Source: Temnopleurus reevesii (taxonomy: Eukaryota > Echinodermata > Echinoidea > Temnopleuroida > Temnopleuridae). Taken from it: a stretch of 64,000 nucleotides of DNA. Under the pieces are notes generated by a model that saw only the letters and a list, made by a program, of their open reading frames with translations, did no database searches and was not told the DNA's origin. Shown in pieces: positions 1-64,000 of this stretch. The DNA lies in NCBI GenBank assembly GCA_036244855.1, contig BQKZ01000092.1:163138-227137 (forward strand), written 5' to 3'. Numbering within the stretch: position 1 is the stretch's first letter; each line of letters begins with the position of its first letter. Made by a program: the position numbers and the translations under genes.

Positions 1-50
1 ATAATGTTGACAGTGAAAACTGTGTTGTCATACCTATTCCTTGTTTTTAG

Positions 51-194
51 GCCGAGGGTTCTGAAGTAGATGGGCAGTTCATAGATGAGATCCAGATCGA
101 GTTGGAGGATCTAGAGAAACACCCAGAGGAAGTCATCATTGAGGTCACCAAGAAGATGGAGGAGAAGCCTCAAAGACAGGAGGTGGTGATGCAG
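51..194 (+). CDS. Exon: Glu-rich linker (titin-like gene)
   Basis: The exon follows a clear acceptor (ttgtttttag) and is open in phase 0, giving 48 residues of acidic linker that starts AEGSEVDGQF and contains IQIELEDLEK and EVIIEVTKKM. The alternation of acidic and beta-branched residues is like the linkers between THB motifs further downstream. The donor is most likely CAG/GTGGAG after 194. A second possibility is after 200, where the donor would be gN and so depends on the undetermined base at 202. Both donors leave phase 0, matching the next exon. No fold is recognised. Confidence 0.75.
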
Positions 195-3100
195 GTGGAG
201 GNTAACATGTCCCTCTCATTTTGTGCAAAGTTCAGAGGTGCCAACCACTATGGAGTAGTTTTCTGATCAAAAACTAGATTGAAAATGGCAACATCTGATC
301 CAAATTGTAACATGTCCCTCTCATTTTGTGCAAAGTTCAGAGGTGCCAACCACTATGGAGTAGTTTTCTGATCAAAAACTAGATTGAAAATGGCAACATC
401 TGATCCAAATTGTAACATGTCCCTCTCATTTTGTGCAAAGTTCAGAGGTGCCAACCACTATGGAGTAGTTTTCTGATCAAAAACTAGATTGAAAATGGCA
501 ACATCTGATCCAAATTGTAACATGTCCCTCTCATTTTGTGCAAAGTTCAGAGGTGCCAACCACTATGGAGTAGTTTTCTGATCAAAAACTAGATTGAAAA
601 TGGCAACATCTGATCCAAATTGTAACATGTCCCTCTCATTTTGTGCAAAGTTCAGAGGTGCCAACCACTATGGAGTAGTTTTCTGATCAAAAACTGGAAT
701 AGAAATTAGCAAGATCTGATCCAAATGTTTCTCATGAAACAAAAATGAACTTGATCGTTCATTTGGGAAGTATGCACTGAAATTTTTATGAGAAGATATC
801 ACATCAATGTTCTTTAATGGTTGGCTATCCTGTAATTGTTTTCTTAGAATCCAGGAATTTCAAATCTAAATCTTGTAATGCAATAATGAACTTACAATCT
901 ACAGGTTTTTATGCTGATGATTTTTTTTAACTGAACTTATCGATAAATCAAATGATTTAAGCTTATGAATGTTGCAAATTCCACATTCTATTTTGCGGAC
1001 CTTGAACCTGATGAAAAATCTGGTACGTATTCTAACCAATAAAGGAGAACCCAACTTAAACAGAGCATTCTTGGAAGAAGCTCTTCTTCAATCTTATTCA
1101 AGATTAAAATGAAATGAGCTTCTTCTTAACATGCTCTGTTTTATGAGTTCATATGTCGTCATGTTTGTTAATATTTCTCATTTATTTAGCAAAAGCCTGA
1201 GCAGAAACCTCCAGTCTTCACTCAGCCTCTGTCGAGCACTGAACTCAAGCCAGGAGAGAAGGCAGAGATCACTTGCAAGGTGGAGGGTACTCCAACTCCC
1301 GAGGTTCAGTGGTTTGTGGACGACAAGGCCATTGAACCAGACACTCACTATAAGACGGAACACAGACCAGACGGTGTCTGTGTACTGACCATACATGATG
1401 TGGAGAGTATGGATGAGGGGCAGTATGTGGTGAAGGCAGTCAATCCTGTAGGCGTTGCCTCAACCGAGTCGGAGCTGTTCGTCGAAGTGCCAGGTGAGGG
1501 TGTATCTTTAAATTTAAAGTAAAACTTGTCTTAATGCCTACCAGTCAGACAGACTGTCTGCTCATAGGAGTCACACATATTGCTTTCCTCATGAGAAAAT
1601 TGTGCATTGTAAAATAAGTCCATTATAACGGTTGCCTTCCTTCAATGACTACCACTTGCCATTTCCCTTGGATGACCATTTATGGCAGGGTGGGCTTTCA
1701 AAACAAACACATAGCTATAGGTTATATGAATGAAATCTGTAACAGTATCGTTTTGCTTAATTATTGAAAAAAAAATCAACTTATTAGCATTTTAAAGTTA
1801 CCAGAATCTGGTTTCTAGTACGAAACATCATTAAGCAACTGTATTTGAAAAAATGAGGCAACATTACATAGTTTTGGATATATTATATCTTTTGAATAAC
1901 CACTATTGTCATCAACTTCAAATTTGAACAGGGACTATTATTGCTTTTTATTTATTGTATTTTTGTGGAACTATAAATATAAGCCTTGTAGTATTCATAC
2001 TTCAAATCAACTTTGCTTTAGCTTGACAAGAAATATTGCTGCAGATAAATCATGTTTATATTCCCAAGACCTGTACAACTGTGGATTAAAGAGAACCAAA
2101 ACGGGTTAATGTATAGATCAGATGTCTTATATAAACCTTTTAAGTTCTCTGATTCACATGAGAGCTGTTTTTGTTTGGATTTGTAGGCAAAATGGCTCCC
2201 GTCAAGGTTGAAGCCAAGGCCACAATGGAGGTCGAGAAACCTCTGGAAACAGTTCCAAAGCAAGAAGCAGCCGTTGTCGAGGAACAGGTGGTGCCAATGG
2301 AAAAGAAACCTACCGAAGCTGCTCCCGATGTCATGCCTCAATTCCAAATGGAACCCACTCAGACAGAGATAACTGAAGTTTATGAAGCGCCTAAGTTTGT
2401 TGAGGACATGGTTGATTTGGAAATCATCAAGGGACACCCAGCAAGGTTAGATGTCCAGGTCAGTGGCATCCCCATGCCAGTCCTTCACTGGTATCGCAAC
2501 GGCAAGGAGATCAGACCGGATGATAAGCATGTCAAGTTTGAGTTTGCCGAAGATGAGGGAATCGGTTCCCTGATCATTGATGAGGTGAAGGCTGATGACG
2601 ATGCGGAGTATGCGTGCAAGGCATCGAACAAAGCTGGATCCGCCGTATCCAAAGCCGACCTCTTCCTTCAGGCTGCGCATAAGAAGCGACCAGAGAAACA
2701 CCCACCGAAGTTCATCATCGAGATGAAATCACTCACGGCAGTAGAGGGTGATAGCATCAATTTCTTCTGCAAGGTCATAGGACGACCCATGCCGGAAATC
2801 AAATGGTTCAAGAATGGCGTTGAGCTCAAACTCGGACCGAGGATCTCCATTGATTACGAAGAGCAGGGTATGTGCACCTTGCTCATCCGGAACACGACCA
2901 TGGACGATGTCGCAACATACACCTGCAGAGCTACCAACGAGATCGGAGAAGCGACGACGACGGCAGAGCTGATCGTGGAAGGTAAATCCCTGATTCTTCT
3001 CTTACTTGTTCTTCTGCATGCACTACCATACTGCTTTGTGGCTTTGCCCATCGAAGACTAAAATCTCTCACCCTAATCACCCTGTGGACTCTAGTTAACA

Positions 3101-6100
3101 TTCACTCTCTAACATACCTGATTCTTCACTTCTCGTTGTTGGTATTGTACGGAGTAGCTGACCTTGAGAGACACAACCTGACCTCAAATGCCTTTCATCA
3201 TGATAGAATTATCTATTCACTTTCTATTCAATGATCTAAACCATATTTAGCATTTTGACATAGCAATAACAAAAGACAATCATATTCTTGAATCATTCAT
3301 CTAACTTTTTACATTCCATTCTTGAAATGAATCTTATCAACCCAAATTAAGACATGACAATATCAATTTCTTAATTGTTTTTTGAATATTAGAAGACTTT
3401 TAAAAAAAACTGTATCTAAAGTAAAAAAAATGATGCAAGGCATTTTAGTAAAAGGATGATCTCCATATACATTGTGTAATGCATGTAATAATTGTTTTCT
3501 TTTTCGCTTTGTACATCAAACTGTCAAGCCATGTTTTGCGCTTATCTTGTTCTTAATTTCCTGCTGACGCTTTATGAATCAAGGTTAAAAATTTCCAGCC
3601 CCTGTTTGCATACTTTGCTTTGCTTACATTTTTCTCTACGAATGTCATGGTTTAAGTGAACAGTTAATTTGAACAGTGAGGTTCTTTTCACCTAAATTAG
3701 CATTTTCTGGCTTAAAAATCCTTCAAATCAGTTCAAAATTGTAAGCTTTCATCATCAGCATTATGCCTTGCAGTGAGTCTCTTGTATGAAGATGAATGAT
3801 TGTGAATTGTGATGTTGGAATTTTGTTATACTAATCTATTTCTAAATGAAACAGCAATATCATATGACTAATAAATGGTATATTTTTGTAGTTATGATTC
3901 TGATTTCTATTTGAAAATGAAATTAGAATCCAAAAAGTCTAATCAATCTGATTTGATCATCTAATGAAAGTAATGAAAGGGCATTGGAATAAAATTTAAG
4001 TTATGGTAAAATAAAAATGTATTCATGTATGTAGATGTATATACTCTTATGAAAGAATATAATGGGTATTATGAATATATCCAAACAGAAATTACAGAAA
4101 ATTTACTATGATCTGTCAAAAATATTGGCATAATATATGTTTGAAGTATAAAATGGTCTCACAGTAATTTTGCTAGCTATTATTTATACTAACAAATTTG
4201 TTTAACAGTGTGCTAACACCCTAAATTGGAAGGAAAGACATATTTGTTGAAAATCCCTGTTGTCATTATGACTTGTGATTGGCAAAATCATGTATAGTAA
4301 CTGTGGTTCGGCATGGAACATATTATTGATGACTTTTGTAAAAAATGTATTAATGATCAGTGTAAATTTGGCTCATTAACAATGGTATAATGCAAATTAA
4401 TTTGATCTAAAGCACATCTAACGCAGTATGCAGATTGTTTATGTTTATTCTTAAGATTAAATCCATTACTAACTCTAAACAAGATGAGAAATAACATTGG
4501 ATACGCAGGATAATGATGAAACACGACCCACCAGCCTGCATTCTAACACCGCTTATTTTATTTGCACCATCCATATCAAGTTTGTATTTAGCACTCAAAT
4601 TGTTTATAAAATTTTAATATCTATATTATCTAAATCAAATCAACATACACATAGTGACAATCATTATTCTAGTACAATTTTAGGATATTTTGATTCAACT
4701 ATGATTTTGTCTATCAGCTTTATTGTCAAATATTTTTAAATGATTGTGTTGAAATAATCCAAAATCATTTTCTTGTATTCAAGATTTTATTCTCCTCTCC
4801 ATGTGTCAGATTTGCTTTGAAAATATTTGCTTTACTATTAAATTTGTTAGTACCAAATTTATTTTCAATTTCAACAAAATCGCAAATGTTATTAGTAGAA
4901 AGATGAACCCTGGCACACTAATGTGCAATTGATTATCTAGAAAATGTTCGAATGTGATTATTTGTTTTGCAATTTCATCTAAGCGGCATGTTTTTGTTTT
5001 TATTTTTTTGCTGGTTTTTAAAACTAATGATGATTTAGTATCTAGAGAAGTGTTGCGGAGCTTGTGTTTTTGTAGAAAAATGATTCAAGATCTTTTAGCA
5101 TGTGTTTATTTTAGTTGTCCTACCTTTTAACATTCAAAGAATAGCTTGTGTTGTAGACATGCCCATGTTATTAGTTTATGATACTTGATAGCTGTAATGA
5201 TGATTGTTTTTACCCCTTCCCCATATTTTTGTTTGCCTTCACCCCTCCTTAACACAGGCACGTTGCATCATCACATAGTGGAGCATAAGAACAGCGTTTA
5301 CCGCATCTACCTTTAACCAGTTGACGACTGAATTATGTAATTTTCATAAACTTTGTACAGGGACTACCCAGTTCCAGTAGTCATTGGTTTAAGAAAAATT
5401 TTGGAATGCTTAACATCTCTGTTTTTTTTTAAATACACTTCTCCTTTCAAGATCTTTCTAAGGATATCTAAATAAAACTGTAATGTCGGAGCATAAGAAT
5501 AGCATTTGCTGCATCTATATCTAAGAAGAATGCCAGAATGCATGCCATCTATTGCTTTATGAGTACCAGTATACCTATTTCTAAAAATCATTCACAGGTG
5601 TATTGGCTAAATGAAGGGATGTATTGAAATATGGAGTTATATAATGTTAGTAATGAACATTTGCCAAAAATTCTTTCACATAGTATATGATTATGCAAAA
5701 TCTTCATAGTTGTTTGATAAAAACCAACTTAAGTCGTAAGATATACTTTGTATTCATGATGTTGAAACAACACATGTTGTATTTTGTTATGCAAAAAGGC
5801 TTTATTATATGAGAAATATGATATTTTCAAATAAGTTTGTAGAACGTGAACAAGAATCTAGCAGTAATTCATGATACTATCAGTACTAGGTTTGTAGTTT
5901 TGTGCTAAATTGACATTCCTTCCATAACTCTGCGATGTGCACGTACATTTCCTTCTGATGTCATGCTCTTTTTAGTAGTCACCCTCTTAGTTTGTGTAAA
6001 ACCTTCCGTTCTTTGATGTGTCATCAATTTCATCAGACAGACCATCTCTCTCTGATTTGACAAACCATCCCAAATACCATTTTGTGAAAAGCTTGAACCT

Positions 6101-9100
6101 CAGTTTTTGGTACATTGTTATTTTTCATTTAAGAATGAACAACAATGGTATGGTTAATAGAATAAAAATTGAATGTTGAATTATCGTATTGTAATGTTTT
6201 TTGTATTCTAATTTTCAAAGTTAACTTGCCTGTAAATGTTTAGTTTGTTTTAGTTTGCATGAAGAAATAGATTTCTGTCATTGAAGTTATATTTCAAATG
6301 CTGGATAAATGAGATATATTTTTTTGATTTACTTTGGGAACTATACAAAAACTTTGTTCTTAAAGAGCATTTCTTGTTTACTCAATTTGGGAGCAACTTT
6401 TGAATTTGAAACATTAGTGGGAGTTCAGTTTACCTGTGATTTGGGATAATAGGTTATTATATTGCAATTGTTGTAGACTTGTAATATGTGATACATTTTT
6501 TTGTTAAGGTGACATATGGTTTACCTTTCCCTTATCAAAAATATGCTCATTCGAATTATATTATGACATTACATCACAGCATTAAAACTATTATGGAAAA
6601 GAAGTATGGCATATCATTTTGCCAAAGTCTGTATGTGAATGTTAAAGAATTAATGCTAGAATTTTATATATTGAGAAAAAGCCCATTTTAAAGGAATTTG
6701 TTGTAGTTCATTGAACTGATTCCATGGTCATATAAAGGTTTTTATTATTTTTTTACAACAATATCTTTATGATGCATGTCTGAAATTAAGTAAAAATGAA
6801 TATAGGATGCATCAAATGGAATGTCACCATGTGTGTATTTTTGAAAGTCACTTTAGAGATTGAAAGTTTTAATTGTTTAGATATATATTTAGTGAAGAGA
6901 GATTAATGAAAATCAATTCAACTCCGGTGCAGTATGATTGAGCATAACGAACAGCTCATTTCATTAACTCAGTCTGTATATTGATTTAATCTAAGTAAAC
7001 AGATAAACACTCTGAGTTTTCATAGGAAAGTTTTAAAAATGTAGTATATGCTGCGTTTCATATATAAATATAGAAATATATTCTAGGGAACTGGTATATA
7101 CAGAGATAGCATTATATAAACATATTGGTATGTGTAAATCATGAAATATTGGTGTATTCTAAAAGAATTGTATAGTTGTACAGTACTCATGGAACTGTTG
7201 GTAAGGTGAATAAACTTTTGTCAGGTAAAATGTCAAAACAAAAGATATCTACTTCTGGTTATTTTATGAAGTGATTTTGATAGTGTGAACAAAATGGGAA
7301 TGTTTACTGTGAGATAAGATTTCTTTAAATATTCATGACCTCATGTTGTGTAATCTATTCATTATTATGGAAAGGGTTTTAATTCATAATCCATGCTTAT
7401 ATACATCTAGGAATGTTCATTGGATACTAACCCATTAGTGAATTGTTTCATGTAGGTATGATTTTAAGAGAAACTGTTGCCAATGTTGAGATTTTGTCCA
7501 GTGTAGAGAAGACAATTTAGTTGCGCTCTGTGTGATAATTGTTTTCAGTGTGGTGTTTCTCAGCTTTGTGTGAAAGACTCCCACTTGCTTGCTAATGCTT
7601 CACTAGTGGTTGTTTTGTTTTCCTTTCTTTGCTTTCCTTTCAATCTGAGCATACATGTATATGTTTGTGTCCCATAACTTGCTTCCATAACTTGTCATTG
7701 TGCATTAACTCAAGTTCATTCTCTCTTTGCCATGATTTTCACTGTCACATTTCTAAACTCAATTAATTACAGTTTCATGTTACAAGTGTATGAAGTTTTA
7801 TGCAATCTTTTATTTCAAACCTTACCGGTTTTATAAGCAATCAGAGTGCAACATCATTTAATACCGTCAGATGTTTCTAGTTTTTAATTGTCATGAATTT
7901 ATCAGCTTACTTCATCCAGAAATGAACATAACACATTAATGAATTCAACCAATTCAAATTGAAAATTGTCACACACATGCTTTGTTTGAAATCATCTTTT
8001 TTCAAAAGTGGTATAAAGTTATGAATCTGTAAGAGAGAACTTTTTGAAAATTTTAGAGTACAATCCTCTACAATAGCAGTGTTTCATCAACCGTCACTGT
8101 TTGCTATTTCAGATGAATTAACGCCAATATCCTCCATACAAGTGACATTGCACAATTAGTCAACCATAGCATCACTGCGTTCTTGAAGAATAGGAAGTTG
8201 GCCACAATGTGCCCTCTGAAGTGAAGGACGGGAACTGCTGGCCCTCTGGGATCACAGTGATGCTACGGTGTATTGATTTTTTAAGTCACGTGGATGGACA
8301 TTGTTGGAGCTAATTTGTCGCAAATAGCTAACCATAATTGTTGATGAAATGTGACAATAGAAAGTTAGAATTAAATTTTCAATCAGTTCAAGTACAAAGA
8401 TTCGTAGCCCTCTATTTCTTTAATTACTGGATGAATAATACCTGGCATTCATGATGCCAATTATAATAATTGTGGACAAACAACCTGTACGTACATCAAC
8501 TGTGATAATACATTGTATTCATAACATATGGGTTGCTATTTGTTGTGTCCTCCAAAATGGTGGGTGTGAAATCACACCACAACAGTCTCTATAACAAGTA
8601 GAAAGCTTTCCATGCTTACCAAAATCTGCAATGTGAGAAAGAAGAAAAAAGTTTCTATCAGCTCTATGTGCTCTGAATTTAATGCAACTTTCTACAAAGT
8701 ATTTTCAATGCTTTCTGTTTGATAAGATTTCATTCCTGCCATTTCTAAATGAATACAATTTTTCATTCAGGAGTGTGACGGGAATGAATCTACCAACATT
8801 ATGAAGAAATGTATTTGATCGTCTTAATTTTTGCATACTGGAAATGATTGCTTAGAATGTCAAAAGCACATGGTATTTCTCAAATTCAGTAGTCAACTGG
8901 TTAACCTATTTTCAGTGGGTTATTAAAGAAAACATAGTAACGGGTTAATCATCAAAGAAATGCAGCAGTAATGTGATCATACATGAAAAGTTTCCTGCAG
9001 GCCGACACCCCCCACAACTGAAACAGTACCATGTGAGAAAAGTCAATTATTTAGACTTGGTTTGTCACACGTGCATTCTGCAATGATCTCCATATGATGC

Positions 9101-12100
9101 CAAACCAGGATGCTATAAGTAGTTTATTTTATCATTCTTTACCCATTTGATAACAGAATTCTTCAAATGATTATCAAACATTCTTCAAAGACTCCAATTT
9201 CCGGGATGTAATAGATTAAGACTTAATTTCATTAAATGTCTATTAAATAATATTCTTATTCAACTAGCATCAACAAGCTTAATAGCTTCATCCCAAAGCC
9301 ATTACTAAGCAAATGAAATCATTATGTGTAAAAGGCTTCATGTAATCAGCAGCACATTCATAACCCACTGTATTTCTCCCTCATCCTTTTTTACCCCTTA
9401 CTACACCCAAACTACCCCCTCCCTTCTACCCATCCCTTACACCAAACAACAGTCCCCGCCCAAATTGTGGAGGGGCCAGAGAGCGTGTCGGTCAAGCGTG
9501 GCGATTCTGTCACCGTCGACATCCACATTGCCGGGTTCCCGCAGCCATCCGTCACCTGGTAAAAGAATTCAGTCATCGTAGAAACAACGGAACGAATAAC
9601 CACGGAAACAACGCGGGAGACTACCCAACTGGTCATCTCCAAGGCTCAGATGGAAGAAGCTGGAAACTAAGCTGTAGTCGTTGAGAATGAGCTGGCCCGA
9701 GATGAACTCCAAATCAACATTACTGTTATAGGTATACTGTCCATAACCCTAAAACTAAAGACCAGTATGCAAACACAGCTAGACAATCACTGTTATCAAC
9801 TGATCCATGACACTCCTTCAAGACCAGTTTATGCTGAATATAAAAGCACTGTTTAAATCTTCCATTGGAATATTCACTGTTGCATTTTTTTAACTCTGAA
9901 TAATGCACCTGTATGAAGTTGTCTGATTCGGGTGCTGTGGACCAGTTGGATGATTATAAAAATGTTGAGTGCCTAGCCTTCTATAGTTCTCGTTCATAGC
10001 AGTAAATATCAAATTATGAGGTTGGTTTGAAGCACCAAGGCAAACATGTAGCTTCAATGTTTAACCAATGTCTAAAATAATGCCATGTCCAGAAGTAATC
10101 CACTAATTAAAAATATGTTCAAGATCAAAAGAGAAATATTTTTAATGTAAATTGCAACATTTGCTTTGTGAACTTGTAGCCTGTAACATATTCAGTCAAT
10201 GTAAAAATTCATACACAGAATTACACTTGAAAGTAATACTGATTGAATCTCATTTTCAGGCTTCAGATTTCAAGCCCAATTTTTTTGGAGTAGCGCACTC
10301 ATTATGTTCTGCTTGCCTCATTTTGTTTGTCCATTTCAAAATAAAAAATTGCATGAAACAGTTGAAAAATTAAATTTCAATTTTTTTCAATAATTGCTTT
10401 AAAATGTAATTGTTTCATTCCGCAGCAATTTTTCAATGCAAAGTTGCTTTGGTTGATTGAATGTTTAAAATCTATGTTTCATATTGTGTCGTATTGCTTG
10501 TAAAAAAGAACCAGAAATTTGCAGCAAGTGAAAGATCCTAATTTTGGCCAAGCTCAAAATTAGCTGAATTCAAAGTTTATGCTTGGCAAGCTTTCTTGTC
10601 TTTTTAATATCATGTACAGGGTTTTCAAGGTAAAACATCTTTTAAGAATATGTAAATGTTTTTTATATCAGTTTTATGAATTATTTTCAGGTTTCATAAT
10701 GAAGAGATCATAGAATTAATGCACTTTTCCAATAGACTTGCCTTGGTAATACCATGGCTGCCAATGCAGAAGAATCTTCAAACTTGAATTACTTGCATAG
10801 GACTTTTCATATACTGTAAATACTTTCTCTCATGCATTTATCTCTTTACAATGGTAAGGGACAAGAACATTCACATGGAAAATTGGGAAGTTGTGGTTCC
10901 TTTTGAAATGTTTAGTCATGCATGTCTCTGGAAAAACTTGATAAATGTGATTTTAAACATTTTTCATCAATGAATTAATACTCTCATCCTCTCTGCTACA
11001 ATCCCTTCCCACAATTCTCCCTGTCAGACATCCCTGACAAACCGCAGCGTCTGGAACCCACCCAGGTAACACCGACATCGACCACCATTACGTGGCAGAC
11101 ACCTGTGATGGAGGAAGAGGGTCAGGAGGTATCGTCCTACATTGTCGAGATGCTGGACGCCGCCTCCAAAACATGGCAGAGGATCGCGGAGACCCTCAAG
11201 GCTCCCATGTTCACCATCGCCGACTTGACGCCAGGCGAGGAGTACGCTTTCAGGGTCAGTGCGTCCAACCAGTTTGGTGTCAGCGAACCGACAGAGAAGG
11301 TGGTTGTGCATCTACCAATAGAGAAGGGTAAGTAAAGTATTTGTTATATTTTACATCAAATGATAGTGGAATTTCCTGTATTATGCACTCTATAAGCGTA
11401 AATTATTATTACTATTATTATTATTATTATTATTAAATAGTAAAGGGTGAGTCAAGTTTTTGTTCTATCTCAGAGCAAAATATTTGTCGAAATAGAAGGA
11501 ATACATGAAGAAATTGCAAGAATTTTGTAGAAATTATGGTAAGATACAATTGTCTTAATTGATTAGGAGCAGTCAGTGATACATTCAGGCGAATTCAAGA
11601 CATTTCCTAGTCTTTCAACATTGTCAAAGTTTTGCTAAATACTTTGCTAAATAAGTAAAATAGAACTAAAAGAAATGTTCATGTGCTTTGACATGTTTTT
11701 CGATTCATGTCTCCATTTCTCACCATCTCATTTTCTTTCATTTTCTTTCTCTCTTGTTCTCCCTCTCCCCTTCTCTTTCTTTCTTTCTCCTCTTTTCCTC
11801 ACTCACAGAGATAGAAGCAGCAGCGGAGGAGGTAGCAGAGGACAAGCCAACCCCAGAAACCAAGACCATGCTTCCAGAAGGTATGCCTTCCCTAGCCCAC
11901 ATACTGGAATGGGACATTGTAGCGTTCATTGCTATCTTTATAGCTATGTGTTATGTTGTTCTCTTTATTTGAATTGTGCATGTGCATGTTTATATCAGAA
12001 TGGACCATCTTTTGAGTAAGAGAGTAAAATATGCATGCATCAAACTTTGAGGAAATTATAGTTTGAAACACTCATGGGCTTCTTACAAATCTGCCCAATC

Positions 12101-15100
12101 TCTGTGAACATCTTTTAAATCCAGATGTCATGTTCAACTGCTCATCATGTAATTTGATAGATTTTTTCTGGTTTGCTATTGGTTTACATAATGTATACCA
12201 ACCTGGGCTTTTTTGTTGTTAAATAAGCCCTTTCAACTATATGTCATGGAAAAATGACAATATGTATTACCTATTCATGAAATGTGATTTCTAAGGTATT
12301 ATTTTACCTTCAATTCAACCCCAGTTTTGTGGTTTCCCAGATTTGATGCGTGCAGATTCACTTTCTGTCTGAAATAACTTGATTATGTGGTAACTGATAA
12401 ATTTTTATTTATCCTAATTTCAAAATAAAATGAATCCATCAGGTGTAAACAAAACTGTCTGGATGTGTGCTCCTCATGTGAAAATACATGGAGCAGATAA
12501 GTGCAATAGATTTCAAATTAATGTCATCATTCTGCGAGGTATAAACCACACATCTACTTTCATATTTGGCAGAATGCACCTGCTACTTTCATACCAGTAT
12601 GAATGAAAGAACATATGAAAGGAAGTATGACAGCATTAATGAAATATTTTGTACCAATCTCCAAAAATATGTGGAGTGTACGAAACAGTTCTTTTTGATA
12701 TTTCACAAGAAGCATTATTTATATACCAGTATTAGCACTTGGCATTTATAACACAGACAATATGAATTTGTTAGGTTTTATACAAAATATGCAAATGTGT
12801 GCAGAAAACCTGAAGTGTTTTTAACATGTTAACATGTTGTTCGAGGACCAATTTCTTTCAATCTCGAGTGTACTTATCTCACCGCTATTAATCAGTTAAA
12901 ATTACAAATGATAATTTTATTAGAAAATAAGTTCCTTCTGTAAAAATTACTTTCAAATATCATTCCCAAAACACATATTATCAGGGAAACTATTGTATTC
13001 ATATCATAAATGCCTCGATTCATCAAAATTCCAAATTATGTCACGTCTTTTTATATTTAGAATCTTGATTTTAGAATTTGATTCTTATCTGATTCTAAAC
13101 AATAGGTATTTTGCAGTACTAAAGGACATTTCCATTCATGTTTACTGTTATTGTTTTGTATTTTTTTTAATGTCTACTTGAATTTGTGTATGAATTACCA
13201 CCCATTCTTTTGGGATGTTCTTTTTAATCACTTTCAAAGAGTTGCATTTATTGCACTGACATTTGAAATGTTGTTTTGTGCATGAATTACTGGACAATAT
13301 TTGAATTCAGATTTTGTTTATTGTGAGTAACTATTTTTGCATGGTAATATTCTCCTTTTATGAACATCACATGATTGAAACTGTAAATCCCTAAGTGGAT
13401 AGACAGAACTTTTATTTGTATTTTCAGTTTTAGAATTAATTTTTCTCTATTTGTTTCGCTTTAACATTATACTGAATAGATGATATACACATGATGTAAC
13501 ATGTGCATTATAATTTCTTTGAGAATGGGTCATAGAGATGATTATGTATTTTTCTGAATACTGGGATTCAGAAAAGACAGTTTATGAATTTAGCAATGTA
13601 CATTTATTTTGAATTTGGGGGAAAAGTATCAATTGATTATTTATAGAGTCGTACATTTCATTCTTATTGATTTAAATGTTACAATTTTCACCATCTGTTT
13701 AGATCCGTTAATCTAAATAGTTTAGCTATCTTTGAAGGGCATGATTGTTGTTCGTTTTTGTTATGCATGTTTTCACTATTTGTTCATTTGATTATTTTAG
13801 CAGTGTGTAGTATGATCTCTGCATAATTACTGCATCATTAGTTGTGTTTAGAATGTGTAAGTGATACAAATGTGTATGTTCTAGATATGGGCAAGTTAGT
13901 TTAATAAGTGTCCATTATATCAAATAATTTAGCATCATTTAGCATGTGTGTGTATACTTCAAGGGCTGTGGTTTATACAATTTTCGTGGTTGGGTAAATG
14001 TCCCAAGATATTTTCTTTTTTTTTATCTTGTCTCTATTTGTTCTTTCAAAATTATTTTGTTGGTCATTGTCCCTGTTCATTTAGCTGGGATATGTTTTTC
14101 ATTCCACTTTGACAAAATGCAATGTTTGTTTATTTCAGTAATGTGGAAAAAATGCATTTTATCATAATAGATGAATGGTTGCCTACCTACAGAAGGCAGA
14201 AATGTTTTTATATGTTTTTATTGATTGGATAAAACCCTAAACATGACCAAAGCATTACTTCAACATTACCATTTTTACATCGACACTTACTTTTTAAATA
14301 TATAGTTCATCAACTCACTGCGAGACATATGAATTTGTTTCGACTATTTGAATAGTTGTTTTAATATTATTGAAAGAGAGGGTTGCTTATTGAATAATCT
14401 TTAACTCATACAAACTCACAACTCTTGTACTTCTTGGTAGGATCTATATTGGAATCCTTATAGGAAGAATGTAAATACTTTTATAGCTGTTTTTATAATC
14501 AAATGATCTAGTACTTTCAATTTATAGAATATTCAAGAATATATAACATATTCATATAGCCGACTTAAAAATTTAGGTTTAATGGTATATTTTACATTAG
14601 CTCATGCAATACTTGCCTAATAGATTGTCTGCACATATTCATGTTTGTATTCAAATTTAAAGAAAGGAATATGTATTATTAATAGAATAGACTATTAATA
14701 GATTAGAATATTGATCATATAGGATTAAGAGCTTAGATTTGCTTTATTAATATATAAAATGTATATGAATTATATATTTGGAAATTCACTGTGGTGTACT
14801 AAAGTTAATTTTATCAAAATTAAATTCTGTAAATGATTTATGCTATTACAAAAGAATTTTAAATGTTTTACGTTACAATGTTACTACATACCATGGTAAT
14901 ATTACAGTGTAAAATATTTTGTAATATAATATATAATCCTGCTATGGCTCTAAAGGTTCTAAGATCTACAAAGAATTGCAGGACTTATCAAAATCATGCA
15001 TCCTGGAATATATGTTTGTCAAGATCATTGTTTGTATAAAGTCTTGCATTTTATAATTTTTAATAATAATAACGTGAAAGTTATTAATTTCCAATATGTG

Positions 15101-18100
15101 TTGTCATTGCCTGCTTTGTGTTGTTTTCATTTGTAGTCGTCCCCTTTCCTTTCTTTCTGGGCCCATGCACAGTGGAAAAAATATTTTGCTGCCTGTTGCC
15201 ACATTTAATGCTCATAATTATAGACATAGTCCAGTTATGACATTGTCCTGAGTTTTATGGTGTTATAGGTTAGCAAAATATTCTGACCTGCACTTATGGT
15301 TTAAAAAAAAGAGAGAATTGATTAAGAAATCATTTTGTCCTACAAGAACCAAAATATCTAATTCTACAATCTGGTAGATACATTTTCTGGAAAATATAGT
15401 CTAATTTTATACTCATAGCGAAGAAGGGGGCTCACAAATTATTATTTCTTTAACAACATTCTGCACTTTTCTATCATTTTCAAGAAATGATGATCATGAG
15501 AGAAATTCCCTATAGGCTGCACAGAATTTCTTAACAATCATTACCTCGTAAAAATTCCCAACAAGTTATGGCAAGAAGTTTTACATTTCTTGTTAGTTTT
15601 ATGAAATATTAAGAGGTATTTTTAAGAAGCTACATTATAAGCATACCAAAATGAAATTTCATTCTCTTATTTGTGTTTGCAAGATGTGTATGAACAGTTA
15701 ATGGAAAACTGCATACACTTGGTTTTCATTTTATCGCTGCCATTATCAAACTTTCTAATTCAGATACCTTTATTGGCAAGAATTTCCCTATTTCACTCCT
15801 TTCTAGAATAATAATAATAATAATAATAATAATAGATGCAATTTATGTAGCGCACGTAACCACTCTGCAGAGTGCTCAAGGCGCTTTACATTATTATTAC
15901 ATTATTACCCTGGCTTTAGCCCGGCAGTCATTCACGGCGCACTTGGCATTTCAAAGTGAGAGAAAGAATATAGTAAGAAGCATGATGAATGTTTGTTTTG
16001 TGTTTACCTGTGACATGCATGCAGTGTTTGTCTGTCATCTGTCCAATTGTACATGGTGGGGTGAAAAATCAGCACATAGGGTGAAATTCTTAGCATGGTA
16101 TATTTTTAGACCATGGTGTGGTATAGATTTATGGTGCGATTATCGGACTGCTTTTAAGGTTTGCACTAAAATCGAGCACAAATTTCTACAGTGGTCCAAT
16201 GAACGGGCCCCACTTTTAAACCACCCATGATTTAAAATATTGTCTAATATAAACCATCTTTAAGAATTCCACTTATAGTATCTGCAATTTCTATAGTTTA
16301 CTATATTTCTATCATTTACACCTTCCCAAAAGAGAAATGTTCTTGCTTTAAATACCAAATAATTATGAATTTATAAGGTACTGTCCCATTTTGAAACAAG
16401 CATTACGGAACAAAATTAAGGTTGAAAAATTGTATTTTTTACAATTTTGATTTTGGTGTGAGTTTTCCTGGAAGAAAACTGCTACACATCATCAATGTGT
16501 AGCAGTTTTCTTCCAGGAAAGAAACTAAAGAAAATGCAGATATTTTCATCATGTGATTATTATTTGGACATTAGATGCAATTACAATGGAAAGAAGGAAA
16601 CTGGCTCTTTGAGATGCTTTCAATTATTACGTGTTATTACCCGCATCAGACATCTGAGCAAGGATTTTTGTTTTACCACATCAAAGCCTTTATTTCAATG
16701 TTATAAAGTCATTTCCCTGTGGATTGAAATGCCCGTTATATTTTAAATATTTTTTTTAAAAAATCTGATTTAGCTCTAGATGTCTGATTCAGCAAATAAT
16801 AGCAATATTAAAATGCCTCAGGACCGACAGATATCACCCTCATCTGCTATTTGAGCGATATTTGTCGTTTTGCCCTGATGCCATTAAATATTGCTACATT
16901 ATCATCAGATGAGTTGCACTTTGAATTGGACAACAAGGGCTGGCCTTCTGAAGCTTATTAGAAATTAATAGGGAAGCTGAATAACATGTGAGCCGTCGAT
17001 TCAACTGAAAGTGGTACTTTTCATACATTTACTTTACATAATAACTTGAATTTGATAACTTGCTATGTATCAATATTGAATTTACCAATATCAAAACTCA
17101 ATTTCCTTCTTTCCAGAGTTATATGTATGGTTGCATAGTGTCCCAATATCAATTCTTGTTGGTTTCCTATCTTAACAGGGTGTATCAAAATACGCTTTAC
17201 ATTCTTCAAAAATATGTCACAAATATCCTTAAAATATTCTAGGGATTTTTGTTTTTAAATGCTCAATAGTCTCATTGATTAAGTGCACTACTAAATTTAA
17301 TATTTTTTCTAGGTAAAATATATTTTCAACCACTATCCGAGAAATTGAAAATGGAAAATAGGGGAGCTGAAAGAAATCATCAGGACAACAACTCCCTTTC
17401 AAAGAAGAAGCCTTTTGAGCCTATAAAACGACAAGCAAAACACTAGTCTTCACTTTAAAATAAGGAAGGCTGGAAGTGACCACTAATGTTGTGAGAAAAA
17501 AAAAAAAAGAAAGATGTATGAAAGTATCCGGACTTGGTAACATCACTATAATTTAAGTTGCACAAAACATATCTGCAAATTAGAGTACTAAAAAGTTGCT
17601 TGTGGCAATGAATAGATGAGGCTGTTTGAGGTCTATAAACGTTTCAAAATTTCTAAAATAGTGTAATTGTATTTTGGACAGACTTTAAAAAAGGTTGTTT
17701 TGATACTCCTGTATAATAATGTATGTTTATTGGTGATGTTAAGAGGCTGTGTTATGTGTTTTGTGATTGTAAATGTAGTGAAAGTTTTCCACATTGTGAG
17801 AAATCAAAGAATAAAGGATTTGGTTATTTCTATTTAGGCCACAGTCATATAGAAGCCCAGAAGCAATTATGATTCAACACAACTCTTTGTTCAGAGGCAG
17901 TTAATTGTGAAGTAACAGAGAGTCTTGTTTAATCGATTTGCTTCTGGGCCTCTATGTGACTTTAAGTCAGCAGAAAAGTAGACTTGAAAACTGTCATGAT
18001 CAGTTTTGCTTCATCACTATAATAATGACATCCATTTTAGGGATTACATCTCTTCCAGGTTTTCCACTTTTAAGCCCAGAAAGAATGATAAAATTGAAAT

Positions 18101-21100
18101 AATTTATTAAAGCACACACAAACAAACACCACACCATACCGCACATGCACACACACATACACATCCAAACACACAAAAGGCATTGTAACTATAACATAAT
18201 TCAAATTTTCACATATTCTGTAAATCGAACTTATTGTTTTGACAACTTGGTTGGCAATGCAATTATCTGACATGATTTGATTAGCCAAGGAAACCATATT
18301 ATTCCTATGTTTAAATTTGAATGTGTAAATAGATTTATTTATCTAACGGTCCAAGATTAAGATTCAAAATCCCAGTTATCAAACATTAGTACAATGAAAC
18401 ATAATATCAAACATTATGTAATCTAGAGGATTTAATTTTATCCGCAGGATATCACTTCCAGGAGGGAAAGTATCATATTCACAAAAGTCACTTTTTTATA
18501 TCGTACACTCAACAAAACATCCACTAAAATGGACCTTTAACGTTGTTGGGAAAATAAGATACAAAAGCACTTCTAGTTTATCTCTCTCTTTTTCAAGTGA
18601 AAGTATGTTCCCCTTCACCCTCTTTTAATGTCATAAGTTGGTTAGTTGATGGTTTTCATTCACCTTAGATAGTATAGAAATTTAGATTCATGGAGAGCAT
18701 GATGAGTGTATAGCTTCAAATTCATGCATGTCTGTTCCACTGTATCTTGATGCACCAGTAGAATGCAAGGTTAGAAGAGCATTGTTTTGTCTTCATCAAC
18801 CGCTACGCACCTTGTTCATGTTGCACTGCTGCACGGAGTGGATTGCTATCAGCAACATTGCTTAAATCAACATGAGCATTCCAACTCTCTTCAACTTAAC
18901 AGAGACCACTCCAGCTGCAGAAGAAATAGCAAAGGTTGCCACCGTCGAAGTTGATGTTGCACCAAAGGAAGTAGCAAAGGTCCAGCTCCCCATGGAGGAA
19001 GCCCTACCAGGGGAAATACCTGAGGTAACGGTTCAAATCGCTGCACCAGAGGCACCTCAGGTTCCCGAGTTGCTTCCTGAAGAAGCCAAACCAGAGGTCC
19101 GTGAGGAGCGCCCTCGTGATATACCGCCAGCTGCCGAGGTTCCTGTTGAAGCCCCCAGACCTGAGGACACACCTGAGGATGAAGAAAGACCTGAGGAAGA
19201 ACCAGTCTCGGTAACCATCGATGAGGGTCCTTCCGAAAGTGCTCCATTTGATGACGACGACGATGACGAGGATGAGGATCTGACGGAAGGTGATCTTGAC
19301 AGTGAACCAATATTGGAGCCAGAATTGCCACTTGAAGAAGGCCAAGAAACAGAACCAGAGAAGAAAGACAAAAAAAAGAAGAAAAAGAAGAAGAAGGACA
19401 AGAAGTTGAAAGTACAGGTCCGACCTCTTGATTCACCGGATGTGGAATATAAAAGACGTGTCTTCCTGGACACGGTGGAAGAAGAAGAAGAACCTAGGTC
19501 TCCTAAAGGCGCCAAGGCTATCCTGAAGAGGAGGAAACCCGTAGCACAGGAAGTTGAAGTAGAGAAGAAACCTGTTTCTGAAGAAGCAACCATCTCTCCC
19601 GTAACCAAGAAGCCTGAAGAGGCTCCTGTTCCCGCCCAGGAAGCACCAGAGGACGTGCCAGATGTTGGTGTATCTTCAGTCAAACCTGAAACCAAGGACG
19701 TTCCTCTGGAAAAGGTCACTCCTGAAGAGAAAGCAGTTGTGACCATTGCCGAGGTTACACCCCAAGTAACAGAACCAAGGGATACGGCTGAAATTGTCCT
19801 CCCGATCGAGTCAACGCCTACTGAAGTCGAAGCAACTCTCAGAGTGGGCAAGCCACAAGATGCGGAGGAGATGCAAGAGGTGCAGGTTGAAGTGGGAGTT
19901 GAGGAAGTGAAGCCAGAGGAAGCCGTGACACTGGAGGTACCATTGGAGAAGGCTGAAGTGACAGAAGTTGCTCCTGTCATCGTGGACAAGTTGAAAGACC
20001 AGGTAAGAATCACCCTGGACCCTTTTCCCACCCACATTCTAGCAGAAAGACCAGGTAAGAATCACCCTGGACCCTTTTCCCACCCACATTCTAGCATTAC
20101 TGTAAGATTTTTTATTCTGTTTAACTCCAGCATTGTGTTACAGCATCATGGTCCTACATTACAATATATTGTGCAGGTAAATTAAGATTTTAGATGTTTC
20201 AATATTATATTTTTTTCGCTGAATATAGAAGTTTTAGATTAGCGGATGTACTGGTAGGATGAAAGTTTAAAACAACTGATTTTATTTTCTTCAAATTATT
20301 TGATGGTGACTCGGTCACAGATGTTGCATTATATTCCATTGAAAGATATGTCTTTCAACCTAAAATGATAAACTGTATTCTCCTCAATTCCACGAAATTT
20401 TTTAAGATGCAGTTTATTGCAGTTTATTTGAGACAAAATATGCAATGCAAGAAACTTTACTTAACAACTTTCGATACCTATTAAATGCTTAAATTGAATG
20501 CAATATTGGGTTCTGAAAGACTATATTCAATTCACCTTCAATTCAACATAATTCAAGATTTTATATTTCATGCTTGCTTCTTTTTCTTTCCGAGTTCACT
20601 GTACACTAATTATAAACATGTCAATTCATTTTTTCACTCCCATGCTTGTTCTTGTCTAGACGGTAAAAACTGGGGCTCCTCTAAAACTAACATGCAAAGT
20701 AACTGGAGAACCAACACCAGATGTTGAGTGGTATAAGTAAGTATCATGCACATTTGAATCACCATTAATTCATGGGAACTCCTAGTGAAAATGCTTATTC
20801 TGTAATCTATAAAGGTGAATGGTGTATCTGATGACTTTTGTTTCGTTTTAGAACTTTGCATTTTTTCAATTTTATTGGAATCTCACTTTCAGTGGGAAGA
20901 CATTAACACAATATAGACTAATGCTCCTTTGTAAATGCTTTTCCTAAATCGGGACCGGTTTGCTACTGTGATGTTTGCGCAGTTAAATACCTGATGTACA
21001 GATCTATTGTCCCATGATACACTCAATTTGATGAAAGTGCTTCTAAATCTGCTCATTCTATGCTTTCATAATTGATCATACTTATGACCATTCCATAATT

Positions 21101-24100
21101 GCTAATGGAGTAACTGCTTCCTAACTATTGACATACAATGAATAGCAAAATATGCCGTCCATCTAATCTGCAAGTTCTGAGTTACATGTGATGATTATAC
21201 AAAGTCGTTATTTCAAATTCATTTTAGAATAAATGTTTTGTGAATGATAACATACTGCAAAAGCTGAAATTATCGCTGGCCTTGGCAAATTTTGCGACAA
21301 TGAATTTTCTAAAATTCTCACTCATTGAAATGCCCTTAGACTTGTGTATAATAGTCTTTCAAAACATGAAAATAACAACTTGCTTATGTGTGAAAAGATC
21401 TGAAATTCTGTGAATTCACTGAAATTTGCTTTTACAGTACCTAACTTTAGTTAAATCCTTTCAATCTCAAAATATTTTTTTCAGGGATAGCAAACTGCTT
21501 GAGATCACACCCGCTCAGACGCAGACATACGAAGCTGGCATTGCCACTTTTGAGATCTTGCAAGCCAAACCTGCTGACCAGGGCAAGTATGAGTGTGTGG
21601 CGGTCAGCGACGTTGGTGAAGACATCTCATCTGCTCAAATCACCATCAAGAGTAGGCCTTTTAAAATTACTTTTGCATCATTATATTTTTCTTGCATATC
21701 ATTTCATGCATGAATCACCATCTTCGTGCTTAGATAAATCTTGAAATAGCTGGGCAACATGCTGTCCTCAAAACTATTCATAAAGAATTATCAATTTCTG
21801 TGTCTTTTTACCAACCAGAGCAAAAAATTAAAAAGAAAACATGAGTACTATATCACTATTGGTTAGATATATCTTAATTAGTAGTTGTTTAGGCAGCATG
21901 TTGACTGGTGTTGGGTACATATTAGCACATATATTTTAATTGTGTAGCCTTTAATTATCATTTAGTATTGAGTCATTTGCCAATATTTTGTTTCTTATTA
22001 TCGACTCAAGAATATGCCATTTGCGTCATCATTTTCTTCGCATGGAATACTTTTCATACTTTTACAAACTATAAATTTATTTGCATGATCATGCTTATCC
22101 TTTTTTATTTAAAATTGGCTGGCAATGAGTATGTGGATTAAGTGACATTTAATAGTTTGCTTTTTCAAATTTCCTTTTTAGAATATCATTCATATCTTTT
22201 CATATTTTTCAGATCTTATATTTCAGATAAGATGCACTATTTATGTTTGATAGACTTGCATCTCAATATAAAATGCAACATTAATGACATTCTGATTCAT
22301 CTGGGGTTACCTACTGACTAAAATGACAATAAAATCTAGACATCTTTAGGATCTCAAATTACTTTTTCAGTGTCATTGTCAGATTCTTCACAGCAATTAA
22401 TGAATGAATATCCTTATGCATGCTTGCTCATACAGTAAGTGCGTTTTTCGTGAATAGGCTTAGTAACTTTAGTCAAATTTTTTTGACTTTATGATTATAA
22501 TACAATGCTTAACTTAAAATGATAGCAGCAAATGTTCTTGTTTAAGGGTAATTGTAAAGAACTGAAAATATTATCTCGCATTTTCAGTACTTCATACTTA
22601 CATCTCAAGAAGATAAAGGTCCATTTTTTTTTATATATCAGTATTAATTCCTATTATGGGTTAAGGACAAAAATTGACTTTGCTACATAACTTTGTGCAT
22701 GATTTATATCTGCACTATCTCTGATTTGTAAACTTTGGGTATCTTCCATAGATTACTTTGAGAATCAATATATGGTTATTGCTTATTTGCTAATTTTCTG
22801 TATTCAAGTTGAATATTAAAAAACGATATGTAATTTAGTCATATTAACTACTTATCTCTATACATAACTTTTTAGCAATTTATTCATTTGGCTTTAAAAC
22901 TGCATTGTTTAGGGTATTATCACTTAGCACCTTGGTATGTCTTGCTTAGTAGCACCATATACTCATTATAATCCACACAAGTACATGAATGTATATATTG
23001 AGATGTGAATTAAATGGATTATTTTTCAACCATCATTTGCCTGTTTGTAATTCATAATTTCAATTGATGTAGAGTGATTCATTCCCTCTGAAGACAAATA
23101 TTTTGTCTTTCACTATGGACTTATTTCTAGAAGTGACCACTGTCAATTTAACATGACATTTTAGGGGTTATTTGGCAATTTAGAAAGTAGAAATCAAATA
23201 TATCATCAAATTATCTGAATATACATCCATCCATACATTTCCAATGAGAGGAATAAAACTCTGCAATAAGTGAAAATTTTGTGAAATGTAGACCTAGTCG
23301 AATCCTGCCTGGGTCATAGCATATATGGTGAGTACTATAATGAGTAGTTACAATGCAAATGCTTTCACTACACATCACATAAATTCCTTCATAATGATTC
23401 ACAGCATATGCCTATTAATCTTAATTGAAATATAATCTTTCAGGATTATTGTAGCATTTTAGGATAATTCATGTTGGTTCTTTGCATGCTGACATTTGTT
23501 TTGTGTGTACCAGAAGTGGTAGATGTTTTAATGTCATTGCAAAATGAGTACTCTGTCGATGTCATTATGCATTTCACATTAAACAAATATTTAAAAATCA
23601 ACTACTGGTATACTTATATTGTCTTCCAACCTGAATCTACATCCAGTATGATCTAGATTAACAAATTACAGAGCCATTTCAATTTGTACAATCGCTATTC
23701 TTTACAAATCAGTTGAACAATCTTCTTTAAAGTTTGATGTAAATTCCTAATCAGTTTTATACTGATTCACACATATTTTTGTCATTTCGATTTTTACAAT
23801 AAACATTGTATTCATTTATCCTTGTTTGTCAAACAGTATTCTGAAGAAAGTTATCATTCCAGTAATATTTACATATTGTGCCTTGAAAGAGAAATGATAT
23901 AGATTTTTTTCCCTTAATAAAGAAAAATAGAGATATTGACACTTGGTAAGTACTGCTACCAACTACCAATTGGTTTATGAGTACAAATAATTTTGATGAA
24001 TGTTCATTTTCAGCTGAGAAGCCCAAGCCTACCAAGCCATCCTTTTCTGAGACGTCCATCACAATAGAGGTGACAGAGGGTAAGTTAACCCCTTGACTAT

Positions 24101-27100
24101 TGTAGGCATGAATTCTTATTTTAGGTTTTTTTTACAAGGAACAACTGATAACATGATGTAACCTATTTCCGAAAAATGAAGTCAAACGCCGATTCAGTGC
24201 TCCTTTGTAATGCTATCTAAATCGGAACCAGCTTGTTATTGTTGGGTCCGCACAGTTCAATACACATCGTACGGCTCTATTGTCCATGACCGACTTCATT
24301 TTGTGGAAATAAATTATACCGTGTTTGATTTCAACAGTCAATGTGCTATCCTACCTGTTGGTCACTCTGTTACATAGGGGTAACATTATTAACCGATTCA
24401 AAGTTAAATGACAGTATTCTAACAGGACTTGCACAGAAGCCTTGCGTTTCAGCATGGAAGGGGGTAACGTCCATGCTGGATCCTTCATTACACCGGGGTA
24501 CACCAGGGTAAACAGTTTAATGCTGAATGAATCAATTATTATGAGCATTGTAGAGGGGTCACCTGTTTCCTTAATGGAATGGGCTAGACTCCATGCTAGT
24601 CCCTCCATTACACAAGGGTAATAGTGTCAATCAGTTTACTACTGAATGCTCAAATTCTTGAATTATTTATACAGGAATCATTTTTATTCCATCAGTCAAT
24701 GACTATCCTCAATGCTAGTCCCTTTCAAGAGTAAGATTAATAATCAGATAAACACTGGTTGTGCAACTCTTAATGGATTTTCAGTATCCACCAGGCCATG
24801 GGTTAAACTCCAGACTCGTTCCTCCATTTTAACAGGGTCACAGTGTTAACCATTTTGTTGCTGAATGCAAAAATGGTTATAGGCTTTGTGTAGGGACCAC
24901 CTGGTTCTAACACCCGTACTGGTCCCTCCATTAAACCAGAGTGAGAGTATTAACCAGATGACCAATGCTTTATTCCACAGTGTCAAGCAATGCACATATG
25001 AGTATGTAAATTGTTATAAACCTCGTACAAGAGCTATCTGTCTTTTGAAAATGATTTTTGTTTTAATTAATAATATATTACTCTGGAAATGTATTTTTTA
25101 CTAGCTCTTACACAGAAGAATGCAGTTCATTTTGTAGTCACAATTTTCGTATTTCTCCCAAAGATTTAGAAATATAAAAATATAAAAATAATGGCTTGGG
25201 GGAATTTCCTGTTTGTAATCAAACATTTCCTCCTATCAATCAAGCCCACTTTAGTGTACATTATGACTAAATATCATAATCATTTATCAATAAATCATGA
25301 TCACTGATCACTAAATCATCATGATCATTGATCATGTATTAATAGCATAACCATCCCAACAATCTCTGAAAATTCTACCACACAGGCGAGGATGCAACAT
25401 TCAAATTCACAATCATGGGTTTCCCTGCACCCACCCTCACCTGGAACAAGGGCTGGAAGGCCATCAAACCCAGTGCCCAGTACATCATCGAAACAGAGGA
25501 GACAACTGGAGAGACCATCTTCACCATCACTGCGGCCAAGATGACCGATGCTGGGAAGTACGTTTGCAAACTGACCAACCCTCATGGTGAGGCTAAGCTG
25601 ACCGTCACCTTAGTGGTCAAAGAAAGGCCCAAAGAGGAGCCTGAAGCTACCCAAGCCAAACTTAAAAAGTAAGTTGCTGTTAGATTGTTCTCACGGCTTT
25701 TTTCATTTCCTCACAATTTTCTTCATTACTACTTAAGATATATTCAAAATACATTTGTGTCACATATTGAAATGCATAAATGGTAAAATTGCATCATTTA
25801 TTGCTGATGATATAACAACAGGAGAACGAAAAATCAATAAAGAAATATTTTGCAGTTTATGTAGACATCAAGTTATAATGTCTAACACCTCTGTAACTGT
25901 TTTTCAAATTGCCATAAGAAAAACCTGCTCCGGCTTCAAGAGGAGCATTAAAATTGTGCTGCAGCTAATTTTATGGAAACTAATAATTGTCTTGAAATAG
26001 TTCTTGCCTTATCCCCACGTGGATAAACACTGATTGGCGATGCATTTCTGAGATGATACCGTGAAAAAAAATTACTGGCAGACTGGGGTAGGAATTAAGC
26101 CCAAGATTTCCTGATCACCAGACAGTCTTACTCGTAGAGCGCCTGGTACAATTTTTTTCAATTGTAATGTACTGAACATAAAAATAATTCACGTAAAATA
26201 ATTGTCTAATCTTTCAGGCCTGAGCCAGAAGAGAAAAAGAAACCAGAGGTCGTCGAATCCAAAGAGGAGATCGAAATCTACAAACTACTCAAGGATGCAG
26301 AGCCAAAGAACTATGAGAAAATCCTCCGAAAGCATGGCATCATCGACTTCAAGATCATCCGAAAGCACATTGAGATGGTGAAGACGAAGAAAGCTGAGGA
26401 GGAAGAGAGACATAAAGCAGAGTTTGAGGCTCAGTTGAAGGTACGTTACATGTTTTGCTGTATGCTATAAAAGTAATGTCAAGTTGCAGAATGTGATGGC
26501 AGCAGTATCACAAGAAAGTACCATTGTTACTCCTTATATTTCATGCAAATATTAGCGTACATGACATATTTCTACCATGATGGAACTACAGGGGCTAGGT
26601 TGGCTGTAGCCTTCCCACAATTCCCCCACTTTTTTAACAAAGTATGTGCCGATATACGGCAGCCCTTTAATTTTCAAGACATTGCTCAGCACCAGCAAAT
26701 TGTCTAGATATGATAATTGGCGCTCTATGTTTGTACAAATTTTTTTTCCACTTTGCTGCCATCAGATCTGCTGAAATTTATGTTTGTAAATTAGATTAGT
26801 TATAATTGTTGTCAATTTTAATACAACATTAATTACTGTATGTTATATACCTATGTTTTGATATTCAACAAATGTTAGTCTTCTATAATAAAGATTTCTG
26901 AGGTCTAAGGTTTTTAATCCATTTTTCTAGGAACAAATTTAAAATCAAATTGAATTGCAATGTAACATCTTTTCACTATAAATATAAATGAAATATATAT
27001 GACTTTCAATAACTTATTAAGTCTTCTATGATGAATTTTTTTTTTGTTTATGATGGTTTTTCAAAAGTATAATACAGTATTTGTAAACATATTGAAATGA

Positions 27101-30100
27101 TTATACAAATGTTCACATATTTTGTTGGAATAAGAATGTTTTCTTGCATGTACAACATGCTGCCTGTTGTTCTTCATGTATCCACACGCTCAATTTGAAT
27201 ATTGATTTTTTCTCACATTAACAAACATGGTTCTATCATGTGCACGTTAATGAGACAGTTGGCTTATTTTCTTTAAGTTGCAATTATTATTTGCTTGTTT
27301 GAGAGGGATTTCATGATTTCATTTATGTTGAAATTAAGTTGTTGTGAGAAATGTCACATCTACAGGTAATATACAGTGTGTGTATGAAATGCGCGGACAA
27401 AATGATTTAATATTCGTCGGGTCATTATGATGTAGTATCGTGTCACTTGTTGAAAGCGGGGTACTAATGCACAGAGCACTTAGAAGCATTTGTATTAAGC
27501 TGTATATGAATGCACAGTATTCTTCTTTTCAAATTATTATTGGTGAAGGAAAAGCATTAACCCCCTTATTTTTACTCTTAAGTTGTCGTGAGTCATGGAA
27601 AGTTTCAAGTATCTTACTATTTGTTACTGAGAGACGGTGGACATCTGAAAATATTTTAATCTGAAAGACACTGGAAGTCACCAGTGTTGACTATGAATAA
27701 TAATATCATCAACTATTATGCAGACCAGTATACAGTCATTGAACAGTTTTATGAAACTGCCATCGCAATAGCCATTGTACAATACCAAAATACCAGTGCT
27801 TTTATCCCTTGTGTGGCCTCTTCAGCTTTGCATGTTATGATAAATTTGTACTTCTACAAAGCGAACTGAAACAAAGCTTTAGGAATCATTTTACCTTTTT
27901 TTTCTTCTACCACTCTATACCTATATCCTTGATGTGATATGTTTCATAATGATATAGGATTTTATTGCCGAAATCGCTACATCTTCATCTTCACCCATGC
28001 TTTTTGTTAATGTTATTTTGACTGAGTAAATACCATCGTGAATGGAAGTTATTTGTAATGAAAATGTTGTTCATATCCATTGGTCCATTATCATAAACAA
28101 ACAAACATACACACACACAAACTACATATACCTACACACAACTCCTCCCCTTTCAAATAAACGTCATCCTGGATGATGAATTATGTGCAGTAGCTTCAAT
28201 GTATATCTGTATATACTACAAGTTGGATCTGAACAATGCATTTCAAGATCAAAGCTTACATGTGTCCTATCTTTCAAAGTAGTTTTTTTAGGAGATGATC
28301 GGCCAAATTCCAATACTATCATTGGTTGTGTTTTTTAGGCTTTGTTGTAATTTTATGTTTGATAATAAATAGTTTGTCATTTTATTGGTGGAAGGTGCTA
28401 TCATATCAGAGAGTCACTTACAAATTTATTTTTGTCAATTCAATGGTTAGATTTTAATAAAGAGGGTTTATTATTTCTTTAGATGTTATCTTCTAGGTAA
28501 TAAGGAATATGTCACAAATGGAGTGGACAATTACGTAGAGTAGATAATAGTTTTTATTTTTTGCGTTTTCCTCATTACCACCTAGCAAACTATGAAACAC
28601 AGCATAATTACAGGGTCGCCTGATCTTATGAAGCCATGTGTTAAGTGCATAAAGATCATTCTATTTTCCTGGTTCTCAATTTGTGACTGAAAAGAGTCGC
28701 AGGTATAGATGAATTTCTTTCTCAAGGAACTTAGAACAGTGACGAAAATCAAGATGGTCACAATATTGAAACTCAATTTGTTTGCCATGTCATCTCCATC
28801 AGATATACTAGTAGCTACAATCTAAGATAATATCACATCCCATACTGTTAGAAAATATACAATCAATATCAATATAAATCAATATCCTGGTACGATCACA
28901 TCATTTCATCAGTTTTATCTCGCATGACGACAACATGGCTTGATAGCCTTGGCTGACCTTTTTTTCACGTTCACCCAGGTTTCTTGACGCTAGAAATATT
29001 GCAGGCTCTGTATTGTTTGTGAAGCGCTGTGTATTTCATCCAAGGATCCCGGAAAAGGGGCAAGGAGTTTAGCACAAAAGCTTCAGCAATACAGTGATCT
29101 TGATACTGAGCGATTGCAAGAGAGCCATCACAATCTTTACAACTCTATTCCGAGAAACCAGACTCTTATGACTTTGTTTATTTCGGTACTCTGGGAAAGG
29201 GAAGTAAAGAGAGTTTTGATTTTGAAAAAGAGTTTGTTCAACATTGACCCTGATACATCCATTGCTCAAGTCGTCTTTTAGCCTGATGTACGTTTAAAGA
29301 TTGGCATTTTCGTTATCAGGTTATCCGGGGATTAGAGCAAATTTGATGTCGATGGAGGATGAAGTTATGATTTTTGCACTATTCTCATCTCTGGTGTAAA
29401 ATTATTTTACATGGCTGCAGGCTGGTTGTTATTGAATGAACATCAATTCATTTTTCATTTCAAACAGTGTGTTTCTCATGGATCATTTGGTTGCATGTCT
29501 TGGGAATGAAAATCTTCACAATTATAAAGGTAAATAATAATTGTCGAGGACTGTGTCGCTTTTGTGTGCAGGTTGAGCAGGTAGATTTAGAGCCAGCAGA
29601 TGACAAATCTAAAGAAAGAACTTCAACCATTGTCGATATCAAGCCTGAAGAGACAACAAGCGTTATTGCTCTTGAACTGGAACAAACTGAAAAGACAGTC
29701 TTAGGTGAAATGCAACTAGAAAATGTTACTCCGACACAGATCACCCTTGAAATATCAAAACCAGAGGAGAAGATGCCCGAAGAAGTTTCTCTTGAAATCA
29801 AAATGCCAGAAGAGAAGAGACCAATGACTAAGGAAGAACAAGAGCAAGAAGAAATCTATCAGCTTCTGAAGGATGAAGAACCCAGTCAATATGAGAAGGT
29901 TCTAAGAAAGAAAGGCATTATCCAACATAAACTGCTCAGACAACATATTGACATGGTCACAACACGCAAAGCTGAAGAGGCCGTCTTAGCTGAAATGCAA
30001 TTAGAAGATGTTATTCCAACGCAAGTCACTCTNNNNNNNNNNNNNNNNNNNNNNNNNNNNNNNNNNNNNNNNNNNNNNNNNNNNNNNNNNNNNNNNNNNN

Positions 30101-33100
30101 NNNNNNNNNNNNNNNNNNNNNNNNNNNNNNNNNNNNNNNNNNNNNNNNNNNNNNNNNNNNNNNNNNNNNNNNNNNNNNNNNNNNNNNNNNNNNNNNNNNN
30201 NNNNNNNNNNNNNNNNNNNNNNNNNNNNNNNNNNNNNNNNNNNNNNNNNNNNNNNNNNNNNNNNNNNNNNNNNNNNNNNNNNNNNNNNNNNNNNNNNNNN
30301 NNNNNNNNNNNNNNNNNNNNNNNNNNNNNNNNNNNNNNNNNNNNNNNNNNNNNNNNNNNNNNNNNNNNNNNNNNNNNNNNNNNNNNNNNNNNNNNNNNNN
30401 NNNNNNNNNNNNNNNNNNNNNNNNNNNNNNNNNNNNNNNNNNNNNNNNNNNNNNNNNNNNNNNNNNNNNNNNNNNNNNNNNNNNNNNNNNNNNNNNNNNN
30501 NNNNNNNNNNNNNNNNNNNNNNNNNNNNNNNNNNNNNNNNNNNNNNNNNNNNNNNNNNNNNNNNNNNNNNNNNNNNNNNNNNNNNNNNNNNNNNNNNNNN
30601 NNNNNNNNNNNNNNNNNNNNNNNNNNNNNNNNNNNNNNNNNNNNNNNNNNNNNNNNNNNNNNNNNNNNNNNNNNNNNNNNNNNNNNNNNNNNNNNNNNNN
30701 NNNNNNNNNNNNNNNNNNNNNNNNNNNNNNNNNNNNNNNNNNNNNNNNNNNNNNNNNNNNNNNNNNNNNNNNNNNNNNNNNNNNNNNNNNNNNNNNNNNN
30801 NNNNNNNNNNNNNNNNNNNNNNNNNNNNNAGGTTGAGCAGGTAGATTTAGAGCCAGCAGATGACAAATCTAAAGAAAGAACTTCAACCATTGTCGATATC
30901 AAGCCTGAAGAGACAACAAGCGTTATTGCTCTTGAACTGGAACAAGCTGAAAAGACAGTCTTAGGTGAAATGCAACTAGAAAATGTTACTCCGACGCAGA
31001 TCACCCTTGAAATATCAAAACCAGAGGAGAAGATGCCGGAAGAAGTTTCTCTTGAAATCAAAATGCCAGAAGAAAAGAGACCAATGACTAAAGAAGAACA
31101 AGAACAAGAAGAAATCTATCAGCTTCTGAAGGATGTAGAACCCAGTCAATATGAGAAGGTTCTAAGAAAGAAAGGCATTATCCAACATAAACTTATCAGA
31201 CAACATATTGACATGGTCACAACACGCAAAGCTGAAGAGGCCGTCTTAGCTGAAATGCAATTAGAAGATGTATCTCCAATGCAAGTCACTCTGGAAATTT
31301 CCAAGCCAGAGGAGAAGTTGCCCGAAGAAGTTTCTCTTGAAATAAAAATGCCAGAAGAGAAGAGACCACTGACTAAAGAAGAACAAGAGCAAGAAGAAAT
31401 CTATCAGCTTCTGAAGGATGTAGAACCCAGTCAATATGAGAAGGTTCTAAGAAAGAAAGGCAATATTCAACACAAACTAATCAGACAACATATTGACATG
31501 GTCACAACACGCAAAGCTGAAGAGGCCATCTTAGCTGAAATGCAACTAGAAGATCTTACTCCAACAGAAGTTACTATGGAAATTTCCAAGCCGGAGGAGA
31601 GTTTGCCCGAAGTTTCTCTAGAAATCAAGATGCCTGAAGAAAAGAGACCGCTGACTAAAGAAGAACAAGAACAAGAAGAAATCTATCAGCTTCTGAAGGA
31701 TGTAGAACCCAATGAATATGAGAAGGTTCTAAGAAAGAAAGGCATTATCCAACCTAAACTTATCAGGCAACATATTGACATGGTCACAACACGCAAAGCT
31801 GAAGAGGCCGTCTTAGCTGAAATGCAATTAGAAGATGTTTCTCCAATGCAAGTCACTCTGGAAATCTCCAAGCCAGAGGAGAAGTTGCCAGAAGAAGTTT
31901 CTCTTGAAATCAAAATGCCTGGAGAGAAGAAACCGATGACTAAAGAAGAACAAGAGCAAGAAGAAATCTATCAGCTTCTGAAGGATGTAGAACCCAGTCA
32001 ATATGAGAAGGTTCTAAGAAAGAAAGGCATTATCCAACATAAACTTATCAGGCAACATATTGACATGGTTACAACACGCAAAGCTGAAGAGGCCGTCTTA
32101 GCTGAATTGCAATTGGAAGATGCTAGTCCAGTCGAGGTGACACTAGGAATTGGTTCAACCAAACCTGTGGAAAAACTTCCAGAAGATATTTCCAAGATAC
32201 ATCTAAAGGTTAGCCTCCTAGAAGTTTTGAATCTTCTGTCATATGAATTCTTAATATAACAGGTTACTTATTTCGGGGAGGTATCCTACACAGTCAAAAA
32301 TACAACATTTCAGTCTCCTAATATTTCAATAGGATTTCTCCATGCTTTTTTTTTCAAAGAGCCTTCCACAGGAATTGTTAAGATGTGTACGTCAGAGCAG
32401 TCTCTATTACTTCATGAACTGTGTTGCACTAATAATAATGATAATATGAGGACTTATTTAGCGCTGGTATTCGCCAAGCTCTGATGCTAATGGCGCTCAA
32501 CATAAAACAATACATTACAAACACATAACTGAATTACTAAACAACTTGAAATATCAAACCAGAATTAATCAAATACATAGAAGTGTTCAGAAAAATATAT
32601 GTTTTCAAGGCAGCTTTGAAATGACTGAGGGATGATGACACTGTAGGGATTACACTATCCTCTATTTCAAATGAAAATAACCTCAATTCGTATCATTCCT
32701 GTACTTGTATTACATATCAGGCATGATATTTTCAAGTTAATTTATGATGGAAAAAAATGTAAATGAACACTAGGTATTTGTTAGGTATTGTTAAGGTGTG
32801 CTGCATGATGAACCTTCTGTGGGACTGTGTACAAATTACACGTCGCATGTACACAAATAGTTAACGTTTTTATTTGTATCATTTGAATGGAGGCCTTACT
32901 CTTCATTTACTGAACTATTCATGAAATCAATTATTATTCAACAAACTAAAAGTAATTAAAATTCTTGAGCAACATTTTTCCATGTCCAGTTTAGGATACT
33001 GGTCTAATAATAAAAAACCAAAAAAAAAATTTAACCAAAAAAATAATAATTAAAAAAAAAAAAAATTAAAATAAAAAAAAAAAAAAAAAAAAAAAATAAT

Positions 33101-36100
33101 TAAAAAATTAAAGAAAAAAACACAGGTTTATGCACAGCACTTAACTATAGCATCTCTGGTAGATGCAGTTAGAGGGGTATGTGTGATCAGAGAGAGAGAT
33201 ATTTGGAATTGTGGTTGAGCACTGTGTGTAGTCCCCGTGTGTTCGCTGGGAAAATATGAACAGAGGCAGGTGCCATTAGACCACAAGGTCATCAACTGAA
33301 CTCCATGTTGGCATGTCTTGGACCCTTCTGATTATAGTTCTTGATGTGTCCTTGGATCATCTGCAAAGATAGATATTAAACAATTATATTGTCTCTGTTG
33401 CATAAATGGTGCCAAAATGCCAAATCAAATTCCCATCCCATAATGGTCTATAACACTGCTAAATAGTGCCATGATTCATAGATTGATCAAGATTTTGGGC
33501 GGAAAGTCTACAACCTCCTATTTTACTGCACATTTCAATTCCCTGGTTAAACAATTTCGGAGGTGAAGGCCCCCTCCATATTTCAATTTTTTCTTGTCGG
33601 GCTATTGATCCCCTTAACTTTTCGCTGGATTTATCCCCCCCCCTTCTGGCTTCTGGACTCATAGGAGTATGCATTCCTTTTCATCTTTCATCCTGACCAC
33701 TTTTTAGAGACCCTTAAGTTATAAGTAGCTGTTTCAGCCCCCGCTCTTAGCCCCTGTCATTTACTCTTGAAGCCAAAATCTTCACATTTCAAATGACGAA
33801 CATAGGACGATAGATTTCCCTCAATATCAATTACAGATGGGCTCATACATTTCATAATGATCGCCTACCGGTATGAGAAAAATCATAAGAATACTACTAC
33901 TATTGATATTGCTAAGTTAGGCAGATAACTTGCCCTATGATGGTATGATTAAATACGTTGGTTCATTGCGTAGGACTCAAGTCCAGTCCTTAGGTTCTTT
34001 CTGACCTTTTCTATGTCAATTTAATGCAATCATATACATCTAATCAGGCTCGATACTGATAACTCTCTTGCTTCCCATGCTGTTTTACTGCAAATTCTTA
34101 AGAAAATATTGTGATAAAGAAATTGACTGAGATGGGGTAATACATTGTCTTTTTTTTTTAAGGTGGGGTTGAAATCTGACCGAATAGTCTTTGTATGTTT
34201 GTTAACATATTCTATCAAGTAATTTAAATGTGATGAATTGCAAATTAATACACCGCTCATTAGAACTGCACTGTGAATATGTATCTTATTTCAGGATTAT
34301 TAGCCCATTTAACTTGATCAATTTGCCAGAAAAGAAGAAAGAATTAATTTTCCCTATATTCATTCCGATGCCTTAATACTTCTTATATCTTAATCTATTC
34401 TTTTTCTACTGTTCGTTGTATATGCTGTATTAAATTTATCACAGTATCTGCAGACTCTTTAGTGTTCGTTTAAGAAGAAAGAGACAATTGAAATGTAGAA
34501 TTTAAACTGTTTATTGGTAAAAAAAAAAAATAATAATAACTAAGTACCAGCAAGACAGAAAAATAAATTTGGGTTTTTTTCAGACTTGCGTTAATGTCAA
34601 CCTCGAGAATGCCTTAGTGGGGATCAGTCCCACAATTATTACCCCAAATCAATTTATAAATATCTGTAATTTTAAGGTGCTTTCCAGGATTGGTGCAATT
34701 CATTTTTATGTTGGTGTTGCACCTTGTCAATGTGAGTTGGCCAAAATAAGAAGTGCTACATTCTGATTGACATCTTTATTATTTTTTTCAAACATTGTTT
34801 ATTTTAGTTTTTTCATGATCCTATTGTAAGAATGGCAACGATCTGGCACATTTGCACGATATTTCATTCTGTCTAAGCCACATTTCAAATAAGATGCATG
34901 ATGCTGCTTCGATTCTGAAAGAAACAATGTTTGTCGCAGGTAAGAGCTTTGATATATTTAAACATTGAGCATTTTTGTATGTTTTTATTTATCGCCATGT
35001 GACTATGGATTCATACACTGAAGGATGTGATTTCTTCCATGATTCGGGCCCCCGAATGCAGCTTGTTTCACTTTTCTTGCGTCTTTTCTAAGCATGTTAA
35101 AGTTCTACCTTCCCGTCTTAGCGCATTTGCACGAAGTTGCATTTTATTTTGCGTATCTCCTATATTTTCACAAGAAACTCAAAGTGATGCTGTTTCTATT
35201 GACGAGGAATACACAGAAAGTTTGTACCATCCTGTTGCTGAATGCTTAATTATATTCAAACAAGAATATTCAACATCCAGGCAGGACGATGAAACTAATT
35301 CTGTGGTATTCATCACGCATTCCTATTCTGTTTTGCATGAGAGCAAGTTAGTCGATTGTATATACAAATCGTGATACGCAGATATCATCTTCAACTTGTT
35401 TACTCTCGGAAGGAAAGGTGCATAGGCTATCACGCTAATGCACAATATTAACGAACTGCAGGAAGAGCTGGGTAATATGAGTTGAAGATGGACGTTCCAC
35501 TGATTTGCTTGAATTGCATGGAAGTTGTTTGCTGGAAGTTGCTTTATTAAGTTCGCATGGAGAGTTCTGCTGGTTTCTTCTCGAAAATCTGTCAAGCTTG
35601 AAGATCATCTGCTATCTTGGAAGGTAATCTTCAATTTCTTTGGATTTCGATTTCAGGAGGAAAAAATACCAGAAGACATGGAAATCACTCTCGAGATCAC
35701 AGATGGCCGTGAGGTTTCTGAAAAGACCGTAATTGAAATAACATCTACCGAAGTTGAACGTACAGTCACCACACAACACTCTGAAATTAAAGAAGCTGCT
35801 CAATCCGCAATTGAGATACAATTTACCCCAGACAAACCTGAAGACAAACAGGAAAAGAAAAAGCCAATGACAAAGGAAGAAAAGGAAGCAGAGGAAATCT
35901 TTGAGATTCTCAAGGATGTACAACCTGAACAATACGAGAAGGTATTGAGGAAGAAGGGTGTGATCCAAGCTAAGCTTATCAAGAAACACATCGAGATGGT
36001 TGTAAAACGCAAAGCAGAGGAGGCTACCGTCGAGGAATTCGAGATTACTCTAGACCAACCTGTCGAGACTGCACCAGAAGAAATGGTTATCACAATCGAA

Positions 36101-39100
36101 CCATCAAAGGTTGACGAAGCTGCCCCAACTGAAGTTGAAATCCAGATTGCTCCAAAGAAACCAGAAGAACAGGAAGAAAAGGTCGAGGTTAAGATCACTA
36201 AAAAGAAGCCTGAAGAAAAGGAAGAGGTAGAAGTCAAGATACCAGAGAAGAAAAAGCCAATGACCAAGGAAGAAAAGGAAGCAGAGGAAATCTTTGAAAT
36301 TCTCAAGGATGTACAACCTGAACAATACGAGAAGGTATTGAGGAAGAAGGGTGTGATCCAAGCTAAGCTTATCAAGAAACACATCGAGATGGTTGTAAAA
36401 CGCAAAGCAGAGGAGGCTACCGTCGAGGAATTCGAGATTACTCTAGACCAACCTGTCGAGACTGCACCAGAAGAAATGGTTATCACAATCGAACCAACAA
36501 AGGTTGACGAAGCTGCCCCAACTGAAGTCGAAATCCAGATTGCTCCAAAGAAACCAGAAGAACAGGAGGAAAAGGTCGAGGTTAAGATCACTAAAAAGAA
36601 GCCTGAAGAAAAGGAAGAGGTAGAAGTCAAGATACCAGAGAAGAAAAAGCCAATGACCAAGGAAGAAAAGGAAGCAGAGGAAATCTTTGAAATTCTCAAG
36701 GATGTACAACCTGAACAATACGAGAAGGTATTGAGGAAGAAGGGTGTGATCCAAGCTAAGCTTATCAAGAAACACATCGAGATGGTTGTAAAACGCAAAG
36801 CAGAGGAGGCTACCGTCGAGGAATTCGAGATTACTCTAGACCAACCTGTCGAGACTGCACCAGAAGAAATGGTTATCACAATCGAACCATCAAAGGTTGA
36901 TGAAGCTGCCCCAACTGAAGTTGAAATCCAGATTGCTCCAAAGAAACCAGAAGAACAGGAGGAAAAGGTCGAGGTTAAGATCACTAAAAAGAAGCCTGAA
37001 GAAAAGGAAGAGGTAGAAGTCAAGATACCAGAGAAGAAAAAGCCAATGACCAAGGAAGAAAAGGAAGCAGAGGAAATCTTTGAAATTCTCAAGGATGTAC
37101 AACCTGAACAATACGAGAAGGTATTGAGGAAGAAGGGTGTGATCCAAGCTAAGCTTATCAAGAAACACATCGAGATGGTTGTAAAACGCAAAGCAGAGGA
37201 GGCTACCGTCGAGGAATTCGAGATTACTCTAGACCAACCTGTCGAGACTGCACCAGAAGAAATGGTTATCACAATCGAACCATCAAAGGTTGACGAAGCT
37301 GCCCCAACTGAAGTTGAAATCCAGATTGCTCCAAAGAAACCAGAAGAACAGGAGGAAAAGGTCGAGGTTAAGATCACTAAAAAGAAGCCTGAAGAAAAGG
37401 AAGAGGTAGAAGTCAAGATACCAGAGAAGAAAAAGCCAATGACCAAGGAAGAAAAGGAAGCAGAGGAAATCTTTGAAATTCTCAAGGATGTACAACCTGA
37501 ACAATACGAGAAGGTATTGAGGAAGAAGGGTGTGATCCAAGCTAAGCTTATCAAGAAACACATCGAGATGGTTGTAAAACGCAAAGCAGAGGAGGCTACC
37601 GTCGAGGAATTCGAGATTACTCTAGACCAACCTGTCGAGACTGCACCAGAAGAAATGGTTATCACAATCGAACCAACAAAGGTTGACGAAGCTGCCCCAA
37701 CTGAAGTCGAAATCCAGATTGCTCCAAAGAAACCAGAAGAACAGGAGGAAAAGGTCGAGGTTAAGATCACTAAAAAGAAGCCTGAAGAAAAGGAAGAGGT
37801 AGAAGTCAAGATACCAGAGAAGAAAAAGCCAATGACCAAGGAAGAAAAGGAAGCAGAGGAAATCTTTGAGCTTTTGAGGGATGTCGAGCCTAAAAACTAT
37901 GAAAAAGTTTTGAGGAAGAGGGGTATCATCCAGATGAAGGTCATCAGAAAACACATTGAAGCTGTAGAAAAGCGCAAAGCTGAAGAAAAAGTTCAGGTAT
38001 CTAATATATCTCACTGTTTCTTAATTGCTTATTTGTGATTATTTTAATCCTCAGATGAGAGTGATACATTTTATACACAAGGAATTACTCTCAATATCAA
38101 GGAATTAGTGATGGTTGCACTCAGGAGCTCATTTATATGTTTTTTGCCCTACTTGGGCTTCTCCTGAAATATAGCATTTTATCTTTGTTGATTTTGTCTT
38201 ATACTGTCTAAAAGAAGTTTGTGGTTGAGAGTCTACCACAGATAGTTTTTCTTTGTACACTCTTATTTTCTTTCTGAAATACTGATGGTGTGGTGTATTT
38301 AGGATGAAATTTGACTCTTGTTCATTTACCTACCAGTTTCACTGGATTAATGAACGTATTGCTGTTATACCATATCAGAAGAATTACTCAGACACTTCGC
38401 AGAAATGACAAGAATGAACGTCTATGCTATTAGTATAATCTGGAAGGTTCTACATAAATCATATCAAAGGTTGTGTCACAAAACAGCAAAGTGAATTTTG
38501 AATTTATTGGTGAATATTTATGTTAAGTCATCTTCTGCTGTAGTACGGATTCACTCAGAAATTATGGCGTGGATAGGGTATGGAGGGGGGTGTGGGCACA
38601 GAATTCAATTCAGACAATGGTCTAAGAGAGTGTTGCTACAAAGTTGCAATTGATCACAAATCAACTGCAAATCAGCTGCAAATTGTATCGAGCATTTCTA
38701 TTTGCACATGATAAGCGCGTTTAACAAGCCGCGTATGAAACAATGGTTTTAATTAGGGCGTTCCAATCAACTGCGATTTGTGATGAATTGCAACTTTAAA
38801 AAAACACCCCTTAAGCCGAAATCTATCAATGGGTACCATTTTATCTACCAAGGTAGGTTCGTTCAGTCTTGTCTTGGTTACTAATATAATACTTATAGTG
38901 AGTTCAGTAAATAGACACCACTGTACAAAATGAACATAAAATGGATATATGTTTGAGCGTATGCTGGAGCTGTGAGTTCTTATTATTGCTGAAAGCAAAG
39001 AAAAGATGATTAAATGGGTATGTAATGCAAACATAGCTTCAGAGAACCAAAGCTATTTCATATACAGTAACTAAACAGCAACTAGTGATATGATATGTAC

Positions 39101-42100
39101 AGTACATGCTGTGATGTCCTGAGCATGTTTTCAAATGCAGAATATTTGCGAGAGAGAGAGAGAGAGAGAGAGAAAGAAACACGTCTATATACAACAAGCA
39201 GAATGGCATGAACATAACATGGCATACAGAACTGTCTCTGTGACTATTATTTACCTGATTATTCTACAGCAAAAGACATCACAGGAGGTCGAAGCAGACG
39301 TCACCATAAAGGTTCCCAAAGACAAAGATGCTCCGAGTGAAGTGGTTGAGGCAGCTATCATCCAACCTGTGGAAGCCACACCTGCAGAGGCTGCACCTGT
39401 CGATAAAGCACCTGAGCCGAAAATGAAACCAGGTATTTATTGCTTCAATATCACTACATTTTCAAAAGGTCCTAGGCAACATGCTGTTCACAAAAATTAT
39501 TTGTTAAACTACTACTGAAACCTGGTATTCCGTGCCCAAATTCTATGGGAATAACAGAATTCAGTAGTCAATGGGTTAATAATTAACTGATTGTTGTCAA
39601 TAAATCAAAAATCAAATCAAAATATGTTTTAACAACCAGAGCAAGTGTCAACCAACATATGCACGATGTCTCCTTTTAACTAGCACTTGTGTGAATAGTA
39701 CATTGCCCAGTGTAGATTACAAATTTGCTCCAAACTTTATTTTTGTCCAATTCATATGAGATGTTACACCAATGTTGCAACCATGTTAAAATTTTAGTAA
39801 TGACTTTATAACAACAGAAACAACCTCTCTCAACTGCCATGGTGTAGTGGTTCTGACTCTCGCCTTTCAACCAGAGGGTCGTAGGTTCGAATCCCACCCA
39901 TGGTGTTAATTTCCTTCAGCAAGAAATTCATCCACATTATGCTGCACTTAACCCAGGTGAGATGAATGAGGACCTGGTAGGAATTCGTTACTTGAAAAAA
40001 CTTATGCACCTAACAGCTGCACTGCTAAAGCCAGGGTAATAATGCTGCAATTATAGAGCACTTAGGGAATTCTCAAGAAGAGTTGATAAGTGCTATATTA
40101 AAGCAGTCGTTATTTCAATAATTTCACTTAATCAAAACAATTTGTTGTAAAACTTGAGGTGAAAGTTTTGAATGCCACTTACAACAACATTTCCCATTTT
40201 TTTACTGAAATCTACCACATCCAATCACCTTTTTTGTACAGACGAGTGGAAGTTCACTGAGGAAGTCAAACCTGCCAAGGGTTTCAAGGGAGACACTTGC
40301 GAACTTGTCTGTGAAGTCAACGATGAGGATGCAGTGGTCGAATGGGTGAAACATGGCAAGGTACTCAAGCCGAGTGAGAAGTACGAGATGATAGAGGATG
40401 GCACCAAGAGAACACTTATCATCAAAGATGCTGTTCCGGTTGATGGAGCGAGATACACATGTCAGCTACCAAAGGCCAAGACAGCCGCTTCTCTTGATGT
40501 ACAAAGTAAGTGGCACTAAATTTGTAATTTAATCTATGAACTCAAGCTACAACCCATCACTCTGGTGGAGACTGCTAAACTTATGCTTAACTTAGACATT
40601 TTAAAATTTTCCATGTCACTTCTTAACCTCCAAGAATTTTCCATGTTTTCTGTAAACTTGCCAAAATTATCAGTGTACCCAGGTCACTACACATCATAAA
40701 GAGGGGGACTGCTGAACTTATGCTGAAGTCAACAATGTAAAAAAATGCTCATGTCTATTTTCAGCTTTTCTCTACTGCCAAGATTATCAGTGAACTTTAG
40801 CTATTGACCACCACCAAGAGAGGGCTGCTGAGCTTGTGGTTAATGTGTTTCATGTCTATTATAAATTTCAGTCCCTGCCAAAATTATCCATAAACTCAAG
40901 CCACTAACCAACAAAAAGAGAGGAACTGCTAAATGCTAAAGTCAGCAATACACAAATTTTCAATTTCTCATATAACCATCTAAAAATTGTCCATGTCTAT
41001 TCTACTAAATTTCAGTCCCTGCCAAGATTATCCATGAACTCAAGCCACTTACCATCACAGAGAGAGAGACTGCTGAGCTTGCGGTCGAGGTCAGCAACTC
41101 CAAGACTGAAGTAACCTGGTTGAAGGATGGCGAGCCAATTGACCTCACGCTGGACAAGTATGAGGTGAAGGAGGAAGGTCGCAAAAAGAAGCTGAGGATC
41201 AAGAATATATCACCCGAGGATGCGGCCGAATATACCTGCCAGCTCCCGCGAGCAACATCCAGCATGAACCTTAAAGTCGAAGGTAATTATTGCAAAAGAG
41301 GTATTTTTAGTTTTCCTGGTAGGCTTCTTCATAATGTGTGACTTCAGAACAATAATGTTAGATGAAGATCTTTCTTAGCAAGCTGTTGTTTTCTCAAACA
41401 AAGGCTTGCTACACACTCACTTTAAGAGAATTGGACAAAGTAAGCATTCAAGTATTTATAATAGCAATAGGCACACAAAGATAATGCAACAGATGTTGCA
41501 CATGTTCAGAAAATAAAAAGGGAAAGAACTTTGCATTCAATAAGCTATAGTGAAGGCTCGATTGAAGTTATTTACTTCATCCAATTACTTTGTCCCTTCT
41601 TCTCCTAGTGTTCTCTTTTTATTTTATGTTAGCATTCAAATAACTCTGTTCAGATATTCTGACTGGGTGTAGTTGGAACCTTTAACAAAGATACTTTTGC
41701 AATGATGATTCATATTATTGTTTATTCTCTAGTACAGTTACCTATCTTCTGGTGTTTCATTACAAAAAATACCTTATTTGTGGTAATGAATATTACCACA
41801 TATTGCGAAATCAAATTGATTTTACCAAGTGGTTATTTTTCCATATTTGTAAATAGAAATAGCTCCACAATTTTCAAATCCAGATATGTGATCATTAGCA
41901 ATAATTTTAACTCATCTGCCTCATTAGTAGCCAGAAGATCATCTATTATTTCTGAGCAAACATTTTCAAGTTATTTATAATTAAATTTCTATATTCCTAT
42001 TTCTTTTTGCCATAGTATTTTTCTGTGGTTATCTTTTCATTTAGTAAAAATTCTCTTGTCATTACATGATGTCTTTTAAAGACATCAAATTGCATGCTTT

Positions 42101-45100
42101 AGAAAACAAGTTATCTCCTAAATGCTACTCTAGAAATTCCAATGGAAGTAGTGACGCCTCTCTCAAAACTGTATGCCCGGCGTACAAGATCTGCCGTGTT
42201 TGAATGCGAGGTCAGTCAGCCTTGGGCAAAGGTCACATGGTTCAAAGGTGACCAGGAGCTCGAACCTTCGGACAAGATCATAATGGAGTCGGACGGAGAG
42301 TACAGGAGGTTGATCATCACGGATATTACAGAAGATGATGTATCGGAGTATACATGTGTTTTGAGAGACAAGAAGACGTCGGCTGATCTCCAGTTAAGAG
42401 GTGACATACTTGTGTCATAGTATCATTAAGCAAACGGTGGTGGCGATTTACACACTAATTTTGCTATTAGCTGCTTCTCAACAGTGCTTATATACTCATA
42501 CATGTTTTGATGTTAATTTTACATATTAACCCTAATAATTTAAGCTACAGGACTGCTGATTTTGCTCCTGGCCATTTAGATTCCAATTCTATGGAGGTAT
42601 TGAATGAAATTGACAACGCGACAGTACATTTAGATGTATGATGTAGAATTAACATGGTTTTAAATAAACAGAATATAGAGGTTCCTGTTGCTATGCCGAC
42701 CTCTATTTTTCACCTAAAATTCAGTTTCGGTCTGATTGTAAATTCAATGATAGTTTGAAAATTAAATCAAGGACAATTCAATAGATGTGGAACCTTATTT
42801 GTTCATGGAAAGTGAGATTATTTTGATAAACAAAATATTAGATAGACATTCACAATTTGATAGTCTGATCTATTCATAGTGGCATATTTGATGATTGTAA
42901 CTAACATGCTAATAAAATTTTTAAAACAGTTTAATACTGACGCAAAATTATTGGTGTTTGATGTATGTTCTGCTGATTAGTTGATGTATTGTACTATTTA
43001 GCTGCTTTTTATGACATTTTCATTGAAACAAAATTAATGAAACTTAGGAATGTTCTACAATATGGGTAAACAGATAACAGTTCTGGAATGCATTGCAAAA
43101 ATAACTCCAACTCCAACTCAAGCAGCATTCTTTCTACCTTTCTATCTTTCTACCTTCAAACTTTCCTCCAACTTTCCTTTACTATCCTTTACTGCGCCTT
43201 AAGCATCCAGCAGGATGGATTCGGCGCATTATAAATTGCATCTATTATTATTATTATCATTATTATAAACATGGCTGTGTTGTCTCACTAAAGCAATTGA
43301 CCATTTTAAGAGCATCGTTATTCCTGAAGATAGTGAGAATTTGTTTGTAACTTTTAATGATTGACATCTTCTTGTAATAGTTCTGTATGTCAAGAAGTCA
43401 TCGTTTTTGAGGATTTCCAGTATTTTCATCTACAGAGCATATTTAATTTTTATGATAATTCATTGTTTTCATATATTCCTTTGGTGTACTTTATTACTTT
43501 GTGCGTAGATACACAATTTAGTGTTGTTTTGTAATATTCAATGTATTATGTATTATATAAGCAGTCTTTAACACAAATGTATATTTTCCATTGTAATATT
43601 CATATCATATTCATTCTTGTGATTTTCTAACATTTTATCAATATTATGATCCATCTATTCAATATTTCTTCAGATTACATGGGTCTCTATTTTAATAGAC
43701 ATTTCACTAGTTTCCATTTTTGATAATCAATGCTCATTATAGGCAGTATACCATAGAACAGAAATAAAGCACTAATTATATTTCAATAGAGTTATACTTC
43801 TCAATGAATGTGATTTTGAAGGTGCTTATTATCTTGACGTCTATACTACATTGTACATAATATTCCTTTTTCAAAAGAGTTTGGAATCAAATAATGACAA
43901 AATCTAGATCTTTTATGTTCCTGATGTGATAAGTAGCCCTACTGAGTTTGTAATGTTAGGTAAATTATCCAATCATGTTTGCACCTTCATTCATACCATC
44001 CCATGCTTTACAACCCAACCAATGAATGGAAACCCTCTCCGTTAAAAGTTCCCTTAGCCCCCTCCCCCCTCCCCCCAAATAAAAAAAAAGAGAGAAAAAG
44101 TATACTCCTTTCTGAAACACCTGCAACTGTACTTTGGTAATGTTCCTATCCCCTTTCTTGGGCATGTTATAAAGTTACACGACAGAGACAAAAAATGTGG
44201 AGTATCAAATACCATCCCATCCTTACACTCACACTTTCTCTACTTCATCACCGTGACCGGCACAGTAAATACCTCCTTTCCTTTTCCCCAAAAATCAGAA
44301 TGTTCGATTATCATGGGAATGCATCAAACAGCTTATCATCTCCTCTCGCTCAGGAATTTTAATAAGAAACCTGATGAAAGCTGATTAAGTATTTCATATA
44401 ACATTAATTCAAAATTATTACCTATATTGCATGATTACTAATCATAACCCTGCTTTCCTACTAATCCCTCATAACCATATATTTATGCACTTTCATAGGA
44501 TAATGGTAGTTTTCTATTCTTAAACTTGATGCTCTTGTGTTATAGAAGCTTTTTCACCTGTGTTTTGCCGCTATGATTATGCTAATACTTATTGCATTGA
44601 TTTCAGTGTAGAAGTTTTAAATCTCAGTATTAATTACAGATGTATGGTTTAATATGTTTTAGATTGGATTTAATGAGAGAATAATGAATATAATATATCT
44701 TCATTATAAATATTATGTCCATATTAGGATATATCATGTTCTTTTCATCAATTTGAATGGAGAAGTATGATAACAATGTACTTTTGAAACCAACATGACA
44801 TTTCAATGTACATGTGTACAAATATGTAGATTTTGAAATGCTAATTTTGGAGCTTCTTGATGTGTCTACTAGATGTAAAATTGCCTCAGATGTGGTTCAA
44901 TTTTAATTAGGTGATTTATAGTCATGACACTTTTATACAAAAGTGCATCTGCCATTAATACCTTTGTGTCCAATAGTATATTTCATCAAAGGGTTCATAG
45001 CTATGAATCATATTCATAATTTGACTCAGAAGTTAAGTATTTGAATTCAATAGGGTGAGTGTTATGAATATTTTGCTGCCAAACAAGGTTGACTTGCAAT

Positions 45101-48100
45101 TTAAGTGAATGTTGTAAAGGTCAGTATATTCCTTATGTATGCCCGAACCAAAGTTGTGAATCTTCCTTAAATCATCTAGATCTTATTGTTAAATGATATT
45201 ATGACATGAATGTTCTTATTGATATATCCAATTCTTTTCTAGCAATGTATCAAATTAATTATTGATTCTATAAGGGAATCAATTAAAGTTACATTATAAT
45301 GGAATATTTTCATATTTTCAAGATTTCACGGAAATCTAGATATTCCCTCCAACTACTTAGGCATATACTTACTCTTTCCAATCCAAATCACACAGAGACC
45401 ATCAAAATTGTCACACCTCCCGAGAATGTTGACACCCGTGAGCGACAGACGGCCACGTTCATCTGCGAGCTGACCGGTGACGCAGCCAAGGCCGATGTCA
45501 AATGGAAGAAGGGAGGTCAGATCGTTCGGAAGGATAAGCGACACAAGATCATCAACGAAGGGTTAACCTCGACGCTCATGATTGAGAACCTGTCACCGTC
45601 CGATGCTGGGAAGTACGTGGTGCTGGTAGATGACATTGAGGTGCCATTCACGCTAACTGTCCAAGCCCTGAAACCACCTGTCTTCACTACCAAACCCAAA
45701 GCCGTTGACACTCAAGAAGGTATCTCCAAATTGTTCCTATGTCCCTGCCCGTTCACCTGCCAAAAGATATAAACAAAAACATTGTGTTGATGCACCCTTT
45801 CAATTTGTCATTTACTCTTGCCATTTTTGTTGGTCAGTGGAAAACGACCAATTCAGCTTTTACATTGTCAAGGAGTAGTTTATAACTTAAGATAACTTAG
45901 CTTTCTATTAACTAAATACTTAGATTCTATAGTTGTTTTTAGATTCCTGTTTGCGGTTTATAATCAATTGACTTGCAGATCTTATCTGTAAAGATTGTGA
46001 GATTTTTAAAAGAAATATGCTTAATAAATTATGACACTTGTCATGCAGGCATGTCAGCCATATTCCGCTATGTTGTGGCCGGCTTCCCCGAACCTGAGAT
46101 CAAGTTTACCAAAGACTGGAAGGAGATTACTCCAGAAAACTCTGATGTCACGTTCCAATATGATGAGGAAACGAAAGAGCACAAGGTGATCTTCCACGAG
46201 GTGACGCCAAAGGATGCTGGAAAGTACTTGGTGATTGCCAAGAACGAGTCTGGAGAGGTCAAACAGGCAGTATCCATGATGGTATCCGCTAGGCCACCTG
46301 AAGAGATCATGAAGAGAAAGATGTCCCTCAAAACGTAAGAAAAATTGGAAAAAATACATTTTTATACCATTTAAAAGAGATTTATCTGTGAATTTAAAAT
46401 TTTGTTATGTCCCTCAAAATATGAGACATGAAAGACAATTTGGTAATCGTAAGAGATGTAATTCCATGTCGTAATTTGGCTATGTATATTGGAACGTGTT
46501 TGCTGCGATTGGAAAGGAAAGCAATGTTAAGGACAGGATAATTTGTATCAAATTTAGGCACCGTGCATTCATATTACTTTTACTCCACAAATATCATTGG
46601 AATAGTTTTCTACTTTTATAATCTTTATCATTTGTAATGAACATATCAAAGTACTTTTCCATTCTCCTACCACTGAATAGATATTATAGTGGATCAATGG
46701 TTTGTAAATTTTAACAGAATACCTAAATCATCATCATCACAGTCATGATCAATGTAATAACCATTGTTATTGTTGCTCTTTTCTAGCACGGCCGCGGAGG
46801 GAACTCTTGGTGATGACGACGAGATTGACATTGAGGAAATCCTCAAAGATGTGGAGCCAAAGCACTATGAAACTGTGCTGAAAAAGCACGGAATCTATGA
46901 CTTCAGAGCTATCCTCAAGCATCTCCAAGAGATGAAGAAGAGAGCTGAACAGCCAAAGGTATGATTTCAACAAAGTTTCATTTCTTTTTGAAAAATTATT
47001 AAGCGGAGCATCATTGAAACATTCCTTTGTGTTATTGTTAAAATCTGAAATTATAACAGTATATATTTCAGCGAAAACATTAAAATGTATTTATTTGGCA
47101 TATCAACCCTTTCGGAATCATCCAAAAATAAAGCAATATTTTTACCAAACATTGAACTAACTCATAATGTTATTTGTCTAAGCATTTTCATACAAATATA
47201 CTATTGCCGGAATATGCAAGGGATAAATGTGATTTTTTTTTATTGTAAATCCAATGTATTCAATTGATTAAGCCATTTCATCTCATCGCTTTGATGAATC
47301 ATTGGTCTATGGTTTGATTCAGTATTCTCTCAAAACATCATTCATTTGTTTTGCTGTAATTATTTGCAGTGAAAAGTAATGTTTGATGAAAGTGATCTGG
47401 TGTCAATGATCCACAGGTTTAATCATACCATGGCAATTTGCTATAATAATGGAACTGAACAACCACATTTGGGGAATTAAAAAAGAAAATATGATTGAAT
47501 TTGCATTTAAATAAGTAATATTGTAATTGATTTAATGCAATAGGAGCTGGAAACACTCATGGAAGAACCCGAGATTCCAGAACAGCTTGAATCCTTGGAG
47601 CTTGCCGCCTTTGAGATGGCTGAATCTCCAGTGGTCCTTGGAAGAGGCAAGCCAGAAGAAACAGGTAAGGTTTTCTAATATGTCATTCATCATTACAACC
47701 TTCCCAGTTGCCTGCTTCAGTGAAAGACGAATTATTGGCTACCTGTTATCACTATATAGGCTCAGAGCAATAGATATGATCCAGTGACAACAAGTAAGCA
47801 AAGAATTCTGATTTGCACTGTACAGTAAAGGATTTTGGTTTATTATTTGTTCTCTATTCATTATAAAAGCAAGAAATAAAATTGCACTACTTTAGCATAT
47901 TTTCTAACATTCCAGATAGAAAGGGCTTACTTATACTCGTGTAAACAATTTACAACAGAATGTTTTGCACACAATCACAATGTTCTTCACACATTCGCAA
48001 AAGTCGAAAATTGTTGGAACATGGTTTGTGAAGGGGTCTGAAACGTCGTCAGATATTTTTGTTACAGTTTGATGTCATAATCCAGGGTAATTAGATATTT

Positions 48101-51100
48101 GTTGTTTCCTGAAATTCGATAATCTTTTATTAAATTTGTCTAACCTTTGTCATTCAGTAGACATTTGGTTCTCCATGTGTTATATTATTTGGTTGTAACT
48201 ATTCAATTTTTTTGAAATATCCTTAAAAATTAACACAATTTTTTATAGTCACGTACATGTTTATCTTATTGATGATCTTGTTTTTATTTGATATGTTGAC
48301 ATATTGTTAATATTGTTTCAAATGAAATCGTGTTCATTTTCATTTTTCATCAGGATAACATACATGCCAAATTCCTGTACATTTTAATACCCTCCATACT
48401 AAAATATTAATAACATTTTGCACATTCATCAGCAATCTACTTGATTTTTATATTCCATTTTGTTTAATTAATGTAATGTTAACCTTTATCAAAATGAATG
48501 ATTATGTATTGTATGATTTAGGGTCTGAATCAAATTGTCATAAATCCTATGACAGATGCTCTTTGATAAATGTTCTATTGGTAATCTCATGTTGCTTTAA
48601 AAATGGACATTTATCTATGGAGAAAAATAGCATTTTTCATTGGAGAATATGTTATCCTTTTCATTTTATTTTACCAACATATGATTTGACATTGAACAAT
48701 GATAATGATATGCTGTGCTTATGAATTACACATCATACATACGTCTCTATGCCCTGATTGAGAGAAAACGACAGTTATTGAGTATTAAAGTCGAACCAAA
48801 TCTACATGATTATTAAACTCAACACTAGAAGGCTTTTGATGGCTTATTGTTTGAATTGTCAAAATGAATGGCAGTCAATGTACAAGTTTGGCATCTGAAT
48901 CCAATTGTCATGAATTTCATGACTAGCCAATATTGTTTATTCAAATTTGATTTGCATTTAAATATTCAATATGTATTAAATTTTTATTTATAGGTTTTGT
49001 GTAAAAAAATGCTTAAATATATGATTTGCATTATTTTCTAACTTCAGGTGTATGAGCAATTTTTTGTGTAGTATTGAATTTGCATATTATCCAATCATTC
49101 TATAGTTATTTTAATCTCTAAACAAATGGGAACTTTTTGCCGTATGTATGTTTAAACCTTATTAGTCCATTGTTGTAATTTAAGTCTGTAATACTGTATA
49201 CATACCTGCCAACTGAAAATCAGAATCTTTACACGTTTCCCTTAATTAGGGAATATTGAAGGCTATAAAAGTCTATCATATAGAACTTAAATGACACCAT
49301 TATACATCCATCATACACATTTTATCATTGGATGGCATCAAAGTATGAAGAACAAGACAAAAATATGTGTGAAGCTTGACTTATATGGATTTATGTATCA
49401 CAGACCTTTTTTTAGAAAGAGCCACAAAATATAAATGCCAATTGTATTCATTGATAATTCAGCAAAAGTGAGACTGATGCAATGCGTTTTATTGTGGTTC
49501 TTCATCTGTTCAGTCGGCTGGTATGTCTGCATATATCAATTCATTTTAATAGGTTGTAAAGCCCATATACATAATTTTCTTGCTTTTTAGGCCCAACGCT
49601 AATGACTAGATTCAATTTGATTAATACCATTTTAGCGTTAGACCCGTATCAAAATAATCTATTCAACAGTCATCTTAGAACTCACAATAAGGGGCATCAT
49701 TTTTCGGCTTGAGCAGTTGGCTAATAAAATGTTTTGGCATCGGAGAAAAATAAAAGTCTAATACAGTACCCCGTACTGTACTCAGTCAATATGCAAATAT
49801 CTAGAAACTGATACCAGATTTTAGGAAGAGAAGAACATATGACAAATGCTGCGCTTAACCACATTAAGGTTTTATGCAATTTTTTGCATGGAAATCTTTC
49901 CATGAATTTTCATGCAGCAGATTTGAAGGGAAAATTTGAACTTCAAATCATCTTACCAACAGTAGGAATAGAAACTATCAATTCTGAAAATGACGCCCCT
50001 CTTTATTAGGACTTTATCCCTTTCACACATTTCACATGGCAAGCACCAATGATCATGTTAGCTCTCTCATATAAAAGAGAAGGTAGGTATTCTATCGCTT
50101 ATTTTCATTGCACTCTGTGTGTTACGCACTTATTTCCATCATCATCATGGGCACACGCTTTCATTCACTTCTGCCTCCACATCATGAGCATCCACCTCCG
50201 GACCTTTCATCAAACCATCAAAATGATGCCACTGTGAGATCCGTCTCACCATAAAAAACTTTCATGATAATGTTTCGCTCACTAGAGCGACTGGCACAGG
50301 CCGAGATGTTCAAAACCCTGGAGGATATTGCTTCCAAGATGTCGGACGATACCACGGTAACACCAGCTGAGGATGCTAGCGGTGTCACAAGGACAGAAAA
50401 AGAAATACTCTTTGCTGAACTTGAGAAGGAGAGGGTAGCGACAGAAGAAGTTGTCGTCCCCAAATCTGCGCCCAAGCTTGAGGCTACGGTGGAAACACTT
50501 GTGGCTGAAATAGGAGCAGGTACCAAAATTACTTCATGTGTAAACCATTTCCATACTATAAGATTTGGTTACATTCTAGATTTTGCTGAGATTATCATAT
50601 TCATCAGTTATCATTCAAATATGATGGAGTGAAGTTATATGTATTTGTCGTCTTTGATAAACTTGTTAAACCATCTGTCTTTCAATTACTTACTTTCAGT
50701 TCTATGTCAATAACTCTTTGTTTGTGTTTTCATAGTCTTTTTTATTTCTCTTATCCATTCGATGTAACCTCAAATATGATTCATTGTTTTATTTTTACTT
50801 CACAATGTTTGTTTTAATCCATTGTACCGTTATAAAGTATTTTCTTAACTCTAAAAAAAAGTACTTTCTGACTCGTTGTATCTATTTAGTTGTGATGAAG
50901 ATAATTTATGTAATTAATTAACAATGGATATACTCATTTTCAGCATTACAAATTGTTTACAATTTCTATGTATTTTATATTTATCATTCATGTTTCATTT
51001 ACTGTTTCATACATTTCTTCAGTTACATCTGTAAGCTCATTTGAGAGAAATTCTCTTTGATGATGTATTTGTATGTCGTTGTATGTCATTTCACTTTTGA

Positions 51101-54100
51101 TTTTGCTGTTCTGACAGCCTTCCCCCATTATATTGGTTTTAGCTAGTAAATTTGTTTTAGTTAGCTTTCAGTTATCAGCAAGTACATATGATTGTGTCTG
51201 ATCATCATTATTAGTTCAGATTACAAAGTGAAGCTATATTTCATTTTGTAGATGGATATTACATTGCCAGTATCATACATACGTTCTTATCTAATATTCA
51301 TGTTTTAAAGACAAACAAAGTGGACATTGATTTTTCTTAAACATGATTGTATGTGCATGGTTTGACAAATAGTGTCATAAAATGATGTTTTTTCTTCATT
51401 TAGGAATAAAATGTGTATATATTGATAAAGTTAATAAATGTGATAATATTTTCTATATGAAAAATATGTCATGGTTTGGTCCAACATAAATCACTGCGAA
51501 ACATAATTGTTTTTCTGTTTCAGTTCATGACAAATCTAATGAGAAAGATGGTAATACAAATTAAAATTAGCTTTGTACAATACTCTTTCCCCTGCACGGA
51601 ATTCAGTCTATTGCTTGCACATCATGTCCAGACCGTACTTCACGGAACATTTATGTAAAAAACACATTGATTAAGATATTTCTAATCGTTTGGTGCTTCT
51701 TCAACAGAAATAACTCCTATGGATGATGCAAAGGTACCTGAGAAAGTTCCTGCCAAATTTGAATGTGACGTATCCAACGACGTCAAAGATGAAGAGATCA
51801 TCTGGATGAAGGATGGCGAGGTGATAACACCCGATGAGACAAAGTTCCAAGTGAAGCGGGACGGTCGTCGTCTATCTCTGACCATCCAAGACACAGCCCC
51901 AGAAGACAGCGGCCAGTATACGATTAAAGTCGGCGACAAAACTCAGACGGCAGACCTCAAAGTCGAAGGTGGATATCAAGCCTACTTTTGTACCCTCCTC
52001 TAACTCTCCACTGGCACAACCCCATTGCATTTCTCACTGTTTCTAATCACTATGCCCTACTTTTATGGCGGTTTTGTACAAAATTTGGAAGGATGCGCCA
52101 TTGCACTTGATTCGTCTGCATGGATTAATGTTGTCATGCCAAAGCACATGCAGAGTCATGTCCGCACAGGGGCAGTCAAATTACTCATTGCTTCCTGGAG
52201 CTACATGAGCATGGCATTCTTAGAAAGGAAGCAATGGGATCTAAACTACTATTAGTACTACACTACCTCTGATCCCACTGAATGTACCCTGATATATTTC
52301 TCAGCTTTTAAGAAACTTCCTGCTTAATTTATACTAGAACTTCACTCTTTTTTAAAGTTATTTTTAAACATCACCTTAAATCCTTCTGAAGTAAAATAAA
52401 AATCTTCACATTTGTATCTTACCCCTTGCAATAGTGGAACTATTTTAATTACCTGTGTGTCTATAAAAAATCCAAGCATCGAAGCGTGTGCATATCTGAG
52501 GCGGTCCCTCCATTACCACCAGCTTTTGATAAATGTTTGTTTGATTGCTTGAAATCTTGAAATCTCCAACCTACATGCTATTTCATCAAAATATATTAAT
52601 TTTTAACGTGTTGCATGAAAACAAGTAAAATGATTTGTGCTGTATTAATCTGCATGTCTATTAAACAAAATCCAAACTAGTCGCTCCATTAATACAGGCA
52701 TCATTTAAAAAGGGGTTGCAGACATGAAACCTAAGCAGTTTTAAAGCTAAAGAATTAAAATAAAATGTAATGCAATTCTTAATTACTCCCAAATGTAGTA
52801 GATTAAGTTGAACTTCCTAAGATTTTTTTTTATAACTATGTGTTTTATATTTTTTACCTAATGTAAATGAACTTCATGTTTATGAATTCTAAAATAGTTT
52901 CCCCATTTTAACAGTTATTATCTCAGATTTTTTTTGCATTAAAGTCTCTATTCTACACAAAGTAAATATTTCAAATACCTCCACTCCCCCCCAAAAAATG
53001 ATATTTTGATTTTATTTAGAAATTCATATTAATCATTCACAGATGCAACAGACTAAGGTTAACCTTCTGATTGTTTCTCCTTTTATGATGGCTTATTTAT
53101 TTACATGGAATGAACTGAGATGCAATGTTACCATATGCTCCTGGGATAGTGATTGTGATATTTACACATTTTAATACATCATGTAGGGGCTATTTTCCAT
53201 GGACAAAGATCTTTACTAGTTTCTCTTTCTTGCCTTGGCTAATCTGTTATCTCTCCATTATTACAGGGAATATGAAATTGTTTGCCTGCTTGCAGTATTA
53301 CCTATCATTTATCAATCGCTTAAGTGCCTCATGCAATTTTTGATCATTCCCTGAATTCAAATCATGGTGCTAAAATTTCAAATGCATGTATAAAAATCAC
53401 TTTTGATATTAATCTGTAGCTAGCTATCTGTTGCAGCTAACAGAACTATATTCTTTCTTACGGATAATCATAAGGGTATGGGTTCTGTTCCGTTGAATGT
53501 CTGCAGCAGCTGAAACTTGGAAATTTTGTTTATAATTTGTCTTTGCATGATTATTATGCACAGCTGGATGTTTTAAGATGCTTGCCATTGTCTTAATAAT
53601 ACAAAACATTTAGAAGATGACCTTACTTGGTATTAATATATGCAAATACACTCTTTTTGCCACATGTATTGTCCCATTTTGTAATGTGTAAATCATTTAA
53701 TAGTGGGGCAATACATATCGCAAGGGAGTGTACATCATATTGTGAGGGCAGATCATATCTCTCAAATACAAATAGGCGACTTTTCTGCATATTGAAATTT
53801 GTTCCTGTATTCCGACAAGGCATTCTGGCTATATGTTTCAAACTAGATATATTCAAATGCAAGTAATTAATTTTTGTAATGGCAAAAGCCTGCAAGTTGT
53901 GTTATATGAACCTTGTTTCATATTTTGCTTTTGTTCATGTACGTTATAAGTTCATGCAATGTTTACTTATAATTCATTTCATGCAATTAGCTTTCATTTA
54001 AACCATAATGGGTAGATCGAGGAAGCAATGGGAGAAGTACTAGATAAAATAACAACAAGAAAATGTTATCGGTATTCTGTGAAGATGAAATTTTGANATA

Positions 54101-57100
54101 TTGTTATAATCAAGAGAGGGCGCTAAATACGATTTAACGGTCAAATTCAAATTTTCAAAAGAATTCGCTCGTAGAAAATTATGCTATGATCTCGAAATGT
54201 GCATACAAACTATATGTCATGGTATATATCCCCAAAATTCACATTTCTTTAATCTTTACCAAAACTATACACGGGCTTTAAAGTCTCTATTTTACAAAAA
54301 TTAGATATTTCAAATACCTCCCCCCCCCCTCTAATTTAGACATTCATATTAATTATTCACAGATGCAACAGACTAAGGTTGACCCTCAGATAGCTTCACA
54401 TATTTATGGTGGAATCTTGAATTACACGTAATGAAATGAAATGAGAGCTAGCTTGCATGATAAGGGGAATGTGATTGTGATATTTCAACATTGTTATACA
54501 TGATGTAGGGGCCATTTTCCATTGACAAAATTCTTTCCTTGTTTCCCCAATTTATCCGGGCTGGTCGGTCCATTATTACAGTTAATATGAAATGTGTTTG
54601 CCTGCTTGAAGTGTCACTTGTCATATATCAAAGACATAAAAACCTTCATGAAATTTTGGATCATTTCCTGAATTCATTTATGGCGCTAAATTTTTATATG
54701 CATGTTTAAAAAATCACAATTAAGATTGATCTGTAAGTAGCTATATGTCATTCTCAAGATGCGATGGAGTGAAGCTAACAGAATTATATTCTTTCTTAAG
54801 GATATGGGTATGGGTTCCTCTGATATTCTCTTCTGTTAAATGTCTGCTGATACATGGAAATTGGGGGGTTTTGCCTTTGCATGAGTGTTTTGCACAGCTG
54901 GATGTTTTAAAATGTTTGCCATTGTCTCAATAACGCATACTCTTTTATAAGATGACATTAATTTCTATTAATATATGCAACTACGCTTTTTATACCCTCA
55001 CTTGCCACATGTTTTGTCCCATTTTGTAGTGTGCAAATCATTGAATAATGGGGCAATACATATGGCAGGTGATGGTCCATCATATGATAAGGGCAGATTT
55101 TATCTCCCAAACAGCCGATATGTCTGTATGTGGAAAGTTGTTCCCTTTTTTCTGACAGGGCATTCTGGCTATGTGTTTCAAATGCAATTAATTCATATTT
55201 ATGATTGCAAAAGTTGTGTTATATGAACCTATTTTCATATTTTGCTTTTATTCATGTACGTCATACGTTCATGCTATGTTTACAAATAATTCATTTCATG
55301 CAATTATCATCCATTTGAACCATAATGGGTAGATCGAGGAAGCAATGGGACAACTACTAGATAAAATAACAATTGGAAAATATCATCGGTATTCTGTGAG
55401 TATGAAATTTGGAATATCTTTAATAATTCATGAAAAGATACTAACGCAAAATTTGCCTCAATTCTAACGTGCCCACCGCAACCTACAGCCACGGAGTTTG
55501 TCAAACCACTCAATAACACCAGTGCAGCAGAGTACGACGAGACCATTGTGTTGGAGTGCGAGATTTCCAATGAGCGTGTACCGTGCCAGTGGTACAAGGA
55601 TGGAAAGCCGGTCTCTGCCGGACCAAAGGTGGAGGTCATTGATGATGGAAAGACGAGGAAACTGGTTCTCCATGATGTCCGACCGGAGGATACTGGGAAC
55701 TTCCGCTGTGTGGTGGGCGACAAAGAGTCCACAGCTACGCTAGATGTCAAAGGTAACTGGGATACTTTGGCAATATCATTCATGGCAGGTGTAAAATGAG
55801 TGGCGGCAGTACATTGAGGACTCATGGATAATTTGATAATAATGATAATAATATTTTGGATTTATGTAGCCCTTTATCATGTTTATGATTGCTCAAAGCG
55901 CTTATTACCTGCTTACTGGATGGCAATTCAAGACTAAAACTAATGCAGCCATATAGGCGCTTATATAATCAGATATTATGTTGCTGTTTCCTACCGGCCC
56001 CAATCACATCTGGGTGGAGTGCAGCTTTGTGGAGATATTTCTTGCTGAAGGAAATTAACGCCATGGGTTCGACTAAAACTGTGACCTTCTGGTTGAAAGG
56101 CTAGATTCAGGTCAACTACACCATGACGCCTATGTCTATGACACCTATTTCACAAACAATATGGCTGCGTGGTTCTTGAAGCCTTCACAATAAGCTGAAG
56201 AGAATTTGATGAGTTACATTGACAAAAGCATTGTGATAATACCCTTTTTTTCATAATTGTGATTTGTCGTAGTACCGTAGTAGTATTAGTAGTAGTAGTA
56301 GATATTGCTGAAGTTGATATATTAATATAAGTATCTTCATTATTAATTTTTCATTCATCCATTCCATTTGTAACGCCCTTCATTCCTGCAGCTTCTGAGA
56401 TCATGAAGCCTCTGGCGGAAGTCACAGCTCCTGAGTTTGCAGAGACTGCCGTGCTAGAGTGTGAGGTCTCCCACCCGAAGGCCGAGGTTACATGGCTAAA
56501 GGCCGGTCAGCCCATCACACCGGAAGAAGTGAAGAGTAAGAAGTACGAGGTGATCAAGGATGGGAAGAAGAGACGTCTTATCATCCATGATGTTGTCAAG
56601 GACGACAATGCAGAGTTTACATGCAAAGTTGGCGACAACCAGACTATGGCTAATGTAAATGTCAAAGGTAAAATATTATTCACATGCAGAACTGTCTGTT
56701 GATGCACACTTTTTTCATGATTTTTATATTAAATGGTTGCGGGAAAATGTTAAACAAGGACTAAAAATCTTCCAAGATTATTTACTTTTTCATTTCCCCA
56801 CTTATGAATCAGCACCATTGGTGTAGCCTATGACCTTTGTTGGAAGTTAGTATGCAAGTAATATTGTAATGTGTTAGAGCCACACAAATTAATTGACAAT
56901 TTTGAACATAATGCCTGAGGCTTATTTTCAATGAAAACTGTAAATGTGTAACAAATGATTTACTTGTATTAGCACTCTATGAATGAAGATCACTTTTAAT
57001 ACCAATGAATGTTGACGCTATATTGATATATTATGTAATTGTTGTTTTTGTTTACACAGTACCATCAATCACCAAACCTCTGGAGGACACCACTTCAGCC

Positions 57101-60100
57101 TTCGACGCAACGGTCGTCCTAGAATGTGAGGTGGACAATGAAAAGGCTCCGGTCACTTGGATGAAGAACGGCAAAGAGATCACCAAGATGCCAAAGTACC
57201 TGATGGAATCCAAAGGCAAGAAGCGTCGCCTCACCATCTTCGAGACGATACCGGAGGATGAAGGAGAGTACACCTGTGTGGTAGGAGATGAGTCAACAGT
57301 GGCGATGCTTGCTGTCGAACGTGAGTAGCCATCTGTTCTTTGAAGCACTGGTTGATCTTCCCTGATTACATAATTAGCAGCAGTTGGACTTACAAGTATC
57401 CAAATAGTTTCAAACTGTTCCAGCTAGATGGTCTGCCAAGGTGGACTAATGGAAGGTTTTAGTAGGTTATGGTCATTGTATTGCGATAGGTTTCAATTTG
57501 TGTCTTTAAAACTGTACATGTAAGACTGATAATTTTTTATTGAATTATTCACCAGACATTCAATTTCATTATAATTATTTTGTCTTTCTTCAAATATTCA
57601 CCAAGTATTTGATTACATAATGATTATCTCTGTCTGTCTTCCTTTATATTGTAGCTGCCCCCATCGAGTTCCTAACTGAAATCCAATCCGTCCAAGCCGT
57701 CGAGGATGAGCCAGCTGTCTTCACCTGTGAAATCTCTGATGAAAACGCACCAGTTACCTGGCTGAAGAACAAAGAAGAGATCAAGCCAGATGACGAGAAG
57801 TACGAGTTTGTCGTCAGTGGGAAGAAACGTAGTCTCAAGGTCAAATCGGCGGATGTATCGGATACTGCGGAATTCACCTGCAAGACGAAGGATAATTCGT
57901 CTTCTGCTTCCTTGACTGTTACAGGTAATTCAGAGCCTCTCCACCTAATATGTTTGCTCTCCTTTGATTTGCTTGTTTCTTCAATCCCATTTCAGTAACC
58001 AAGGAATTCTATATGAAAATAGTAAATGACATATTATGACCTAGGAAATCTTTTACAATTTTTATTATGGCTCCTGATGTGTTTGTGCATCTGTTCATCT
58101 GTACTTTTACATCCCAATTGGCAAAAAAACAGCTTAAAATTCCACTAGTGGCGAGGCACCTTTGATTAGAAATTAAGAGCTGATATTTAAAATGCCCAAT
58201 GCCATAGGTGTTACTGCCTAGAAAAAAATCAATTTAAGTAATGAGACAAGATATTCTGTAGAGAGATGTTATTCCCCAACTGTAAAAAAGACCTTGGTCA
58301 TGATTATTTTTACTTGTTAAATGAATAATATAATCAAGATAGGAGTTATTTGTCATGCATTGAGCATCTTCCAAACACATCTGCACCAAACAATTATTCC
58401 AGGATCTTTACCCTCACCCATCACATCCATCTTGCATTCCATATTTTTCTTCCCAAACCATCACATCATCTTTGTATTTTGCACCCTTTCCACCAACTCT
58501 CACCCCTAGAACACATACCCACCATATCCCACACCCTCAGTGACGTTAAGATCGAAGAAGGATCCAACGAGGTCGTCTTTGAATGCGAGACCGACAAAGA
58601 AACTGCTGATGTTGCTTGGTTGCGCAACGGCAAGGAAATTGTCGAGGATGAGTCAAAGTTTGTTATTAAGGCCAAAGGTCGGAAACATTCCTTGATCGTG
58701 AAAGATGTGTCAATTGAAGATGCAGCTGAGTTCTCATGCCGTGTTGGTGGACATGAGACGATTGCCGAGCTTATCGTGGAAGGTACAATGGATTGGAGTT
58801 CGGCTGAATGGACTTGCGCTTACAGTAGTTGAAAATATTAGCTGCTATTGCTCTCTATATTTATGCTTTTGTAATTTTAGTATGCTGATTGTTACAGCTA
58901 TGGGATAACGTTGCTTCTAGCTGTACAGTATATTGCCTGCTGTAATCTTTATGCATGCTCCTTCCAAATGCTTTATGTACGCCATGTCACATCCAAAATA
59001 TTGCATAAAATGTAGTTATCATGTGAAAGATTTTTTTTTTTACAGGTGAATTACAACAGGTTCAAACAGATGCAGAAAACAATTTTTCAAAGAAATCACA
59101 TTCAATAATGTACTTACATATAATTTGAAGATACTTTAGAATGTAATATGAAAAGTCTTTAATGCAATGAGCATGTAGAGATACTTCAGCTTTGCAAACC
59201 TGATGACAATGTGCAAGTCAACACATTGTTCATGAATAGATTAGATTCTTTAGATTCTGATACTTTCTTTCTTTTACTGATTTGCTTTGTTTAGAGCAGT
59301 TTTTTAGTGGATATTCAGTCAGATTAGATTACATTAACCTTTTGCCATATTTAGCTTGCAACTATATTACATATGCTTCCATGTGCTTACATGTTTGCTC
59401 GCCCAGGTATGTGAAATATAATTTGATGATGTTTAATATAACATTGGAAATTACAATTCCAAAGATGATTCTACAGAAATAAGCAAATAAATGAAACAAG
59501 GAATGTATATAGATAAGTAATCATGCTTGTAGATAAAGCATTTAAATGTAAAAAAAAAGATATTTATTCGCCAGGGTAATATTTAATTTGTAGTCGAATT
59601 ACCCTGGAAAAACTGAAATATAATAATTCAACAACATCTTAATTGTAATCAAAATCCAATAATAACTCTGTACTAAATTGTAATTATTTTATTGTATAAT
59701 CATATAATTTTCTATCCATTAACACAAACCTTTCAAAACAATTCATTACAGAGAAACCAGTTGAATTCTTAGCACCTCTTCCAACCGAGCAGAAGGCCAT
59801 CCCAGGTGATGAGATCACCTTTGAGGTTGAGCTCAATAAGGACACAGAAGATGTCTTCTGGCTCAAGGATGGCAAGAAGATCAAACCCGATGCCAACGTC
59901 AAGATCACCAAGGACGGCAAGAAGCACAAGCTCACCATCAAGAAGGTTGACTTTGATGATGATGCGGTCTATAGTTTTGGTAGCGGAGACCAGAAGTGCG
60001 ATTGCAGCCTCAATGTTTCAGGTGAGACTTTGGTTATTGTTTATATTGGGCGCTGATGCATTATTTTTACAAGTGGGGAAATCTATTATGTGAGCATATT

Positions 60101-63100
60101 AGCATATCATCCTGAAGCTCTCTATGACTTCTATTATAAAGGGCAACACCATCTTTGTTCATTTGCTAAATTTTCTCATACCACATTTCTATTAGTACCA
60201 TAGATTTTTAAGCGATTTTAAATTTAAAAATGTTATCGGCTACTGTCAATTTGCACAATTTGCACAATAAGTTAAAGACATGACTGAAAGAAATACCTCT
60301 TAAACACTTCACGTTTGTTCTTCTTCAATTATTGTTTTTTGTATGATTCCATCAAAGATCTATGCCTTCATAGTCTTTTAGTAATAAGAAAAAAAACATT
60401 GTATGGAATTTTTAGTTTGTACAGGTTAGAGAAATAACTGTAAATAACAGTTTTCCAACAATTTTCCTTTTTTTCTCCACTTTTACAGCTCCTCCTAAGA
60501 TTAATGTAGATCCAAAACTCACCAACATCAGTGTCAAAGCAGGAACGAAGATCGCGATCGAAGCAACGGTCACCGGTTCACCTGCTGCAGTCACAACATG
60601 GTCCAAGGATGATGCTCCAGTTGAATCCACAAAGAGATTCAAGATCGAGGCAGGGAAAGGACCCAAGGCTTCTATCAGGCTTACCATTGATAAGACTGAG
60701 AGGGCTGATCTTGGGACGTACACCTTGACAGCTGCTAATGACCTGGGAACAGACACTGCAATCATTGCCATTATTGTACTGGGTGAGAATTATATTGTGG
60801 ACTTCTGAAATTTCTAATTATCATAGACTTTGTACAAATACCATTAGGTAAGAATTTAGAGAGAGGGAGAAAAAATTTGTTTTATGGCGTGTATCATTCA
60901 AATTAAATTTTTAAACCAGGAGAAGAAGAAAGAGAGAAGGAGGCTACCGGGGATTCAACTGGTAACCAACCCAGGTCAATTAATGAATGTCCCAAACAGC
61001 TTGATTACAGGTGTACACCACGATACCTTAGTACAGTAAACTGGTTTTAGGTATACTTTTTATGTAAAGAAAGTTGTACGAAAAGTGGTGATATTCTATA
61101 TGGTGAATTATGGAATAAAAATTTGTGACTTATTTGACCTGCTTTCATATTTTGTATGATGAAATAAAAACTTATTAATGGATATCCATTTGGAATGCTC
61201 CACAGATAAACCCCAACCACCTACCAACCTGTCCATCACCGAGACGACCCCTGAATCTGTCACTCTGGTATGGACTGCTCCCTCCGATGATGGTGGAAGC
61301 CCTGTCATCGACTACGTCATCGAGAAGAGAGACATGAAGAGGAACACGTGGTCCAAGGTTGACACCACCACTGAGCTCACTTTCAGAGTACCCAAGCTGG
61401 TGGAGGGCAATGAGTACTTGTTCCGTGTCAGCGCAAGGAACGAGCTTGGCACCAGCGAACCAATCACTACCTCAGAACCTGTTACTGCCAAATACCAATT
61501 TGGTAAGTTAGAAATTGATTTCTTACAATTGATGTGTTTGTATGTTGGACAAATAATCAAAGCTAGCAAACTGCCCAGTAAATATATTTATATTATCACT
61601 CCCAAATAGCAGTTCTTATAAACAGATTGCAAAATCTTTTGCCATGGAAGCTTAGAATTATGAAAAATAGAAAGTCTTGATTTACGAAGAATCAGCCAAA
61701 TTGGATTTAGGGCCTTTTGCATGTTAGCTCTTCATATAGTGGATAAAAATGAAAAATGACAAGCAGCAATAATGTTATACATTCAAGTGATTAATATGAC
61801 ATTTGTACACAATCTCCAGCTGCTAATCGATTAAAACAATTAGCAGAACTACTTTACAGACGGTTTTATTGAAAGGGTGTTTAATAAGGATTTAACCCTC
61901 CAAAAATACTTTCCCATTTTATTTCCAGATGTACCACATGCTCCAGGCAAACCTGAGACATCAGATGTCATCCAGACCGAGATGACTGTAACCTGGACAC
62001 CTCCTGACTTCAACGGAGGCAGTGAGGTCACCGGTTACATCATCGAGAGGAAAGAAGCTGACAAGACACGATGGGTGAAGATCACCAAGGAACCAGTCAC
62101 AGAGCTGACTTTCCGTGCCAAGGATTTGATCGAAGGAACAAGCTATGAGTTCAGGGTCTTTGCCATCAACAAGGCTGGTACAAGCAAACCAAGTGAGCCC
62201 TCGACGCCAACCAAGGCCAAGGCTCCTTATGGTAAGAACTTAGCTCTGGACCTTTGTCCTCCTGCAGTGCAATGAAAATGTTATTTCAATTCTAATATGA
62301 AGGTCTGTTAATTTCAACTCATTATCAAAAGAAACCAAAGTTCTACATTTTATTTATTTTGAAGAGGGATATCCAGATTTATTTCCAAGTTCTGGCAGCT
62401 GCACTTTCCCTTTTACTCTAGCTTGGATTATTTTTCAAGACGTTAGCAGGGAAGAATGGATACAGAGTGCAAACACGAAAATTGATATTTCAAATGATGT
62501 TTTGTGTAAAAAAAAAGTTTTGGTAGTTTATTTGGCACAGTTCCTTGCTTTTGCAACTTTTGGTAGCTCAAAGTACTCTCTCCCTTGTTTCTTTAGACGT
62601 ACCTGGACCTCCTGCCAAACCTACCTGCGAAAACATCAACAAGACCACCATCACTGTATCCTGGACCACTCCCGAAGACGACGGCGGCTCCCCTGTCACT
62701 GGGTACGTCATCGAACGATGTGATGTCTCCAGAGGTCGCTGGGTTAAATGCAACCGTGACAAGGTCACAGAGTTGACCTTCAGGGTTCCAGATCTGACCG
62801 ATGGTGCACAGTATCAGTTCAGAGTGTCTGCAGAGAATGCTGCTGGCGTGGGTAAACCAAGCCCAACTTCTGATACCTTCACTGCCAAACTTCCATTTGG
62901 TGAGTTAAATTGAATAATTAAACACAACTAAATGCATTTGATGCAATTCAGCATAACTCCTTACAGACTGTAATATGATAATATTGAAAAATTGAAAATT
63001 CTATTGATAAAAAATAACTTTTGCAGTTTGTGAATAACAACATTTACCTCAGTTGAAATTACACTTCTTCAAACTTCAATGTTTGGGTTTTTCCTGATAA

Positions 63101-64000
63101 ACCCTGGTGATGTTTGAGGCAGGTCAATTGCAATTTTTTTTTTATAACTGATTGATAATTTTTGCCTTCTTTGTCTTGATAGATGCCCCTGGAGCACCAG
63201 GAAAACCACAGCTTACTGAGTACAACATCACCAAGATGACCATTACATGGACACCACCAGAATCAGATGGAGGCAGTCCAGTAACTGGATACATCGTAGA
63301 GCGAAAGGAGAAGACTTCATCCAGATGGGTTCGCGTTACCAAGGAGACCGTTACTGAGACAACGCTTACAGTGACTGGTCTTACTGAGGGTTCTGAGTAC
63401 CAGTTCAGGGTCATAGCTGAGAACTTAGCTGGACCTGGACCAGCTTCTGAGCCCTCTGATCTGCAGAAAGCTAAGCTTCCATTTGGTAAGTCATTCTTTT
63501 ATTCAAGAATATGGAGCATTGGATTATGTTTTCTGATATGTTTCTTTAATAGTGTAGAGATTTTTTTAAACCCAAGCAAAAATCAACTACATCTATAAGG
63601 TAGTGCAGCTATGAGAGTGAGGGGCAAATTAGTTGTTAATTATAATTCATTAAAATTCAAATATTTATGCTCGCAGAATAGGGAAAGGGGCTAACCTATT
63701 ATGTCACTATCCAAAAGATGTGATTGGGATTGGACCTACAATGCAGGCACCACCCCTAATGAAACAGGGCTCTACAAATTATCTTGATTAATGACACACA
63801 CCAAGATAGATCTAACTAAAGGTTCATTCTATGAATTATATTTTTCCCTTTCTAGACATTCCAACTGCCCATGGAAAGCCAGACATTACGTCTGCGGACA
63901 AGACTGAGATGAATTTAACCTGGTCACTACCCGAGTCTGATGGTGGAAGCCCCATCACTGGGTACACTGTTGAGAAGAAGGAGAAGACTGGGAAATGGAC
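51..64000 (+). CDS. TTN-like: Titin-like giant muscle protein, interior part of gene (35 exons)
   Basis: Thirty-five exons join in one continuous frame and encode about 18 Ig (I-set) domains, six FN3 domains, at least 13 tri-helix-bundle (THB) motifs and long Glu/Pro/Val/Lys-rich linkers. Such proteins are sarcomeric or cytoskeletal springs and rulers that bind myosin, actin and Z-disc partners. Exons encoding Ig and FN3 domains mostly have phase-1 ends on both sides, while Glu-rich and THB-array exons have phase-0 ends. The order of flexible region, tandem Ig block and FN3 run is closest to titin across the I-band/A-band boundary. Twitchin/projectin is the alternative, because it also has a PEVK-like stretch between Ig blocks, but five FN3 in a row do not fit its FN3-FN3-Ig pattern. 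Both gene ends and any kinase domain lie outside the window. Confidence 0.85.
203..727 (+). repeat. Minisatellite, five 105-bp units
   Basis: A unit beginning taacatgtccctctcatttt recurs at 203, 308, 413, 518 and 623. The copies are essentially identical except for the last, which drifts after about 685. The first unit abuts the donor of the preceding exon, and the base at 202 is undetermined, so an assembly seam is possible here. Confidence 0.95.
728..1189 (+). other. Intron remainder
   Basis: AT-rich intron sequence between the minisatellite and the next acceptor. Nothing coding or structured is recognised. Confidence 0.7.
1190..1493 (+). CDS. Exon: Ig (I-set) domain
   Basis: Acceptor tttatttag and donor CAG/GTGAGG bound the exon, which begins in phase 0 and ends in phase 1. 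After a short lead (QKPEQKPPVFTQPL) comes a complete I-set Ig domain. It shows the B-strand Cys in EITCKVEG, the core Trp in VQWFVDD, and the F-strand motif DEGQYVVKAVN. The second core Cys is replaced by Val, which is common in this superfamily. The exon converts the phase-0 linker grammar into the phase-1 Ig grammar. Confidence 0.93.
1494..2186 (+). other. Intron
   Basis: AT-rich intron of about 690 bases. No repeat or extra exon is recognised. Confidence 0.7.
2187..2981 (+). CDS. Exon: linker plus two Ig domains
   Basis: This 795-base exon (phase 1 to phase 1) opens with about 75 residues of Met/Glu/Pro/Val/Lys-rich linker (GKMAPVKVEAKATMEVEKPL). Two I-set Ig domains follow. The first has LDVQVSGIPMP (core Cys replaced by Val), LHWYRNGKEI, and EYACKASN with its Cys. 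The second keeps both Cys (NFFCKVIG, TYTCRATN) and the Trp in IKWFKNGVEL. Two Ig domains on one exon is unusual here, since nearly every other Ig has its own exon or is split. The donor is GAAG/GTAAAT. Confidence 0.95.
2982..9452 (+). other. Long intron (6.5 kb)
   Basis: AT-rich sequence without a convincing exon. A motif beginning ggagcataagaa is present twice, at about 5279-5311 and 5488-5520. An imperfect fold-back element lies at 8122-8308 (listed separately). Confidence 0.7.
8122..8308. repeat. Fold-back (MITE-like) element
   Basis: The left arm (about 8122-8180, containing accatagcatcactg) is roughly complementary to the right arm (about 8250-8305, containing cagtgatgctacggt). The two arms are separated by a spacer of about 70 bases. 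Its size and imperfect long arms suggest a non-autonomous DNA element. No target-site duplication was identified. Confidence 0.55.
9453..9731 (+). pseudogene. Ig-domain exon with two in-frame stops
   Basis: Bounded by acceptor accaaacaacag and donor ATAG/GTATAC, this segment has the phase 1-1 frame of the neighbouring Ig exons. It reads as an Ig domain: VEGPESVSVKRGDSVTVDIH, then IAGFPQPSVTW, and later TTQLVISKAQMEEAGN followed by AVVVENE. TAA occurs in frame at 9560-9562 and 9668-9670. Both fall where I-set domains usually carry Tyr, after the core Trp and in the D-x-G-x-Y motif. The exon is symmetric, so skipping it joins 2981 to 11028 cleanly. It is either a decayed exon, a poison exon that would trigger decay when included, or affected by base errors. 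Confidence 0.85.
9732..11027 (+). other. Intron
   Basis: AT-rich intron sequence of about 1.3 kb. No exon or repeat is recognised. Confidence 0.7.
11028..11327 (+). CDS. Exon: fibronectin type III domain
   Basis: Acceptor ctgtcag and donor AAGG/GTAAGT bound a phase 1-1 exon that encodes a single FN3 domain. It begins DIPDKPQRLEPTQV and has the B-strand Trp in TITWQTP, then SSYIVEMLDA, TWQRIAETL and the F-strand EYAFRVSASNQFG, with SEPTEKVVV at the end. It stands alone: an Ig-type (broken) exon precedes it and disordered linker follows, whereas all other FN3 domains are in the run after 61206. FN3 in titin is otherwise typical of the A-band part. Confidence 0.93.
11328..11808 (+). other. Intron with ATT microsatellite
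   Basis: Short intron containing an ATT-type microsatellite at about 11403-11436 and a long CT-rich tract (11740-11800) leading into the next acceptor. Confidence 0.75.
11809..11880 (+). CDS. Exon: short acidic linker
   Basis: A 72-base symmetric exon (phase 1-1) encoding EIEAAAEEVAEDKPTPETK and a few further residues. It lies behind a strong pyrimidine tract and acceptor (actcacag) and before donor GAAG/GTATGC. Its composition continues directly into the Pro/Glu-rich exon at 18903. It can be skipped without a frame change. Confidence 0.8.
15806..15945 (-). mobile_element. SINE fragment (tail end) with AAT microsatellite
   Basis: An AAT run (15806-15834) is followed by agcgc/ggcgc-rich sequence and ttaccctggctttagcc. 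That last part is the reverse complement of a segment of the full SINE at about 40025-40043, so this is a 5'-truncated copy lying in reverse orientation. Confidence 0.6.
16464..16520. repeat. Perfect 26-bp inverted repeat with 5-base loop
   Basis: Arm 16464-16489 (tttcctggaagaaaactgct, then acacat) is exactly complementary to arm 16495-16520, around the loop catca. No protein-coding role is apparent. Confidence 0.9.
16799..16897. repeat. Imperfect fold-back element
   Basis: The left arm starting tagcaatatta (from about 16799) is roughly complementary to the right arm ending taaatattgcta (to about 16897), with matching gatatc/gatatt inner ends. It resembles a small MITE. Confidence 0.5.
17843..17961. 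repeat. Imperfect fold-back element
   Basis: Arms of about 38 bases (17843-17880, containing agaagcccagaagcaa, and 17923-17961, containing ttgcttctgggcctct) are inverted copies around a spacer of about 40 bases. Probably a non-autonomous DNA transposon relic. Confidence 0.6.
18903..20002 (+). CDS. Exon: PEVK-like Pro/Glu/Val/Lys-rich segment
   Basis: A 1,100-base exon (phase 1 to phase 0) encoding about 366 residues dominated by Pro, Glu, Val, Lys and Ala (for example PEEAKPEVREERPRDIPPAA). This is the composition of the titin PEVK spring. No Ig or FN3 fold is present. Three zones stand out: a poly-Asp/Glu tract at about 19247-19281, a nearly pure Lys tract at about 19361-19407, and a short less biased stretch (DSPDVEYKRRVFLDTVEEEE) that could bind a partner. 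The acceptor is ttaacag and the donor GACCAG/GTAAGA. The donor lies in an exact 52-bp tandem duplication. Confidence 0.9.
19993..20096 (+). repeat. Exact 52-bp tandem duplication across a splice donor
   Basis: Bases 19993-20044 are repeated exactly at 20045-20096. Each copy carries the exon end and its donor (gaccag/gtaaga), so two identical donors lie 52 bases apart. A potential acceptor (attctag) lies between them. Confidence 0.95.
20097..20659 (+). other. Intron
   Basis: AT-rich intron after the duplicated donor. Nothing else is recognised. Confidence 0.7.
20660..20736 (+). CDS. Exon: first part of an Ig domain
   Basis: A 77-base exon starting in phase 0 after acceptor cttgtctag. It encodes TVKTGAPLKLTCKVTGEPTP and DVEWYK: the A-C strands of an I-set Ig domain with the first core Cys and the core Trp. 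The donor is TATAA/GTAAGT, phase 2. The remainder of the domain is on the exon at 21485. Confidence 0.93.
20737..21484 (+). other. Intron within an Ig domain
   Basis: AT-rich intron. At about 20917-21031 it holds a diverged relative of the MITE at 24166-24309; both contain gtgctcctttgtaa-like and cctaaatcggga-like segments. Confidence 0.65.
21485..21651 (+). CDS. Exon: second part of an Ig domain
   Basis: Follows acceptor tttttttcag in phase 2 and completes the Ig domain begun at 20660 with DSKLLEITPAQTQTYEAGI, then ADQGKYECVAVSDVGEDISS and AQITIK. The F-strand Cys is present, so this domain keeps both core Cys. It ends in phase 1 at AAGA/GTAGGC. Confidence 0.93.
21652..24013 (+). other. Intron (2.4 kb)
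   Basis: AT-rich intron. No extra exon or clear repeat is recognised. Confidence 0.65.
24014..24079 (+). CDS. Exon: A-strand of a split Ig domain
   Basis: A 66-base phase 1-1 exon encoding TEKPKPTKPSFSETSITIEV and TEG, a linker plus the first strand of an Ig domain. It is bounded by acceptor cattttcag and donor GAGG/GTAAGT. The split after a Glu-Gly pair recurs in the domain on 45396-45719 and 46049-46334, so the two domains are probably duplicates of one module. Confidence 0.88.
24166..24309. mobile_element. MITE with terminal inverted repeats and TA flanks
   Basis: The left end tttccgaaaaatgaagtc (24166-24183) and right end gacttcattttgtggaaa (24292-24309) are inverted repeats with one mismatch. 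TA dinucleotides flank both ends (24164-24165 and 24310-24311), as expected for Tc1/mariner-type insertions. There is no coding capacity. Confidence 0.75.
24348..24960 (+). repeat. Degenerate tandem repeat, unit about 115 bp
   Basis: A core resembling ctagtccctccattacacca followed by gggtaa-like and gttaaccagtttactgctga-like sequence recurs at about 24360, 24481, 24601, 24719, 24821 and 24925. The copies are strongly diverged. Related single cores occur at about 52505 and 52680. Confidence 0.65.
25386..25668 (+). CDS. Exon: main part of a split Ig domain plus linker
   Basis: Starts in phase 1 after acceptor ccacacag. It encodes GEDATFKFTIMGFPAPTLTW, then NKGWKAIKPSAQYIIETEE and DAGKYVCKLTNPHGEAKLTV, followed by a charged linker VVKERPKEEPEATQAKLKK. 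The core Trp and second Cys are present and the first Cys is Phe. It ends in phase 2 (AAAAA/GTAAGT) and leads straight into a THB exon. That arrangement is repeated at 46049-46958. Confidence 0.93.
25669..26217 (+). other. Intron
   Basis: AT-rich intron. No feature is recognised. Confidence 0.7.
26218..26440 (+). CDS. Exon: single tri-helix-bundle (THB) motif
   Basis: A phase 2 to phase 0 exon with a charged lead (KPEPEEKKKPEVVESKEEIE) and then the THB signature IYKLLKDAEPKNYEKILRKH and GIIDFKIIRKHIEMVKTKK. In myosin-binding protein C the equivalent segment (L-K-x-A-x-P-S-E-Y-E-K-I followed by Y-G-I-T-D-L-R) folds as three helices at the end of the M-domain and has been linked to actin and calmodulin binding. 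The family call comes from recognising this motif; function in this protein is inferred. The exon ends with a Glu/Lys-rich helical tail. Confidence 0.88.
26441..29571 (+). other. Intron (3.1 kb)
   Basis: AT-rich intron without recognised exons. There is a small CA-rich tract at about 28090-28135. Confidence 0.65.
29572..32208 (+). CDS. Giant exon: THB repeat array A (95-residue units), with assembly gap
   Basis: Starts in phase 0 after acceptor tgtgtgcag and ends in phase 0 at CTAAAG/GTTAGC. Five THB motifs are visible, one before and four after the gap at 30033-30829. Each reads EEIYQLLKDVEPSQYEKVLR, then KKGIIQHKLIRQHIDMVTTR, KAEEAVLAEMQLED and a linker with VTLEISKPEEKLPEEVSLEI and KRPMTKEEQEQEE. 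The repeat period is 285 bp (one unit is 282). The segment after the gap begins with ag and a near-copy of the exon's own first 450 bases, so the gap may hide an intron and a second exon, or join two alleles. As drawn it is 879 codons with no stop outside the gap. Confidence 0.85.
30033..30829. other. Assembly gap (797 N)
   Basis: A run of 797 undetermined bases inside repeat array A. It is flanked by near-identical sequence: 29572-29980 and 30832-31240 align at an offset of 1,260 bases, which is typical of a place where repeats defeat assembly. The true length and number of repeat units here are unknown. Confidence 0.99.
31084..32150 (+). repeat. Tandem 285-bp coding repeat (array A)
   Basis: Unit starts at the (M/L)TKEEQEQEE codon lie at 31084, 31369, 31651 and 31936, giving spacings of 285, 282 and 285 bp. 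One further unit starts at 29824 before the gap. Units differ by a few substitutions and one deleted Glu codon. Confidence 0.95.
32209..35656 (+). other. Intron (3.4 kb)
   Basis: Contains an interspersed-repeat fragment at about 32430-32520 (aat-rich start, agcgctgg and tggcgctcaa) and a nearly pure A/T low-complexity block at about 33003-33117. Open frames at 33459-35374 show no domain similarity or splice context and are not called. Confidence 0.65.
33003..33117. repeat. A-rich low-complexity tract
   Basis: About 115 bases consisting almost only of A with interspersed T. It could be a decayed poly-A tail of a retroelement or simple repeat expansion. No adjacent element body is recognised. 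Confidence 0.8.
35657..37996 (+). CDS. Giant exon: THB repeat array B (131-residue units)
   Basis: A 2,340-base exon (780 codons, phase 0 to phase 0) after acceptor gatttcag and before donor GTTCAG/GTATCT. About 70 residues of linker (EEKIPEDMEITLEITDGREV) precede six THB motifs. Five read AEEIFEILKDVQPEQYEKVL, then RKKGVIQAKLIKKHIEMVVK, and alternate with a linker rich in EVEIQIAPKKPEEQEEKVEV-type sequence and ending KIPEKKKPMTKEE. The sixth is diverged (ELLRDVEPKNYEKVLRKRG) and resembles the single THB motifs more. It should be a mechanically regular chain of small helical bundles on charged linkers. Being a multiple of three, the exon can be skipped in frame. Confidence 0.93.
35867..37831 (+). 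repeat. Tandem 393-bp coding repeat (array B)
   Basis: Unit starts at the MTKEEKEAEE codon are at 35867, 36260, 36653, 37046, 37439 and 37832, always 393 bp apart. Units 2 and 5 appear identical over 393 bp. Units 3 and 4 differ by only a few bases. Unit 1 has a shortened preceding linker, and unit 6 is diverged and cut by the exon end. Confidence 0.97.
37997..39269 (+). other. Intron with fold-back element and GA microsatellite
   Basis: Holds an imperfect fold-back element at 38640-38798 and a GA microsatellite at about 39150-39174. Otherwise AT-rich. Confidence 0.75.
38640..38798. repeat. Fold-back (MITE-like) element
   Basis: The left arm aaagttgcaattgatcacaa (from 38640) is complementary to the right arm tttgtgatgaattgcaactt (to 38798), with matching tcaactgc near the inner ends. 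The arms are about 32 bases around a spacer of about 95 bases. Confidence 0.65.
39270..39432 (+). CDS. Exon: Pro/Glu/Ala-rich linker
   Basis: A phase 0 to phase 1 exon after acceptor attctacag, encoding QKTSQEVEADVTIKVPKDKD and then SEVVEAAIIQPVEATPAEAA and a Pro/Lys-rich end. It is a linker without a recognised fold. It returns the frame grammar from phase-0 repeat exons to phase-1 Ig exons and starts with the same QK pair as the exon at 1190. The donor is CCAG/GTATTT. Confidence 0.85.
39433..40241 (+). other. Intron with SINE
   Basis: Most of the second half is a SINE (39835-40110). The first part is unremarkable. Confidence 0.75.
39835..40110 (+). mobile_element. tRNA-derived SINE, near full length
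   Basis: The head has RNA polymerase III promoter boxes: an A-box tggtgtagtgg at about 39840-39850 and a perfect B-box ggttcgaatcc at 39884-39894. The ends are complementary (ccatgg near 39837 and 39898). The body contains ttccttcagcaagaaat and ctgcacttaacccaggtgag, and the tail has gctaaagccagggtaataat. The anticodon arm does not pair properly, so this is not a working tRNA gene. Related copies lie at 55834-56128 and 15806-15945 in reverse orientation. Confidence 0.85.
40242..40505 (+). CDS. Exon: Ig domain
   Basis: A phase 1-1 exon with acceptor ttttttgtacag and donor CAAA/GTAAGT. It encodes one I-set Ig: EWKFTEEVKPAKGFKGDTCE, LVCEVNDEDAVVEWVKHGKV, and ARYTCQLPKAKTAASLDVQ. Both core Cys and the Trp are present, with an extra Cys just before the B strand. 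This compact type (KRTLIIKD, then YTCQLP) resembles titin tandem-Ig domains. Confidence 0.95.
40506..41015 (+). repeat. Intron made of decayed copies of the next exon's start
   Basis: The intron carries about four degenerate copies of the acceptor region and first 70-90 bases of the exon at 41016. They are near 40531-40608, 40661-40740, 40764-40850 and 40866-40955. Shared marks are gccaa(a/g)attatc, gaactcaagc, and (a/g)ctgctgaactt. Copy 4 even retains atttcagtccctgcc but soon runs into a TAA. Spacing is 101-144 bases. Confidence 0.85.
41016..41282 (+). CDS. Exon: Ig domain
   Basis: A phase 1-1 exon (acceptor aatttcag, donor GAAG/GTAATT) encoding one Ig: IPAKIIHELKPLTITERETA, ELAVEVSNSKTEVTWLKDGE, then AAEYTCQLPRATSSMNLKVE. 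The first core Cys is Ala or Val, the second Cys and Trp are present. The neighbour at 40242 shares the YTCQLP motif, suggesting these two arose by tandem duplication. Confidence 0.95.
41283..42133 (+). other. Intron
   Basis: AT-rich intron. Nothing is recognised. Confidence 0.7.
42134..42400 (+). CDS. Exon: Ig domain
   Basis: A phase 1-1 exon (acceptor gctactctag, donor AGAG/GTGACA). One Ig: EIPMEVVTPLSKLYARRTRS, AVFECEVSQPWAKVTWFKGD, and SEYTCVLRDKKTSADLQLRG. Both core Cys and the Trp are present. Confidence 0.95.
42401..45395 (+). other. Intron (3.0 kb)
   Basis: AT-rich. A short interspersed-repeat fragment (gcgcctt, ggcgcattataaattgca, then ATT repeats) lies at about 43191-43266 and a C-rich/A-rich patch at about 44050-44100. 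No exon is recognised. Confidence 0.65.
45396..45719 (+). CDS. Exon: Ig domain plus A-strand of the next Ig
   Basis: A phase 1-1 exon (acceptor atcacacag, donor GAAG/GTATCT). The Ig reads ETIKIVTPPENVDTRERQTA, TFICELTGDAAKADVKWKKG, and SDAGKYVVLVDDIEVPFTLT; the second core Cys is Val. The last 20 or so residues (LKPPVFTTKPKAVDTQEG) begin another Ig that continues on 46049. This mirrors the split at 24014/25386. Confidence 0.94.
45720..46048 (+). other. Intron within an Ig domain
   Basis: A 329-base AT-rich intron. Nothing is recognised. Confidence 0.7.
46049..46334 (+). CDS. Exon: remainder of a split Ig domain
   Basis: Starts in phase 1 (acceptor cttgtcatgcag) and ends in phase 2 (AAAAC/GTAAGA). 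It encodes GMSAIFRYVVAGFPEPEIKF, TKDWKEITPENSDVTFQYDE, and KDAGKYLVIAKNESGEVKQA, then a basic linker PPEEIMKRKMSLK. Both core Cys are absent and the usual core Trp is Phe. The G-F-P-x-P and W-K-x-I features match the Ig at 25386, and like it this domain leads into a THB exon. Confidence 0.92.
46335..46786 (+). other. Intron
   Basis: AT-rich intron of about 450 bases. Nothing is recognised. Confidence 0.7.
46787..46958 (+). CDS. Exon: single tri-helix-bundle (THB) motif
   Basis: A phase 2 to phase 0 exon (acceptor cttttctag, donor CCAAAG/GTATGA). After an acidic lead (GTLGDDDEIDIE) comes EILKDVEPKHYETVLKKHG, then IYDFRAILKHLQEMKKRAEQ. It keeps the G-I-x-D-F-R pattern seen as G-I-T-D-L-R in vertebrate myosin-binding protein C. 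Its position, straight after a split Ig and with the same exon phases, matches the THB exon at 26218. Confidence 0.9.
46959..47543 (+). other. Intron
   Basis: AT-rich intron. Nothing is recognised. Confidence 0.7.
47544..47664 (+). CDS. Exon: acidic linker
   Basis: A phase 0 to phase 1 exon after acceptor aatgcaatag, encoding ELETLMEEPEIPEQLESLEL, then AAFEMAESPVVLGRGKPEET. The first half could be helical and acidic. No family is recognised. The frame joins the THB exon at 46787 to the exon at 50286. The donor is ACAG/GTAAGG. Confidence 0.82.
47665..50285 (+). other. Intron (2.6 kb)
   Basis: AT-rich. A segment of about 70 bases containing tcaaaatgaatg and tctgaatcaaattgtcat-like sequence occurs twice, at about 48487-48555 and 48858-48925. 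No exon is recognised. Confidence 0.65.
50286..50519 (+). CDS. Exon: helical, charged segment of unknown fold
   Basis: A symmetric phase 1-1 exon (acceptor cgctcactag, donor GCAG/GTACCA) of 78 codons. It encodes ERLAQAEMFKTLEDIASKMS, then a Thr/Asp-rich stretch, TEKEILFAELEKERVATEEV, and LEATVETLVAEIGAG. The pattern suggests two or three amphipathic helices with a flexible middle. It resembles neither Ig, FN3 nor THB. It forms the last linker before the eight-Ig block. Confidence 0.82.
50520..51707 (+). other. Intron
   Basis: AT-rich intron of about 1.2 kb. Nothing is recognised. Confidence 0.7.
51708..51968 (+). CDS. Exon: Ig domain (1 of 8 in tandem block)
   Basis: A phase 1-1 exon (acceptor ttcttcaacag, donor GAAG/GTGGAT). 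One Ig: EITPMDDAKVPEKVPAKFEC, DEEIIWMKDGEVITPDETKF, and SGQYTIKVGDKTQTADLKVE. The first Cys and Trp are present, the second Cys is Ile. It starts a block in which each Ig occupies exactly one symmetric exon, as in titin tandem-Ig segments. Confidence 0.95.
51969..55488 (+). other. Intron (3.5 kb) with 1.1-kb tandem duplication
   Basis: The larger part consists of two copies of one segment (about 52940-54098 and 54279-55412). Short cores related to the 24348-24960 repeat occur at about 52505 and 52680. One undetermined base lies at 54097. Confidence 0.8.
52940..55412 (+). repeat. Direct duplication of about 1.1 kb within an intron
   Basis: Copy 1 (about 52940-54098) and copy 2 (about 54279-55412) share ordered blocks: cagatgcaacagactaaggt (53039 and 54359), a tgtcccattttgta block (about 53670 and 55018), and aatgggtagatcgaggaagc (about 54008 and 55323). 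They are diverged by substitutions and small indels. Copy 2 ends about 75 bases before the next Ig exon. Confidence 0.88.
55489..55752 (+). CDS. Exon: Ig domain (2 of 8)
   Basis: A phase 1-1 exon (acceptor caacctacag, donor AAAG/GTAACT). The Ig reads ATEFVKPLNNTSAAEYDETI, VLECEISNERVPCQWYKDGK, and GNFRCVVGDKESTATLDVKG, with both core Cys, the Trp, and an additional Cys next to the Trp. Confidence 0.95.
55753..56391 (+). other. Intron with reverse SINE
   Basis: Mostly occupied by a reverse-oriented SINE (55834-56128), followed by a TAG-type microsatellite at about 56278-56301. Confidence 0.8.
55834..56128 (-). mobile_element. tRNA-derived SINE, reverse orientation
   Basis: Read on the minus strand, it starts with a tRNA-like head (catggtgtagttgacctgaa, then agcctttcaaccagaaggtc) and continues with ttaatttccttcagcaag. 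It ends in a TTA-type microsatellite tail next to 55834. The head, body junction and tail correspond to the copy at 39835-40110. The B-box is degraded. Confidence 0.8.
56392..56667 (+). CDS. Exon: Ig domain (3 of 8)
   Basis: A phase 1-1 exon (acceptor ttcctgcag, donor AAAG/GTAAAA). The Ig reads ASEIMKPLAEVTAPEFAETA, VLECEVSHPKAEVTWLKAGQ, KYEVIKDGKKRRLIIHDVVK, and EFTCKVGDNQTMANVNVKG. All core residues are present. Confidence 0.95.
56668..57059 (+). other. Intron
   Basis: AT-rich intron. Nothing is recognised. Confidence 0.7.
57060..57320 (+). CDS. Exon: Ig domain (4 of 8)
   Basis: A phase 1-1 exon (acceptor tttacacag, donor GAAC/GTGAGT). The Ig reads VPSITKPLEDTTSAFDATVV, LECEVDNEKAPVTWMKNGKE, and EGEYTCVVGDESTVAMLAVE. 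All core residues are present. It is closely related to its neighbours in the block. Confidence 0.95.
57321..57654 (+). other. Intron
   Basis: A short AT-rich intron. Nothing is recognised. Confidence 0.7.
57655..57924 (+). CDS. Exon: Ig domain (5 of 8)
   Basis: A phase 1-1 exon (acceptor tatattgtag, donor ACAG/GTAATT). The Ig reads PAPIEFLTEIQSVQAVEDEP, AVFTCEISDENAPVTWLKNK, and AEFTCKTKDNSSSASLTVTG, with all core residues present. Confidence 0.95.
57925..58509 (+). other. Intron
   Basis: AT-rich intron whose last 90 bases are unusually rich in C and T (ccctcacccatcacatcc and similar), forming an extended pyrimidine tract before the acceptor. Confidence 0.7.
58510..58782 (+). CDS. Exon: Ig domain (6 of 8)
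   Basis: The acceptor is cacccctag at 58508-58509. A later ctcag at about 58540 looks attractive but would break the frame. The exon (phase 1-1, donor GAAG/GTACAA) encodes EHIPTISHTLSDVKIEEGSN, EVVFECETDKETADVAWLRN, and AEFSCRVGGHETIAELIVEG, an Ig with both core Cys and Trp. Confidence 0.92.
58783..59751 (+). other. Intron
   Basis: AT-rich. A small perfect inverted repeat (ccagggtaat at 59571-59580, attaccctgg at 59598-59607) is the only structure noted. Confidence 0.7.
59752..60021 (+). CDS. Exon: Ig domain (7 of 8), core Cys absent
   Basis: A phase 1-1 exon (acceptor attcattacag, donor TCAG/GTGAGA). It encodes EKPVEFLAPLPTEQKAIPGD, EITFEVELNKDTEDVFWLKD, KITKDGKKHKLTIKKVDFDD, and DAVYSFGSGDQKCDCSLNVS. 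The Trp is kept, but Val and Phe replace the two core Cys. Two Cys appear close together in the G strand instead. Confidence 0.94.
60022..60488 (+). other. Intron
   Basis: AT-rich intron. Nothing is recognised. Confidence 0.7.
60489..60782 (+). CDS. Exon: Ig domain (8 of 8), core Cys absent
   Basis: A phase 1-1 exon (acceptor cttttacag, donor CTGG/GTGAGA). The Ig reads APPKINVDPKLTNISVKAGT, KIAIEATVTGSPAAVTTWSK, and LGTYTLTAANDLGTDTAIIA. Its A-N-D-L-G-T-D ending and ARADLGTY-like motif are of the A-band type found next to FN3 domains in titin, rather than the compact I-band type of the preceding seven. Both core Cys are missing. Confidence 0.94.
60783..61205 (+). other. Intron
   Basis: AT-rich intron. 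Nothing is recognised. Confidence 0.7.
61206..61502 (+). CDS. Exon: FN3 domain (1 of 5 in run)
   Basis: A phase 1-1 exon (acceptor tgctccacag, donor TTTG/GTAAGT). The FN3 reads DKPQPPTNLSITETTPESVT, LVWTAPSDDGGSPVIDYVIE, KRDMKRNTWSKVDTTTELTF, and EYLFRVSARNELGTSEPITT. The D-D-G-G-S-P-V and Y-x-F-R-V motifs are characteristic of titin and twitchin A-band FN3 domains, which lie along the thick filament. Confidence 0.96.
61503..61928 (+). other. Intron
   Basis: AT-rich intron. Nothing is recognised. Confidence 0.7.
61929..62231 (+). CDS. Exon: FN3 domain (2 of 5)
   Basis: A phase 1-1 exon of 303 bases (acceptor tttatttccag, donor ATG/GTAAGA). The FN3 reads DVPHAPGKPETSDVIQTEMT, VTWTPPDFNGGSEVTGYIIE, RKEADKTRWVKITKEPVTEL, and YEFRVFAINKAGTSKPSEPS. 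Confidence 0.96.
62232..62596 (+). other. Intron
   Basis: AT-rich intron. Nothing is recognised. Confidence 0.7.
62597..62899 (+). CDS. Exon: FN3 domain (3 of 5)
   Basis: A phase 1-1 exon of 303 bases (acceptor tgtttctttag, donor TTTG/GTGAGT). The FN3 reads DVPGPPAKPTCENINKTTIT, VSWTTPEDDGGSPVTGYVIE, RCDVSRGRWVKCNRDKVTEL, and YQFRVSAENAAGVGKPSPTS. It has the same length and boundaries as the FN3 exons on either side. Confidence 0.96.
62900..63182 (+). other. Intron
   Basis: AT-rich intron. Nothing is recognised. Confidence 0.7.
63183..63485 (+). CDS. Exon: FN3 domain (4 of 5)
   Basis: A phase 1-1 exon of 303 bases (acceptor gtcttgatag, donor TTTG/GTAAGT). The FN3 reads DAPGAPGKPQLTEYNITKMT, ITWTPPESDGGSPVTGYIVE, RKEKTSSRWVRVTKETVTET, and YQFRVIAENLAGPGPASEPS. 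Confidence 0.96.
63486..63855 (+). other. Intron
   Basis: AT-rich intron. Nothing is recognised. Confidence 0.7.
63856..64000 (+). CDS. Exon: FN3 domain (5 of 5), cut by window end
   Basis: Starts in phase 1 after acceptor ccctttctag and is open to the end of the window. The visible half reads DIPTAHGKPDITSADKTEMN, LTWSLPESDGGSPITGYTVE, then KKEKTGKW, covering strands A to C' of an FN3 domain. The rest and the donor lie beyond the window. Confidence 0.93.

Follow-up and report, generated by a model that had tools for sequence, protein, structure and literature searches.

The solved titin element most similar to the repeats described here is the unique sequence of vertebrate N2A (UN2A, or N2A-Us). 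PMC11687307 and PMC8305307 describe it as a single element, a tri-helix core with disordered ends between I80 and I81, with partners that include CARP and S100A1. Its mechanical contribution appears small in PMC7093598: in simulation the single copy lowers passive force by just 1.4%, UN2A pulled singly acts as an entropic chain of ~39 nm and shows no visible peak when its helices open, and the authors consider it improbable that the element has a mechanical function per se. Whether N2A binds actin is disputed, with conflicting reports noted in PMC8305307. A homologous tri-helix bundle (THB) lies in the M-domain of myosin-binding protein C (MyBP-C), a smaller Ig/FN3 protein of compact architecture with one M-domain between two Ig domains, and an Ig domain (C1) precedes it there too. 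The closest precedent for a spring extended by arrays is crayfish I-connectin, an invertebrate titin in which charged non-Ig repeats of 68 and 71 residues lengthen the spring.

We analysed a stretch of 64,000 nucleotides (hereafter the window) and found there 11 THB-like units arranged in two arrays, with no Ig domain between them, together with two single THB units. Our preferred reading, to which we assign a probability of about 0.58, is an I-band-like titin spring in which an N2A-type THB core was first duplicated and later multiplied in tandem within two exons, A and B, giving a compliant, multivalent segment. The features on which the comparison draws are as follows.

About 18.9 to 20.0 kb, upstream of the arrays: PEVK-rich acidic exon.
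25370..25668, + strand: Ig (I-set) open frame with approximate start, Pfam I-set 62 bits, donor GTAAGT, ending in phase 2 directly before the s1 exon.
26218..26440, + strand: THB exon s1, phase 2 to 0, splice sites AG / GTACGT, Pfam THB 34.7 bits.
26255, + strand: single unit s1, core 26273-26389.
29572..32208, + strand: exon A, phase 0-0, five THB-like cores, assembly gap inside.
29830, 31090, 31375, 31657 and 31942, + strand: the five units of array A, cores at 29851, 31111, 31396, 31678 and 31963.
30033..30829, no strand: run of 797 N inside array A, a possible false duplication or hidden exon copy.
35657..37996, + strand: exon B, 780 codons, phase 0-0, six THB-like cores with a period of 393 nt.
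35873, 36266, 36659, 37052, 37445 and 37838, + strand: the six units of array B, cores at 35894, 36287, 36680, 37073, 37466 and 37859.
39270..39432, + strand: short P/E/V/K/A-rich exon downstream of the arrays, open frame, AG / GTATTT.
46036..46334, + strand: Ig before s2, own Ig profile 78.9 bits (46036-46263), phase 2 end, donor GTAAGA.
46787..46958, + strand: THB exon s2, phase 2 to 0, with splice sites, Pfam THB 31.0 bits.
46812, + strand: single unit s2, core 46827-46943.
61163..63595, + strand: four FN3 open frames in a row, Pfam fn3 56.6-66.9 bits in four of the five ORFs given.

The host gene looks titin-like. Splice signals and reading frames fit one gene on the + strand, its exons being inferred from sequence, and the window holds the titin/connectin layout of many Ig domains, a disordered PEVK-like part and then FN3 domains. 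Twenty Ig profile matches extend from 1217 to 60745; two are apparent halves of one split domain, giving ~19 Ig domains, and those at 9464 and 21477 are weak. The Ig at 46036..46334 has titin Ig domains first among its PDB matches, and the FN3 domain at 63152-63595, the one compared, has a titin FN3 as its closest PDB relative. No fn3 match was obtained for the fifth ORF of the FN3 stretch (62301-62720), which lies in a different, overlapping frame. The end of a titin gene (C-terminal kinase, M-band end) was not seen within the window. One Ig exon (2162-3058) has close relatives in the protein database, two of them at 91% identity and on contigs shorter than 2 kb, which shows that the database does contain such animals.

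All 13 units lie on the + strand. They were identified by running a profile made from the units of the window itself over six-frame ORFs of at least 25 residues; the same search gave no 14th unit at E up to 1. They lie where an earlier sequence-only reading had placed them, which had counted at least 12 (one single unit, five in array A, six in array B) and another at 46787, although its 26218 and 46787 are inferred exon starts and its 37996 an inferred exon end. A simpler sequence pattern recovered 12 of the 13 and missed the unit at 46812. The core L-K-D-x-x-P-x-x-Y-E-K-(I/V)-L-R-K-x-G, attributed to every unit in that reading, is exact in 11 (11 exact matches in six frames); the last unit of array B carries LRD and the 46812 unit carries YET and LKK. 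Repeat finders reproduced the proposed units of 95 and 131 residues, with periods of 285, 282 and 285 nt (95, 94 and 95 aa) in the part of array A that follows the gap. In array B a period of 393 nt (131 aa) occurs five times.

The similarity of the units to known THBs exceeds what chance would give. When the solved titin UN2A core (7nip) is searched against 1450 six-frame ORFs, the 13 top-scoring domain matches are these 13 units, at 11.1-29.0 bits, and the next-best match reaches only 6.3 bits. Controls made for this query alone gave 8.7 bits for the best of 20 protein shuffles and 6.2 bits for the reversed set. We thus ruled out a chance or low-complexity match. Against the Pfam THB family (PF18362, cut-off 25 bits), both singles pass. 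The array units behave differently when scored alone, since the eight tested out of 11 gave 13.2-16.3 bits (all five A units at 13.2-16.1, three of the six B units at 13.7-16.3), all below the cut-off, and those eight align to only the first 17-23 of the 34 Pfam positions. Summed over units, whole stretches pass, with 40.5 bits for 30832-32220 in array A and 49.6 bits for 35657-38020 over exon B. Because array units alone miss the cut-off, we term them THB-like or THB-derived.

How many units the arrays contain depends on the assembly. The 797-base gap in array A is flanked by 463 nt on the left that match 463 nt on the right with 13 mismatches (97% identity), and its right edge coincides with an exon-start AG. 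The copy number of array A is uncertain for this reason, including the count of five given in the sequence-only reading, five being seen: the first unit may have arisen by false duplication, or further units may lie hidden in the gap. There is a considerable chance, though we would not bet on it, that the assembly has inflated the arrays, the array A copy left of the gap being a false duplication and the copy number of array B unreliable. The few mismatches across the gap and the position of its edge at an exon start favour this, and the almost identical units B1-B5 are a hard case for assembly. On the other hand, the gap affects only one of the seen units of array A, the reading frame stays open, and no N interrupts the runs A2-A5 and B1-B6. 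In the protein database, from which whole titins were excluded by length, array B found no match at E 0.001 and one array A THB found none at E 0.01.

Structure prediction bears out the expectation that the repeated core would form a three-helix bundle, at moderate confidence. AlphaFold models of one B unit contain helices H15-27, H32-42 and H47-71, and a two-unit piece of array A gives two three-helix bundles with mostly disordered linkers between them. The third helix has diverged in the array units relative to titin UN2A; it is predicted to be longer than the short THB helix, and its extension is of low confidence, with the end below pLDDT 60. Neither model had a significant Foldseek match in the PDB, and no MyBP-C structure was among the matches listed on a second look. 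The bead core carries a charge of +1 to +5. Including its acidic helix extensions, the bead has a net charge close to zero (-3 to +2), so that the case for basic beads is weaker. The linkers are acidic and PEVK-rich, with P+E+V+K at 54% and 65% in the two measured. In this they resemble the PEVK region of titin, whereas here a predicted folded bead breaks in every 94/95 or 131 residues.

The proposal that a THB-type motif was amplified with charged linkers between the Ig domains of a titin-like gene is supported by these data. Its finer placement, exactly where titin would have its PEVK spring, is loose, because a separate PEVK-rich exon lies upstream (~18.9-20.0 kb), and the arrays are followed by another short exon of disordered appearance (39270-39432).

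According to our preferred reading of an amplified N2A-type core, each unit would form a small bead of three helices, positively charged at its core and opening under low force. Taken as 10-11 units, the arrays would add ~0.32-0.37 μm of contour with the beads folded and ~0.46-0.52 μm with the beads open, if a bead comprises 45 residues and measures 3 nm when folded, and each disordered residue contributes 0.37 nm. Unlike that of a single copy, the summed contour of the array units would no longer be negligible. Positively charged conserved cores set on acidic linkers suggest repeated docking, and the beads could offer the same binding surface many times over, to actin or to a signalling partner of N2A type. 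The region would then act as a compliant, multivalent segment and not as a plain PEVK coil, and the arrays may form an unusually long stretchable, sticky section of the muscle spring. Several points count against this reading: the improbable mechanical function of the single copy, the conflicting reports on actin binding, the scores of array units below the Pfam cut-off, the nearly neutral charge of the whole bead, the uneven constraint within array A, the lack of a significant Foldseek match for either model, and the searches of the protein database in which the arrays found no relative.

Conceivably, though we regard it as rather unlikely, the arrays are spacers only, in which recent, largely neutral or length-selected expansions by unequal crossover lengthened the spring and nothing binds the bundle. 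Units B1-B5 differ from one another at only 0-4 of 393 nt, as expected of recent unequal exchange and typical also of gene conversion, with B6 distinct. The PEVK-like linkers are in keeping with a spacer as well. Among neighbours inside array A, dN/dS is 0.08, 0.23 and 0.77, each from few changes, so constraint there is uneven, and the pair at 0.77 speaks for a spacer. Between the arrays, however, the bundle core is conserved whereas the linkers differ in length and sequence. Core identity is 67-69% for the two pairs of A and B units that were compared, and 44-69% in a set of five representatives that includes the singles. Core dN/dS could be estimated for two pairs, at 0.14 and 0.17, dS being saturated in two more. 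A plain coil would not need such conservation.

A more specific form of the amplified-core reading is doubtful, and we offer it as a speculation. It supposes a sticky spring made by multiplying the N2A docking element, in which some twelve helical beads, their cores positively charged and their linkers acidic, would attach to the thin filament or to a signalling partner while stretch is low and release or unfold on lengthening, with bead number setting both stiffness and signalling.

We next consider which known THB is nearest. The sequence-only reading had called the motif MyBP-C-type and named the MyBP-C M-domain copy as the best-known vertebrate case. The THB type holds, but titin UN2A is slightly closer than MyBP-C by small margins, and the N2A element of titin itself was known to contain a single THB. 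Searched against the PDB, a profile of 12 units matched 7nip at E 1.1e-5, slow MyBP-C at 9.8e-5 and cardiac MyBP-C at 5e-4. The 12-row alignment behind this profile, also used for the first structure prediction, includes a few intron-coded residues at the ends of three rows (26210-26464, 37796-38020 and 46761-46961). A profile of 7 of the 11 array units, free of these residues, gave the same order (7.6e-4, 9.3e-3 and 0.26). Titin UN2A took first place in four PDB searches. Unit by unit, titin outscored slow MyBP-C in 12 of 13 cases and cardiac MyBP-C in all 13, again by small margins. For s2 at 46812, which reaches the highest scores of all units against the solved THBs of titin and MyBP-C, the two are practically tied, with E 3.3e-6 and 29.0 bits for titin against 3.7e-6 and 28.4 bits for slow MyBP-C.

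Like UN2A, the best-ranked solved relative, the units here are short THBs with flanks predicted to be disordered, in an I-band-like setting, and in the two singles an Ig domain directly precedes the THB, joined to it by a phase-2 intron. This order does not decide between the two families, because MyBP-C also has an Ig before its M-domain. It is improbable, in our estimate, that an M-domain THB of MyBP-C type was captured into a titin gene and then amplified. The MyBP-C THBs (2lhu, 5k6p, 9pfe) share a homologous core almost as similar as that of UN2A, they share the preceding Ig, and slow MyBP-C outscores titin for one of the 13 units. The remaining 12 favour titin, as do the PDB rankings and the titin-like gene around the arrays, and for these reasons we dropped a MyBP-C origin as the leading idea. 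The compact MyBP-C architecture is not what the window contains, with its 13 units and ~19 Ig domains in 64 kb of a giant gene, and vertebrate titin already carries the element, so no capture is needed.

Other Pfam names on the arrays were also considered. THB is the sole family name reported for all 10 single units and exons scored against Pfam, and it is the top-scoring family for s1, s2 and exon B. Scattered low-scoring names (DUF4382, Cas_TM1802, DUF6406, RbsD and others) were set aside as weak matches to repetitive charged sequence. DUF3954 reached 30.0 bits over the whole of exon B (cut-off 23.7), with no single stretch significant. That the core is another helical domain merely resembling THB, such as an RPAP3_C-like bundle, is very improbable and was dropped as a leading idea: RPAP3_C does pass on array A as a whole (41.0 bits, cut-off 23, on a par with THB at 40.5) and scores ~15 bits on four of the five A units alone, the same as THB, but at E up to 1 it was unreported for exon B and s2, the identity of s1 to the three array cores set against it is 56-67%, and titin and MyBP-C THBs come first in the PDB profile searches.

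What appears to be new is the amplification into arrays of an N2A THB element already known as a single copy; a literature search of titles and abstract openings, of limited coverage, found no titin described as carrying THB arrays. The mechanical role of the titin N2A helical element is debated and its actin binding disputed. Both questions could be approached with a stronger signal in a natural protein that has some twelve copies, because the effects on spring and binding are expected to grow with the number of copies. If the reading of an amplified N2A-type core is true, it would also show that a titin spring can gain length from the multiplication of a folded helical module, beyond PEVK or Ig domains alone.

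The assembly gap that interrupts array A, the series of THB-like (tri-helix bundle) units in exon A, spans 30033-30829, and its two flanks are nearly identical, with only 13 mismatches in 463. The acidic, PEVK-rich exon upstream of the arrays has at its end a 52-nt unit that is present in two exact tandem copies (19993-20096). Each copy carries within it both a donor-like site, CAG|GTAAGA, and an acceptor-like site, TTCTAG, and the pair may represent either two alternative donors or else an assembly duplicate.

Repeats were also observed elsewhere in the window. At 203-726 a 105-nt unit is repeated in tandem, with five copies that are 98% alike; the first of them adjoins a single N at 202. Degenerate short repeats of 54 and 61 nt lie at 24509-24967, a stretch that is probably intronic.

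Between Ig domains, the open frame 50255-50629 encodes charged-rich sequence, possibly helical, and showed no match to the Ig or THB profiles derived from the window itself. For the two-Ig open frame at 2162-3058, searching the public protein set yielded two proteins with 91% identity (P0001 and P0002), both from short contigs. These 91% matches indicate that a close relative, or the same animal, has already been sequenced.
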